DNA from: a candidate division SR1 bacterium Aalborg_AAW-1
Lineage (GTDB): Bacteria > Patescibacteriota > Gracilibacteria > Absconditabacterales > Absconditicoccaceae
Direction: 5' to 3'
Length of the DNA: 64,000 bases
NCBI GenBank assembly: GCA_001007975.1
Contig: CP011268.1
Coordinates: 868,001 to 932,000, forward strand
Shown: positions 1 through 64,000 of the stretch, piece after piece
Layout of the letters: every line of letters begins with the position of its first letter
Position numbering within the stretch: position 1 is the stretch's first letter
Program-made: the position numbers and the translations under genes
The notes under the pieces: model-generated
Seen by the model: only the letters and a program-made list of their open reading frames with translations
Databases searched by the model: none
Told to the model about the DNA's origin: nothing

Positions 1-56
1 TGGATGAGTCTAAGTTCAGCTGCGATATCAGGTAGTTGGAGAAAAGTGTCCATCAT
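1..56 (-). CDS. Partial ORF of unknown function, cut by window edge
   Basis: The minus strand is open from an ATG-ATG pair at 56-51 to the window edge, giving MMDTFLQLPDIAAELRLI. I do not recognise it. The same frame is open backwards to the TAA of the HemW gene at 131, reading DPALVKEYLWSIETGSF and onward like real protein, but I see no ATG, GTG or TTG start in that part. The true start is therefore unclear. A short plus-strand reading ending in TAA at 61-63 is the alternative. Low confidence. Confidence 0.3.
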   Translation of the reverse strand, partial: MMDTFLQLPDIAAELRLI

Positions 57-130
57 TATGTAAACAGATATAAAGCTCCCTGTTTCTATACTCCAAAGAT
101 ACTCTTTTACAAGAGCAGGATCGTTTTATT

Positions 131-1492
131 TTATTCCATCAACTCCGTGATAATACTATTGTAGACATCCATTCCTGTGTCAGTGAGTTTCAGAGAAACT
201 CCATTACACTCACATAATCCTTGTTCTTCATACAATTCTATTTTTTCTTCTCGGTTATCAACCAAAAGTGTCGTCATAGGAGCAAGATGGTGTTCTGTAA
301 AGGTTTGTAATATCTCAGTTTGTGATGATTGGAGAAGATAGGCTTGGTAAATTTCTTTTCTCGCTTGCTCATCGATGATGACTCCATCCATGGTTCTCAT
401 TCCCATGAGAAATTTTTCTTTCAAAAAATCTGTTTCTGACAGGAGTTCGGTTTTTTTCTCATCGATCCGTGTTCAGGCAGTGAATCTTTTGAGATCAGGA
501 ACGATAGAGATATGTCAGGAGTGAAGTGCTCAGTGTTGAGTAGTAAGTAGTAAGTCAGGAATAATTCTTGCTAAATTCTCTTGCTTCAAATGGCTTGTCG
601 CACCAGTACCTAGTCCAAGTCGTTCATCCATAGCTCGATAGACACGATTGTGGATACTGTTGGCTCCTGATCTCGAGTAATTGGAAATCTCATATCTCTG
701 ATATCCAGCATCGAGGATGATGTTTTTGAGCAGTTCAAACTCAGCGTACACATCGTCATCGGTTCCGTATTTCTTCAGTCAGAATCCTGCTTTTTCATAA
801 TTATGATTCGCAATCTGTTGGTTAAACCATGCTGATCATTCAAACAATTCTAAGGTATAGAGTGAAAAACTATCAGCAAATTCACTTTCTACAAAATTCT
901 GAAAAAAATCAAGTTTTGCCGGATCTCGAAGTTGAATATCACCCTTGCGTGTCGTGTTAAATTTACCAAAAGCGATAAAATCGAAATTGAAAATATTGTG
1001 ATCCATCCTTACTTTCGTAAGCTTACGCAAAAAATCGACACATGCTTGGAAATTATACTGTCTCCCTGACTCTTCCAATACTTCATTGTCAAAGGATTGG
1101 ATACCAATACTAAACCTAACTCTAGGGAAATTCTTGTAGTGCTTCGAAATAGTTTGGATAAGCTCTAACATATCATCGACAGGATCAGGATTGATTTCGA
1201 TACTGAGTTCTTCGAGGTAGTCCAACTTCCATACTTGTCCGATATGGTCGATAAGTTTTATCATTTCCTGACTACCGATGATACTCGGTGTTCCACCTCA
1301 GAAATAGATCGTTTTGATCTCTTGGTCTCATAGCTTGGTTGCAAAATCATCGATCTGACGATGAAGTGCGTCCAGATAGCTGGTTATGAGCGGCGCAGGT
1401 TCTTGGTTAAGACTCGTCAAAGGTATGACATTGAAACTACAATATCAGCATTTGTGATAACAGAACGGGATATGGATATAGAGAGAAAGCAT
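131..1492 (-). CDS. hemW: HemW-like radical SAM protein (coproporphyrinogen oxidase-like)
   Basis: This 453-residue protein is continuous only when UGA is read as Gly. Near the N terminus it has HIPFCYHKCGYCSF, the CxxxCxxC radical SAM cluster motif of HemW, with the Gly between the last cysteines written TGA. Further on come a conserved IEINPDP stretch, SIGIQSFD and the C-terminal HemW winged region. HemW proteins bind a 4Fe-4S cluster and S-adenosylmethionine and act as haem chaperones rather than true coproporphyrinogen dehydrogenases; that role here is inferred from family. No other haem genes are visible. The start at 1492 puts the cluster motif about 15 residues in, as usual. It ends in TAA. 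Confidence 0.88.
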
Positions 1493-1556
1493 AGACAGTT
1501 AAGAATTAAGAGTGAAAAATTGCCAATAGTATAGGTATTTGGTGAGATGATGCAAT

Positions 1557-1581
1557 AAAAAACCCCTTCTCTATGAAAGGG
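1557..1581 (-). terminator. Candidate intrinsic terminator, minus strand
   Basis: Read on the minus strand, CCCTT and AAGGG arms enclose an eight-base loop and are followed by six T. The nearest minus-strand gene upstream is the flippase ending at 2491, so it could stop transcripts that run antisense through pyrH. The stem is short, so confidence is modest. Confidence 0.4.
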
Positions 1582-1735
1582 AAAGATGTTTTATATCTAA
1601 CTAGATGTTATGGTAAGTTAATTTACTTTTATGTTCATTATTATACATCATAATGTAAGTTTCATACATAGCTCCAATGGTAGTTTATATAATATTATGC
1701 CGAATTCAATACGTTTTCTTTATTCTAACTTATCC

Positions 1736-1764
1736 TTTACAAATTACTCTCAGATTATTATAGT
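1736..1764 (+). promoter_or_regulatory. Sigma-70 type promoter for pyrH
   Basis: TTTACA at 1736-1741 and TATAGT at 1759-1764 are separated by 17 bases, 30 bases upstream of the pyrH start. Confidence 0.6.
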
Positions 1765-1794
1765 TCAGTCAGAATTTTATTTTTTGCAAACACG

Positions 1795-2490
1795 ATGAAA
1801 AGAATCCTGCTCAAACTCTCTGGTGAAGCGATCAAGGCGCAATCTGCTACAAATTATGATCCTGATTTTATGGATATGCTTGCTCAAAAAATTATCGGTT
1901 TGACACAGCAGTGATTGCAAGTAGGTATTGTGGTCGGATGATGAAATCTCTACCGTGGAGTGCAGGGGACGAATATTGGGATTACTCGTGCGACTGGAGA
2001 TAGTATGGGTATGGTCGGTACTATTATGAATGGTCTGGCTATTGCTGATTTTATCAATCAGAGATGAGGAAGGACAAGAGTACTGTCTGCTATTGAGATT
2101 CCGAGAGTATGTGATTTTTTTTCTCGTAGTGCAGCTCTTCACCATTTTAGGGAATGAAGAGTAGTTATCTGTGTAGCTGGTACTGGTAATCCATATTTTT
2201 CGACTGATAGTGGAGCAGTGCAGAGAGCACTCGAGATGGAGTGTGATATGGTGATCAAAGCGACGAAAGTAAATGGCATCTATGATAGTGATCCTGCTAC
2301 TAATCCTGGAGCTAAAAAATATCCTCATATCTCTCACCAGAAAGTCATCGAGGACAATCTCCGTATTATGGATCTGACTGCCGTTGCTATGGCAAAGGAT
2401 AACAATATGCCTATGTTTGTCTGTAAGATGGAAGATATTGATCGTCTGGCTGATGAAGATTTAAGTTTTGGGACGGTGGTGAAAAGTTAG
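1795..2490 (+). CDS. pyrH: UMP kinase
   Basis: Phosphorylates UMP to UDP in pyrimidine nucleotide synthesis; cytosolic hexamer in the known family. The 231-residue protein starts MKRILLKLSGEA and carries VGIVVGGGNLYRG, ATGDSMGMVGTIMN and the TKVNGIYDSDP segment of bacterial PyrH. Five glycines are TGA, including two of the three in VVGGGN, which gives a direct proof of UGA=Gly. Length matches the family (about 240). A promoter lies just upstream. Its TAG stop at 2488-2490 touches the stop of the convergent flippase gene with no gap. Confidence 0.97.
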
Positions 2491-3801
2491 TTATTTTTTC
2501 TTCCTAAAATAATACCATCATCCTATAATTAGGACGATATTCCCGATAAGCTGTGCATATACTAGTCAGGTGAGTCCAAACTTATGACCTAGGATAAAAC
2601 TTGCAATCGTATTTGCTAACAGTCACAGTGCCAGAATCCATACTCTTTGTTTCACCAATCCACGTGAAGCGATATCTTGAAACAGGATACCAAAGAGAGG
2701 AATAGTAAAAAGAAAAGGAGCATAATGTTGAAATAAAGCTCAAGATTGGCGAAATTGTTCCCCAAAGAGAAGTACTGCAATAGGTTGGGCTAAGAAATAT
2801 CACGCTATTCATCACACCACCCCAAAAATAACGATACCTATAAAAAGTAACTTAAAAAGATGATCTATTTTAGATTGATGTCACTTTTTGTATAATTCAT
2901 TGAGAAGAGGAAAAAGATAATTAATGAGGGGATTTGTTACGATACCTACAATAGTATAGAATGAGAGATAGTATGACCAATATCAGGCTGCTTGTGCTCA
3001 GAGATAATAGAGTGCAAATTGTTGATTGATCTGACCAAAGAGTGTTCCTGTTCCAGCTCCAATCATGACCCAAATTCCATATTTTCGTTGTTTGTCGAAC
3101 AGTTCTTTATCCCACAGTATTTTTCATTGTGTGAATAGTCATCCAAAAAGCTTATGTAACCCCAAAAATCATATCAGACATGCTACAATCACTCCTCATA
3201 TCCATAGTAAGGTAAAGGTTGTTAGTGAAAGATATCATCATACAAGTAATGCTCAAGTTCCTACAACGACTGTTCGCATTCTGATCGCTTCCAATCCTTG
3301 TGATCGCTTGACTTGTTGGGTAGCAATAAAAAATGAGTTAAGAGCTTGTGATATATTCAGAAGAATGAAATACAGAGAAAAGAACTCTAAAAGAGGAAGT
3401 GTAGATATATTTTTAAAATAATGGATACTCAACCACTCTGCACCAAAAAATAATCATGATCCAATGAGTATTCCTGACACAAGTTGAAGAATGAGAGTAT
3501 AGACAAAGATAGATTTGCTTTCATTATATTTTTTGTCAATAAGATAATGAGGGAGGTAGTACTGGAGTGCTTCAGTAAGTCCAAGATCATTATAAGCAGC
3601 TAAGATACTTATAATTCATAATACAGAATAAAATAATCCTATTTGTTCTACGCTTAACGTTCCAGCAATCATAATCTTGATGAGGTATCAGGTTGGAGCA
3701 ATCAGGAATGCAAAAAAATACATCCAAAATCCATTACGCATCAGTTTTTTCTGGAGTAATTCGTCAGGGAAATGATCTTGAATTCAATCGGTTGAAAGCA
3801 T
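2491..3801 (-). CDS. Polysaccharide flippase-like membrane protein (MATE/Wzx superfamily)
   Basis: A 436-residue, strongly hydrophobic protein with about a dozen predicted membrane segments. The N-terminal part (MRNGFWMYFFAFLIAPTGY, then LSVEQIGLFYSVLGIISIL and the DLGLTEALQYYLP segment) has the layout of oligosaccharide or O-antigen flippases, which move lipid-linked sugars across the cytoplasmic membrane. Many loop glycines are TGA. It follows the TPR gene by 13 bases on the same strand, so the two probably form one operon. It ends base-to-base with pyrH. Substrate unknown. Confidence 0.75.
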
Positions 3802-3814
3802 GATGAAAGAGTGA

Positions 3815-5389
3815 TTACAGAAGTGTCTTGATTCTATTACTTATTTTTTCTCTAATAGTTTGATTATTGGTAAGGGAGATAGCAGATATGTATGATTTTT
3901 GTGCATTAGACGTATCTCCTTGTTTATAATAATAGTCTCCAAGTATATAGTACATATACGACCTTGGAAATTCACTAATAATACCTTTAAGGTAAGTGTC
4001 TGAATAATTCGCTGTATTTGAACTTATGTCTTTTGCTATTTGTCATATATTACAGATAGTTTGATCAAGTCATTGGTTTTGACATCTTTCGATGTAGAGA
4101 CTTAATAGTGTTGTATCTTGGAGCAGAATCTCATACGGTTGATCTGACATAAATGGCTCGAAAACTATAGTTTCCCAAGTCAACATCATATCTGAATTAT
4201 TGATATCAGTATATCATAGTAATGCTTTCATTTGTTTAGCTACATTAAGCCAATCTTTGATAGCGATATAGGAAAGAATTTTATATCTGACGGCATCGCT
4301 GACTAACTTGTCTTGGGTAATTTGATTGAGATAGAGTACAGCATCAGTATATTTTCCTAGTCGATAAGAACATACTCATGCAAAAAATTGGTAGGTACTC
4401 ACGTTCTTAGGATCTGTCTCTATGAGTTGAAGAAAATATGATTGTGCTTTGCTCCAATCGTGGAGTATCATATAACTATAGGCTAAGATCTGTTTAGGTA
4501 AGATATAATTGGGATATTCCACCAAAAGTTCTAGTGACAGTTGTTGAGCTACAAAAGGATATCCATATTGAAACATTCATAGAGCAATCAATCCATCACT
4601 ATAGTAACTAGGAATATCATGCCCTTGTGTACTTTGATTAATTTTTTGACGAATATCTTTTACTAATGGTGCAAGATCAGATTGTTCATTGTCAGTATAT
4701 TCAGGAAGATTATTGATAAAGGCTTCTTTATCTCATTGAAGGATCATAATGATCGCTTTATATCGTTGTGCATCTTTTGAGGAGAGAAGATTGTTGACAC
4801 TAAGCTCATTGATCATATTACTGATAAGATTGAGATCTTGTGTTTGCTTATCAACGAGTTTGCTATTAAATAATATCCTCATGGTAAGATGTGGATTTAT
4901 GCTCTTTATAGTTGTACTATCAAGTTCTTCAAATATTTCGTAAGCTCTTGTAAAATTGGATTCTTTGCTTAGTTGTGTAATAAGTGCAATAGCGATAGTA
5001 GAGTCTTTATTAACTTTATATTGATCTTCTAATTCTTTCGTACTTGTTCCTGAATTCATTATGGAATCTGTAGTAATGCTTGCTATGATATCATCAAAAG
5101 AGATGCTAGTAGACGCATTATTGTACGTTTCACCACTACCAAGTGTATTTTGAATAGCTTGTGTGATAGTTTCTTGTGTGAGTTGTTCAGAAGAGGATGA
5201 TTGATTGCGTTTTCATATCCATTGTTTTACTGTGTTTGTCCAACCATACAACATCTGTGTTTGTTGTATTTCTTGCGGGTCAGAATATTGTTTTTGAAAA
5301 TTTACTCAGCTAAAAAAACTAAGTACATATCAGCCTCGTAATAAGAGTACTCATAAACTCATAAAATATTTCGTTTGGTTTTTTATCAT
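3815..5389 (-). CDS. Membrane-anchored TPR-like repeat protein
   Basis: A 524-residue protein with a hydrophobic N-terminal segment (about residues 8-27), a Q/S/T-rich linker, then helical repeats. Alternating motifs such as ALITQLSKESNFTRAYEIFE and LGDYYYKQGDTSNAQKSYI match tetratricopeptide repeats. The family mediates protein-protein contacts; partner unknown. It lies 13 bases upstream of the flippase, so it may be an extracytoplasmic helper in polysaccharide export. That role is inference. Start at 5389 gives the membrane segment close to the N terminus. Confidence 0.7.
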
Positions 5390-5528
5390 GTGATTATGTA
5401 GTGATATAAGTACCTATACAGAGTAGTGATTTCTTGCTACAAAATCAATTGTATCTTGATAGTGTAAATTGACTTTTGTTTGAATTTTTGATGATAATAT
5501 ATATAGTGTATTTTTAATCTCTTTGTAT

Positions 5529-6191
5529 ATGATGTCTAATATTTTCTGTCTGTGATCATTGAAGTGATCTCATCTGATCATAAATCAAGAAAAATATGCA
5601 GCACTGCTACAACAGCATCCTCATACACAAGATGGTTATATCCATATTGTGGGTGCTATTCTTACGGATGAAACTGGTCGTATCTATATGCATCACAATG
5701 CAAAACTTAACGAATTTCTTGTTCCATGATGAAAAGTAGAAATATGAGAGAGTTTCGAAGAAGCGCTTGTGAGAGAATGTAAAGAAGAACTCAATATTGA
5801 TATTGAAGATATGACTCATCTCTCATCGGTAAAATATATAGCAGGATGAGTTCGTCGATGTTTTCATATGTTTCAAGTACATACCTATACTGGTATACCT
5901 ATCAATAATGAAAAAAAATATGATCAGTATCGAGCAAAAAAAGTATTTTCTGATAACACATTTTGATTTGGGATACGTATTGATGGTACCATTACGGAAG
6001 ATGAACAGGATATCATGCATACATTCTTAGATTTGTATCATATCTGGGTAGTTGCTCCTCATATTGAGAAAAGTATCTTACTTGAGGGTACGTATCTGCC
6101 ATACGATGAGTCTCTTATTGATCGTTCGAAGCATTATTATCTTTGGTTTGATGAGGAGAAGCGGCAATATATTGTTCAATTGCATTGATAA
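5529..6191 (+). CDS. Nudix hydrolase-domain protein
   Basis: A 220-residue protein. A Nudix box begins at PGGKVEIGESFEEALVREC and ends in KEELNI, with both leading glycines written TGA; the metal-binding REUxEE core is intact. The family hydrolyses nucleoside diphosphates linked to another group; the substrate cannot be told. ATG-ATG at 5529/5532 gives two possible starts. The gene ends TGA-TAA, that is, a terminal Gly and then the stop. Its last 77 bases overlap the 3' end of the convergent gene at 6115-7206. Confidence 0.8.
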
Positions 6192-7206
6192 TATCAGATT
6201 TTAGCGCTAGTGCTTGTGTTGGATAAAGATTGTAAAAATTAGGTTTCTGATCTTTTCATAGAAGATAATTTACATAATGATGATTGTAATTATATATTTC
6301 TTGTTGATAATCGCGAAACGAAAATACTAATTGTTCTTTAGAATCTTTATACTTCATTGAAGTAATATCTATTGGTATATTCATATCTTCATCCAGATTA
6401 TGTAACATAATATCGTATCAATGAGAAAGATCAACATACATTGATGGGAGTATGATTTGAAATTTTCTATATCTTATCATAATAATGTTATTATTCTGTG
6501 CTCATGTTCAAAAAAGATTTTCCATGAGTGATGCAAAGGATAGATTCTCAATATGATTATATAAAAGAGTATAGCCTATCATAGAAGCATGTTTTTTTAA
6601 CTCTTCAGGTAAAAATACATATTTCTTTCAATGATTAGAATGAGGCTGTTGTGTATAGAGTGTATATTGATCTATAATCGTATCGGTTAGATTATTATTG
6701 AGTAGTAATTGATCTTGCTTGAGTTGTTTAAAGATTTCATTATTTTCAGGAGAAAAATTATAATGTTGAAAATAATCAAATTGTAATAAATTATAAATCA
6801 AATTTTGTACTTCATGGTTTCTAAATTTTTGTTGCATAGATTTTTTTCATTGCACAAGTGTTTGTAGTAATTTTTGAGCTATAGTATGTTCATTGATTCA
6901 TGGTGTAGTGATGATATTATTTTCGTTTATATGCTCTTCATTATTTTTTCAATTCATATATTCTTTTCCTTTTGTTGTCTTTTTTATTGTGTCATTTTGT
7001 GAGTCAAGAGTGTCATGTATACTGTCTTGTATATTATGAGATATATTGTAATGTTTTTGACGTGATAGATGAGTTCATTGTCTTATTCATAAACTTGAGA
7101 GGTGTCTAAAAATTGCAGTTGATTTACTACCTTTTTCTCGAAATCATTTTTTTATGGATTTTGAAATGAGTTCTTTGGTTATAGTTATATCGTCTCTGTT
7201 GTTCAT
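6115..7206 (-). CDS. Hypothetical protein, 363 residues
   Basis: Continuous with UGA=Gly from ATG at 7206 to TAA at 6115. The first 35 residues are rich in Lys/Arg (KELISKSIKKGFREKGSK), followed by a polar Asn/Gln/His-rich linker and a more ordered C-terminal half (FASLMENLFGTGAQNNNIIM). No signal peptide or membrane segment is seen and I do not recognise a family. The 3' end overlaps the Nudix gene by 77 bases on the opposite strand. It stands divergent from the giant gene at 7336. Confidence 0.6.
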
Positions 7207-7335
7207 TTTACTGTTATAGCTATATTTATATAAAATGTCAATACTTTGTTGGGTATGAAAATATATCTAATTTCTTGCAAAAAATACTTTTCTGACTATA
7301 CTTACAGTATTATTTTAGATCATGTTTGCTTGTAT

Positions 7336-10300
7336 ATGGCAAGATCACATCCAAACCATCCTCAATCTAATACAGAACAGTCACACCACTGAAAAAAAAA
7401 TGGAATTGCCGATCTCTATACACATGAGATTGCGAACGCTTTTTCTAAACAGATGGAATCCAAGCATGATGATTATTTGTCGAGATCTAAAGAACAGATT
7501 GTGAAAGATTTTGAGCAGTTTGTAGAACAAGAATATGGTAATCATGTCTTACAGTCACTTAAAGATGGAAAGATAACGGGGAAGGCTCTGGACATAGAAA
7601 TGAATCTTATAGCAGATAAGGGGTTTATGCTTTCTGATTTTCTGGATAGTAAAAAATGAGAAGTGATCCAGAATAATCTACGTCGTACGGTCAAAGAACA
7701 AGATGCTATGGAACACTGACTTTTGAGTCTTTATAACCAACGAAATACGCTTCCTCCGGCTACGAAAAGTAAACTGGTATTTGATGATTTTATCCATGCA
7801 CAAGGATATAGAAAAATCACTAATCCATCATGAGATGTGACAGGTATCACACCAGGACATAATCCCAAATCCCATAATATCCAAACATTACAGACAGTGT
7901 GGAAAGAGTATGTACGTAGTGTGACGAGTGATAGTAATGAACGCCAGGATTATACTGCATTGTTAGATTTAGGTCATTTTGATTCTACGGAAAAAATCGT
8001 AGCTGTGAGTGCTGTCCGTGAACTGTATGAGAATATTCAGAGGAAGATGAAAGGACAACAGCGTCAGGATCTTCTTTCTTTAGCTGATAGTATTTTTGAA
8101 AAAAGTACAAACCCTATTCCATCAGATCTTACATGGACGACAATGGAGGGATTAGCTGTCGCTATGAGAGATTTCTTCCAACAAGCTGGATCAGTTGCAG
8201 ATCAGGACCAATTACAATCATTACAAGATATGAGACTGAGTTTAAAATCTTGTGTAAAAACAGCAGAAGAAAATAAATTATTGGAGTGATGAAGTGCAGA
8301 AAGACAACTGTTTAACAAACAATATTCCGATGTTAATCGTCAGTTTCAAAATATGGCGAATAGTTTTGTACAGGCTGATTTGATTAACAATATCGATGAA
8401 ATTGTCGAAACGGTAGATGAAGAAATCGATGAATATGCGAAAGTATTTGATATACCTGGAAATATGAATAAATTTTTTGAACAGTTTGGTAAACCGTCAG
8501 AACTTACCAATACGTATACTGATCCAGCTTATATCACACTGAAGAGAAGAGAGCATGATTTGAGAGAATTATTAGCCCAAGAAGGAATTTCAAAGTCAGA
8601 TAAAGAATCCTATACTGCAGAATTGGTTGAGGTGAAGTGAAAAATCAATGCTCATAAAAATACTCATCAGGTATCTACTTGGGATGGATATTTTGATCAT
8701 ATTGCCCAACAAATCGATACAGCACGTGTTCAAACAGGGATAGCTGTTTCTTGATCTGATGTAAAATCAGTATTGCAGGATTTGAGAGATAGTAATTGGG
8801 ATATAGCTTCGCTTTGATCTGGACAGAATACCCTGATGCAAGCATCGATTGCTCTTCAGCTTCTGAACGTTAAGGATAAACATTCATTTCAAAATCTCTG
8901 ATATAGTTTCCAATCCTATGCACAATTTGTTTCATCATTATATGACTTAGAATCTCCAAAAGCTACGATTCTGACCCAAGATAACGTTCCGATTGAATTG
9001 AATTTTACCAGTAAGAAGTTCGTCGGGAAACCACTAGAATTTCATAACATCGATGTCGATGATATTTCATCATTATCTGATATCCGTGTAGAGTTTGAGC
9101 TAGACTTAAATAATAATCCTGATGCAGAGAATTTTATCCGTACGATGACGGGTGGTCCGAATAGTCACCTTGTTCAAGATTTTTTCCCACAACAACCAGG
9201 ATTTCCTGAGACGATGACCGATAGTTCATTGGTAGAGATGGTAGATAAGAATGGTGTGCGTTATGAAGGATATCTTTCACCTACGCATATCATCAATAAG
9301 CAATATATAGATGATGATATCTATGGAAATAGTGATCCTCAACAGTCAGCAAAAACATATATTCTCTATACTAAACCAGCTGACCAACTTCATACCGATA
9401 GAGCATTCGTTACTCAAAAAGATGCTGATGATAATACAATTCTTACTGAATCAGGAAAAGAAAAACCAGTGTATATCAATAGTGCTAATCTTGCTGATTG
9501 GCAATCCATCGATATCAAGGAGAAAAAAGTGACACTTTCTGACGGACACTTGAAAGCATTGACGTTAGGTCATATGATCGCTCAGTCTGTGGATGCATCT
9601 CAACTCTTAGATCCCAAAAATAGTCAGCGTGTCCAGAATATGATAGCACAACAAAATGCATCAATAGCTAAAGGACTGCAAGAAAATAATCGTGATATTG
9701 GATCAGAAGGATCACAACACATAGAAACTCCCTATGAATCACTTTCTTCTGCAGAGGAGTTTAGCCAATCATGGGAATCACTGTTATGAGGAAAACATCC
9801 TTGTGAAGTGGGGAGTCGTATAGCAGTGAAATTTCCTCAAGAAATTGATGGCTTCCAAACCTTACAAACTCATCCTGTGAGTGAACAACTTCTGAGTATG
9901 ACCATCAAAGATCTCAAAAAAGATGAACAAGGTAATATTATAGGAGCAACATTTGCGTTCGATACGCTTTCTCGTATAGGGAAATGTACCTTGAAAGATA
10001 TAACCTTAGAGGGAAAAAAAATTGATAAGATTGGAGAAATATTTAAATGATGAGCAACCTATATTGATAATATTAATGATCCACAGGATTATTCTCATAC
10101 AATCTCAAGATTACAATCACAGTTTTCTGATGGAAAAAGAAAAAAAGATTATCTCTGGTCAAGTATTGGACAACTTGATTTTGATGGTAAAGTGTTTAAA
10201 AAATGAAAAGAGAATATAACACGTTTTTTGACAACAGAAAAAGCAGCAGATTCAAAAAATCAAAAAGAAAAGACATTTGATGTAGAGTATAAGGTTGAAT

Positions 10301-12912
10301 CACTAGGTTGAGGTAAATATCGTGTCACTTCTTCTCCCTATAGCACAGATGTAGTGGATAAAGATAATAAGACAAAAAAAGAAAATATAAGCTTTGATAC
10401 AACTACTGATATGGCTGGTATGCTGCTCATTTTGGCGAATAAAAATTTAGTTCCTTATACGGATAAAGAATATCAAGAATATAAAAATACTTCACATACT
10501 GATACTAATCTTGTCCCACAGAAAGAAAGAAAGCGATATACATTCAATGTCTGGAAATCAGTCCTGCAAGGTAAATTCAAAGATGTTGTAGGAGCTATTA
10601 AGAAAAAAATATGACCTGAAGAAGAAGATGAACTTCGCTTTGCATTGTTTAATGAAGCTAATCTTTTAGGAAGAGTAAGTAAAGGATGGATTGGAAAGAC
10701 TTTAGATGTCTTTGGTTTGAATGTTATTGAAGATATGGCAGATGAAGCTGCCGCAGAATGAATGCAATATGGTCGGAAAAAAATTGATGGAGTATTTCAA
10801 TATTTATCAAAATTTCATGCTGCTTATAATGTAAATGGTCCTGCTGGTATGGCTATGGTAAAGGGAATGATTGATGATGCGATGAGTTCATATCCTAATA
10901 TTCCTATGAAAAAAAGATGGACAGCAGCATGAGCACTTCTCTATACGATTGATAAAATGAAAAATGGATACGGTAAGTTAACTAATTATCCTGTAGGTAC
11001 TTATGTAAAAATTCTTTTTGGTCCACAGTATTATGATTCATTTATGGTGAGATATAAGGCACTAGAAGTACAAGCACAAGCTCCTGGAGCAGCTGGTCAG
11101 GATGCTCAAGAACGTCTTTCTATGTTGGAATATAATTATATTGTTTCAAATGTTAGATGATGAGATACTTTGGAAAAGGAAATGTGATATATTTTATCGC
11201 CAGAAAAAGAAAAAGCTAATATTTTCTATTTTCAAAATCTTTATTCTAGAAAATTTGCAAATGAATTATGAACTGCATTATGAAAGATGAAATCATATAG
11301 TTTTAATCCAGAAAGTGATGCAGTAAAATGATTTGTAGATACTAATAATTTTGAACATATCTATAATGAGTGTAAGTGACATATGGCAGATATGAGAGTA
11401 GAAGATTGTCTTCAAGAACTTATTGCTCTGCAGAAAATGGCTAAAAACACTAAAGATGCAAATAGAGTAGATCAACTCTTTATGACTGGTATATTAAGTG
11501 GAGTATTTGTCCATAACCTTTCTAAGGATAATAAAAAATTGTTAGCAAAGCTTATGAGAAATAGTAGCATTCCTTATGCTAAAATGGTGACACAGTTTGA
11601 TGCTCCAAAGAGATTACAAGCTATGTTATCATTAGCAACAGGGTGAAAATTTGATAATTGGACTTATGGTAAGGATAAAAAAATATATAATCCTAATGAT
11701 ATAGCACCTACAGCGAACCAATCAAATAAAAAAGATATTATTGATTCTTTCGAAACATGGTTTGATGAGAATCGTGATCAAGTTATTTCTTTCTTACATA
11801 TGGATCCAGAAAGTATGAAAACAGATGATAATATGGTTCACGTATGGAAGTCTGAAGATCCAAATTTGAAAATTTTTGGAAAAAAAGTAGATCCTACTAC
11901 TAAAATGTATGTACATGATATTTTACAAGATTTTTATGTAGATTGAAGAGGAAGGTGAGTAAATATAGATTATCTTAATGATGATAGTGGACTGAAACAT
12001 ATGGCTACTATGGATGAAAATTTCTATCCTTCTATTAATCAATATAAAGATGGATGATGGGATTTAAAAACTCTTGACTATGCTGAATTGGCACGATCAA
12101 ATCTTAATGATCAAGCTCCTTCTTGAAAAGAATCTCCTGCAAATAAATATCGTCTTATGCAAAATATAAATAATTTTTTCAGATTTTTTAATGGTATAGG
12201 AAGTATCAATTATAATAGACAACCTATTGAGCAGTTTTATAAATATATGCGTCTTGCTAAAGAACGTACTAATAATGAGCATGATAGAGCTCGTCTTATT
12301 TGGTTTGCTCTCACAAAAAAACTTTATGATAAAGGAGCTGTACCTGATGATGTGATTCATGTATTTAAAAAATATATGAAATATTTTGAAGATAATTTAG
12401 ATAATTTTGATGTGACATTATGAAGTATACATATGGTACCAAGTTGATGAGATAATTTTGGATATATCTTTGAAGAAAATCTTAACTCTTTGGAATATAT
12501 ACCAGATAACCAACGAAGAAAAATACCACCTAAAGAACAGAATCATTATGCGAGAACTCTTCAAAATCAGTGACGTGATGTCTTGAATAGATCTATGGAT
12601 AATGATAATCTTAAACAAAGAACCGGGTGAGGAGGATTTATGGGCAATAATGAAAGAGCAATAGGAAAATCTGTTGATGATAAAATTATGGAACTAAGAT
12701 GAGGGAAAAAAATAAGCATGAAAGAAGAAGAAAATTATCAAAGAACTCAAGCAGTTGATACGGAAAATAGAGATAAAGTAGATTTGTCAACTATCTCGTC
12801 TCTACCAAACACTCTTATTACAACAAAGAATCCTTGAAGAGTTCAAGGAAATACTTGAGATGATGATGTAAGAGATCAACTAGAAGAAATGAGAGAATTG
12901 ATGTGATTATAA
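7336..12912 (+). CDS. Giant orphan protein, 1858 residues
   Basis: One uninterrupted reading frame with dozens of in-frame TGA codons and no TAA or TAG until 12910. Composition is polar and charged throughout (many Asp, Asn, Gln, Lys), with long stretches that look helical and no clear signal peptide or membrane segment. The protein may be cytosolic or exported by an unrecognised route. A beta-rich middle part (about residues 555-830) contains IRVEFELDLNNN and related strands. No catalytic motif was recognised. The frame is open upstream of 7336 too, so the start is chosen as the first ATG. It ends six bases inside the convergent dnaX gene. A second large orphan of similar style lies at 56716-59301. 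Confidence 0.75.
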
Positions 12913-14358
12913 ACTTCCCATCTGATAGGAAAAATATTCTTCTTTCGTCATGAAAGAGAGTTCAAGAGAAGTAACCGTCTGACCGCTTGTCGAAGTGATA
13001 GCCGAACAGATACTATCTTGGGTCTCTTTTTTGTTGAGCGTAAGCTTCGCAAGCGAGTTTGTGATGATCAGTTTTGCAACTCCATTATTGATACTGACCA
13101 ACTCTGACTGTCAGGAAAGAAGTTTTTGTAATGATGGAGAAAGAAGAATAATAGCTTGGGTAAGAGGAGTGGATTCAGATGTTTCGTTTTTTTGTTCCAG
13201 AGTTTCTTCTTTATTGGTTTGTCCTTCTTTTTGATGATATGAAGAGAAAGGAGTGGCTGAAGAATTTGATCAACTCATATTTTCAAATTGAGTTGGTTGT
13301 TTTTTAGTTGTCACAGGATTTATCGGTTGTGAATTTTCAGTTGTAGTTTTGTTATTGTAGAGAAGTGTCTTATAGAGGAGGAGGGGATGGGGATATCGTT
13401 TTGCTTGACTGAGGAGTTGAGAAGAAAGCGTACTAATTGTCGTATAGAGTTGTCTATTTTCGTTAAAGTGACGATCAGCATAACTCATGAGTTGTTTTGG
13501 TAATAGGGTGAGATCAACACCTTGTTGTCCTAATTGTTCAATAGCAGTTATGAGCTCTGCAAAATCACTATCTGTTTGACTACTCGTATAGCTATCGTAG
13601 AGATGAATAATACGAGCAATACTTGCATCAGATACTACTCCCAGAAACTGTGAAACATTTGTTTCATTGACTTCTCCCATGACAGAAATCTGATCAAGAT
13701 ATTTTACGGCATCTCTCATACATCCATCAGAAAGATCAGCAATCATAGAAAGACCTTCTTGTGAATTGGTGATAGATTCTTGGTTAGCAATATATTCTAG
13801 ACGATCAATAATCTGTGAAGATGGAATTTTCTTAAAATTAAAAACCTGACAACGTGATACGATAGTATCAGGAACTTTCGTCAGTTCTGTAGTGGCGAGA
13901 ATAAATACCATCCATTCTGTAGGTTCTTCCATAGTTTTAAGAAGAGCATTAAATGCTCATTTACTCAGCATATGGACTTCATCAATGATGGTTACTCTCT
14001 TTTTTAACATACTAGGACGATACATGAGTTTATCGATAATTTCTTCTCTGATATTATCAACTCAAGTATGCGAAGCAGCATCGATCTCCATGATATCCAT
14101 CGTTGTACCTTTGCTAATAGCGATACAATTTTCACATACATTACAAGGATTGCCGTCCGTTGTGCTTAGACAATTGATTGCTTTGGCAAATAATCTTGCA
14201 CTCGATGTTTTTCCTGTTCATCTGGGTCAGAAAAAAAGATAGTTTGCCTGACGAGTATGATGTGCAACTTGATATTTAAGAATATGAGAGATGTGATCTT
14301 GCCCAACCAGATCATCAAAGGTGCTAGAACGATATTTATTAGCGAGTGATTGTGTCAT
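12907..14358 (-). CDS. dnaX: DNA polymerase III gamma/tau subunit
   Basis: Clamp-loader ATPase of the replicative polymerase. The 483-residue protein has Walker [15 protein letters not shown] (first two Gly are TGA), a zinc-binding Cys cluster CNVCENC about 30 residues later, Walker [20 protein letters not shown], and sensor region [19 protein letters not shown]. The C-terminal part after about residue 330 is short and polar, so a long tau extension is lacking. It lies downstream of a prepilin-like gene on the same strand and overlaps the stop of the giant gene by six bases. Confidence 0.96.
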
Positions 14359-14405
14359 ACTATGTACAGTGATAAGATGTATAAAGTTGGTTATGATTTA
14401 CTATT

Positions 14406-15152
14406 TTATTCCATATAATTCGTAAGTGATCAACAGAGCTCTACATTACCATTCCCAGCTCCATTTCATTTATATTCTACTCTACTACAAAAAAGAAATT
14501 CTTTAGGAGTTTCATCAGAACATGGTGTTGAACCAGCATCAGATCAGTCAAAATTGAGTTTACTATAGTTTTCATTTCATGAAGTACAGCTTATTTTATG
14601 TCATCATACAATATTGACGTCTTTTTGATAGAGTCATTTAGGTAATATGGCTCTATAATATTCTCCTCATGAAGGTACATGTGATATAAAATCACCTGTC
14701 TGTAATAATGTATCATCAACAATCATAGGTGAAGATGATCAGTAAGGCGATGATGATCAATAAATTGAAGATGATGAATAAGGTGAAGATGATAATGGAT
14801 CTAGCATAGTAAAGTTTACTATTTTATTTCAAGTTGATGGAGTATACAATAATTTATAGACAGCATTCTCATGAAATCGTTCACTACAATCATTATCAAT
14901 ACAAAGTCGATATTTATCTTTTTCTGCAGATCGTTTTGTCCAATTAGTATTTCTACGCGTATACATACCTTCTATTCATTCTCTTGCAAGATTGATAGCT
15001 ATTGTTTCTTGTCTTATTTTGTTGATGTGTCATGTTGCCGCTTGTATCATAGTAACTACTCATAATATGACGAGTGAGATAATAAAAATAGCAACAAGGA
15101 GTTCAATGACAGTGAATCATGATGAAAATGGATGAGCTCTATTAGTATTCAT
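14406..15152 (-). CDS. Type IV prepilin-like protein
   Basis: A 248-residue protein with a class III signal: a short positively charged leader, then SSGFTVIELLVAIFIISLVI, the prepilin peptidase site followed by the hydrophobic N-terminal helix with Glu at position +5. The essential Gly before the cleavage point is TGA. After the helix come charged residues, a serine-rich run (SSPYSSSSIYGSSSPYGSSS) and four or more cysteines near the C terminus. Probably a minor or major pilin assembled by the PilB/PilC machine at 37.7-40.2 kb. Upstream of dnaX by 47 bases. Confidence 0.85.
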
Positions 15153-15269
15153 AGCCAAGAAACATATAATGTATAAAATTCTCTTGTAAATATCATAAGA
15201 TCATCTATAGTATAGATAATTAGTATATAATATCAAACAATTATTTATTTAAACTTTAGATAATATAAT

Positions 15270-15860
15270 ATGGATACAATAGCATTTGAATATGGTTTTT
15301 TATGAATTATAGTTTTGATGATATTTTTTGCATTTCTTATAGGAATTCATAAAATGCTACAGGTTATTGTTGCTACAACATGTACTACTCTTATAACGTT
15401 GTGATGGTCATGAAGTTTATCTTTTTTGTCGTATTCTATTGCACAGCAAGGAACATTACAAATTTTTGGATTTTGATCAAATGATATTGTTAGCTTTATT
15501 AGTAGTGCAGAACTTACAACAAGTTTATTGATTTTTGTAGGACTACTTATCTATACTATTCAATATTCTACTTCATCGATTGTGATGTCATCAGGTCTTC
15601 TACAGTCAAAATTATTGCAATTTGTACTTTCTCCACTTGCTATTTTTAGTATGATTATATCACTTACGGTAGCTGTCTTGGGTATTGATGTGTTTTCATT
15701 GTCATTTTTAACTTCTGTATTAGGAAATTTCTGATCTCAAAGTATTATTTATAAATATATACAATATCTGCCTTTAGGTATTTTGTTACAAGGATTAATT
15801 ACCTTGTTGCTTGTCTTCCAAAAAGAGAAAAAAATTGAAATCTCTTATGATGATATTTAA
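15270..15860 (+). CDS. Integral membrane protein, 196 residues
   Basis: Almost entirely hydrophobic, with about five predicted membrane segments (for example GFLGIIVLMIFFAFLIGIHK and LLIFVGLLIYTIQYSTSSIV). The short C-terminal tail is charged (KEKKIEISYDDI). It is divergent from the prepilin-like gene and followed by an intrinsic terminator, so it is a single-gene unit. No family recognised; accessory role in pilus assembly is possible only by position. Confidence 0.65.
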
Positions 15861-15885
15861 TATGAAATCAACGTATAACCTATAG

Positions 15886-15912
15886 TGACACTGAACTTTG
15901 TGTCATTTTTTA
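15886..15912 (+). terminator. Intrinsic terminator after membrane protein gene
   Basis: TGACAC and GTGTCA form a six-base stem with an eight-base loop, followed by a T-rich run, 26 bases after the stop at 15860. Confidence 0.7.
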
Positions 15913-15918
15913 TTCTAT

Positions 15919-15960
15919 AAAAAACTATCACATAAGAACACCATAAGTGATCTGTGATAG
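15919..15960 (-). terminator. Intrinsic terminator, minus strand
   Basis: Read on the minus strand, CTATCACA pairs with TGTGATAG across a 20-base loop that can itself pair, and six T follow. It lies just after the stop of the coiled-coil protein gene (15979). Confidence 0.7.
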
Positions 15961-15978
15961 TCGTCTCTATACTCTATG

Positions 15979-16575
15979 TTATAGTCCTGATTTTATAATT
16001 GCTTCTAAAGCAGCATAACTACCTTTCCCTTCTTTGTTTATGGTAATGTACACTTCATCTCCTGGCAATCACTTGAAAAATGAAACAGCTGCAGTATTAA
16101 GATTATAGGTTTGTTTATCACTTGAAATAGCAAGAAATTTGTTCGTGTCTTTTTCATCTTTTGTAAGAACTGCTCTTACATGTTTTCTTTCTGCTGGTGT
16201 AATAAGTTTATAAATGAGTTCTCCATTCTCTTTGATAGTAACTTTTAATCTATCTCAAGGAATAAGTTTAGATTTAGAAGAGTAGTTAACAGGAACAGGG
16301 TATTTTTTGAGATCATCACCTACCATAAAATATCCATCAAATTCACCTTCAATAACATTACTGTCAGATTCTTGTACTCTAGGCTGATTCAGCTTGTTAG
16401 CTTCAATGATTGAATCTATTGATGAAATATTATCTTTTAGATTCGAAAGTGTGTTGAGTGTGTTTTTTACTTTTTTAAGATCGTTTTCGATCTGCTCTAT
16501 ATTGAGTGCAAGTGCTTTTGTTGTAACAGAAAGTTCTGCTATGTAATCGAGTGTTTCTTGATTGATTGGAGTCAT
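15979..16575 (-). CDS. Coiled-coil protein of unknown function
   Basis: A 198-residue cytosolic protein. Residues 5-70 are heptad-like (ALNIEQIENDLKKVKNTLN) and likely a coiled coil; the C-terminal half (about 105-198) looks like a compact beta-rich domain with DRLKVTIKENGELIYKLI and a Gly-rich end. Only one glycine is TGA. It is followed by its own terminator. I do not recognise the family. Confidence 0.65.
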
Positions 16576-16664
16576 TTTTGTTTTTGTATTAAAGTAATAA
16601 ATTAACTCTAAGAGTATAGTGGTTTTGAAATAAATTGCAAATTTTTTTTACTTTTCTTACACTA

Positions 16665-17450
16665 CTAAGAATCATAAATCGTTTTTTTAGCCACAAGACA
16701 AATATTTCTTGCACGCCGTAGTTTATGATGAAAATCTCAGTTCTGACTACTATACTGTCGCTCTATAATTTGGAGTCAGTATTGTTTAGTGAGTTGCTGT
16801 ATTTCGTTTATCGTATGTATATGATAAAGTCTATAGTGTGTTTCCCCTTGATCACGAAACGGAATAAGAAGATTGTTTCGCTCTCGTCTCCCTCATGTTA
16901 TTATGAATTGTTTGAGGGATTGTAAAAGTGGTTGATAGTGTTTTTGTAGCATCCATTGTGACCAAGATCGATCGATAGATAATCGTTTTCACTCATATCT
17001 TAGTGTGCGATAGAGTTGTTGTAAAAATTCTGATCTTGTACTTTTGTCTGGTAAGTGCTGATATGATGCCATTGTAATAATGATATCAATAGATTCATTA
17101 GCTTGTTTACTAAGATATCATATCATATCATCATTAATTCGTTGTATGGAAGTAGTCATAGAGCTCTCCTTGTTTGCTATCGTGAGTAGCTCGCTAGAAA
17201 TATCAACTCCAGTATATGACTTGATTACGTCAGGATATTGATTTTGTAATTCTCTTAAAAGACGTCAATCTCCACATCAAAGTTCTACAATATGAAGAGG
17301 TCTTTGTTGTTCTTGTGAAAGACTATAGATATGATCAAGGGTGTATTTCATTTCTGGTCGTATTTTTTTACGAGTTGAAGAAAATTTCTGCGCATGAGTA
17401 TTATAACATTCACTGAGATCTTTAATAGTGTTGGAATAGAGAGAATTCAT
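16665..17450 (-). CDS. Class I SAM-dependent methyltransferase
   Basis: A 261-residue protein. Motif I is IVELGCGDGRLL, with the first and last glycines written TGA; motif II region is YTGVDISSELL and a DIIITMASYQHL segment follows, as in small-molecule or tRNA methyltransferases. The C-terminal Arg/Lys-rich part is less typical. It lies 36 bases downstream of the glycosyltransferase-hydrolase fusion on the same strand, so a role in modifying the same surface product is possible but not shown. Substrate unknown. Confidence 0.8.
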
Positions 17451-17486
17451 CGTTATAGTAGAGAGTATAAATAATGTTTTGTCGTA

Positions 17487-20400
17487 TTATGAGATATTAA
17501 GAAATTCACATTGTTTAGGACGAAAAATAATGGGATTTTGTAATAGAATATCTATTCATTCTTTTTCTGTTAAAAGAAATTTTGACTTATTCCTTATACC
17601 GATATAAAAGTATAATTCATCATTGATGTGATTTGTATCTATGTATCAGCTAAGATCTATGATATTTTCTCTATAGTTATGGGTTTGTATTGATAATGAT
17701 TGTAAGAGATTGTTTAGAGTAGTGCTTATTTTAATCTTTTCTGTTCCAATATTATCAAATAAGAGTATATCTCCTGATTGTATTGGTGAATTAAATTTTA
17801 CTTTAAGGAGTAGGTCCTTGTTATTATAAGATTGATTTCGACTATGCAGTGGTAACCATTGTAAATTATCTATTGAATCGTTATTGACTGCAAAGTAGCT
17901 TTCTCAAGTAATAAGTGGAGAATAATTTTGTAATTCATAATATCATGTCAGTATATCTTTTTTATCACTACAAATCATTCATTGATGTGGTGGTATAAAA
18001 AAACGTAGATTTGATCATATTATTATTCATCATTTTTTTCAATATGGAAGCCATCACTCTCCTATAATATAGGGTTCAGAATGATTTTTTGATGGAATAG
18101 TTGTTGTTTGTTGAGATGGTAATCAATGATGTGTGGTATATGAAAACATTCAATCTTTGTTGTTTGAAGGTAATGATTTTTTTGGAATCAAAAATATCGT
18201 TTTCTCTCATGGTTTTAAAGTTCATATATCTTGATAATAATCATTATCTATTGAAAAAGAAATATTTTCTAATGTATATGGTCTTTTATTAGATAAGAGA
18301 AATATAATATTTCATCCACTAAATATGTTTTCTTTACTATTTATAATGTTTATGGAAATATCAGAAAAAATATCTTTAGTAATATAATATGATAATTTCG
18401 GTGTATTGTCTCTATATCGAATTCATCTCTTATCATCAGGTTGTTCTGGTTCGAGAGGATTATTAAGTGTATTAAATAAAGGTTGAGATCGATTGTCATG
18501 AGATTGAAATAATATTGATCAATCAGCTCATTTTTTTAGTAACATATTTCGTTGTTGTTGTATTCTATAAGCACGTAATGCTTCTGGAGGATTTTCATAA
18601 AATGCCACGAATCATCATAACTCACTTGCAATGAATGGCTTTTTTGTATCTTGTAATAAATCTATGATATCATTTCGATAGATAAATCATGAATCGAGCA
18701 TATTGATACTCAAGAAATCTACAGGATAATCTAAAATGATTTTATAAGATGCATAGGTTATGAGATACTCTGCTTTATAATTTTTTTGTATATTGTTAAT
18801 TAAGCTCATAATAGAATCTATAATATTTTTTTTATTAAGGAAGTCCATTTCATTCCCAATATTTAGAGAAAACAAAAATGGGTTATGTCATATTTTCTCT
18901 TTAAGATTTTTAAATCTTTTTAAGAATATTTGATAGCCATATGGTTGATGAATTTTTGCATTATCTCGTGTAGAGTTATTAGGTTGTGGGAAAAACAATA
19001 GTCATAATTGATTGGTTATTGTAAGAGCTTCTGTCGTTGGTTGATGATAAAAACGTACTAAATTTGCTCAAAGATTTCTAATTTGTTTGTATCATTGTTC
19101 TATAGGTATATAAACTCCTCATTGAGAAAAAGAGGGTACGATTCATTTTACAATAAACGGTTCTCCATTGAGTAGAAAATTTCAACTTTGAATACTTAGA
19201 TGAGATGTACTAAAATTGTATGTTCTTTCGCAGGATCAAATTTCAATTTTTCTTTGTTCTTGTTGAAATCATATATTAAAATACTCTGATATTGTATAAT
19301 GTATGGTTGATCATTCTTTAATAAATAGAGAATCATCAATAGGTAAGCTCTTATTATCTTTATCTCTTAGTATAATATTGTTTTTTATATTATCTCAGTC
19401 ATAAGATCATGTATATGTGATTTTTAGAAAGTCTTGAGATCAACTTTGTATAAGTGTTTTAGATATTCTATCTTCCCATTCTATACTCTGGTTAGTAATC
19501 AATCATCTTATACGAGAAAGTATCGGATTTTGACTACAAGATATATATGGTATCATATAATATATCAATCAAACTATTCATATAGGTAGTGCTATAATAA
19601 GAATTTTTTTTATGATATGAGCTATGTGTTTGATACGAGAATATGAAAACTCTCTTTGTATTGGTTTCCAATTTTTATTGCCAATCATATAATCACATAA
19701 TCACATAAAGACTGCATATAATCCAAAGAAAAGAGAAAGGGGATAAGTCAGAATAAGTAGAAATTTTTGTGATAAGAGTAGGTTTTTCGATTTAATCCAT
19801 ATATAGATATAAAGTAATAAAGGTAAAAAATATAGGTATAATATAATGTTTCATAATATGTTTTGATGATAGGTTAGTGATATAAGATAAAAATATAAAT
19901 CATGATTTATAAGATATAAAATGGGAATGGTTAGTAATGCAATATGAGGAATAATCCATAGAGTTGAACATATGGTATCAAATAAAAAATGTTTTATGCC
20001 ATGATTATATCGTAGACTCCAAATTGTTGATATAACTATTGATGTAATAATAATAATGTTTTGAATATGGTATGAGTACTGTGCCATAGTATAAAGACCT
20101 AGTCATAATATTACTATGAATGCACTTATGCACATGAGATAAAATAGTCAGTGTCGAATAGATTGGAGTTTGTTCATATAAGACAGTTGGGAAAAGATAA
20201 TATCTTTAATATGAGAAAAAAAACTGTGTGTATGTCAGTTTGATCGACGCCTTCTACGAGCTATATAACTGATGAGATCAGGAGAAACAAATTCATTAGA
20301 TCCGCTATCTGGTAGATATCATATCTTAAATCAATCACTGATTATATCATAACTTAGATAAGTATCTTCAGTTATTGATCATGAAAATCTATATTTTTTG

Positions 20401-21098
20401 AATAATGAGCTATGAAATAGTGCTGTTGTTCATGTAAAAAATATTAGTCATTTTTTACTAAAAATTTGATTATTATAAAATTCATTTAAAATGTGATTTT
20501 CCTGACTGTCCCATAATTGGAAAATATTTCATAATGATAAAGCTCAACGCTTTCACTGTACACCTATATATGCTTTATTGTTATTTAAAAATCATATACT
20601 TTCATTGATCCAATGTGGATGAGCTATATGATCTGCATCTAAAAATCATATAAAATGATTTTTTAGAGAATTAAGCACGGAGTTGATTTTGTCTTTTTTA
20701 CTCGTATATCAGGTTAAACATATTGATACTGTATATTCATTGTTGATGAGATAGGTGTCTCATAATTTTCAAATTGTTTTTGAATATTGTTCTAAAAAAG
20801 ACTGAAGATATATATAAGAGTTGTCATCCCTATCTTTTAATAGGACTCGTATATGGATTTGATTTCAGCCTTTTTGTTGTAAGATTGATTCGATAACCTT
20901 AATAAGGTGTTTTCATTCATTATGACTAGCGATAAGAATATCGCAATTATTTGATCACTGATGATTATAGTGATGATTTGATGTTACTGATTTTTTCTTT
21001 TTTTTAAAAGAAGACAAAAGTATGAGACCAATATGTCGATACAAAAATATACTTGATAATGATCATACTATTACAACAAGAATTATTTTAAGAAACAT
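17487..21098 (-). CDS. Glycosyltransferase family 2 fused to GH2-like hydrolase
   Basis: One 1203-residue frame, unbroken with UGA=Gly. Residues 1-30 hold a membrane segment. A GT-A domain follows: CDILIASHNEGKHLIKV, the metal-binding DAD near 154-156, a TED motif in SITEDTYLSYDI, and an Arg-rich RRRRRS segment before several membrane helices (about 310-480), like processive synthases. The C-terminal half resembles glycoside hydrolase family 2: LLNGEPFIVKGI, NLGANLVRFYHQP, acid/base Glu about 750 in SLNIGNEM, and nucleophile Glu about 826 in PFIASELGG. It may make and trim or transfer an exported polysaccharide. That coupling is inference. Confidence 0.8.
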
Positions 21099-21169
21099 GT
21101 TATAGAAAAAATAAGTAATCACTATGTATATAATTATTTATTAAATTGAATCAATAGCTAGGTTTATAT

Positions 21170-21190
21170 GAAGTCATTATAAATGACTTC
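21170..21190. repeat. Perfect inverted repeat upstream of the GT2-GH2 gene
   Basis: GAAGTCATT and AATGACTTC are a perfect nine-base inverted repeat around a three-base centre, 72 bases upstream of the fusion gene start. No T-run follows on either side, so an operator or an mRNA leader hairpin is more likely than a terminator. Confidence 0.5.
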
Positions 21191-21239
21191 AATAAACAAT
21201 GGAGTAATTATTTATGTTTTATACTTTTCTATTTATTAT

Positions 21240-21278
21240 AAAAAACTCTTCCTACTTGATGAATAAGTATGGAAGAGT
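21240..21278 (-). terminator. Intrinsic terminator after ppk2
   Basis: On the minus strand ACTCTTCC and GGAAGAGT close a stem extended by ACTT/AAGT around one mismatch, followed by six T. It sits 80 bases past the ppk2 stop. Confidence 0.75.
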
Positions 21279-21357
21279 AAGCGTAGAATTGTTGTTTATT
21301 TTTTAGCTGTTACAAGAGTTTTAGGTTTTGCGACAGTGTTGTTTGATGAAGTATCAG

Positions 21358-22329
21358 CTACTTTTGAATCTTGTATGGAATGTTTTTTTGTTCTTTTTTA
21401 GATTTTTTTTCAAGTTTTTTTCTTTCTTTTTCAATTTTTTCTGCCTGTTTTTCAGCTAATTTTGCTTCTTTTTTAGCAACCTTTTTAGCTTGTTTTGCTT
21501 CCCATTTCATTCTATATCTTTCACGTTCTTCATCGCTTGTTCTTTGTGCAAGTTCGGCTTTTGCTTTGAGATATGCAGTTTCTTGATCAGGAGAGAGCTG
21601 TGGCCATTTGAGATTCATATCTTCAAATACTTTGAGCAATACTTTTGAGACTTGATAGACTTTATATCGATTTTTGTCTGCAGGTATAATATGCCATTCT
21701 GGTTTGTCACATTTTGCAAATATTGTTTCATAGACATCCATATATTCATCATAGTCATCACGAGTATCCCAGTCTCCAATATTATGTTTCCAATATTTGG
21801 TTGGATCAGTGAGTCTTTCATTTAATTTTTCTTTTTGTTTGTCTTTAGAAATATGAAGATAGAATTTTACAATAGTAGTTCAAGTTTCTTGGAGAAGTGC
21901 TTCAAATTCATTGATTTGATTATATCTTTTCTTAAGTATTTCTGGGTCGAATAACTTTTCTACTGTAGGTACGAGAATGTCTTCATAATGAGAGCGATTG
22001 AAGATTTGGACTTCTCATTTTGCAGGAGTCTCTTTGTGGATTCTCCATAGAAAGTCATGAGAAGCTTCTTCTTTTGTGGGAACTCTAAATGAGCTTGCTT
22101 TTGTTCCTAAAGGATTCATTCAAGAAAAAATATGTCTAACAACACCATCTTTACCTGCAGCATCAATACCTTGAAGGATTATCAGAAGAGATCTTTTACC
22201 TTCTGCATACATTTTGTATTGGTATGCTTGAATTTTTTTAATCATTTCTTGAGTTTGTTTGACAATCTTTTCTTTATTAAGTCCTTTGGGTGGGATAGTT
22301 GAAATTTTATTCAGTTTTAATGATGACAT
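21358..22329 (-). CDS. ppk2: Polyphosphate kinase 2 family protein
   Basis: PPK2 enzymes transfer phosphate between polyphosphate and nucleotides. The 323-residue protein has Walker [19 protein letters not shown], a lid region with [17 protein letters not shown], and Walker B-like [16 protein letters not shown], all characteristic of the single-domain family. After about residue 245 it carries an unusual tail of Lys, Glu and Ala ([17 protein letters not shown]), likely a long helix. It is 32 bases downstream of a VTC-domain gene, so synthesis and use of polyphosphate are probably encoded together. Direction of the reaction and nucleotide preference cannot be read from the sequence. Confidence 0.9.
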
Positions 22330-22361
22330 AGTATTGTGTGTGGGTAATAAATAAAATATTT

Positions 22362-23273
22362 TTATACAAGAACAGGTTCTTTTTTAATAGCTGTTGTTTT
22401 GCTTGGTTTTTTGATATCAGCAATAATAGATTTTTTTATTCCACCAAGTTTTTGGGTAGTTTTTTTTTGAATTTTTTTGATTGGCTTGTTGACTGCATCG
22501 ATGAAATTCATAGTATCTTTAAATCTTACTGTAGAAGGAATGGTATGAGTGTAAAGGATACCAAGACAGTATTTACTACATCATTTTGCTTCTTTATATC
22601 ATAATTTTTCTATAATAGCATGACTTTGAGACTTGTTATGACTAGATTTTGTTTCTATGATTGCCACAGGTCATAGTGATATAAGATCTGTGTTTTTATT
22701 CATGATGTCTTGTACTTGTACATCAAAGTCTATGGTGATTCTTTCATCATTTTTTTTACTACAGAGAGTAACTCTTTTGTATAAGGTACGTATGGTTGGT
22801 TTTAATGTCACGTGCGCATGATCGAGATTGAGACTTGTGCATATACTTTGATAAAATGAAGCACTTTGATTGGTGAGAATTTTGGACTCTTGTACAGGTA
22901 AACCATATCTTGATTTGCGAATAACTTCTCATTCTCTTTGTTTACATTCAAAGAATGCAATGTTGCTATCTACATATTCTCTTGTTCTTACTTTCATCCT
23001 AGAACTTTGTCCTCTTTCATGTTGATGGAAGAAAAGAAAATCATCAGTATCCATATAAATATTATCATACGTGAAAATAGAATTATTTTTTATAGAAAGT
23101 ATATAATAATCATGATGAAGTTCTTTCATAAGTGCTCAAAGATCTTCAAGTTTGATCATATATTTTTTTTCAATTCTTTCCATAAGACTCATTGTTGCAT
23201 TAAGCTGTTCAAGAGAAATAGTATCAAAGTCTTTAAGAGCTTCAAAAAGTTTTGTATTTGTTTGTTCTTTCAT
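22362..23273 (-). CDS. VTC-domain protein, probable polyphosphate polymerase
   Basis: A 303-residue protein with the tunnel-domain motifs of VTC proteins: EKKYMIK near the N terminus, the YMDTDDF strand, KVRTREY, FFECKQRE and the acidic IIETKSSH. In yeast Vtc4 this domain polymerises polyphosphate from ATP. A basic tail (KKIQKKTTQKL) follows. The frame is open to an upstream ATG at 23354 that would add a hydrophobic 27-residue leader; I chose 23273 because the leader is only AT-rich spacer-like sequence, but membrane anchoring cannot be excluded. It precedes ppk2. Confidence 0.8.
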
Positions 23274-23499
23274 CGTGTGGTTGTTTATATAACAAATAAA
23301 ATTATAACACAACAATACTAATGATATACTAAAAAAAATAAAAAAATCTATCATATTGACGAATAATGAGAGATCTTATTGTTTATTTGTTGTGAAATAT
23401 TATTGACATATTCTCTAAAATATTTTATTGTATTATTTTTTTTTCTATTTATAATAGAAAAGAAAGTGTATGACCAGATAATCTGTCTCTATGTGTATA

Positions 23500-23874
23500 T
23501 TATTCAAACATTCTTCTCAAGTCTTGATCTTTTATCATATCAAGCGATCGTTGTGGATCAAAAGTAATCTGAATATTTGTTTTGAATGTTGGTAGTTTGT
23601 CATTGATAGCATTAACAATCATCTGTTGGATCAGTTCTCCTTCTGGACAAGATGGAGTTGTATACGTCATAACGATGTCAATACATTCATCATCTTGATC
23701 AACAAGAATGCTATAAATCAAACCTAATGTAAAAATATCCACAATGGGAAATTCAGGATCATAGACCGTTTCTATTTGTTCACAAATAATTTTTGTAAGG
23801 GCATGATCGCTATTTTCATAGTTGTTCATGGTATAATCGATGCCTGGACGTAGAAAGTAGTCGTTATCGTTCAT
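23500..23874 (-). CDS. SufT/MIP18-like (DUF59) protein
   Basis: A 124-residue protein of the family involved in iron-sulfur cluster maturation. It shows the typical VYDPEFPIVDIFTLGLIYSI segment and the conserved TYTTPSCPEGELI motif with its Cys. No suf or isc genes are near. It contains no TGA glycine. It lies 23 bases downstream of a small membrane protein gene and is followed by about 225 bases before the VTC gene. Confidence 0.8.
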   Translation of the reverse strand: MNDNDYFLRPGIDYTMNNYENSDHALTKIICEQIETVYDPEFPIVDIFTLGLIYSILVDQDDECIDIVMTYTTPSCPEGELIQQMIVNAINDKLPTFKTNIQITFDPQRSLDMIKDQDLRRMFE

Positions 23875-23897
23875 TGTACTGTCAGAAAATAAAGTTT

Positions 23898-24272
23898 TTA
23901 TGATGATTGTTTATTAGGTAATACAATCGATTGTATAAAAATAAATCATCCTAATAGTGCTATTCATCATAATACAGTCCATGTTTGTCTTATCAGAAAA
24001 ATAGCATTAAAAAGTATATAGATACCAAACAGAAGAGAAAGTTTGTAACTATGCGTAATAAGAGAATCCTCAATTTTATGATGACGAATATACTTCTCTC
24101 GTCATAAAAAACTGAAAAAAGATCATCACCATGCTATGAGAAATACTCCAATCATAATTCATGACAATGCAATAAGTGGGTCTGAAAAAGGATCAATAAG
24201 AATATAGAGCGATAAGAGTATAATAATACCAACCGCTATTTTTCCTCATGCAAAGTAATGATAGAGAGACAT
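23898..24272 (-). CDS. Small integral membrane protein
   Basis: A 124-residue protein with four likely membrane segments in two pairs, separated by a charged loop (GREKYIRHHKIEDSL). Several helix-end glycines are TGA. It lies between rnpB and the DUF59 gene on the same strand. No family recognised. Confidence 0.6.
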
Positions 24273-24365
24273 CTGCTAAAGTTAAGATAAATCTTGAGAT
24301 ACGACAATAGTGTGAAGTTAAGAGTTATTATTTACTATATATTGTTGTAGTATGGGTTGAAAAAG

Positions 24366-24719
24366 ATTGCATCTGTTCGATAAGCCTGGTTCTGTCGAGA
24401 TATGATATGTATCTAGTCCAGCTTATAGCCGGATTCTTGCACTTCCCCTACGAAGAGGGTGAGCTTGCACGATGGACGGTTTACCACTCGAATAGCTTCT
24501 GCTAGACTGAGCATCATATAGCCCAAAAGAATATTCTGACACTATGAACGTTTCATCTTTCCCATAGAACATAAAGTATACGAACTATAGTAGTATCGTT
24601 TCTGTGGCACTTTCGTTTGATCCTTTCGGATGTCCAACTGCCGTGAGCAGTTCCATGTAAGTATCGTGCCAGGACTTTCCTACCCAGTTGTGCTGGATCA
24701 TCATACTAAACAGATGCAA
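24366..24719 (-). ncRNA. rnpB: RNase P RNA (bacterial type A)
   Basis: The minus strand carries the conserved RNase P core: GGTAGGAAAGTCCTGGCAC near the 5' end, GTGCCACAGAAACGATAC, GAGTGGTAAACCGTCC, and ACAGAACCAGGCTTATCGAA near the 3' end. The ends pair through GCATCTGTT and AACAGATGC (helix P1), which fixes the borders to within a few bases. It matures tRNA 5' ends. A short T-run follows the 3' end. Confidence 0.93.
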
Positions 24720-24865
24720 AAATAGTTTATTGATTAGGGTAATAAAAGCAACAGAAGTATCAGAAATCAAAAAAGTAAACTACTAATAGTAAAATTTACG
24801 ACTTGATATACTTCGTCGTATTTTTATAGTTTTAAAAGAATATTTTACTTGAAATAATTTTGTAA

Positions 24866-26176
24866 ATGAAAAAGATATGATCAGTAGTGATCTATGGAAA
24901 AGGAAAAGCAATGAAATCAGTCTGTGAACTCTTGGAACACTTTCAGATATCTTACACTCAGATGGATGATACGGATGCAGATCAAGCAGTGATCAAAAAA
25001 TCAAAAATCATCATAGCCACACCAGGCATCAAACCAAGTCATCGACTCTATACTACCCATGGGAAGAAAATTATGTCAGAACTTTCTTTTGTTGGTAAGC
25101 TCATCAATGATGGTTATATCACGTGGCGAAATAATATCCAACTGATCGGAATCACGGGAACAAATGGGAAAAGTACCACAACGCGAGTACTCTATCAAGC
25201 ATGCAAGCTTTTAGAAGAAAAAAAGGAACTCTCTGATAGAAAAAACGTCTATATTGGATGAAACTTTGATCTTCCATTGAGTGGAATCTTGCTGGATATT
25301 ATGAGAGAGAAAAAAACTGAACAGCATTCTATTATTATATTAGAAGCTTCATCTTTTATGCTTTGGAAACTTCAACATCTCAAATTTTCAGTATGAGTGT
25401 TGTTAAATATTGCGCAAGATCATATCGACCGACATGGTAGTATGAAAGACTATCTTCAATCTAAATTAAATATATTAGTTTATGCAGATAGTGCTATCAC
25501 TATCTCAGAGATCAAAGAAAATGTCTTGAAGGATCAAATGCGATGAATTAGTTTGTTACATAGATTGCGACCGTTTTGGTGGCAGACAAATAGACCTATC
25601 AATCGATTAAATTATGGAGCATTACCAGACTTTCATCATCCATTGTTTCTATGATCTCATAATGCGTATAATTTTGGGGCAGTTGATATGGTATTACAAC
25701 AACTCTATGGTGACTATGATCATGATATTCTCCAACAGATACAACCCGTCGCTCATCGTCTGCAACCCATTCTCCTCACATGATGAGTAACGATTATTGA
25801 TGATAGTGTATCTAGTAGTGCCCATGCTTTAGGTGCGGCTCTTGAGTCGATGCAATGACCTATTGTGCTTATTTCATGATGATATGATAATGGTGAAAAT
25901 TATAGTTCACTGATAGAAAAAATTGCTGATAAAGTAAAAGTTGCGATTTTTTATGGACAAACTCGTGTACATCTTTACCCACTTGCTAAACAGGTTGTTA
26001 CGGATACTTTTATGGTAGAAACTTTACAAGAAGCGATGAAACTTGCTTGAGAAGAAGCTAAAAAACATCATCTGAACACTATCCTGTATAGTCCAGGAGC
26101 AAAAAGTTTTGATCAGTTTGAGAATGTTTATGAGAGAATTGCTACTTTTGAGAAGTTGGTAGAGGAGTATAGGTAA
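24866..26176 (+). CDS. murD: UDP-N-acetylmuramoylalanine--D-glutamate ligase
   Basis: Adds D-glutamate to UDP-MurNAc-L-Ala in peptidoglycan precursor synthesis; cytosolic. The 436-residue protein has the N-terminal Rossmann start (GSVVIYGKGKA), the ATP loop IGITGTNGKSTTTRV, central SSFMLWKLQ and NIAQDHIDRHGSM, and the C-terminal ligase domain with VTIIDDSVSSSAHA and ILYSPGAKSFDQF. All are standard for MurD. Starts divergent from rnpB. A lipoprotein gene follows after 17 bases. Confidence 0.95.
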
Positions 26177-26193
26177 AAAATTGTTTATTCTTA

Positions 26194-26760
26194 ATGTTGA
26201 AAATTGTGAAGAATATATGTATAGGATTATTGATGTGTATATTATTATCAGGATGCTCTCTTAAGCAAGAAGAATTTAAATCTATTAAAGAAAGTTTTCC
26301 TGCTATTCCAGTGCAAACAATTACTATTCCTTCGGATACATATATTACTGGAGTGCTGAATACTAAGATTGAAGATTATATTACTATATTAAAAATAAAG
26401 CTTGAAAGACATAGTATCTTTGATTTGGATTTATCTTATCTTTCACAATATCCATGATTAAAAAAATTGATTATTTATGCGATGTACAAAAATGGACAAT
26501 CTGCGAGTTGGGATAGAGCAGTGACTCTTAGATGATTGGATAAATTAACGCAGTTAGATACACTTATAATGTATGAGTTTCCATTAACTACTCTTGATTT
26601 GAATAAACTTCCTCCTCATATTACAACACTAGGATTGTATGATCTATGGGTTGAAACACTTATCACAGGAGACATTGATATTATACCTAATTCAAGAGTT
26701 GAAATAGTTGGTCCTTGATTCTCATTGAATGTTTATACGGGAACATTTAATTATTATTAA
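26194..26760 (+). CDS. Leucine-rich lipoprotein
   Basis: A 188-residue protein with a lipoprotein signal peptide: a short basic start, hydrophobic core and lipobox LLSGCS, so it should be anchored to the membrane through Cys 21. The mature part has degenerate leucine-rich repeats (LKKLIIYAM, LTQLDTLIMYEFPLTTLDLN, ITTLGLYDLWVE). Such repeats usually bind proteins. It follows murD by 17 bases and may be cotranscribed. Confidence 0.75.
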
Positions 26761-26835
26761 TAATATAATAAGAATCTGTTGTATTCTTTTATATATTTGT
26801 TATAAATAGTAAGTAACTTTATAATATAAAGTAAT

Positions 26836-27822
26836 ATGATGAAGTGAATACTATTATGAACTGGAGTGATAGGAGTATTGATCCTTTGATGATGTATGAC
26901 TCGTCAAGAAGAACAATTTTCAGATACTAAAATGGTCATGAATACTACTACTAATATAACTAATTTGCCATCGATTATATGAGAAAACGTATCGCTCTGA
27001 CCTATCGTATTATATGTTCGTGACCTGAAAGTTATGAAAGAATGGTATGGAGCTGCACTTAATTTCCCAGTCTTAGAGGAGACTACTGATCGTATCGTAT
27101 TTGGACGTCAGGAAGTTCCTTTTTTGATCTTAGAACACCATGATAATTATGAATTATGGACTCCAAGTGATGCAGGTCTATATCATATAGCGTATCTGCA
27201 TGATACTCAGCAGGCATTAGCGAATCGCCTATTGAATGTTGCACAAATGAGTCCTACATCATTTCAAGGTTCAGCAGATCATAGTGTTAGTGAAGCGTTC
27301 TATTTTGGTGATCCAGAAGGGAATGGAGTAGAATTGTACTATGATAGAGATCCATCGACGCGACAGTGGAAGGATGGGCAAGTAACAATGGGATCAGCGT
27401 ATATTGATACCAATGCGTATATTCAGCAGTATGCTCAGACAGGAACTTCCCTGGAAGATAACGTAAAGATCTGACATATTCATTTGCAGGTGGGAGATTT
27501 GGCACAGGCAAGAACATTTTATGCTGATATATTGGGATTTGATGTAGTAGCTGATAATAGTAATCAGTGAGCACTCTTTGTATCGGCTGGTTGATATCAT
27601 CATAATTTTGGGCTGAATGTCTGGAATAGTGATGGTGCAACAACCAGACCTGATAATCAATATGGACTATGAGAAATGACGATTATTTTGCCAACTCAAG
27701 ATGATATTGAAAATTTAAAAAATCGCCTGACCCAAGCGTGAGTTGAGTTTACAGACGATAGTAATGGATTGAAATTCTCTGATCCGTGGAATAATAAGTT
27801 GGTCGTTAAAACAAATGAATAA
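26836..27822 (+). CDS. VOC-family (glyoxalase/dioxygenase fold) lipoprotein
   Basis: A 328-residue protein with two tandem vicinal-oxygen-chelate modules. The N terminus is a lipoprotein signal with lipobox LILGGCM, and both Gly before the Cys are TGA. Module 1 (about 55-190) includes GPIVLYVRDLKVMKEWYGAA and FGDPEGNGVELYYDRD; module 2 (about 210-325) includes IGHIHLQVGDLAQARTFYAD. The pattern is that of catechol-2,3-dioxygenase-like proteins, which chelate a metal. An extracytoplasmic, lipid-anchored form is unusual. Substrate unknown. Confidence 0.82.
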
Positions 27823-27836
27823 TGTAGAGAAGAGAA

Positions 27837-28313
27837 CTATTCATCTCTTTCAGGGAGTGTTTTTTTCATTTCAAAATGTTCACATTCAAGCTTATGTCTC
27901 CATCGTTTGAGAATAAAGTATGCTAAGAAAAAAATTATAAAAATAATACTGTACTCCCATCTAAGATAACTTTCATTAAAAAAGATCTTTACAATAAGTC
28001 CAATCAATCCAACTTCTATAAGATGGGTAAGTGAAAGATCTTCATGCGAAATAAACATCCTGAGTGTCTCATAGACTTTTACAATAACAACTGCGTTGAG
28101 TGAAATCTTTAGGGCTGTTGCAATATTCAGTCATCATGGGAGAAGATCATACCCTATAATAAATGATAATAATTCGTAAGCTCCAGCAAATGCGGTAATA
28201 CAGATAGCAATAATGATAAGGAGGTCAAAAAGATTATCAAAAAATTTCCATAGATACCCATACATTATTTTCTTAAATTCGCTATGATGAGAATGGCGTT
28301 TTTTAATTTCCAT
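27837..28313 (-). CDS. PsiE-like membrane protein
   Basis: A 158-residue protein with four membrane segments, for example LFDLLIIIAICITAFAGAY and HLIEVGLIGLIVKIFF, and a charged tail. Length and layout (a helix pair, then VKVYETLRMFISHEDLSLTH) fit the phosphate-starvation-inducible PsiE family; the function of that family is not known. It converges with the VOC gene, the two stops lying 14 bases apart. Confidence 0.65.
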
Positions 28314-28421
28314 AAGTAGAAATATAGTATATAAATAGATTATCTATAGAGATATTATTATTAAATGCAAGAAAGATATTATCATAGATATGATTGTTTT
28401 TTAATTGTATAAATAAATAAT

Positions 28422-29327
28422 TTATATATCATATATTTCAAATTCTATAGGATAAATGATATTTCTGTCTTGTGCTGGATCATAACATTGCCAAAACAAT
28501 GATTTTATATAATCTATTCACCATCAGGATACACCACACCCAATTTTAGTCAGTAAAAACTTTTTTTCTGGATGAGATCTTGTATAGACAAAAAAATCGC
28601 GTAATGATTGAGATAATGTTTGTTCGGTAGATTGTATAACTTCTTTACGTTCAGTTTGTGGATGTTGCATTGTAGGTATGGCATAACATTGACCAGTAGG
28701 TCAGGATCCTATACCTCGTTCTGCTCAGAAATCTTCATGAGCTTTTTTTGCAGATCAACCATAATGTTTTCCCTCTTCATTGGATCAAAAAACAAATATT
28801 TCATTAGGTTCTAATATCTCTATAGTATCCTGAGTATAACGTTGTTGTAGAAGAGATAAACAATATGATTCCGTATATTGTATCAGATCATCATAACTAT
28901 GGACTTGTCTGATATGATCTTTAGATCTTTCGCAGGCTATATCAATATTTCCTTTTCTCCAAAATCATTCTGGACACAATACTACAGCATTTTTCTTCAT
29001 TCATCTCACAAGATTGAATTCTCCAATAGTTATGGGCGATTTGGTATGAGGATCAAAATAGAATAGTATAAGATCACTTAATATAATATGATCTTCTTCT
29101 CGATGGACCTGCTGGACAAAATTGTGATTATGAAGAGATTGTTCTCGAGAAGAATTTCGTTGATCACGACGAGGATTATAAGCAATACCTAATATATTTA
29201 ATAAGTCGTGTAGTATGCGTTGTTGCCATTGTTCAGCTTTATCCATTTCAATGCTTCCTGCTAAAAAAACACGAGGAAGTCTGGAGTGAATATGTGAGTA
29301 TTCTCCTGTAGGTTTGATTTCTTTCAT
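28422..29327 (-). CDS. Nucleoside 2-deoxyribosyltransferase-like domain fused to A1S_2505-like domain
   Basis: A 301-residue two-domain protein and last gene of the NAD operon. The N-terminal half (about 15-140) has PRVFLAGSIEMDKAEQWQ, YNPRRDQ, ILSDLILFYFDPHTKSP and ITIGEFNLVRG, as in nucleoside 2-deoxyribosyltransferase-like proteins, with GEF holding the expected catalytic Glu. The C-terminal half (about 165-295) has NEIFVFGSNEEGKHYGGSAK, GQCYAIPT and KIGCGVSGWGI, matching a phage-associated family often labelled A1S_2505. The reaction is unknown. Context suggests handling of ribosyl products of NAD turnover (inference). Starts 27 bases downstream of the NadM-Nudix gene. Confidence 0.8.
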
Positions 29328-29354
29328 GAGAGTGAAAATTAATGAAATAAGTAT

Positions 29355-30317
29355 TTATGAATTCATTGTGATATGAGCCAGAAGTGTGTCTTTATGATCT
29401 GGAAATGCAAAATCCTCGAGAGGGCGATTCATAACTTCTTCAGGACTAAGAAATGTAATAGAAGAGATATCATCTCATCATGTTACTTGTCATCATAAGA
29501 TCTTCGCTTCATAAGCAAATGATATGATGCGTCATCTTGGATCTCTTAGTGGATTATCATTGATACGAAGAGGATGTTGGGATGTTAATATAAGTTGTTT
29601 ATCAGGATCATCTCTTTGGAATAATTCTTCATATCATTCTCTCAAAGCGCACTCATGGATACGTTCTCAAGGATCTAACATTCATCAAATTAGTGCCAAA
29701 CCATAGGGTGCATGTTTTCTTCTACCGACTATATACTTTTTATTGTATACAATAATGAGATCGGTAGCTATTCTTGGTGGAGTAGGATTCTGTCTCTCGA
29801 TTGATTGAATGATTTGAGGAGCATTGATTTGTTTGTAAAGCTTAATAATTTCTTCTGGTACAGATTCTCTTAGTGTTTTCCAATCTTCCATTTGGAGCTG
29901 ATATCTAATATGTGTACCTCTATAGGGAGTATCGAAAATAGGGATTATTGTTTTTTTGTCATTCCAGATACTATTCACATGAGGATTTCATGAAATAAGA
30001 GTATCAAAATCTGGTACGGTATCTTGTATATGTTTTTTTCGAGCTTTTACGTCATTGAAGTCAGGAATGTTATATATTTCATAACTGATATATGGATGGT
30101 CTTGCTGTAGAAGATTCATCAGCGTATATGCAATATTTTCTCTTTCTTGAAAATTGAAAGGATTCTCTGAGGTTCTTTCCTTATTTGAACTACCAATACC
30201 ATACAAGATATGATGTATTCAGGAATCTATTGCTTGTATAAGAGCAGAAATATGTCATTTGTGTGTGCCTTGTGTACGTGATATGAATAATCATGTAGTT
30301 TTTATTGAATGCTGCAT
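29355..30317 (-). CDS. nadM: Bifunctional NMN adenylyltransferase / Nudix hydrolase
   Basis: A 320-residue fusion. The N-terminal adenylyltransferase (about 1-180) shows the nucleotide-binding start LFISRTQGTHKGHISALI, the SSNKERTSENPFNF segment and the late TPYRGTHIR motif; it should make NAD from NMN and ATP. The C-terminal Nudix domain (about 195-315) contains GGMLDPGERIHECALRE with the full catalytic pattern; in comparable cyanobacterial and Francisella fusions the Nudix part hydrolyses ADP-ribose. The adenylyltransferase histidine pair reads THKGH. Within the NAD salvage operon, 27 bases from each neighbour. Confidence 0.88.
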
Positions 30318-30343
30318 TTTTTAATATTAAAACTTATAAAGTA

Positions 30344-31702
30344 TTATACAAGAGTCTCTTGTTGTTGCATTCCCTCAACTCAAAAAATTTCTTTGAAGAA
30401 TTGAACTCTTTCTAAAGATCCCATCGCTTTATTGGGATTGTCAGAAAGTTTTACTGTAGATACTCGTGTCCCATCATCTCTTTGCACTTGAGAAGGTTTA
30501 ATAACTACTGAGAATGATCAGAATGGTGTTCAAAGACCATAGTCTGACACAATTGTATGCTTTGTATTATTAGTTAGAGAAGTACCAATACCGAAAGTAA
30601 GATTATTACTTACTCCGTATACATCCATGATGTCTTGTACAGCTTTAGCAGATAATCCATCACTTGGTATGCCAATGACTGATTTGGGATTTCTTCCATG
30701 TTGTTGTAAGAATCTATTATACTCAGCTATGCCGATAAGAGGATCTTTAGAATCAAATCTCATACCATCGTGATTCATAGCTATGTCTTGAGGACAATTA
30801 TTAAGATAAAATGATGTTCCATAGGTGTCGGCTAGTAAGATTCCTAATCAAGGATGATGTTGCATCCATTGTCTATCAATATCATACATAGTATCAATGA
30901 TGTCTTGTGGTTTATCCAGAAGAGCAGTAGGAATCATACGAAGTTCATGTGCATTAGTTCCTTTAGGATTGCTGAGTCCAAGTTCACGAGAAAGCAGTAC
31001 ATTACTTGTTCATAAACATTGATCTGGAGCTTGTTCCATTAATATATTGATAATAGTACGTTGAAAATCACTACTCATACTCCTTCTCGTACCAAACTCT
31101 GAAAAAGTTAGGTTATCTATGCTGTTATAAATTTTTATATCATCAAAGAGTCTTACCAGTGTTCTAGAAATCATCTCTGTAAAGGTTGTTGGTGAAAGAT
31201 GTGCTTTTTTCGTCCAATAATAGAGATAAAGAGAATTAATGATTTTTAATCAGATAATCTCCCACAATGTTGAATCAGCCCAAGTTCATTCAAATTGGAG
31301 AGTGTAATTTTTTCAATCATCTCAGATGGTAAAGGCAGGAAGTTGGAGATTTTTGAGATAATCGATAGTTTCTTCTTTAAGAAGACGTTTCCCATTAGCA
31401 GTATTGTGATTATTGTCCATTCCTCTAAGAAAAGAAAGATCTACATCAGTAAATTTTAATGTTCTACAGTGGGTGAATTGCTCTTCAAGCGCTTCTCTAG
31501 GGATAATATCTAGCGTTCTAATATCTTTGGATCTAATGTTCATCTCTCGTCTGACATTGACATCTCTATATTCTGGATGTGCGATAATAAAATCCAACAT
31601 CGTAAATTTATACATATCAGTATCAAGTAAAGAATGTATTTCCGGAACTCACCTTGCCGCTGCAAAAAAGTCACGATCAGTATATAATCAAATTTTATTC
31701 AT
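30344..31702 (-). CDS. pncB: Nicotinate phosphoribosyltransferase
   Basis: Joins nicotinate to PRPP to give nicotinate mononucleotide. The 452-residue protein has SLLDTDMYKFTMLDF near the N terminus, FSEFGTRRSMS with the conserved GTRR-type motif, GTNAHELRMIP and VIGIPSDGLSAK, FGIGTSLTNNT for phosphate binding. Length suits the family. It lies between nadE and nadM in the operon; with PncA upstream it completes the deamidating (Preiss-Handler) route. Confidence 0.94.
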
Positions 31703-31726
31703 GATTATTATGTGTTACTAATAAAT

Positions 31727-32542
31727 TTATGAAATAGTAAGAATTGGTGGCATATTTATTTTATGTGTATTTGCTTCATGTCTTTGCATATAGATAGTCA
31801 TAATTTTTTGTGCATATTCATCATCATAGTCTTGTGGTCTTTTTCAATGATCATATTGTTCCATAGCTCGTTCAAGTTCATCATAACTAGCTCCTATTTG
31901 ATCTTCATCTGTTGCTCAGGTTGGATGTAATCAGTCAGTAGGTTTTGCTTGTATAATATCTTGATTAATATTCATGTGTTGTGCTAGTTTTTTAACCTCA
32001 GATTTGAGAAGATTTCATATGGGACTAAGATCTACTCAACCATCACCATATTTTGTAAAGAATCATATGCCATAATCTTCTACTTTATTTCCTGTTCCTA
32101 TAACTAATCATTGATTTGCTTGTGCAATCGCATAAAGCGTAGCCATTCTTAATCTTGATCTGGTATTAACAAGGGCCATATAAAGTTCATCTTCAGCATA
32201 TCATACATGAAGAAGAGTTTCTTTGATTGTTTCAAATGTCTTAGTAAGATCAATAGTATGAGATTTTATATTTGGATAGTTGCTTTGTAACCAATCCATA
32301 TGGTTATTTGCACGATTGAGTTCTTCAATATTTTGATGGATAGGCATAGATATTAATATCGTAATAAGATCTGTTTTTGCACAGAGTGTAGAAACTGTAG
32401 CAGAGTCAATTCCTCCACTAATACCTACAATACAAGCTTTGCTCTGAGCTGTATTAGTTACATAATTTTTAATATCTGTAACAAGCTTGTTTTCTATCGT
32501 ATTATAATCAAGATTTCTGTTGGTTGCTTTATATGTTGTCAT
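31727..32542 (-). CDS. nadE: NAD synthetase (ammonia-dependent type)
   Basis: Converts nicotinate adenine dinucleotide to NAD with ATP. The 271-residue protein lacks a glutaminase domain. It has the PP-loop IVGISGGIDSATVST, the VNTRSRLRMATLYAIA helix, and GTGNKVEDYGIGFFTKYGDG with GVDLSPIG, all diagnostic for NadE. Operon member, 27 bases after pncA and 24 before pncB. Confidence 0.96.
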
Positions 32543-32569
32543 AGTAGTACACTTGTAAGAAGTAAAAAT

Positions 32570-33319
32570 TTATGAAATGTTGCTATTGTAAGAAGATAAT
32601 AATGCTTCGAGTTCTTGAGAAGTAATAAGTATCGCTCATTGTTGTTGAAGATTATATTGTACTATATTTCCTTGTTCTGGTGATATAGAAGCAATTGCAT
32701 CGGTGATAAGATAGGTTTTATATTGTTGAGCTAATGCTTCTAATACCGTATCTTGTATGCAATAATCAGTAGCTACTCCTGTTATGATAAGGCTATGAAT
32801 ACGATGTTTCCTCAGTACATCATTTAAGTCTGTTCAACCAAATCATCAATAAGGATGTTTATCTACTTGATGTCATTTACTGATATGAATATCAAATAAT
32901 TCTGGAGTAAGTGGTGGCATGAGTTCATGACTATTTGTTTCAGACCTAGCATGATCTGGTCGAAGAGTATCGGTTTGGTTTCTTCTGGATTGGAGATAAG
33001 ACTTGAGTTGGTCTACTCAGAACGCTGCTGTGTCAGATAATCTATTTTTTTCGTTAGTTCGATGTTGTATTTCATCATATGATATCATATCAAAAGGTTG
33101 TTTATCCTTATAGCTTGATGCGAAACTAATATGTCCATTAGGGTGTGATTCGAAGACATTAATGATTAAAAGATTATTATTCTGACAGATATTAATTATT
33201 GTTTTAGTCTGTTGCGCGACTAACTCACCATTAGGTACATAGAGTTCATGGAGTGTCTTATCTTCAAAAGTTTTTATATTATCGATACTGAGAAGGGCTA
33301 TTCCATTATTGGGTTTCAT
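32570..33319 (-). CDS. pncA: Nicotinamidase / isochorismatase-family hydrolase
   Basis: Deaminates nicotinamide to nicotinate. The 249-residue protein carries the expected Asp (LLSIDNIKTFED), a Lys-containing segment (ISKGHQVDKHPYGGF) and the nucleophilic Cys in ITGVATDYCIQDT, which match the nicotinamidase triad. The sequence is longer than many PncA by an insertion in the middle. Its position between pnuC and nadE supports nicotinamide as substrate. Confidence 0.88.
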
Positions 33320-33331
33320 AGTAACATATTG

Positions 33332-34009
33332 TTATGAGATAAATGTATGATCCTTTTGCTTTTTATAAAGTGAGTACCACTTTATGAGTCATCCAATAGC
33401 GATTCACAAGAAAAGTATGTATTCTATAGCGATGAAATGCACTCATTTGATGAAGTAAAGATAAATACCGATAATATCTACTATGATCCATAATACCCAG
33501 GCTTCTACTTTCTGACGAATCATAAGTATAGTTGCAGCAAAGCTTAGAATAGTTGTGAAAGAATCTAGTAATATATAACTTGCAGCTTGTGGGAATAGAT
33601 TGTTGAATCGTATATGGAGATGTGAGGTTATATAGGCTAATAATAAAGTAGTAATTGCTATTCATACTATATATAAGATTCTATTTTTATTCTCTACTAG
33701 TGTTATATTCTTATCTGATTGTTGTTGGTTTCAGTGCTTAGACCATATATACCAACCATAAAACCCTGTGACTATAAAATACAATTGTTCTCACAAATCA
33801 GCATAGAGTTGAATTTGATAAAATAGTGCTACATATAATAAACTTCCTATAAGTCCTACTGGTCGGTTTCGTATTTTGTTTTTAGATACGAGATACACAC
33901 ATAGTATGTTGAATAATGTTCCTACAAATTCTATATAACTCATCTGATAGTCTCCTATCGTGAAGATAATGGTATTGATGTTCAGATAATGTAAGATTAT
34001 TTCAGTCAT
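33332..34009 (-). CDS. pnuC: PnuC-type nicotinamide riboside transporter
   Basis: A 225-residue membrane protein with about seven helices. The family core is clear: MSYIEFVGTLFNILCVYLVS, NRPVGLIGSLLYVALFYQ, QLYADLGEQLYFIV and YGWYIWSK. PnuC lets nicotinamide riboside in by facilitated diffusion, trapped by phosphorylation through NadR. I chose the ATG at 34009 because it gives an N terminus of normal length; an in-frame ATG at 34099 would add 30 residues, and one at 33943 would start right at the core. The start lies inside the 3' part of the UGA=Gly nadR frame. Confidence 0.9.
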
Positions 34010-35006
34010 GATGAGTATTGTATAAAGATATAAAATGGTTATTAATAATGGTAATACATTGTTCAAAGCGTTGATTCCAATCGCTTCAAGTAATGACATG
34101 ATAGTCTATATTATTTTCTCTGAGTTGTCTTTTGTGAGATTCTTCAAGATTTTTTCTACGATTTTCTTCTATTCTTGTGCCATCCTGCGTATAAGGACAA
34201 TCAGTATTTAAGAAAAGATAGAGGTCTCATATATTGGTTTTTCTAATGTTTTCTCATACTATTAACTTCTTTTTGAAAAGGAATTGTGAATAAGATTCGG
34301 TGATTGATATATCTGAATCTATAAATAAAAATTTATTTGCTGTTTTCTCTCTTTTTTTTATTTCTTTGTAGTGGAGATGTGCAATATGGTATAAGTCATT
34401 ATATGTTACAGTATTAGTATGAGATATTATTAATCTTGCCATTTCTGGAACATACGTTGTGTCATAGTAATTTGCTAAGAGTTGTGTCATAGTAGATTTA
34501 CCAGTAGATTCAGATCAAACAATGATTATTTTTTTTGTAAAATATGATTTGGCATATTGATTAAGGTAATTTCGATAATGAAGTGGATTATTTCTAATCA
34601 TTGTTCCAGAGATAGGAATTATGTTCCTTGATAGATCAAAACAAACATGATCAATATTCATATACTCAGCTACATAATCTCCATATGGTTCTGAAGTAAA
34701 GATCACATCTACAGTTGGAAACTCTTTTTTGAGATAAGTAGATCGTAATAATGATATTTCTCTCGATGATTCACTACTAGATGGTAAGTCTTCTGTGATA
34801 TGTATGACGGATATATTTGAATATTCCTTATAGGTGTCTTTGACTCGTTTATACCTGACTTCTCATGGTATAGGTTCTGAACTTATCGAACATACCCCTA
34901 TAGTAAGGTGATGTGATCTTTCTAGTCCGAAAGTAATAAGTTCTTCATGACCAAGATGAAAGGGCATAAATTTACCAATAATGAGTCAGTTGTTATATTT
35001 TTTCAT
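33882..35006 (-). CDS. nadR: NadR-type NMN adenylyltransferase / ribosylnicotinamide kinase
   Basis: Bifunctional enzyme: N-terminal adenylyltransferase (GLIIGKFMPFHLGHEELITF, later PISGTMIRNNPL) and C-terminal kinase with P-loop IIIVGSESTGKSTMTQLL and VPEMARL. It lacks the N-terminal DNA-binding domain of enterobacterial NadR. The recognisable protein ends near VITGSDWNQRFEQCITI, about residue 325. At codon 335 (34004-34002) the frame meets TGA, overlapping the pnuC start as ATGACTGA. With UGA=Gly the frame runs on to TAA at 33882, adding 39 residues inside pnuC and giving 374. The extension looks unlike the family. First gene of the NAD operon. Confidence 0.9.
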
Positions 35007-35040
35007 TATTATCTTGTTGATAAAGTAAATGATTTTATAT

Positions 35041-35057
35041 AGTGTAATAAATACATT
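35041..35057. promoter_or_regulatory. Candidate NrtR operator 1
   Basis: AGTGT-N7-ACATT, a one-mismatch copy of the repeat AATGT-N7-ACATT found twice more in this control region. It overlaps the -10 box of the proposed nadR promoter, a position suited to repression. Confidence 0.5.
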
Positions 35058-35084
35058 ATATTGAATTGATTATTATATAAACAA
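35055..35084 (-). promoter_or_regulatory. Candidate promoter of the NAD salvage operon
   Basis: On the minus strand TTGTTT (35084-35079) and TATAAT (35060-35055) are 18 bases apart, about 50 bases upstream of the nadR start. Confidence 0.5.
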
Positions 35085-35106
35085 ATAAATACTAAAAATC
35101 AAGAGA

Positions 35107-35125
35107 AAATGTAAAAAATACATTT
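35107..35125. promoter_or_regulatory. Candidate NrtR operator 2
   Basis: AAATGTA-N5-TACATTT, a perfect seven-base inverted repeat in the middle of the nadR-nrtR intergenic region. It would overlap the -35 area of a promoter with TATATA at 35141 reading toward nrtR. Confidence 0.55.
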
Positions 35126-35186
35126 AATTTAAGAAATGGCTATATAAAAGGAAATTTTTTGTATTTTTACTTGCAAAATCAAAAAA

Positions 35187-35203
35187 AATGTTTATTTTAC
35201 ATT
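35187..35203. promoter_or_regulatory. Candidate NrtR operator 3
   Basis: AATGT-N7-ACATT, 28 bases upstream of the nrtR start, same arm sequence and spacing as operator 2. It may serve autoregulation. Confidence 0.5.
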
Positions 35204-35230
35204 AAACAAATTTACTTTAATGCTTTTTCG

Positions 35231-35890
35231 ATGATTCAACAGCATATATTGATGACGGTAGATGGTATTATCTTTACTATTAAAGATCAATCACTTCAGG
35301 TTCTTTTGATAGAAAGATTACTTCCTCCTTTCGAACATATGCGAGCATTACCAGGATGATATGTGTTAGATAATGAAACTCTAGAGCAGGCTGTCTACAG
35401 AGAAGTACAAGAAGAAACATGAGTTAATAATGCTTATTTAGAACAATTGTATACATTCTCTGATCTTGATAGAGATCCACGTTGAAGACATATTACATGT
35501 GCATATATGGCATTGATGAGAAGTGATGATATAGATCTTCAAGCATGATCAGATGCTACAAATGCGAAACTATTTCCTGTTAATCAGTTGCCAGAATTGG
35601 CTTTTGATCATAAAAAAATACTTAACTATGCGATACAAAGACTAAAGTACAAACTTGAATATACCAATCTAGTACAGTATCTTTTGCCAGAAAGTTTTAC
35701 TTTGACTGAATTATATCAAGTCTATGATATAGTATTTCAACAAGATTTTGATATTAGAAATTTTAAAAAGAAAATTCTGAAACTCAATATTGTAGAACCT
35801 ACAGGAGAGAAGGTTGTGAGAGGAGTCCATAGACCAGCAATGTTATATAAGTTTATTACGCCAGATACTGCTATTGTAGAAATATTATAG
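35231..35890 (+). CDS. nrtR: NrtR-type transcriptional regulator of NAD metabolism
   Basis: A 219-residue protein with an N-terminal Nudix-like domain (VDGIIFTIKDQSLQVLLIER, GGYVLDNETLEQAVYRE, QEETGV) and a C-terminal winged-helix domain (about 145-215: ESFTLTELYQVYDIVF, then RNFKKKILKLNIVE and HRPAMLYKF). This order, and the closing RPA-LY-F motif, define NrtR, a repressor that senses ADP-ribose or related products. The Nudix catalytic pattern is complete, so activity may remain. Divergent from the NAD salvage operon with three operator-like repeats between. Confidence 0.92.
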
Positions 35891-36025
35891 TGTTTAAATT
35901 TGATTCTAATGGTGTGAAGTATCTGTTGTTGTGCGTATATCATACAAACTATAAATTGAAAACTCATTACTAATACGTATAGTTACTCTATATAAGAAAA
36001 TATCATATTTAATTATCACAATGTA

Positions 36026-36685
36026 ATGCGTACAAAGTCTATCAGATACACTGCAGCTCAAGATGAACCGATGATGATTCAATCAGGAAAATCATTTTTT
36101 GAAAACTGTAAAGGAAAGTGGAATTCAGAATATTTCAAAAATGATAATCCTATCGTATTAGAACTTGCTTGTGGTCGTGGTGAATATACCGTTTGATTGT
36201 CACAAGTATATCCTGATAAGAATTTTATTGGGGTCGATATCAAAGGAGAGAGAATGATGATGGGACTGAAGAAGTGGAAGGAAGAAGGAAATACGGACAA
36301 TAAGAATATTGCTTTCCTTCGTACAATTATCCACCATATTGATAGATTTTTTGCTCCATGAGAAGTAGATGAAATATGGATCATCCATCCTGATCCGAGA
36401 TCCAAGGGACATGACGAGAGAAGAAGAATTACGTCTCCACGTTTTTTAACTATGTATAACAAAATATTGAAACCTGACGGACTCTTGAGATTAAAGACAG
36501 ACGATGATGGTATGTTTGAGTATTCTAGGGAACAGTTTAATATATTTGGCTTTCAACATATCGATAGTACACGAGATTTGGATAATTCTCCTTTATTGTC
36601 TGATCATCATGGTATTGAGACGCATTATGGTAAACTCTTCAAAGCAGAATGAAGAACGATCAAATATGGTGTTTGGCAGAAATAA
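36026..36685 (+). CDS. trmB: tRNA (guanine-N7-)-methyltransferase
   Basis: Methylates G46 of tRNA using SAM. The 219-residue protein has [26 protein letters not shown], the [20 protein letters not shown] signature with the substrate-binding basic run, and [16 protein letters not shown] near the end. All fit TrmB. A membrane-tethered methyltransferase gene follows 24 bases downstream. Confidence 0.94.
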
Positions 36686-36709
36686 ATATAATTTATTCTT
36701 GTAGAGAGA

Positions 36710-37291
36710 ATGATACTCTTGAACATATTGGTTATTGTGATAGGCATATTCTTATGTGTTGGAATTTTGACTATGCTTGGGATGTATTTACGGTCAGAAG
36801 TTCAACATTATTATTATTATCAAGCACCTACGATACGCACCTATTATAGCCATTTTCAGTTGATGAAATCACAATTACATTTTGATCCTGAGAAGAAACT
36901 TATTGATTTGTGATGCTGAGATGGAGCCGTCTTGAGATTTCTTGCACAATATGCTCATATGAAACATCTCTCTGGTGTTGATAATAATCGTATAGCGATC
37001 TGGTATGGGCTGCTTGTGAATAGAGCATTTGGTCATCATACTATTAACCTTACTTACGGCGATATTCAAGAGATCGATATATCGGCATATGATTATATTT
37101 ATCTGTTCTTAGTGCCCAAACATCTCGATACTCTTCAGGATTGGTTGCAAAACAATATGAAATCTGACGCTATTGTAGTGAATAATACATTTCAATTTTC
37201 TCATCGAGAAGTGAGTGAAGAACTCCGTGATCCTAAAACTTGATCGGTATTTTGGATCTATAAAAAATCGACTAGTAAACTAGCCGAATAA
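36710..37291 (+). CDS. Membrane-anchored SAM methyltransferase-like protein
   Basis: A 193-residue protein. Residues 3-27 form one membrane segment (LLNILVIVIGIFLCVGILTM). A Rossmann core follows, with motif I LIDLGCGDGAVLRFLA (central Gly-Cys-Gly partly TGA-coded) and HLSGVDNNRIAIWYGLLV. The layout resembles small membrane-bound lysine methyltransferase-like proteins; substrate unknown. Overlaps the minus-strand small gene by 12 bases. Confidence 0.78.
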
Positions 37292-37501
37292 TATTTTAGT
37301 AATGTTTTTCATCACTAAGAAAATAATTTTTTTTCTCGTTTTCCATATCATGGAATCAAGATTTTTTCTGAGTTCGTGTTTTTTGTTGATTGATAAATGT
37401 TCTTTTTCTGTCAGTCTATCAAAATCTTGCTTTGTACTCAATAATAAAGAAAGCTTGAGACGAGCAAGATAGAGTTGCTTTTGTATCTGTTCTTTCTTCA
37501 T
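37280..37501 (-). CDS. Small basic protein, 73 residues
   Basis: Open frame from ATG at 37501 to TAG, mostly helical and Lys/Leu-rich (QLYLARLKLSLLLSTKQDF, KKHELRKNLDSMIWKTRKK). It is convergent with the methyltransferase gene. Composition looks like real protein rather than a shadow, but no family is recognised. Confidence 0.45.
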   Translation of the reverse strand: MKKEQIQKQLYLARLKLSLLLSTKQDFDRLTEKEHLSINKKHELRKNLDSMIWKTRKKIIFLVMKNITKILFG

Positions 37502-37687
37502 GATTTTATTTTTATTATCATGAATATATAATTATTTATCTGAAGTAATCAATCTAAAATCATAAAAAAAATAAATGTCATTATCTAATAAAAAAAACTC
37601 AATATGATTTTTGTGTTATCTGAGAATTTATTGTATACTATTTATGAGTGAAAAAAATCTTCATATGCTTCAATTTACTATAATCTC

Positions 37688-39013
37688 ATGAATTCAAGTG
37701 TAGACCAATTTAAAGATCAACTTAATAATTCAATCATTAACGCTGATGTCGTTAAAATTTTTGATAATTTGTTAACAATTGGAGTAGAACTAGGTGCATC
37801 AGATATTCATATCGAAGCATTTGAAGATTATTGTAGGATGAGACTGAGAATTGATGGAGAGCTTGAAGAACTAGTACAATATCCGAAATCTATTCATGAA
37901 AGTATTATCTCTAAATTCAAGATTGAATCAGGACAAATGAGACCTGACGAAAGAAGATTGCCTCAAGATGCTAGAGTTTCAACCATTACTTTGACCAATA
38001 AAGAAATAGATCTGCGTGCTTCTACCTTACCAACCGTATGGTGAGAAAAATTGGTAATGCGTATTGTAGATAAATCTAAAAAGACACCAAAACTCGATGA
38101 TCTGGGTATAGAAGGAACCAATCGTGATATTATTCTTCGCCAATTAGAAAGTCCTAACGGTATCATCTTGACAACAGGACCGACAGGATCTGGAAAGACA
38201 GCAACATTGTATGCAGGATTGAACTATGTGAATAGTATTGATGTGAATATTACTACTTTTGAAGATCCGGTGGAAAATAAGATGCACTGACTAAATCAGT
38301 CACAAGTAAGATCAGATATCTGATTTACGTTCTGATCAGGATTGAGAGCAGCATTGAGACAAGATCCTGACATTATCATGGTGTGAGAAATTCGTGATGG
38401 AGAAACTCTTGAGATGGCGATGGAAGCTGCGATGACATGACACTTGGTATTCTCTACTATCCATACGAATTCTTCTGCTGAGACTATTACGAGAGTATTT
38501 AATCTGGGTGCGTTACCGTATATGGTAGCAGGTACGTTCAATCTGGTTATGGCTCAGAGATTGGTCAGAAGGGTTTGTTCTACTTGTAAAAAAGAAATTT
38601 CTATTAAAGATTCTCCACGTTGGGCTGATTCTGTTGATTCATTCCGTTGATTAGATAGTACAATTCTTAAAAATGAAATTGTTTCAAGAGAAATTGATCC
38701 TGCATTATGGAAAAGATATGTGACTGAGGGTATCGTGGTACAATGATCATGACTTGCAGAAGATGGTGTATCCAAATGTCCTACTTGTAATGGAACATGA
38801 TATAAATGAAGAGTAGGAATATTCGAAATGATGGAATATACTGATGAAATTAGAAACTTCTTAATTGGGGGTAAAACTGCTTATGAAGTTGAAAATTATG
38901 CTCTTTCAAGATGAATGATTAATTTGGAAAGAGATGGTGTCTTGAAAGTTATTAAATGATATACCACCCTTGATGAAGTGTATAAGATTGTAAAACACAA
39001 ACACATTTCCTAA
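37688..39013 (+). CDS. pilB: Type IV pilus assembly ATPase (PilB/GspE family)
   Basis: Hexameric motor that extends pili. The 441-residue protein has the N2-like region DIHIEAFEDYCRMRLRIDGE, Walker A TTGPTGSGKTATLYAGL, the ASP box in TFEDPVE, Walker B DPDIIMVGEIRDGETLEMA, the His box TGHLVFSTIHTN, and a tetracysteine zinc site CSTC with CPTC. It is shorter than typical PilB because the N-terminal N1 domain is absent. Followed by pilC after 33 bases. Confidence 0.94.
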
Positions 39014-39046
39014 CGAGATTGTTATTTATTATAAGATTTACTACAT

Positions 39047-40156
39047 ATGGCTTCTTTGAACTGATTAAATAAACAAAATTTATTAAATACGTGGGATAAA
39101 CTCTCTGCATCATTTAGTAAGCCACCACTTCCTGTAAAGACAAATTTTTTCCGTTTATTGGCGGTGGGACAAAAAGTAGGACTTTGACTGAGAGAAAGTT
39201 TGATTAGTATATCGATGTCTGAACATAATAAAGTGATGAAATCAATTATTGATGATATGATTGAACAAGTCAATCAATGATCAAGTTTATATATTGCTAT
39301 GCAAAAGCACGATTATTTCTTTAGTTCAACGGAGATTGAACTGATAAGAGCAGCTCAAGGAATGGGTAATATGCCCGAAACTCTAGAAGGTATCGCTCTA
39401 GAAATGGAAAATTTTGCACAAATCACCAAAAAAATTAAAGGAGCATTGACCTATCCATTAACACTATTGCTGTTCGCAATAGGAGCAACAGCGATACTTT
39501 TGGTAAAAGTAGTTCCTACTATCGTTACCTTATATCCTAATAAAGATTCCCTCCCAGGCATTACTCAATTGATGCTTAATGTCTCTGATTTTATGATTCA
39601 ATGGTGGTATATGTTACTTTGAGGAGTGATATCTATTATTGTAATTTATAATGTATTATACAAATATTTTTTGCCATTCAAGATTTTGATGGATGGTACA
39701 CTTCTTCGTATACCAACGGTATGAGATGCGATCAAGACATTTTACATGTATAGATTTTCTAAATTGTTGTGAGATTTTATGTTTGCTGGTGTGGATCAGA
39801 TTAGTGCCATGACACAAATCTCGAGAATTTTTACAAACTTTTTTTATAAAAAGAAAGCAGAGGATATTAAGGCAGATTTGAATGCTTGATTTACTTTTGC
39901 AGATACTATTGAATGATCGAACCTTTTTGATCCAATTTTGATTCAAATTATAGTAGTGGGAGAAAGTACAGGTAATCTTTGAGAGATTTTACAAACGATG
40001 TCTGGTTTCTATAAAGAGCAACTTCTTCAAAAGATATCTGCAGTAATGGCTTTTGTGGAACCAATTTTGATGTTGTTTATCGCATGACTGATTGGTTCTA
40101 TTGTGGGAGCTATCTATCTTCCGTTGATTGATATGGTAAATGTGATTGGAGGATAA
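39047..40156 (+). CDS. pilC: Type IV pilus inner-membrane platform protein
   Basis: A 369-residue PilC/GspF-family protein. It has two repeated cytoplasmic domains (FFRLLAVGQKVGLGLRESL; FSKLLGDFMFAGVDQISAM), each followed by hydrophobic helices (GALTYPLTLLLFAIGATAIL; MAFVEPILMLFIAGLIGSIV) and the conserved VGESTGNLGEIL. It transmits the PilB motor force to the pilus base. Several conserved glycines are TGA. Confidence 0.93.
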
Positions 40157-40312
40157 ATAGAGTTAAAAGTGTAAAGTAGTGAAAAATGAAAGGGTATAGT
40201 GATTATGCCTTTTTTTAAATCGTATAATTTGTTTTATCTTGTTTTTTGGTGATATTTTCGTATAGTGGTAATGAATTATTTCTTTTTATTTCTTATACTG
40301 ATTATGAGTCAT

Positions 40313-41239
40313 ATGATTACTGTATTGTGACATAAAGTGCCTGATACTGATGCTATCACATCAGCTCTTGTATATTCTTACTTACTGAACAAAACGGGAC
40401 AAGAAGCTCAAGCTGTTGCTCTTGGCGAATGTAATAAAGAAACGCTTTTTGTCTTACAGCAAGCAGGTTTTGCTGTCCCTGAAATTGTTGCTTCACTTCC
40501 AGAAGGATCAATAATCGCTCTTACGGATCATAACGAGTTGGGGCAAAGTATAGATCATAGAGAACATTATACTATTCATAGTGTTATCGATCATCATAAA
40601 GTAGCAAATTTTGAAACGGGATATCCGCTCATGATGAGATTAGAACCATTAGCTTCTACAAATTCCATTCTTTACAAGATGTATAAAGAAGCATGAGTAG
40701 AAATAACTTCTCAGATAGCAACCTTGATGCTTGGAGGAATTCTTTCTGATACTCTTCACTTCCGTTCACCTACGACAACTGCATTTGATAAAAAAATTGT
40801 CGATGAATTAGCATCTCTTGCTGGTGTTGATGATATTGAAGGATTTGCTCTCCAGATGTTCGCAGCAAAGTCTGATCTAGGAGATATCTCTGCCTATGAT
40901 TTAATCAAAAAAGTGGATGCCAAAGACTTTACCTTTGGTTCTCAAAAGTCACTTATTGCCTGTATTGAAACGACAAACCCAAACTATTGTCTCAATCGTA
41001 AAGAAGAAATCATCGAAACTATCCGCACGATCAAGGCGTCAGAATCATATGATTTTATTGTCTTCTGTGTGATTGATATCCTCAACGAAACGAATACTAC
41101 GATCGTTGCTGATGAGATCGAAGCTGATATAGTAAAAAAAGTGTTTGGTGCTGACACGGTCGATGGACTGGCTGATCTTGGTAATCGTATCTCTCGCAAG
41201 AAAACGATTGTCCCTCCTATGGAAGAAGCTTTATCATAA
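40313..41239 (+). CDS. ppaC: Manganese-dependent inorganic pyrophosphatase (family II)
   Basis: Hydrolyses pyrophosphate. The 308-residue protein of the DHH superfamily has GHKVPDTDAITSALV, LTDHNELGQS, the SVIDHHKVANF DHH motif and GGILSDTLHFRSPTTT, then the C-terminal DHHA2 domain with SRKKTIVPP. The start at 40313 places the first motif six residues in; in-frame ATGs at 40304 and 40271 are possible. A TTGTTT-N16-TATAGT promoter candidate ends at 40266. Confidence 0.94.
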
Positions 41240-41309
41240 TAAAAAACAGTTGCATTCTCATATCTGTATCTGTAAAATATTTACAGTTTATTGTTTTTAT
41301 GTATAGTAT

Positions 41310-42269
41310 ATGAAAAAAATTATTTCTATCGTTATTCCTGCGTATAGAGAAGAACTCTATCTCAGAGAAACTATTGCTCTCTTGATGAAAGAATTGGCGT
41401 TGTTTTCTCATGATTATGATTTTGAGATTGTGATCGTTAATGATGGAAGTCCGGATGATACCTGGTGAGTCATACAATCCTTATCAGCAGAGTATGAGAG
41501 TATTGTAGGAGTAAATTTGAGTAGAAATTTTGGGAAAGAGATTGCACTGACGGCATGATTAGAGCAGAGTAGTGGAGATGCAGTTATTACCTTAGATGCT
41601 GATGGACAATATCCTATCGATAAGATTCCGCTCTTTTTGCAAAAACGAAAAGAATGATATAAGATCGTCTATAATAAAAGACCAGTACAACAAGGAGTTT
41701 CATGGTTCAAAACTATGTCTTCCAAAGCATTTTATCGACTGTTTTCTCAGTTATCTGATGTTCAGATAGAATCACAGACAACTGACTATAGATTGCTTGA
41801 TCGTGAAGTAGTGAATGTATTCCTCAAATTTAAGGAAAAGAATAGAATGTTCCGTTGACTGATTGATTGGGTTGGATTTAAGAGATATGCCTTAGAGTTT
41901 GATACGCTCCCTCCTCCTCATGGTCGTGTTGCATCCTACAGCTATAGTAAGCTCTTCAAATTGGCTCTCGATAGTTTGACATCTTTTTCTGCTGTGCCAT
42001 TGAAGTTGATTGGGTTACTATGAGCTATGATTTCGTTACTTAGTAGTCTAGCGATATGCTTTATATTAGGACACAAAATCTTCTTTGATAATGCATGGTG
42101 ATTTACGAATTTGGGTCTTTTTACACTGTTCAATACCTTCTTTATCGGTATTATGATGATAGGTATGGGACTGATAGCAATGTATATTGCTCGTATTCAT
42201 GATGAGGTTATGGATAGACCATTATATATTGTGGATGAAGTCATTAAGAATGAAAACATGAAGCATTAA
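41310..42269 (+). CDS. Polyprenyl-phosphate glycosyltransferase (GT2, GtrB/DPM-like)
   Basis: A 319-residue protein: GT-A domain with SIVIPAYREELYLRETI, IVNDGSPDDTW, ITLDADGQYPID and the SQTTDYRLLDR segment, then two C-terminal membrane helices (about 225-300). This is the layout of GtrB-like enzymes that load a sugar onto undecaprenyl phosphate. The sugar is unknown. First gene of the surface polysaccharide region. Its last codons lie within a 37-base direct repeat that recurs at 42976. Confidence 0.9.
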
Positions 42270-42293
42270 GAATGAAAAATTTATATGTTCTAT
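42257..42293. repeat. Direct repeat, copy 1
   Basis: 37 bases starting CATGAAGCATTAAGAATGAA and ending TATATGTTCTAT; the second copy at 42976-43012 differs at one base. It includes the end and stop codon of the GT2 gene. Confidence 0.85.
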
Positions 42294-42296
42294 GAT

Positions 42297-42411
42297 GTAT
42301 TGCTCATTTCTTGGAAAATCCTCAAGTGATATAGAGTGTTGTAACCAATATGAGAAAAGAAAGACTATGAAAAATGATTATAGTCAACAGACGGCTTTAT
42401 TGTATAAGTAA
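42297..42411 (+). pseudogene. Remnant of a GT4 gene 3' end
   Basis: About 115 bases resemble the last 117 bases of the glycosyltransferase gene ending at 44688 (FFENPQKI, then TMRKERL and TALLYTK in the intact gene). Here the copy has an in-frame TAG and a one-base frame shift before the matching TTATTGTATAAGTAA end. It begins directly after direct repeat copy 1. It is a decayed duplicate. Confidence 0.7.
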
Positions 42412-42416
42412 ATAGT

Positions 42417-42812
42417 ATGAGAAAACTCTTTCAACAACGATGACTTCTTAAGCCTAAAATTCATGATAAAAAGGTTGAATTTTATGTTAATGAAAGAGAA
42501 GTATGGTATATCCATTTATGAATCAATATAGGGTATGAAGAAGATGGTAAATGATGAGATAGTAAAAGACCAGTATTGATTATTAAAAAAGTAGGAAATA
42601 TGTTTTTTGTAGTTCCTTTAACGACTAGAGGAAAAGATAATAATATATTTTATCATCGTATTCATGATGAAACTTTTAAGGTAAGTTCTCGAGCGATATT
42701 ATCTCAAGTGAAAATGATAGATAAAAATAGATGTATTGAAAATATATGAGAAATATGAAAAGATGATTTTATTATTATAAAGAAAAAACTTAAAGATCTT
42801 TTATGACTTTAA
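42417..42812 (+). CDS. MazF/PemK-like toxin-family protein
   Basis: A 131-residue protein. REVWYIHLGINIGYEEDGKG, KRPVLIIKKVGNMFFVVPL and SSRAILSQVKMIDKNRC match the MazF/PemK endoribonuclease fold, where the first segment and the Arg/Ser before the late strand form the active site. No antitoxin gene is adjacent: upstream is a gene remnant, downstream a promoter and HIT gene. It ends TTA-TGA-CTT-TAA. The gene lies between two 37-base direct repeats, which suggests insertion or duplication. Toxicity is not shown. Confidence 0.8.
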
Positions 42813-42828
42813 GTTTTATAATTTTTCT

Positions 42829-42844
42829 CTCCGATTACTCGGAG
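42829..42844. repeat. Short perfect hairpin downstream of the MazF-like gene
   Basis: CTCCGA and TCGGAG pair around a four-base loop. No T-run follows on either strand, so it is not a standard terminator. Confidence 0.4.
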
Positions 42845-42919
42845 GAGGATCCCGAAGGACATTTGTTCTTATATCATACTCAAAAAATCATAAAATGCAA
42901 GTAAATTAAGAGAGTTTAA

Positions 42920-42948
42920 TTGACATTTGTATTTGTATTGTGTATAGT
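42920..42948 (+). promoter_or_regulatory. Sigma-70 promoter for the HIT / polysaccharide operon
   Basis: TTGACA at 42920-42925 and TATAGT at 42943-42948 with a 17-base spacer, the best consensus promoter in the window. It lies just before direct repeat copy 2 and 74 bases upstream of the HIT gene. Confidence 0.75.
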
Positions 42949-42975
42949 ATATATGATACTGTGAAAGTATTAAGC

Positions 42976-43012
42976 CATGAAGCATTAAGAATTAAAAATT
43001 TATATGTTCTAT
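42976..43012. repeat. Direct repeat, copy 2
   Basis: Second copy of the 37-base repeat (36 of 37 identical), ending 9 bases before the HIT gene start. Together the copies bracket the GT remnant and the MazF-like gene. Confidence 0.85.
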
Positions 43013-43021
43013 ATATGAAAT

Positions 43022-43462
43022 ATGAGTAGTTATAAAGAAATCCTTAATAGTGAGAGACCTTGTCCTTTTTGTCATGAAGAAGAGCAATTTCGAATTGATA
43101 GTAATAGTACGTGTTATGTTATCCCTTCTCGTGCTCCCTATACCGAAGATCATATCCTTATCTGTCCCAAATCACATAAAAAATCATTAGATACCTTATC
43201 TGCTGATGAACTCAGTGATATACGAACTCTCTTACAACAGTGGCAACATATCTTGTATCACAAACATGGTGAAGTCGTACTGATGCTCAGAGAATGAGTA
43301 CCATGAGGTACGACAGGTAAGACACTAGAACATTTGCATTGGCATATCGTACCTCAGTTTACGATCCAACATGGATGATCACAAGAAGCGAGTGACGCAA
43401 GAAAATTTCTGAGTGATGAAGAATATATCCAACGTAGGAATGTATTACAGGAATTATGCTAA
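43022..43462 (+). CDS. HIT-family (histidine triad) protein
   Basis: A 146-residue nucleotide-binding protein. It starts with a zinc pair CPFC, as in GalT/HIT relatives, has RAPYTEDHILICPKSHK, and ends the active site with EHLHWHIVPQ, the His-x-His-x-His triad. HIT enzymes hydrolyse or transfer nucleotides from phosphoramidates or dinucleotides. Substrate unknown. First gene after the consensus promoter and 29 bases upstream of a glycosyltransferase. Confidence 0.88.
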
Positions 43463-43491
43463 ACAGATAAGTCTTTATATGATTGATACAT

Positions 43492-44688
43492 ATGGATCAA
43501 AAAACAATAGCTATCATCTCTATTTATCCACCACAAGCTACTCTTCATGGTTCATGAGCTAGTGGTGTTTGATCGTATACAAAAAATCTCCTCACGAATA
43601 TGGATGAACATGAGAGAAAAAAAATAGTAGTATTGTGTGATTATGATACAGAACCTGCATCCTATACAGAAGATAGAATGATGATCGAACGTTGTCGACA
43701 GAGAAAGTGAATAGTACAATGGCTACAGCAGATTATAAGAGTATTGGAAAAATATCCTCATCTGACTACCATTCATATTCAGCATGAATTTAATATGTTT
43801 GGGAGCATACTCACGGTTCCTGTTTTTTTGATGTTATTACGAATATTGAGAAAATATAAGATTGTCGTAACGTATCATGGTGTAATAGATACCAGTAGTA
43901 TTGATAAAGAGTATGGGAAAATCAATAGCTTGCCTCGATATTTTCCTCCTTTTTTCTTAAAATTTGCGTTTTGGTTTTTCTATGCAGTGAGTAGTAAACA
44001 CATAGATACTGCTATCGTTCATGAAGAATATTTTAAGAAAGTTCTTATGAAGTATAGATATAGAGATGAACAAGTAAAAGTTATTGTCCATGGTGTAGAA
44101 GATCGTAATTTGTCTATCTCACAGCATGATGCGAGATCAAAACTTGGTATCGAGTCAGATAAGAAAGTGCTTTTATATTTCTGATTTCTTGCTTGATATA
44201 AAGGAGTTGATCTCTTACTGAATACATTTCAGACTATGGATTATAGTCAGTATCATCTTATCCTAGCAGGAGGTACTCCCAAAAGAACTCTTGCTGATCC
44301 CTTATTTCGTGCTCGATATGAATGAGTAGATACAAAGGCAAAGAATATGACATGAATCACAAGAATGTGATTTGTGCCAGATGAAGAGATAGAAACATTA
44401 TATGCGGCGGCAGATGTATTGGTCATACCATATCTTTATATGCTGGCTGCGAGTGGACCTATGGCACTAGCTATTACCTACAATTTACCCTTTATCGTGA
44501 GCGATGTGTTTTCACCAGTGATTGTAGAAGAGAGTATGAGATTTGAAAAAACACCACAATGATTGTCTAAGTGTATTACTCAGTTCTTTGAAAACCCTCA
44601 AAAGATACAGAATATTATCATCACTATGAGAAAAGAAAGATTATGGAAGGTGGTTAGTGAGAAGACAGCTTTATTGTATACAAAATAG
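43492..44688 (+). CDS. Glycosyltransferase, family 4-like (GT-B)
   Basis: A 398-residue GT-B protein. N-terminal: IAIISIYPPQ, a Gly-rich GSGASGVGSYTKNLL loop, and IVVTYHGVID. C-terminal: KKVLLYFGFLAGYKGVDLLL, ILAGGTPKR, and a donor-site helix around YAAADVLVIPYLYMLAASGP. The usual EPFGL-type glutamate region is replaced by this variant. Its 3' end has a decayed duplicate at 42297-42411. Next gene begins two bases after its TAG. Confidence 0.85.
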
Positions 44689-44690
44689 TA

Positions 44691-45839
44691 ATGAAGATAC
44701 TCTTATGTGTACCAGAATATCCTCCCCATCACGTCGGTTGATGATGACCTGTTTTTCATGCATTGGCGCAAGAATATACAAAACTCTGACATGAAGTTAT
44801 GGTGATCTATGGGTATTATCCTACGAAACACGGTTTTGAATCTCTCAAACAATATACAGAATATGGAATTCAGTTTGTACAAGTACCTCTTTTACCTACT
44901 CCTAGGTTTACTTCATTTCTCAAGACGGTATTACCAACTTGACCATGGAATCTCTCCAAACTCCGTAATATAATTCGTGATTTTCAGCCAGAAAAAGCTC
45001 ATTTGCATTGATATGGACTGATGTTTATCAATCAATTGGCAAAAATTATTGTTGATCAAAAAATTCCGTATATCTATACGCTTCATGGAGCTCCCGTCAG
45101 TGCCGATAAGAAATGATGAATAATTCAGAAAGTATATAATCTGTATAAACATACTTGGGGGAAATTTATCTTGGATCATGCTTCAGATATTACTGCTGTA
45201 TCGCAGTATACAATAGATAACTTCTCAGAATTTCATCCGTATAAGGATCGTATCAGAATAGTGCCTAATGGGATCTATCCAGAAGAGTTTGCAAAACAAA
45301 TAGACTACAATATCTATGATCAGTATAACGTACCAGAGTGATCAACGATTTATCTCTCGATATGACGTATAGAACGACGAAAGTGACACGATAAATTTAT
45401 TAAAATGATACCAAGTTTAGTAGAAAGTTGAGTAGATGTAAGATACTTCATCGCTGGACAAGATAATGGATATAAACAAGTGTTAGATAGTTTATCGCAA
45501 GAATTATGAGTTTCAGAGAGAATATATTATCTCGGATTCGTATCGTGAGATGATAAATTAAGTATGTTGCAGCATGCAGATTATGTCATATTCCCATCAG
45601 AAAAAGAAACATTCTGATTGGTAACGCTTGAAGCTATGGCATCATGAACTACACCAATAATTAATAATATCTGATGATTTGTAGATATTGTACAAGATTG
45701 AAAAAATGGGATAATAGTAAATTTCAGTAGAGTAGAGGAATATAGAGGACTTATATGAAAAAACATTAATAAAGATGTTATGAGATGAACAGTCCAATAC
45801 TATAATTGGAAAAAAATTGCAATTAATTATTTATGATAG
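44691..45839 (+). CDS. Glycosyltransferase, family 4 (GT-B)
   Basis: A 382-residue cytosolic GT4. It starts MKILLCVPEYPPHHVGGGGP, where three of the four glycines are TGA, and has IYTLHGAPVS, TAVSQYTIDN, RIRIVPNGIYPEEF, YLSIGRIERRKGHDKFI and the donor site FPSEKETFGLVTLEAMASG. These are diagnostic. Almost all conserved loop glycines use TGA. It ends TTA-TGA-TAG. Part of the polysaccharide operon; donor and acceptor unknown. Confidence 0.92.
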
Positions 45840-45853
45840 AATAATAAAAATTT

Positions 45854-46927
45854 ATGAAAAAAATATTATTACTTTCTCCATCAAACCCCTTTTATAAATG
45901 ATGAGTTTCTATATTTGTTAAAAATATAACACACTATATTTCTTCAAATTATGAAATTGATGTCGTATATCCAAATACATCTAATACTTTTTTACAAATA
46001 AATAAAAACACTAATTATATATGACTAAAAATATTGAATATACCTATATTAAATAATTTATTATTTATGTTAAGACTTTTGTTTCGAGTTGGAAAACAAA
46101 ACTATGACTTAATTATTGATAATACTTGATATTCATTTGTATTTTGAAAAAAATATAAAAAAGTTATTATAGCTCATTGAAGTCATTATGAAAATTTAAA
46201 AGCTAGAAAAATCAAATGAATATATAGTTTTTTTTGATGGGTTGCTATGTTTATTCTTACTATTTATCAAAAATATGGAATTATTTTTTCTTATAAGACT
46301 ATTGCTATCTCCAAAAAAGTAAAAAATGAATTGATAGAAAATTATAATATAAAAGATTCTGAAAAAATAAATATTATATCAAATTGAACTTTATATGAAT
46401 ATTGAGAAGATGAAATACATATTCTGCTTAAGAAAAGATTGTGAAATAGAGTATGTTTTATATCAACGGATCATAGTTGGAAATGAATATGAATTATAGA
46501 AAAATTAGCAGTTTCAAATCCAAGAATTGAGTTTATAATTTGTTGATATGATTATAAACCTAAACAAAAAAATGTTAATTATATCTGATTATTAAATGAG
46601 AACGAACTTAAAGATATTATGCTTCTTAGCGATGTTTTTCTTTTACCTTCGAAGTATGAGTGACAATCTTTAGCTATTTTAGATGCTATGGCATGTGGTC
46701 TTCCAATTATAACTTATAAAAAATCAGATCCTTCTATTTGAACTGATATTTGATACATTGTTAATTCTTTAGAATGGAAAGATTATGATTTTGTTATTAA
46801 AGAAATATTTAAAGATAAGCATAAAAGAGAAAAAATTTCTATTAATAACGCATTATTGATGAAAAAATATATATGGTTAAATCAATGAAATCAGTATTTA
46901 TCTTTAATTAAGGAAATTTTATGATAA
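45854..46927 (+). CDS. Glycosyltransferase, family 4-like (GT-B)
   Basis: A 357-residue protein, very AT-rich. The start MKKILLLSPSNPFYKGGVSI, VIIAHGSHYENLKAR, TIAISKKVKNELIENY, INIISNGTLYEYG, and the donor site LLPSKYEGQSLAILDAMACG give the GT4 pattern. Nearly every Gly is TGA. Stop TGA-TAA: the ATG of the next gene overlaps (ATGATAA). Base composition differs from the neighbours on the left, hinting at separate origin. Confidence 0.85.
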
Positions 46928-49554
46928 TATTTTTATTAATTTTAGTGATTCGAATAATTGTAATCAGTAATTGATTACGAATTTGATGAGATAGTGAAAT
47001 TGTTTTGACTTTTAAATCTAGTTTTCTAAATTACTTTTGGTGAGATAATTGATTATGATCCTTTTCTGGATCTGGACTTAGGTTGTTTTCAAGCGTTTTG
47101 GATTTTTTATTTTCTTTTGTTGATGATTACAGACTAAGAACAATATTGGTTTTGTTCTTATCATTAATAGTTTGATGATTAGGTATATATTACTTTTCTT
47201 TCAGGTTAATAAAAAAAAAAATGATTTCACTTGTTTTATCTATTTTTGTATTAACATCTTTTATATTCCGATGATCTATCGTAAGACAGACGTATTTTAT
47301 TGTATTAGTCTTTGTTTTAACTCCACGAATATTATATATAATTGATAATTTTTTAGAAAATGATAAGATAGACAAAACTAATATATTACTTTTGATATTT
47401 TTTTGATTTTTTGAATGAGTTATAGCCAATAACCCATGATTTTTAGCACCACAATTATTAATTATTATTTTATTTGTAATATTTAAATTTTTTATACAAT
47501 GAAAATGAAATATAAAAAGAATTATACTAGTGTTTTTGACATTGGGATGGTCTTTTGTTTGAGTGTTAATTAGTATGGTTGTATTCATGAAATTTAATTT
47601 TGCCATTACAGAAGATGAACGAAATAATAAAATTTTATTAGATTTCCCCTTAGCAAGACAATCCAAAGAAATGAATTTATCAAAAGCAATCAGATGATAT
47701 AATTTAGATATATTTGATAGTTATTGACGAATGAATGATCAAATTTATTATCCTTATAAAAATGTAAATATTTTATCTAGCAATTGGGGCTTAATATTAA
47801 CACTTCTACCTATTTTCTTTATAGTATTATGATTATTGTTTATTAAACCTAAAAAAGATTATTTATTTTGGTTGATAATATTTTTATTTTCTATTTGGGT
47901 TTATAAGTGAGCAGGATATCCTTGAGGTGGACGATTTGTTTTCTTATTAGAAAAATATCAATTTTTATGAATATTTCGTAATCCTCATCAAAAATTTGCT
48001 ATTGTTTATCTTATAAGTCTTGTCATTCTTTTATGAAAAACAATATTAGAATTGTGAAGATTGAATAAAAAAATATGATTTTTATTTGCTTTATCTTTAT
48101 GTTTATCTTCTATATATTTGTTTGGACCATTAATATCATTATGATATATACCTCAAGCAATGAATCCATTAGAGATTCCTAAAGAATATGAACAGATCGC
48201 TAATATTCTTAATCAAGATATTAAAACATACAGAATACTCAACTTGCCTTTTACAGAATCTACAATGATTAATACAGATTGGGGATATGAGGGATATAAT
48301 TTATTTGGTTTCTTATTGAAGAAAAAATCAATATGGAATAGAAATGACATTGCATTTTCTACTTATAATAATAAGTATATAGATTTGTTTGGTAAATCAA
48401 TAATTAATCAAAATGGGGAAATAATAATATGATCTTGATTTATGGATGATTTGTATGCCTTAAGGATTGATACTATTATTTTAGATAAAAATATTGATAA
48501 TTTTAATAGATTTCATGATAAGACAGATATCATTTGATATGATAATTATTTAAAATCACTTACTTGATTAACTTATTATACTGGGTTAGGAAGAATAGAT
48601 GTATATAAAGTTGCTTCTACATTAAATATACCAATTGTAGATTGAAATAATCTAAATATAGTTACTAAAATCAACCCTACCAAATACGAACTTGAACTCA
48701 CTCTCCCAGCATGATCGACTGGTCAGGAATTGAGTTTTCTCCAATCATATCATCCAGAATGGAAACTCTATCCAGGAAAGCCTATAGATATGACATCGTG
48801 TAAAGATAGTATAATATATACTGGTAGTGATACTACTCCACTAGTGACAGAATCTGTAGTCAGAGGAGATACTTTGTATAGAGTACAGAGAGGGGATACA
48901 CTGACAACTATTGCTGCACAGTATGATATACCCAGATCACAACTCATCTCAGATAACAAACTTGTAGGACCCAAATGGATATCGATAGGACAAGTCTTAC
49001 AAATTAAAAATGGAAAACGCATAGTTATGAGTGTAACTACAGGAAGTGTCGCTACTTGAGGACAAACGACCGAATGTATTCGTGATACGTATACTTTCTT
49101 CGAGTGAGAAGAACTCTCATACTTGTGGAAGAAACCAGTATTTGATACAACACATAAGGTAGTGAATGATTACGCGAATGGATGGACTATTGATTTGAAT
49201 AGCCCTGTCATTGCGAGCCAAGCGAAGCAATCCATAGATACTGGAGGAGATTCTTCGACTACGCTCGGAATGACGCAAGACTGAGAGATATATCTTCAGA
49301 AGTGACTTCGTGAATGATGGATTATAAAAAATGAAGATGATACTTATACGGTGTATCTCACACTCTATTTCCGTCCACAGTCTCGATTTTATCTTGGACT
49401 GGGAGTAAGTGGATTGACCTTGATGTGATTATTGTCATGGTTATTACGAGATTGGAAGAGAAAAAGAAATATCTCTTCAAGAGTTATAACAAAAGCATCT
49501 CAACGCTCACTGAAACAGAGAGTCACCACATTCATCGATGATATTACAGAGTAA
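46921..49554 (+). CDS. Large membrane protein with a LysM domain
   Basis: An 877-residue protein. Residues 1-420 have about ten hydrophobic helices with periplasmic loops, in the style of polytopic glycosyltransferases or polysaccharide assembly proteins. A soluble part follows, with one LysM domain at about 649-697 (TLYRVQRGDTLTTIAAQYD, then GPKWISIGQVLQIKNG), expected to bind peptidoglycan. At about 763-785 a palindromic repeat is translated in frame. A last helix (LGVSGLTLMGLLSWLL) and a basic tail end the protein. Starts 7 bases inside the preceding GT gene and overlaps the next by 17 bases. Confidence 0.75.
49207..49274. repeat. REP-like palindromic element inside a coding region
   Basis: GTCATTGCGAGCCAAGCGAA and, on the other side, TTCGACTACGCTCGGAATGAC form an imperfect inverted repeat of 68 bases. 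The arm GTCATTGCGAGCG resembles intergenic palindromes known from many bacteria. Here it starts exactly on a codon of the LysM membrane protein and keeps the frame open (VIASQAKQSIDTGGDSSTTL). GC content is clearly above its surroundings. Confidence 0.75.
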
Positions 49555-51307
49555 ATTTATTCATTATCTGACTGGTAACGTGCAACACATCCTTAAAAAA
49601 TATTATCATATCCTTGTCATCATCACTATCGCTTGTGTGATTGTTTTTCCACGAAGATCAGGATATGTGATGCTTCTGGATTTTTTTACTGTACCAGAAT
49701 ACTCTTGGGATTTTTTGGATCTGTATAGTGGACTAGCTTGGATTATTTTAGAGATCATCAAGATACTACTTGGAGGAATGGTGATGCAATATCTCGTCAT
49801 GATGTGATCGCTTATAGGATTATGACTGTGAGCATATTATTTGATCAAAGAAGTGAAAGCAGATATCATTCCTTGGGCTCATCGGTCAGGCATAATCTTT
49901 ATGATGATCAACCCATTTCTGTATGCTCGTATGGTAGAAGGTCAATACGGAGTGTATGGATGATATGCTCTCTTACTCTGGGCTTGTTATTTTCTCTATA
50001 GACGATATAAAAAATGAATGCTCTCTGACCTAGTGTGGTGGATGGTGTTGGCAGGATTGACTGTCTCTCTTTCGTATCATGCGTTGTTTTTTGTCTGATT
50101 AGCGAGTACACTCATCTTGATTTCGAACCATAGACGATGGAAGAATATCTTATATCGAAGTGGAAGTATGATAGCTATCTGTATTCTCAACTTCAATCGA
50201 ATAGGCGCAAGTATGCTCTGAAATAATTATGTTTCACAAGTTTTAAAACATGTTGATACAGGTCATATTACTTCTTTTCAGACACAACAGGGTAGTGAAG
50301 GACTACTGTACCATGTGTTATCTCTTCATGGATTCCGATGAGAAGGACAAGGAAGATTTATTACTCCCTTTAGTCTTAACCCATATTGGACGTACATCTT
50401 TGGATTATTGTTTCTGCTTATAGTATATGGATATTATCGTCCATGGAAGTCTGTATGAGACAAAACTCTTGCTATCTGGTTATGAAGTGTAGCGATCATT
50501 AGCTATATCCTTGCATTAGGTATTAGTGGTCCTTGATATATATGACAGTTGACGCAATGGTTATATGATCATATTCCTTATTATATTGGATTAAGAGAGC
50601 CACAGAAATGGTTATGAATGCTCATGATAATCTATGCTGTAGGATTAGCATTGTGATGACATAAACTATATAAGAGAGTTATAGCAGATGATCCATTTTT
50701 TACATGGCCATTACGTATCTTATTGATCCTATTACCTATGGTGTATACACCTACGATGTTGTTTGCCCTGAAAGGTCAGTTACAAGTATTTTCTTATCCA
50801 GAAGACTATGTTCAAGCGAAAGAATATATCTATAGTGTTACTTCACCAAAAGAGAGTTGTCAGTCAGAACAATGCTTTGATATTCTTGTCTTGCCTTGGC
50901 ATCAGTATATGAGCCTGTCTTTTACGAATAAAATCGCACCTAATCCTTGGGATCGATATTTTCAGTCGTATGATAATCGTTCTTTAAACATTCTTGTTGG
51001 AGATAATATGGAATTATCAGATATCTATACGCAGTCGTCTCGTCCTGCATCCAAGATTATAGAGCATTATGTGCATCCATCCCAGTGATTGCGAGCTTCA
51101 GGAAAAATTGATAAAGAAACTTCATGAGCATGGTGTGATGATGTGAATTGATTGGGTATATCAGGCATTCTCTTGATGAAAGAATTAGAACGACAGAGAG
51201 ATAAACACTATCTCGATGCTTTAGTTGCTCATGGTTATGCATCGTTAGATCATGAAACAAACACCACTTTCTTTTACCGTTTAGATTGTTGATGATTAGA
51301 AAATTAA
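49538..51307 (+). CDS. Polytopic membrane protein of the polysaccharide cluster
   Basis: A 589-residue protein with a dozen or so hydrophobic helices in residues 20-410 (IIKILLGGMVMQYLVMMGSL; WTYIFGLLFLLLIVYGYYRP) and a soluble C-terminal domain from about 425, containing CQSEQCFDILVLPWHQYMSL. The shape is that of GT-C-like membrane enzymes, but I see no secure motif. Conserved-looking Asn-Pro (MINPFLYARMVEGQYG) fits that group. Overlaps its neighbours by 17 and 16 bases, which implies translational coupling. Confidence 0.65.
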
Positions 51308-52557
51308 GAGAACGTTATGGAAATTATTATTTTGTTGTACTGATGGGAAGTGCAACGGTTATTTCTTGATGAATCAATTATCTGTATCATCCACTGATGG
51401 TTCGTTTCCTCACCGAGTCAGATTTTGCACTCTTTGAATCATTGATGAGTTTGTTGAATGTGGTTGGAGTTGTGTTTTCTGGATTTGCTCTCTATATTAC
51501 ACAACAGCTCAGTATTCATAAAGACGATAACTCCTACAGAGAATGACTCGTCTATAGATGGACTCGTCGATTAGCATACGGATCAGGTGCGATGATTATG
51601 GTCTTTGTACTTTGTTCTCCATGGATTGCATCGTATCTTCATTTAGATTCGATAGGCCCAGTGATACTGGTTGCTTTGAGTTTATTAGCAGGTGGAGTGG
51701 GGATTGTCTATGGCGCGTTATTACAATCTCAGCATCAGTTTGAGTATCTGAGTATCACTACAGTAGTATCTGCGATACTGAGAGTGTTTTTAGGAGTGGT
51801 ATTAGTCTACTATTGAGCTTGATTATATGGCGCTGTCATAGGAGTAGTACTCTCTGGTTTGATATCAGTAGCTATTAGCTTATGGATGACACAACACTTA
51901 CAACTGAAATCAACTAATGAACACTATGATGAGATCATTGATTCCTTGAAGACACATCGTTATCAAATTGTTTTATTTTGTATGGCGATGTTTGCTATAT
52001 TAGGTATTACAAATCTGGATATTATGATGATACAACATCATTTTAAGGATCAGTCCGCGACGTATATTGCACTCAGTGTAGTTGCTAAGTTCCTTGTTTT
52101 CTTAGGTACAGCATTAGAGTCTGTCTACTATCCACAGTTGAGTAGTCAACCCCTTACAAAGATAACTATTGTTCCATTTCGTAATTACATGATCTTACAG
52201 TTATTCCTGATAGGATGCGCAATAGTCTGATCGTGATTAGTATGATCATATATTCTTGAACTCTTTAAACCGTGACTGGGTCAGGAAATATTCCTTTTTG
52301 AACGTTTATTAGTGATTTTTGGAATGGTGTTACTCTACACGACTCTCTTGAAACTCTTTGTTGCCTGGAAAAAAATAACGTTAGTATGGATAAGTATAGT
52401 GTTGATCACATGATTGCTTATTGTATTACAGTTTTGGTGAGGAAGATCAGTAGATGATTTTGTGATGCTCTTTATGATATGAATGATTATAACCCTTGTT
52501 GTGATGTGAGTAAGTATTTTATCTTTAGTCTATAGAACCTATGAAAGATCACGTTAG
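51292..52557 (+). CDS. Polysaccharide flippase-like protein (Wzx/MATE superfamily)
   Basis: A 421-residue protein with about twelve membrane helices. The opening (YYFVVLMGSATVISGGINYL, FLTESDFALFESLMSLLNVV) and the repeated LGITNLDIMMIQHHF segment match O-antigen/teichoic acid type flippases. It should move the lipid-linked product of the preceding glycosyltransferases outward. Overlaps both flanking genes by 16-17 bases. A second flippase-like gene lies at 2491. Confidence 0.85.
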
Positions 52558-53092
52558 TACGATTGTAACAATGATCTCACGAAAAACTCTCTGATATCGA
52601 TGAGGAATAATAGCATGTGTCTATCTTCTCTTATGATATGTGGTTTTTGTGTGACGAGAACGTATGATTATACTCTGATGATATGAGTGGTTAATGATGT
52701 TGATAGCATGACGAGCAAGTTATTTTTTTGTTGTTCCATTGATCAATACTTCCATTTCAGAGTATAGAAAAAGTTATTATCTGACATTACCATCGTACCT
52801 GAAGGCATTGGCGGTGATACTTATGATAGTCATATTTATAAGGTTCCCTACTCGAGAATCAGCTTTGGTGATCAATACATTGATATTGTGGTGATTTATA
52901 TTTTTTGATAGTCGTTATTTTGCCCTTGGTGCGGCAGTGATGGTATGGATGATAATCTGACACCTCTTATTTGGTGATCAAGTTAGTGCTGATTATAGCG
53001 CTATTATGTTGTATTACTATCTAGTTTTGGCGGTAGTATTTGGTTTCGCTGATGATTATGTTGATAGACTTATCAAACACCATTCTCAATAA
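52541..53092 (+). CDS. Small membrane protein, end of polysaccharide operon
   Basis: A 183-residue protein with five or six membrane segments (GGIIACVYLLLGYVVFVG; SYLKALAVILMIVIFIRFP). Starts 17 bases inside the flippase gene, so it is probably co-translated with it. No family recognised. Confidence 0.6.
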
Positions 53093-53195
53093 ATAGAGAG
53101 ATGTAAAAAATCTCTTGCAATTGATATGAGGATTCTTATTATTAAGATGTTATAGCTAATGCTATTTTACTATTTTATATCACATTGTATTTTAC

Positions 53196-53954
53196 ATGAA
53201 AAGAAACAAATTACACAGAGTAACAGGTATTGTTGCTTTGGTTGCTGTTGGATTTGCTGCTATACCAGCATTGCTTGCTGCTTTTAGTCCTACTCCTATC
53301 GCTGGACAAAACTGTAGCGGTTACGGTTATTTCGCTGGATATGGTTATGGTTATAACTGTGTGAAAAGATCTACAGGTGGAGGATCATCATCTAGTTCTT
53401 CATCAAATACAGGAAGCACTGGTGGTAATTCAACAGGACTTATTCTTCCAGAATTGGAAAGTGCTTATGCTTGGGCTTTCGACAATTCTATTACTACGTT
53501 AGAATTTGATTCATCTAGACCATTTGATGTTCTTAACAGACAAGAACTTGCTAAGATTATGGTTAATTATGTGAAAAATGTAAATGGTGGTAAAGTTGCT
53601 GCTGAAGGACTTACTTGTGATCTTACTCAATATTCTGATTACTCACTTCTTAATGAAGAAATGAGAGGTTATGTAAAACAAGCTTGTGAAATGGGTATCA
53701 TGGGAAGACAAAATGATAGAGGAGGTATGATCCCTGCATTCAGACCATTTGATCCTGTAACAAGAGCTGAATTTGGTGCAGTATTGTCTAGAGTGATGTA
53801 TGGTGAAGCTAATAATACTCCTGACGTAGCTGGATGGTATAAAGGACATCTTACTGCATTGAACAATGCTGGTATCTTAACTAAGATTGATATGCCATAT
53901 GCTCAAGAAATTAGATCATGGGTATGGATTGCTCTTCAAAGAACTGATAAATAG
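53196..53954 (+). CDS. Secreted surface protein with S-layer homology-like domains
   Basis: A 252-residue protein with a basic N terminus and hydrophobic signal segment (GIVALVAVGFAAIPALLAAF), a Gly/Tyr-rich part (CSGYGYFAGYGYGYNC), a Ser/Gly linker and two SLH-like repeats (ESAYAWAFDNSITTLEF; FDPVTRAEFGAVLSRVM). It is probably exported and bound to the cell wall. All of its roughly 28 glycines use GGN codons and none uses TGA, unlike every neighbouring gene; this suggests strong expression and codon selection. Single gene with its own terminator. Confidence 0.82.
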   Translation: MKRNKLHRVTGIVALVAVGFAAIPALLAAFSPTPIAGQNCSGYGYFAGYGYGYNCVKRSTGGGSSSSSSSNTGSTGGNSTGLILPELESAYAWAFDNSITTLEFDSSRPFDVLNRQELAKIMVNYVKNVNGGKVAAEGLTCDLTQYSDYSLLNEEMRGYVKQACEMGIMGRQNDRGGMIPAFRPFDPVTRAEFGAVLSRVMYGEANNTPDVAGWYKGHLTALNNAGILTKIDMPYAQEIRSWVWIALQRTDK

Positions 53955-53974
53955 TTCTCACATCTACTATAAAG

Positions 53975-54005
53975 ATTCTTATACTTTGGTATAGGAATTT
54001 TTTTA
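53975..54005 (+). terminator. Intrinsic terminator of the SLH-like gene
   Basis: ATTCTTATAC and GTATAGGAAT pair over ten bases (one G-U) around TTTG, followed by seven or eight T, 20 bases past the stop. Confidence 0.85.
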
Positions 54006-54015
54006 TATAAAAAAA

Positions 54016-54052
54016 TAGTAATAAAAAATCTGACAGTAGGTGTGTCAGATTT
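54016..54052 (-). terminator. Intrinsic terminator of gyrA
   Basis: AAATCTGACA and TGTCAGATTT form a perfect ten-base stem around a seven-base loop. On the minus strand a T-run follows directly, 12 bases past the gyrA stop; a T-run on the plus side may make it work both ways. Confidence 0.8.
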
Positions 54053-54063
54053 CCTTTTTTATA

Positions 54064-56574
54064 TTATTCTTCAGAGAAGAGTCATTCATGTTCGCTATTT
54101 TCTGCTTCTTGTGCAAGTTTTTTAGCTTTTTCTTCGGCTTTGCGTTGTTCTTTGTAGGCCATATTTTCAGCTTTTTCTTCCCAAGGACGGAACATTCCAA
54201 GGATAGGTTTGTTGGTAATTTTATCTGGAGTAGAACCAGGTATATCAAGATAACATTCATTGGAATGTACAGTCTGTATAGAACCATCATTTAATCTTAA
54301 TCTGATTGCTCATTCATAAATACTTATACCTCCTATAATATTATCTCCTTTATCAAGATCTACGACTTGATCTCATTTTTTCGCTCTTTTTCGAATACGA
54401 AGATCATCAAGAGATAGCATCAGTGCTTTCGTAGTAGTATTAAGGAGTATAAATGGTTCTTCTTGATGTAAGAACATGGTACTTACACTATCACCATCTT
54501 GAAGTTCAATAGCTTTGACTCATCAAGCTGTTTTACCCATGGGTCTTAGCTCTTTGGAAGGGAAGAGGAGGAACCAACCATTTCTTGTTGCTACTGCTAC
54601 ATGATCATCATCTGATACAGGTAATACACTGAGAATCTTTTCATTTTTACCTGGTAAATTGATGATAGACGTAGGGAATTTTTTGAATGAAAGAACAAGA
54701 TTCTTATCTACTTTTTTGATATTATTGTCGCTAGTCAGGAGCAGTAAATGATCAAAGTCTGCATGTAATGTCTTGGCGAAGATTACTTTACCTTTGAGGT
54801 TAAAATGTTTATGGAAATTAAGAGGATTAGAGTTATATTGGAATGAACCCAGATCCTTGAGTCTTTGTACAACAAGCTCTCCCTGATCAGTAATAACAAT
54901 GATTTGATCTTGGTTATGTGTATAGATAAGATCAATGGTATCTTCAGGTATCACACTTACTCTTGTTTGATATAATACTCTAAGATCAAAATTGTCACTG
55001 AGCCATACAATCACATCTTCTTTTACTTTATCAGCTGCATCCTCAAACGCTTTGAGCGTTTTTTTGATATCTCCTGATTCTTCAACAAGAATAGTTCTAC
55101 GATCATCTCAGTAGGTAGTCTTAATGTCGTTCATTTCTTGTTTGACGACATCATCAAGAGCAGATGAATTGTTGATGATATTTTCAAGGTAGTCGATCAA
55201 TTTTTGTTTTTCATCGATTTCGTCAAGAATCTTATTAAGCTCTAATCCAACCAAACTCTGTAGTCTCATCTGGAGAATATATTCCGCTTGAGGGTCAGAA
55301 AATTCAAATTTTGTCATCAATGATTCTTTCGCTTCTTGTTTACTATCAGAGGCTCTAATAGTAGCAATTACTTCATCAATGATATCGATAGCTCTACGTA
55401 ATCACTCGAGAAGATGAAGTCTATCTTTAGCTTTCCCAAGTTGGAAAACAGACCTACGATACACTACTTTTCTACGATAGATGACAAATTCTGAGATCAG
55501 ATCTAAGATATTCAGTAATCTTGGTTGTTTACCTTGCTCAACCAGTGAGACGTTGTTAATAGGGAATGTACTTTGTAAATCAGTCATTTTAAATAACTGA
55601 GCAAGCACTTTTTGAGCATTGACACCTCTACGAAGACTAAGAGCTACTCTAATGATATTTTTTGCTGATTCATCTCTAATGTCAGTAATTCCATCAATTT
55701 TTTTATCGATGACTAATTCTCCTATCTTCTCTACAAGACTAGATTTATTGACTTGATAGGGAATTTCGTCAATAACAATGATATCTCCATGTTTACTCTG
55801 TTCGATATGTGTTTTCCCTCTTACAACTACAGATCCTTTCCCTTTACGATAGATTTCTAAGATACTTGCCGGATCAAAGATAAATCATCCTGTTGGGAAA
55901 TCTGGACCTTTAATAATAGTCATGAGATCATCTACTGTAGTTTCTTCATGATCCATATAATAAAGACATGCATCAATTACTTCTCTAAGATTATGAGGAG
56001 CCATATTAGTAGCCATACCTACTGCAATACCCATCGTTCCATTACAGAGATGATTTGGAAATTTTGTAGGAAGGGTAATCGGTTCGTTGAGCATATTATC
56101 GAAGTTTGGTCTTCGATCAACGGTATCCAGATCGATATCATTGAGCATTTCACTAGCAAGTTTAGTTAATCTTGCTTCTGTATATCTCATCGCTGCAGCT
56201 CCATCACCATCGATAGAACCAAAGTTACCCTGACCATCAACAAGAGGATATCTCATTGCCCAAGGTTGAGACAGTTTTACCATTGCTTCGTAAACAGAGC
56301 TATCTCCATGAGGGTGATATTTACCAATTACTTCTCAGACAACAGTAGCTGATTTTCTATGTTTACTGGTATGATTAAATCCAAGTTGATTCAATGCGTA
56401 CAGAATTCTTCTATGAACAGGTTTCATACCATCTCTGGTATCTGGAAGAGCACGTGATACGATAACTGACATAGCATACGTAATATACGACTCAGAAATT
56501 TCGTCAGTAATGTTCAATGGTTTAATAGTACCACCTGTGCTTAGCGTATCTTCGAGGAGAGGAGTGTCTGACAT
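54064..56574 (-). CDS. gyrA: DNA gyrase subunit A (type IIA topoisomerase)
   Basis: An 836-residue subunit that cuts and rejoins DNA. It has [31 protein letters not shown], the quinolone region [20 protein letters not shown], the catalytic Tyr in [10 protein letters not shown], a long coiled coil (about 380-500) and the six-bladed C-terminal domain with a GyrA-box-like RAKKGDQVVD. Position equivalent to Asp87 of E. coli is Glu. The protein ends in an acidic/basic tail ([14 protein letters not shown]). ParC is an alternative name, but the C-terminal blades favour GyrA. Only about ten glycines are TGA. Confidence 0.92.
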
Positions 56575-56585
56575 AATTGGTGTAT

Positions 56586-56619
56586 AAGGTTTGTAAAGTT
56601 GTAAGGTTTATAAAGTTGT
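56586..56619. repeat. Tandem 17-base repeat upstream of gyrA
   Basis: Two back-to-back copies of AAGGTTTRTAAAGTTGT lie 12 bases from the gyrA start codon, in its leader or promoter. Confidence 0.6.
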
Positions 56620-56640
56620 ATAAACTTTTTTAGATTGAAA

Positions 56641-56666
56641 ACAAAAATCCTGACGGATATCAGGAT
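56641..56666 (-). terminator. Intrinsic terminator of the 861-residue orphan
   Basis: ATCCTGA and TCAGGAT pair around a six-base loop; on the minus strand TTTTTGTTTT follows. It is 50 bases past the stop at 56716. Confidence 0.8.
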
Positions 56667-56715
56667 AAAGTATACGGATGTGATAGGGATAATCAATCCT
56701 TTTTATATCGAAATA

Positions 56716-59301
56716 CTATTCATATGCATTGTTGAGATCATCTTCTATATGTTGTATTTCATTATTTTTATTATAGGTCGTATATATTTTTTCCACTGCA
56801 GGATTTGTCGATGCAATATGATCAATATTTACAACATCAAAACTCGTTCCACTTGCTAATTGATCAATGGTTTGTTGAAATGCTTTCGTATCAATGGTGT
56901 TATTAGGATTATTATAATTCTCATATTGTGTACTAAAGAGTTTCAATAATAATGACAATGCTTGTTTAGCTTCCGGATTATTTTGTGTTCTGTTTGGGGT
57001 GTGTAATGCAAGAAGAAGACTATTTTTTGGAGTTTCATCATGTTGGGATGTGCTACTGAGGTAGTTAGCAAGATTACTGGTAAATGATTTATCAGTAATG
57101 AGTGTATTGAGTTTACTGAGACTGTCTTTAAGGATTATATTATCTTGCGCTGAATTTTTGAGCATAGTCGTACGGAGGAGCTGAAGACTATCAAAGGTGT
57201 CAGGATTGGTTTCTTTTGTGATTTTTTTGTCTTCAGATTGCTCATAATTATGAAGCTCTTGATAGAATGGACTGTTTTTTTGAGTTTCGTTAGGAGGTTG
57301 GTTCCCATCATTATTCCAGTTATACATGAGTTCTTTCGTCATATCTCGTACCTTGTTGTGAGAGATGTTATGAGCAATACTAGCTTGCAATCATATAGTA
57401 TCATCATTTTGCTCTTTTATTACTTCTCAGATATGTTTTTGAAATTGTTCTGTATACTGTACTTGAGGTGCTTGGATTTGAGTATGTTGAGTAATAAGTT
57501 CAGGAATTATTTTGGTTGATTCTTTGGTAAAGGCATCAAAATCTTTGATCGTACCTACTGTTACTACTCCTTTTGTGATCTGATTGATATTATTGGTATC
57601 AGAAGGATTATAGAGAGTATTGCTGATCGATACTTTCCCATTTTCGATCGTGATGATAGCATCGGTTTTGTCCATATCATGCAGATGAAGTGGTAAGGTG
57701 ACTTTATTGTTGGTGATAATAATTTCTTTAGGATTGTATTTAATGTCTTCAAGCCCAGGTGTTTGTTTCAGAATATTACTCACATAGGAGAGATATCACT
57801 TTTGTATTTTGTTGGCAAATGATTGTTCAACGGAAGGATGTATAAAATTGTTTTTCATGAGACCAAGGAGTGATCATCTCTCAAGAAGGAATTCTCTATT
57901 TTGATTTCGTGAATTATTACTTATTCTTTCTCTTATCCTATTGATTCTTGGATTTCGTTCAATTGCTTTTTTAGCTTCAGATGGGCTAGATGTTTCATCA
58001 ACTTTTCTGTCTGGATAAAGTTTCTTCAGGATATAGGATGGAATTTTTTTGTCTGGATTGGTCATAAGAATGTGTCGTAGTAGTGCATCTTTTTTGGCAA
58101 TCTGTTTTTTCTTCTCGTCTTTCGTAGCGCCATCAATAAGTGGATATTTCAATCTATTAGCATTGATATCTTCTGCCATTTTTATCACTTTCGCACTATT
58201 TTCTGGTAAGATAAAACTTGTCTTATTTTCTCCTGGAGGATAGGGGAATTGTGCCATCAGTGTTTCATCATTGATATCTTCAAATAATCATTCTACATGA
58301 AGATTACTCGTATCGATGTTTTCATCGTTGCTCAGATCATTGGCAAGAGAAGGAGATTCATTACGAGAATTTCTGTCGATTGATTCAGCTCATCAGATAT
58401 TGCTTTCTACTTCAAGGGCTCATTTCCTTCATCTTCAAGTTCGATTGTTGTTATCAAAGTTGATATCAATTGAACTATATAATTCTTCAGGACTAATTCA
58501 TAATGAATTAAGAGCATTTCAAAACTCTTCTATTCTTTGTCTTTCTATTGCTGTAATAGTTGTTTTGGAGTTTTGCTCTTTGGATTTTTTGATCTTATTG
58601 TTGAGTTGTACATAGTAATATACAAGTTTAGCAACTTGATTATCTACGGTATCATTCATCATCCATACTTCAGGATTTTCTTCTTTAGTACCGTCAGGAC
58701 GTATAATATTTGTATATCCAAAAATTTCTCTCAAAACTTGTAATTGTTGAGTTGGTATTTGATCAATAATCTTTGATTTGTTAAGATTTGCTGGCCACTC
58801 TTTATTAATATCTGATTGGTTTTTTTCATATGCTTGTAATATATATTTTTTCTGTTCTTCGTTTATTTTTTTTTCTTTATCAATAGTTTGTTCTTTTTTA
58901 TCAATAGTTTGTTCTTCTTGTGTCTGAGTGATCTCTTCCAGCGTCTTCTGCCCTCCTATAAGATTGTTGATATACAGGTTCGTATCTCACTGTATGCTGT
59001 TACTTTTTATATCTTTGGTAATAGTCTTGATATAAGAAGGAAGCGAGAGTATATTGTAGGAATTGGGATGTTGTAGGAGAATACTCAGGATGGTATCAAG
59101 GTGTTGTTGTTGTTCGATAGTAAGTGTATTGGTTTTTTCAGTCTTGAGGAGTATCTCTTGTGTAAGTTCTGGATTGATATCTGGATGAGATTGGAGAATC
59201 TTCTTCATGAGTGTATCTGAAAAAGTCTCTGTCTTCGGAGGCGCAATTACAGGAGATACTTCTAGTGATGGGAGTGATGAATATTCTGCTTGACCAGGCA
59301 T
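56716..59301 (-). CDS. Large orphan protein, 861 residues
   Basis: Continuous only with UGA=Gly. Composition is polar, rich in Asn, Lys, Glu and Gln, largely helical, with no clear signal peptide or membrane segment. Notable parts: a Pro-rich start (EVSPVIAPPKTETFSDTLMK), a direct repeat EQTIDKKEQTIDKEKK near residue 130, a basic Arg-rich stretch (RNPRINRIRERISNNSRNQN) near 470, and a C-terminal Asn-rich region. No known domain recognised. It resembles the 1858-residue orphan at 7336 in style. Has its own terminator. Confidence 0.72.
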
Positions 59302-59369
59302 AGTACACTATTATCATAAAGATATTCTATTATATCCCTATGAGTATATAATGCTATTTTCTCTACAGA

Positions 59370-59396
59370 AAAAAACACTGAGATGTTGACTCAGTG
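59370..59396 (-). terminator. Intrinsic terminator of the exported protein gene
   Basis: CACTGAG and CTCAGTG pair around a seven-base loop and are followed on the minus strand by seven T, 19 bases past the stop at 59415. Confidence 0.82.
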
Positions 59397-59414
59397 ATAA
59401 TATATGATATAAAT

Positions 59415-59993
59415 CTATTTATTGATATTGTTTTCAGATACCCCCATCATTTTGGCAATTTTTTTTAGTTCTTCTCATTTTGCTATTTCTTTAGCAAGTT
59501 TTTCATCAGTTTGTGCGAGTTTTATAGCTCATTGCTGTACTTTAGCAAAGATTTCTTTGAAGTGTTTTTTCTTCTCACTATCAGGAATTTCAGAGGCAAG
59601 TTGTTTCCCCAATTCATCACGTAGTGCAACGACATCAGTATCTAATCGATAGGTACCACGGGTATTAGCATCTAAGTATACACAGAGATCATTTCGCATT
59701 TTAACCATCAGAGTTACATCCAGTTCCCAGATATCATTAATAGAAGGGACATTGTATTTGGCTAAAAGAGCTTTCATATCTGCTTTGGCTTGAGGGTCAT
59801 TAGTGAGTTGTATTTGTTCGATTTTTTCATTTTGAGCTACTGTGGTCTGTGCAAAGCTAGGTGTTGCTATGGATACTGTCAGGGCAGTAAGTGGTATAAG
59901 GAGTGATTTATTCAGAGAATTTTTAAGAGTAAGGAGTGATTCACGAATAGAAAAATTAGATCAAGTTTCTACATTATGGAGAGAGTTTTCCAT
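59415..59993 (-). CDS. Exported helical protein of unknown function
   Basis: A 192-residue protein. A long N terminus leads to a signal-like segment (SLLIPLTALTVSIATPSFAQ) with a probable signal peptidase site after SFA at about residue 49. The mature part is helical and charged (DPQAKADMKALLAKYNVPS, LRDELGKQLASEIPDSEKKK). No family recognised. Two of its glycines are TGA. Confidence 0.65.
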
Positions 59994-60082
59994 AGTTATG
60001 TGATGTTACCAACTAAAACCCACTATTCAATAATAATTATTATAATAATTTTTTCTGATAATGCAAGTTTTTAAGGTTTTTG

Positions 60083-60391
60083 TTATACAACACTTTCCAT
60101 CACCCAATTTGCATATGCGTGATTTGAAGTTCCATTCAGTTTGATGATACAAGGAGTATCGTCAGGATGGACTGATTTTATAGCCTCTTTCACTAAAAGC
60201 CAATTTTGTGGTTTGGTTTTATAGAGAGTTACTATTTCTTGATTTTTTTCTAGTCATCCTTTCCAGACATAGGTATTATTGATTGCTCGAGAATTAACTG
60301 AAGCAATAAGTTTCTGATGAAAAAGATGGTCACTTACTTTGTCTGCATTATGTTGATCTGTATGAGTTACATAGATAAGAATGATGTCCAT
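60083..60391 (-). CDS. cutA: CutA1-type divalent cation tolerance protein
   Basis: A 102-residue protein that fits the trimeric CutA family: MDIILIYVTHTDQHNADKVS, the ASVNSRAINNTYVWKGGLEK core (first Gly of the pair GGA, second TGA) and EIVTLYKTKPQNWLLVKEAI, then HPDDTPCIIKL. CutA is linked to copper and other metal tolerance, by an unknown mechanism. Single gene; no metal transport genes near. Confidence 0.88.
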
Positions 60392-60505
60392 GATGAAAGG
60401 GTAACAGGAGTAAAAGAGGAATAAGGAGTAAAAGAGGTAAAAACTAGATTGTGCAACTGATACTATCTATGATACTTGTTTACATCTTCTATTTTTCGCT
60501 GACTA

Positions 60506-60964
60506 TCATAAACTTTTGATATATTCTAATACTTCTTGTGGATGAAGAGCTGGTTTTACATCTTCTCGTTTATAGATAATAGTGGCATCATGGTCAAGGA
60601 GAAATGATGTTCTGATAACACCCATATATTTACGACCGTACATTGATTTTTCTTTTCGTACATCAAAACGTGGATCACTTACTAATACAAGATCCGTATC
60701 TGCAATTAGAGGAATAGTCAGACCATATTTTTTTTGAAACTTACAGTGACTTTCGTGACTATCTTTACTAATTCCTATGACTTGTGCATCGAGTGCTTCA
60801 AACTGTGGGATAAGCGCATCGAATCCTTGTGCTTCTAATGTACATCCAGAGGTATCATCTTTAGGATAAAAATATAAAAGAGTATATTTTTTCTGACGAC
60901 AGAGTTCTTCCAGCGTGGTCTGGATTTGGATCTGATCCGGTTGTGTGAGAAGGAAAGGGTTCAT
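60506..60964 (-). CDS. bcp: Thiol peroxidase, Bcp/PrxQ peroxiredoxin
   Basis: A 152-residue enzyme that reduces hydroperoxides. The active-site segment is LLYFYPKDDTSGCTLEAQGF, with the peroxidatic Cys; the resolving Cys usually five residues later (CTxEAC) is absent, replaced by Gln, so it may act as a 1-Cys type or use another Cys (ESHCKFQKKYG). A conserved Arg lies in GVIRTSFLLD. No TGA glycines. Confidence 0.92.
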   Translation of the reverse strand: MNPFLLTQPDQIQIQTTLEELCRQKKYTLLYFYPKDDTSGCTLEAQGFDALIPQFEALDAQVIGISKDSHESHCKFQKKYGLTIPLIADTDLVLVSDPRFDVRKEKSMYGRKYMGVIRTSFLLDHDATIIYKREDVKPALHPQEVLEYIKSL

Positions 60965-61110
60965 AGTAGAAGTGAGTTATGGTTATAAAGTTTACAGTTC
61001 TTGTTAAGAATGAAGAGTAATTTAATGGTTTTTAAAAAATATACCTCTATAGTACAAAGTTCAGAGATATATTCAAGGGGAAAGTTATTTATGTTATAAT
61101 AATATTGTTA

Positions 61111-63564
61111 TTAATTATTGATTATATTCATAATCTTGTCAGCTACAAAAATCACTTTCTTTGTCGTTCCAGTAAGATATTTTGAGAGAGTTTCATCAGC
61201 ATGGACGAGGCCGAGGAGTTCTTGTTCTGATATCCCAGCTGGGACAGTGAGTGTACCTCTCATCTTACCATTGATCTGGATAGGGAAGTTGATTGGTTTT
61301 AATGTAATCTTATTCGTATCTGCGACAGGCCAAGCAGAGAAAGCAATATCATCAACATGACCTGTCTGTTCCCAAAGTTGTTGTGCAAGTATTGGGGCAA
61401 ATGGAGCGAGAAGTTGTCCGATGATAGCGAGATGTTCCGCATCTATAGATTTATGATCATAGATCGTATTCACAGCGATCATGAGCTTACTGACAGCGGT
61501 ATTGAATTTGTATGATTCGATATCTTCAGTGACTTTAATAATAGTATCATGAATAGTAGCGATGACATCATCGTTGTGAGTATTGTACCATTCATTACTT
61601 GGAAGTTTTTCTACTCTGTCGAGGAATTTTTTGATACCGTTGAGAGCATTGTCGTTTCGGACTTTGTCGGCTTCGATCGGTCCCATAAACATGAGGTAGG
61701 TCCTGACCGCGTCAGATCCATATTTTTCTACGATCTCAAGTGGATCGACACCATTGTTGTATCTTTTACCCATCTTGCGACCATCAGCACCGAGTACCAT
61801 GCCTTGGTGGACGAGTTTTTTAAACGGTTCTGGTGAAGGGACATATCCCTGATCGTAGAGGAACTTGTGGATAAAACGAGAGTAAAGGAGATGTCCTACG
61901 CTATGTTCTTTACCTCCAGAGTAAAAATCTACAGGCAGACACTTGTCAGCGAGTTCTTTACGGATGAGTGCTTCATCGTTGTGAGTATCAGGAAATCTCA
62001 AGAAATAGAATGAGCTACACATAAAGGTATCGAGAGTATCGCATTCACGGAGATATGTTTTACCATCTTTCTCATAATACTTGAATGTCGGATGATCTTC
62101 GAGTGGAGATTTTCCTTTGGGTTTAAAATCAGTGACATCGAGTGGTAAGACTACTGGAAGTTCTGATTCTGGTATGGGCTGTGGAATATTATTTTCATCA
62201 TAGTAGACGGGTATCGGACTTCCTCGGTATCTCTGACGTGAGACAGATCGATCACGAAGTCTATAGGTAATTTTTTTCTTACCACATCAGAGAGATTCGA
62301 GATGAGCGATGATGGCAGACTTTGCTTCTGTAGAGTCCATACCATCAAATTGTGCTGAATTGATGAGTACTCCTGTTCAAGTATAGGATTCTTTGGTATA
62401 TATAAATCACCATATATCATTTCATATATTGGTATAGATTGCTGGTCATTCAGAAATATCTTCTCAACTTTTTTTTCATATATTGAAACGTATTGGAGAT
62501 TGTTCGTTGTTTTCTGTATCAATTTGTGCAATTACCTGTTTTACTGGAATATTAAATTTCTGAGCAAATTCTCGATCTCTCTCATCATGAGCTGGGACCA
62601 TCATTACTGCACCTGATCCATAATCCATGAGTACGTAATCAGCAAACCAAACTGGAACAGAATCTCCAGTAAGAGGATGAAGGGCATATAATCCTGAAAA
62701 TACTCCTGTCTTTTTTTCACCAGCATCTTGTTGTCTTTGGACGGCAGTTTTTGCTATAGTAGTTTCTCTGTAGGATTGTACTTCTATTTTTTTGTCATTA
62801 CTGAGGAGATCATCGATGAGGGTATTTTCTGGAGCGAGGACGACAGCAGTCACTCCGTATAAGGTATCTGGACGAGTCGTGAAGACTGTCAGAATAGTAT
62901 CGCTATTTGGTATTGTAAAATCTATTTCACAACCTTCACTGCGTCAAATCCAGTTTTTTTGCGTTATTTTTGTCTCTTCTGGTCGGTCTAGAGAATCCAA
63001 ATCTTCGATAAGTCTATCAGCATAATCCGTAATTTTAATAAACCATTGCATATGTTTTTTTTGGAAGGTTTCAGATTTACATCTTTCACATTTACCATCC
63101 ACAACTTGATCGTTCGCCAATACCGTTTGACAATCCGGACATCGATTGACGAATTTTTCATCACGATACACTAATCCAGCTTCCATGAGTTTCACAAAAA
63201 TCCATTGCGTCCATTTGTAATAATCAGGCATACTCGTATCGATAACTCTTTCATAATCAAACGATATATTCAGAGCTTTGACTTGATCTAAGAACATCGC
63301 CTTGTTCGTATCAGTCACTTCACGAGCGAGTTTGTTCTCTTGGAGAGCATAATTTTCTGTCGGTAATCCAAATGCATCAAATCCAAAAGGATTTAAAACA
63401 GTATATCCTGACATAGTTTTATATCTAGCGATGACATCATTGATAGTGAATACTGATGCATGTCCTGCATGGAGACCTACTCCAGATGGATATGGAAACA
63501 TTGTCAATGCATAAAAAATCTTCTCAGCTGGTGCAGATAGTAAATCAGGAGAAAAAGTACTCAT
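61111..63564 (-). CDS. leuS: Leucyl-tRNA synthetase
   Basis: An 817-residue class I synthetase charging tRNA-Leu. It has the HIGH-type motif in FPYPSGVGLHAGHASV, a zinc site CPDC with CERC, the editing domain with FTTRPDTLYGVTAVV and VPAHDERDREFA, the core DTFMCSSFYFLRF, and the signature loop as DGRKMGKRYNNG where KMSKS is normal. The end has the LeuS domain with INGKMRGTLTVPAG. Several Gly are TGA. The KMSKS change is noted under findings. Confidence 0.95.
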
Positions 63565-63631
63565 CGTATTTGAGAAAATATAAAGTTATACTAAACTATA
63601 GCTATTTACTCTTTCGTTTCAAGATAACTAT

Positions 63632-63656
63632 AAAAAAAAGAGCTCAATGCTCTTTT
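63632..63656 (-). terminator. Intrinsic terminator of the LRR gene
   Basis: AAAAGAGC and GCTCTTTT pair over eight bases around a five-base loop; on the minus strand a T-run follows. It sits just past the LRR gene stop. Confidence 0.8.
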
Positions 63657-63665
63657 ATTTTATTT

Positions 63666-64000
63666 TTATGGACATAATGTAGTCGTTCATCACTGTTGAG
63701 GGGCATCAGTATATGGTCCACTTGTAGATGGTGATGTCCATCACTTAGATGCTAAGTAACTACAAAACTGTCATGGTAAGCTTGTTAAAGCATTGTTTGA
63801 TAGATTTAATGTTTGGAGATTGGTTGCAGATGGGTTTGCTATGCTAAATGATGTGAGATTATTATTTTGTAATAAAATCCAAGCTATATTAGGCATATGA
63901 GTTGGTAGTTGTATTGATGTAATATCATTATTTTGAAGGTCTATTTGAATAAGATTAGGCATTGTACTTGGAAGTGAAACACTAACAATATTATTATTTG
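63666..64000 (-). CDS. Leucine-rich-repeat protein, 5' end outside the window
   Basis: The visible 110 or so residues hold at least four LRR units of about 22 residues with the LxxLxLxxN pattern (LIQIDLQNNDITSIQLP; NLQTLNLSNNALTSLP), then a Cys/Ser/Gly-rich tail ending GGTTTLCP before TAA. LRR proteins of this kind are usually exported and bind other proteins. The N terminus, including any signal peptide, is not in the window. Confidence 0.8.

Follow-up and report, generated by a model that had tools for sequence, protein, structure and literature searches.

A single gene of the candidate division SR1 bacterium Aalborg_AAW-1 (Absconditabacteria), an ultra-small member of the Candidate Phyla Radiation (CPR), encodes a membrane GT2 synthase together with a predicted GH2-related barrel that keeps both catalytic glutamates, as the original prediction had claimed, and the pairing is kept in a second genus. 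The fusion is real, intact and conserved, yet rare. It lies on the minus strand of the window, by which we mean the 64,000-nucleotide stretch of contig CP011268.1 analyzed here (positions 868,001 to 932,000), within a genome that consists of a single contig of 1.04 Mb and is 98% complete. Overall, we consider it fairly probable that this one polypeptide both makes and processes a surface glycan, by means of an extruding synthase and a tethered clan GH-A domain.

An intact and rare fusion gene

With TGA read as Gly, the frame is open throughout and contains 59 in-frame TGA codons; translation with table 11 leaves longest internal pieces of <80 aa. The gene starts with an ATG at 21098 (alternative GTG at 21122) and its stop codon occupies 17487-17489. 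Both the coordinates and the length originally given for this frame were correct, as were the positions of the DAD and TED motifs, of Glu750 within GNE and of Glu826 within SELGG (Table 1).

Table 1. Features of the fusion gene and its product, in window coordinates
Feature	Residues	Coordinates	Strand	Evidence or remark
Fusion gene, GT2 synthase + TM region + GH2-like domain		17487..21098	(-)	1203 aa
TM1, then cytoplasmic-side KKKKK	3-29	21012..21092	(-)	Hydropathy; AF2 helix 2-29
GT2 (GT-A) catalytic domain	52-300	20199..20945	(-)	PF13641 E=2.6e-15, PF13632, PF00535; R. sphaeroides BcsA E=6e-9
DAD motif, metal/UDP binding	154-156	20631..20639	(-)	Invariant in relative
TED motif, catalytic base	243-245	20364..20372	(-)	Invariant in relative
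RRRRW, QxxRW-type	281-285	20244..20258	(-)	Last codon CGA=Trp; relative has TGG there
Membrane region	307-517	19548..20180	(-)	About five spanning helices + one interfacial/re-entrant (IF3-like); ends with TM 498-517
Ig-like/linker, with C521 and C623	518-630	19209..19547	(-)	AF2 strands only, low confidence
GH2-like (clan GH-A) TIM-barrel	631-915	18354..19208	(-)	HHalign 96.7% to GH2 set; PDB GH2 matches
Predicted acid/base (GNE)	Glu750	18849..18851	(-)	Aligned with UidA E413; invariant in relative
Predicted nucleophile (SELGG)	Glu826	18621..18623	(-)	Aligned with UidA E504 and GUS nucleophile stretch; invariant in relative
C-terminal beta domains	916-1203	17490..18353	(-)	AF2 secondary structure; 17-28% identity to relative

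The same two halves are joined in an independent homologue, a single 1145-aa frame of the public record JAHDCT010000058.1, which belongs to a MAG from a different genus. Overall identity between the two proteins is 33%; it reaches 42% within the GT core, is 39% for the barrel and falls to 17-28% for the C-terminal domains. The DAD, TED, RRRRW, GNE and SELGG motifs are all invariant between them, as are R682, H685, W870 and an RDNTPK stretch at the end of the barrel. Agreement of this extent is far more than chance would produce, and an intact fusion in another genus rules out two genes joined by a sequencing error, the artifact against which the original prediction had cautioned.

The survey of CPR genomes proposed at that stage yielded this second fusion, and the gene is rare and patchy in distribution. 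At class level, a profile of the GH half picked out 2 of the 353 genomes searched; at family level, a whole-protein profile picked out 2 of 49; and among 380 genomes sampled from the phylum, Aalborg_AAW-1 was the sole positive. Three apparent standalone relatives of the GH half within the class were rejected as noise over unrelated genes. Viral contigs held no relatives of the fusion, and plasmids matched the GT half alone (20-23% identity to BcsA-like proteins). Scanning genome contigs with a few short peptide patterns recovered only the same relative; fusions may still occur outside the phylum. TGA accounts for 59 of the 76 Gly codons of the gene, a usage adapted to the lineage, and the fusion is therefore no recent arrival.

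CGA and CGG encode Trp in Aalborg_AAW-1

Absconditabacteria have been inferred to read CGA and CGG as Trp and TGA as Gly (Shulgina and Eddy, PMC8629427). In a codon alignment of the fusion gene with that of JAHDCT010000058.1, TGG and CGA oppose each other at residues 163, 196, 285, 711 and 870, and CGA faces CGA at residues 808 and 894; the other CGA codons of the fusion gene fall mostly within weakly conserved stretches. The genome's tRNAs with anticodons UCG and CCG possess discriminator G73, A/G1:U72 and no A20. By the identity rules of the same study (PMC8629427), these features match the genome's own tRNA-Trp and differ from its tRNA-Arg. Reading CGA and CGG as Trp raised the PF13641 score of the fusion from 50.6 to 57.5 bits and its PF13632 score from 30.4 to 37.6, and lifted the profile score of LeuRS in the same window (61111-63564) from 836 to 872 bits. 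Among other window genes, GyrA and HemW rose slightly, MurD lost 4 bits and PilB was unchanged.

The codon swaps, tRNAs and score gains confirm that table 25 is incomplete for Aalborg_AAW-1 and that CGA and CGG encode Trp, which the translation used for the original prediction had missed. Of the GT motifs reported from that translation, DAD and TED stand, but the 'Arg-rich' RRRRR does not: codon 285 is CGA and therefore Trp, making the motif RRRRW, of the QxxRW type that marks processive synthases. Table-25 translations contain Arg-for-Trp errors throughout the window. For the clade as a whole this is a warning, given that table 25 converts conserved Trp residues, including one in a synthase motif, into Arg.

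The synthase half resembles processive GT2 enzymes

The N-terminal half combines the features of a processive GT2, namely a GT-A fold with DxD and TED motifs, an RxxRW-type motif and helices after the GT domain. Three GT2 Pfam models scored above their cut-offs over the catalytic domain, and a profile built from the two fusion proteins matched R. sphaeroides BcsA across profile positions 53-330. The nearest NCBIfam models (CelA, PgaC and NodC) all scored well under cut-off. An AF2 model of the whole protein was reasonable for the synthase half only, and a Foldseek search with it returned the Chlorella virus and Xenopus hyaluronan synthases (HAS), BcsA and chitin synthases, with matches extending over the GT and membrane regions and, for this moderate-confidence model, ~520 alignment columns to HAS and BcsA. 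On the strength of this model, the helices following the GT domain may form a channel in the manner of BcsA and HAS. No PilZ domain was found in the protein, and no bcs genes lie near the fusion gene.

Identity of the synthase half to known polymer synthases is low (~20%), and Foldseek also lists non-processive enzymes such as PcManGT. Both observations would suit a non-processive GT2 that attaches a single sugar, or a handful, to a lipid or glycan acceptor, from which the GH domain would remove or transfer them in a form of glycan remodelling. We consider this unlikely, since RRRRW stands where QxxRW is expected and the GT domain is followed by a complete BcsA/HAS-like membrane region; both features point instead to an extruding synthase.

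The GH domain is probably outside the membrane

Hydropathy analysis revealed one hydrophobic stretch ahead of the GT domain and six after it, all of similar strength. If one stretch within residues 316-470 is interfacial, the GH domain lies outside, and residues 373-397 occupy the position of IF3 in BcsA and HAS. Six-TM variants with the GH domain outside all put the majority of Lys/Arg on the inner face in both proteins (6-15 inside, 0-7 outside). The balance was reversed in the seven-TM model with the GH domain inside (in/out 3/6 and 6/9). Only two cysteines, C521 and C623, are common to both proteins; they lie directly after the last helix and directly before the barrel, respectively, and the relative has just three cysteines in its 1145 residues. 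A C521-C623 disulfide is predicted.

Were all seven stretches to span the membrane, the GH domain would be cytoplasmic and share a compartment with the GT domain, where its substrate might be, for instance, a primer linked to lipid or protein. The similar strength of the seven segments and the AF2 helix over every one of them are compatible with such an arrangement, but it would leave the Lys/Arg-rich loop 465-498 outside, disregard the interfacial helix present at the corresponding position in BcsA/HAS-type synthases and sit poorly with a conserved Cys pair that suggests an oxidizing compartment; we regard it as decidedly unlikely. Overall, the charge pattern, synthase homology and Cys pair make it very probable that the GH domain is outside the membrane, in line with the outer-face location originally proposed. 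The structure prediction suggested for deciding the matter drew a helix over each hydrophobic segment but failed over the GH half, where pLDDT was low.

A GH2-related barrel with a retained catalytic pair

To place the GH domain, a profile of the two fusion proteins was compared by HHalign with a set of eight GH2 enzymes from public records. The barrel aligned over 275 columns with a probability of 96.7%, a score of 87.0 and E=3.6e-10 (single comparison), and 100 column shuffles gave scores of at most 26.7. Controls returned probabilities of 0.7% for the reversed query, 0.2% for the GT half, 0.1% for the C-terminal tail and 0.1% for a GH1 set from the same clan; split into its LacZ-like and GUS-like members, the GH2 set still gave 87-91% with either half. 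PDB sequence searches with single- and two-sequence queries matched 6d1p (E=1.3e-5), 6s6z (2e-5) and 6u7i (6.6e-5) over the whole barrel, and GH2 enzymes were the only convincing relatives. The GH half of the relative, used as a lone PDB query, retrieved no GH2 entry, and the GH2 link therefore rests on the window protein and the joint profile.

The Pfam GH2_C model (PF02836) had no match at E<=10 to the GH domain alone or anywhere in the genome, and none of the 328 genomes searched within the class contained a match (control positive in 5 of 14 named genomes). The jelly-roll sugar-binding N-domain of GH2 enzymes (PF02837) likewise had no match in the fusion, where ~110 residues separate the last TM from the barrel. 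Two PROSITE-type GH2 signatures, in what we take to be their form, did not match the GH domain. Beyond the barrel, AF2 secondary structure suggests an Ig-like domain (916-1010) followed by a further beta-rich domain. Taken together, these comparisons provide good support for the kinship of the barrel to GH2 and for its retained catalytic Glu pair. The initial label of 'GH2-like hydrolase' is apt as a statement of kinship only, given the missing PF02836 match and N-domain, and the loss of catalytic residues in relatives that would have weakened it was not seen in JAHDCT010000058.1.

Many synthases have non-catalytic periplasmic partners, and the barrel is divergent, with neither a GH2_C match nor the sugar-binding N-domain. 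It might accordingly be a pseudo-enzyme, a binding or scaffold module that guides the chain from the channel without catalysis. This is quite unlikely in our assessment, because both glutamates, GNE, SE-GG, R682, H685, W870 and RDNTPK are invariant at 33% overall identity and few regions are better conserved than the barrel; these observations favor a catalytic domain.

AF2 models of the GH half, whether from the whole protein or the half alone, had pLDDT values mostly of 20-50, as only two homologues are known. Foldseek with the GH-half model (pLDDT 42) ranked GH157/GH158 endo-beta-1,3-glucanases at the top, and in the PDB search the GH domain matched 6pal, which we take to be a GH158 enzyme, only at E=0.44. 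Given the low-confidence model, this affinity serves as a lead only. In many GH2 enzymes the sugar-binding domain shapes an exo-pocket. The loss of this domain and the endo-glucanase fold matches make endo action of the GH domain plausible.

A model for synthesis and processing by one polypeptide

The scheme that we infer, including outside location, processivity, polymer identity and GH action on the chain, would begin with a cytoplasmic GT2 that polymerizes sugar from a UDP donor. Two genes of the genome have GalU as their best NCBIfam match (E-values down to 8e-73, although the scores fall short of the curated cut-off), and UDP-glucose is therefore likely to be available. Together with the distant kinship to BcsA, they suggest that the donor is probably UDP-glucose, in which case the product would be a beta-glucan. 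The chain would be pushed through the synthase's own membrane helices, as in BcsA and hyaluronan synthase, towards the C-terminal clan GH-A domain held outside the membrane at the channel exit. There the retaining Glu750/Glu826 pair would cut or transglycosylate the nascent chain and so set its length, release it or close a ring.

Comparison with known synthase-glycosidase systems

The closest functional parallels are the pseudomonad 'Orphan' and NdvB proteins, in which a GH17 barrel, modelled as periplasmic, is joined to a BcsA-like GT2 (PMC10237404). Their GH17 domains transglucosylate beta-1,3-glucan, and the proteins have been proposed as cyclic beta-1,3-glucan synthases (PMC10237404). As in these proteins, the fusion would combine in one polypeptide a cytoplasmic BcsA-like GT2, membrane helices and a retaining clan GH-A TIM-barrel placed outside at the channel exit. 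In contrast, their GH17 domain, which has been assayed, is N-terminal and has its own signal helix, whereas the GH domain predicted here is GH2-like and C-terminal, behind an extra last helix, and is followed by further beta domains; no GH17 family match was found in the fusion protein.

The rhizobial cyclic beta-1,2-glucan synthase (CGS) consists of GT2, GH189 and GH94 (PMC11842490). The rhizobial and Brucella CGS/ChvB proteins also fuse a GT2 synthase to other domains, which cyclize and adjust the product, but they are ~300 kDa proteins with an (alpha/alpha)6 GH189 and a GH94 phosphorylase, where the fusion has a TIM barrel. No sequence link between the fusion and CGS/ChvB was found. The GT2 core and membrane plan are also those of BcsA, whose product is edited outside by the glucanase BcsZ/CcsZ, but that glucanase is a separate protein, and the fusion differs further in lacking PilZ and nearby bcs genes. 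With GH2 enzymes such as UidA and LacZ the fusion shares the barrel, the GNE acid/base, an E-G nucleophile and a barrel-end '(R)D..PK' stretch; it departs from them in the absence of the jelly-roll domain and PF02836 match and in its membrane tether behind a synthase.

By this comparison, the fusion belongs to neither the 'Orphan'/NdvB nor the CGS type, having another GH family at the opposite end in another lineage, and would work like them. The idea of a synthase with its own hydrolase or transglycosylase, put forward in the original prediction, has precedents in 'Orphan'/NdvB (PMC10237404) and CGS (PMC11842490). The narrower statement that this exact pairing lacks a well-described case agrees with our search of open-access papers, which turned up no account of a GT2-GH2 fusion, although the general principle is known. 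The novelty may lie in the GH2-like nature and C-terminal position of the partner, here in Absconditabacteria. More speculatively, the GH-A domain could found a new GH family or subfamily, derived from GH2 without the sugar-binding domain, and act as an endo-transglycosylase that cyclizes or size-limits the exported polymer, so that the GH17-GT2 strategy would have arisen here a second time, independently; we hold this fuller proposal to be possible but doubtful.

Matching a glycosidase to the polymer that it edits is usually difficult, and synthase-glycosidase fusions make the match directly visible. If a GH2-like barrel does underlie a second, independently evolved type, the strategy would be convergent. 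The surface glycans of Absconditabacteria, a group with no genetic system known to us, would also become accessible through a single gene.

Genomic neighborhood

No polysaccharide operon surrounds the fusion gene, whose neighbors are polyphosphate genes and a methyltransferase. Immediately upstream on the same strand, genes for a PPK2-family polyphosphate kinase and a VTC-domain protein (polyphosphate polymerase type) adjoin at 21358-23354 and possibly represent a polyphosphate pair in a CPR bacterium. A perfect palindrome, TGAAGTCATT-TAT-AATGACTTCA (21169-21191), occurs as a single copy in the window ~70 bases 5' of the fusion ATG and may be an operator or hairpin. Past the fusion stop, a SAM-dependent methyltransferase gene (16665-17450) begins after ~36 bases on the same strand and is a possible operon partner. 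The two fusion loci have no conserved neighborhood, and their adjacent methyltransferase-like genes are not homologous.

Elsewhere in the window, an NAD-salvage island (28422-35890) encodes nucleoside deoxyribosyltransferase-like, Nudix, NAPRTase, NAD synthase and isochorismatase/nicotinamidase-like proteins, a PnuC-type NMN transporter, a NadR-like protein whose frame overlaps that of PnuC, and a divergent NrtR-type Nudix regulator. A glycan cluster ~20 kb from the fusion (41310-52557) includes a GT2, glycosyltransferase-like proteins, a polysaccharide flippase and a large LysM-domain membrane protein (46921-49554).

Follow-up and report, generated by a model that had tools for sequence, protein, structure and literature searches.

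Two bacterial lineages, SR1/Absconditabacteria and BD1-5/Gracilibacteria, decode UGA as glycine rather than as a stop (NCBI table 25; PMC4032931, PMC8080830). The assignment has been proven by proteomics in a BD1-5 bacterium (PMC4032931) and reported for Absconditabacteria (PMC8080830), and it has been suggested that foreign UGA stops are read through in these bacteria (PMC8080830). Under the standard code, neighboring genes may instead be linked by termination-reinitiation overlaps such as ATGA or TGATG, in which the stop of the upstream gene lies at or adjoins the start of the downstream one (PMC6728339). The third relevant system is the NadR family (TIGR01526; PDB 1lw7, 9x6f, 8x7f, and 6gye), whose members combine NMN adenylyltransferase and ribosylnicotinamide kinase domains and usually reach their C-terminus soon (some tens of residues at most) after the kinase domain, a trait that is not catalytically defining.

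All three meet in the window, that is, the whole stretch of 64,000 nucleotides analyzed here, which comes from the closed genome (1,044,756 bases, ~1.04 Mb) of candidate division SR1 bacterium Aalborg_AAW-1. The nadR frame (33882–35006, minus strand) runs from an ATG at 35006 for 374 residues under UGA = Gly, with seven UGA-Gly codons, whereas pnuC, encoding a nicotinamide riboside transporter of 225 residues (33332–34009, minus strand; six UGA-Gly codons), extends from the ATG at 34009–34007 to the TAA at 33334–33332. Where the two genes meet, the nadR frame reads GAC TGA (34004–34002) AAT ... ATC TAA (33884–33882), and it passes through this UGA, codon 335, at the site where relatives usually end. 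The locus shares with other table-25 bacteria a sole RF1, a tRNA(UCA), and UGA at conserved glycines, and thus the decoding mechanism is the same (PMC4032931, PMC8080830); what is new is that a stop is lacking beside the start of a gene. Both genes belong to an NAD salvage cluster, nadR-pnuC-nicotinamidase-nadE-pncB (30344–35006, minus strand), and a gene for an NrtR-like Nudix regulator (35231–35890, plus strand) lies divergently from it.

Decoding of UGA in the host genome

A genome search with an RF2 model returned one release factor gene, whose score fell under the RF2 cut-off, and curated models identify its product as RF1 (NF001859, 437.5 against 400; TIGR00019, 425.7 against 423). With nothing above the RF2 cut-off in the genome, RF1 is the sole release factor found. 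RF1 recognizes UAA and UAG. A tRNA with the anticodon UCA is encoded at G000:C1:450769; it is labeled SeC by ARAGORN, but its GCG...CGCU acceptor ends are common to both tRNA-Gly of the genome, so that glycine identity, charging included, is predicted for it. In a 464 kb sample of genome stretches, which served for the genome-wide codon, overlap, and start statistics, TGA makes up 2.25% of codons and about one-third of glycine codons, the same frequency as GGA.

The same usage holds within nadR, where TGA occupies seven of the 15 glycine codons. Among 44 NadR sequences, no variation is seen at the UGA-encoded G164 (in the P-loop) or G307, and G7 is nearly invariant (at least 90%). Because the genome has RF1 only and a tRNA(UCA), and because other UGAs of nadR stand at conserved glycines, codon 335 almost certainly encodes glycine. 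The sequence-only reading had kept open that UGA still terminates here, with an old coupling overlap in use. The coincidence of codon 335 with the family end speaks for this; however, RF2 is missing, tRNA(UCA) is present, and nadR contains six further UGAs read as sense, some of them at conserved glycines, so that a stop at this codon alone is very unlikely and the idea can scarcely be credited.

A ribosome on nadR would thus insert glycine at codon 335, owing to the UGA = Gly code and the absence of RF2, translate another 39 codons that lie within pnuC but out of its frame, and terminate at the TAA at 33884–33882, the first code-25 stop of the frame past the family end. The length of this extension agrees with what had been read from the sequence, 39 codons counted from the TGA to the TAA, or 40 if the UGA is included. 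On sequence grounds the arrangement of the two genes is genuine, and read-through is what should be expected when nadR is decoded.

The end of NadR and its 40-residue tail

NadR of the window matches TIGR01526 over residues 5–314 (2.3e-51), although the score lies under the curated cut-off of the model, as does that of its match to PRK08099; AAA_28 is matched at 8.5e-23, and the structural matches are the four PDB entries named above, of which 1lw7 is a NadR. Both enzymatic domains are present, as in the family, and similarity to models and structures covers residues 5–325, ending at 314–325. The family-like part can be placed at residues 1–334 (34005–35006, minus strand), with similarity ceasing near residue 325. 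Unlike the family, this NadR lacks the N-terminal DNA-binding part and carries a 40-residue tail beyond the family end.

In 83 relatives, 10–47 residues (median 19) follow the conserved Arg313, and 15–22 in the Bacteroidota and phage neighbors. In the window NadR, 21 residues separate Arg313 from the UGA, and the total of 61 exceeds that of all 83 relatives, so that this protein does not end soon after its kinase domain. The earlier statement that the family-like part ends just before the UGA therefore holds, the UGA lying at Arg313 +21 against the relatives' median of 19. In the alignment of relatives that had been proposed as a check, their stops fall in the same region as the UGA, but beyond residue 325 no homologous codon can be matched. 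No homologous tail was found in standard-code NadR relatives, the discovery of which would have counted against the sequence-only reading.

The missing stop might also reflect an indel introduced by sequencing or assembly towards the nadR 3′ end, the true frame stopping at a TAA. Frame +2 does carry TAA at codons 321, 322, and 336; nevertheless, such stops are expected in an AT-rich alternative frame, and the in-frame C-terminal helix can be aligned with relatives as far as about residue 325 and is confidently predicted by AlphaFold, making an error of this kind very improbable.

The tail itself, GNNLTLSEHQYHYLHDRRLSDELYRICRNIIQHTMCVSRI (33885–34004, minus strand), lies inside pnuC in another frame. 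Its search against the open reading frames of relatives gave no convincing match, and no Pfam family exceeded its cut-off. Weak blastp matches (best E 0.042) were discarded, being located outside NadR C-termini, and a single Pfam match below threshold (E 0.044) was disregarded. AlphaFold assigns a pLDDT above 90 to most of the enzyme and no confident fold to the tail, where values are mostly under 65: below 50 at residues 333–352 and 370–374, and about 60 between. With a codon score of −0.098, the tail lies closer to the out-of-frame medians (−0.164 and −0.176) than to the gene median (0.139), but this test is weak given that pnuC itself scores low (−0.018). Both nadR and pnuC are compositional outliers for this genome, with mean codon log-odds of 0.032 and −0.018 against a first percentile of 0.033 for other genes.

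The NadR product would accordingly be a normal bifunctional enzyme with a 40-residue tail that, by structure prediction and sequence comparison, probably lacks both structure and function and most likely arose as a neutral consequence of stop loss. Could the tail instead have been selected as a functional, dual-coding extension? It still contains no TAA or TAG even though TGA is one step from TAA, and a helix is predicted at residues 351–373, at low confidence. Yet it has no homologue and a low pLDDT, its codon score resembles that of out-of-frame sequence, and open runs of at least 40 codons are ordinary, occurring in the same relative frame in 17% of other genes and surviving in the nadR frame in 8% of synonymous resamplings of pnuC. 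A function is therefore improbable, and we infer that the tail is translated and lacks one.

The overlap and the initiation of pnuC

Codon 335 overlaps the pnuC start at 34009 as ATGACTGA, just as had been read from the sequence alone. Under the standard code this would be an 8-nt overlap of the termination-reinitiation type (PMC6728339); here, in contrast, UGA is sense, pnuC has a leader of its own, and overlaps are rare genome-wide. The effective nadR stop lies 128 nt inside pnuC (overlap 34009–33882), and, UGA being sense, no stop is found at or adjoining the pnuC start. Overlapping same-strand pairs number only 7–8 of 273 in the 464 kb sample, and the next longest overlap measures 116 nt. 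That overlap, at L068:4085-5516, has no UGA near its downstream start, and in the sample no UGA was seen at the downstream start of any of the four overlaps of 12 nt or longer besides that of nadR and pnuC. A 128-nt overlap is thus unusual for this genome. Neither the 40-codon open run nor a TGA near the start is remarkable: over start and frame combinations, an out-of-frame TGA occurs within 9 nt either side of the start in 30% per frame, and in the relative frame of nadR its rate is 4.8% per codon, with about 44% expected within 12 codons.

Initiation in this genome relies little on Shine–Dalgarno (SD) motifs. SD-like cores are rare at gene starts (8.9% against 4.5% at control offsets), and the starts in the 464 kb sample show U-rich sequence instead, between −26 and −16. 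The 16S rRNA (G000:C1:323734-325222) ends in ATCACCTTTG, whereas the canonical 3′ end is ATCACCTCCTTT; the anti-Shine–Dalgarno core CCTCC is missing. It may be added that 182 of 387 called starts in the sample begin with ATGA, although UGA is unusable as an overlapping stop here.

A U-rich pnuC leader lies at 34010–34041 (minus strand), within the 3′ part of nadR (roughly codons 323–333). With this leader and the bases after the ATG, the start at 34009 scores 4.92 in the position-specific model, above 97% of true starts, and only 0.1% of internal ATGs score higher. A protein begun at 34009 has an N-terminus with homologues in the PnuC of three Patescibacteria (L004, L006, and L058). An inner ATG at 33943, preceded by AGGAG, was rejected as the start: it scores at the 12th percentile in a genome that hardly uses SD motifs, and the N-terminus upstream of it is homologous in L004, L006, and L058. 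A start at 34099 was ruled out by the start-context analysis.

By its sequence context, pnuC thus appears to have its own initiation signal at 34009, in the final stretch of family-independent nadR codons, and, since its leader scores at the 97th percentile, its expression would be independent of NadR termination. It would be initiated from the U-rich, SD-less leader, and termination-reinitiation coupling of the two genes would be impossible under this code as well as unneeded. Of the coupling overlap proposed earlier, then, the 8-nt ATGACTGA geometry under the standard code stands, but the strong start context of pnuC leaves coupling without a role.

Origin of the junction and the lost stop

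Relatives of the two genes were sought in 49 genomes of the order and family, 288 + 353 of the class, and 379 of the phylum, as well as in other genome contigs and viral contigs. Only distant relatives of nadR or pnuC were found in these genomes and contigs, close ones in none. Among the 49 order/family genomes, a full nadR occurs in the window genome alone, and no close pnuC was found in the other order/family or class genomes searched. NadR groups with sequences from Mucilaginibacter, Chitinophagaceae, other Bacteroidota-like sources, and a huge phage (set support 96/97). PnuC, on the other hand, is 48–51% identical to Patescibacteria (51% to class relatives) and 31–38% to the tested Bacteroidota-like genomes and phage. 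The two genes therefore seem, from sequence relationships, to be of different origins, nadR from the Bacteroidota/phage clade and pnuC with its nearest found relatives in Patescibacteria. Most relatives that have both genes nearby carry them in the order pnuC→nadR. An uncultured phage (LR756501.1, a 735 kb record; 421054–428019) has, downstream of its pnuC, a nadR at 39% identity that belongs to the clade of the window gene, and a Chitinophagaceae locus has two NadR-like proteins and one PnuC side by side. Given the differing ancestry and the pnuC→nadR order of relatives, the nadR→pnuC junction was probably formed in this lineage or in an unsampled donor. As six internal codons of nadR are UGA-Gly, the gene would have been under the UGA = Gly code for long.

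Once a nadR of Bacteroidota/phage type had come to lie upstream of a Patescibacteria-like pnuC, an in-frame terminator would have been lost. From the sequence, that terminator may be either a donor UGA at codon 335 or a nearby TAA, for example at codons 328–329 (TTA TAC; 34020–34025, minus strand). A TAA or TAG at about codons 326–330, before or within the pnuC leader, could have disappeared through a point mutation that turned TAA into TTA or TAC, or through a small deletion, in which case the UGA in ATGACTGA is merely an out-of-frame triplet of pnuC codons 2–3. Codons 328 and 329 are each one base from TAA, and an end there, 14–15 residues past Arg313, falls inside the range of relatives; moreover, genes of this genome normally end ahead of the next ATG, and it is the pnuC leader that encodes the last residues before the UGA. 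Then again, a stop of this kind is seen in none of the relatives where codons can be aligned, and in so AT-rich a stretch many codons are a single step from a stop, so that the chances of such a loss appear about even.

Alternatively, and as a more specific version of stop loss that names the codon, the UGA at codon 335 may have been the true terminator of a standard-code donor or ancestor, overlapping pnuC by 8 nt for coupling and later captured as glycine. Its position at Arg313 +21 fits the 15–22 residues of Bacteroidota and phage relatives, at least one near relative (L093) terminates in TGA, and read-through of foreign UGA stops has, as noted, been suggested for these bacteria. Against it, an out-of-frame TGA is common in this frame, one being expected within 12 codons about 44% of the time, as given above; a donor nadR→pnuC pair with such an overlap is undocumented, as the usual order is pnuC→nadR and the genes have different sources; the six internal UGA-Gly codons point to a long stay under this code; and pnuC does not require coupling. 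Such a fossil stop is one plausible origin of at least two, possible but rather doubtful. The ancestral stop proposed earlier is thus upheld only as far as the UGA lies where relatives stop; it may have been captured, but loss of a TAA at 328–329 fits equally. Slightly more doubtful still is the fuller account, in which nadR arrived by transfer from a bacterium or phage using the standard code and retained a UGA stop that the host reads as glycine, giving a new 40-residue tail over the pnuC N-terminus that is tolerated or used.

Whichever codon was lost, read-through of the UGA, a probably non-functional tail, an independent pnuC start, and stop loss after nadR and pnuC were joined together form, in our judgment, a likely explanation. 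What it draws on is all read from sequence: the glycine code and the lack of RF2, a nadR frame that stays open beyond the end of the family, the context of the pnuC start, and the phylogenetic placement of NadR.

The case leaves knowledge of NadR and of the genetic code unchanged. It offers a concrete example of how termination fares for a gene that has entered a genome without one of the stop codons, or has evolved there: the enzyme would gain a tail, the overlap would be useless for coupling, and the downstream gene would depend on its own SD-less leader.
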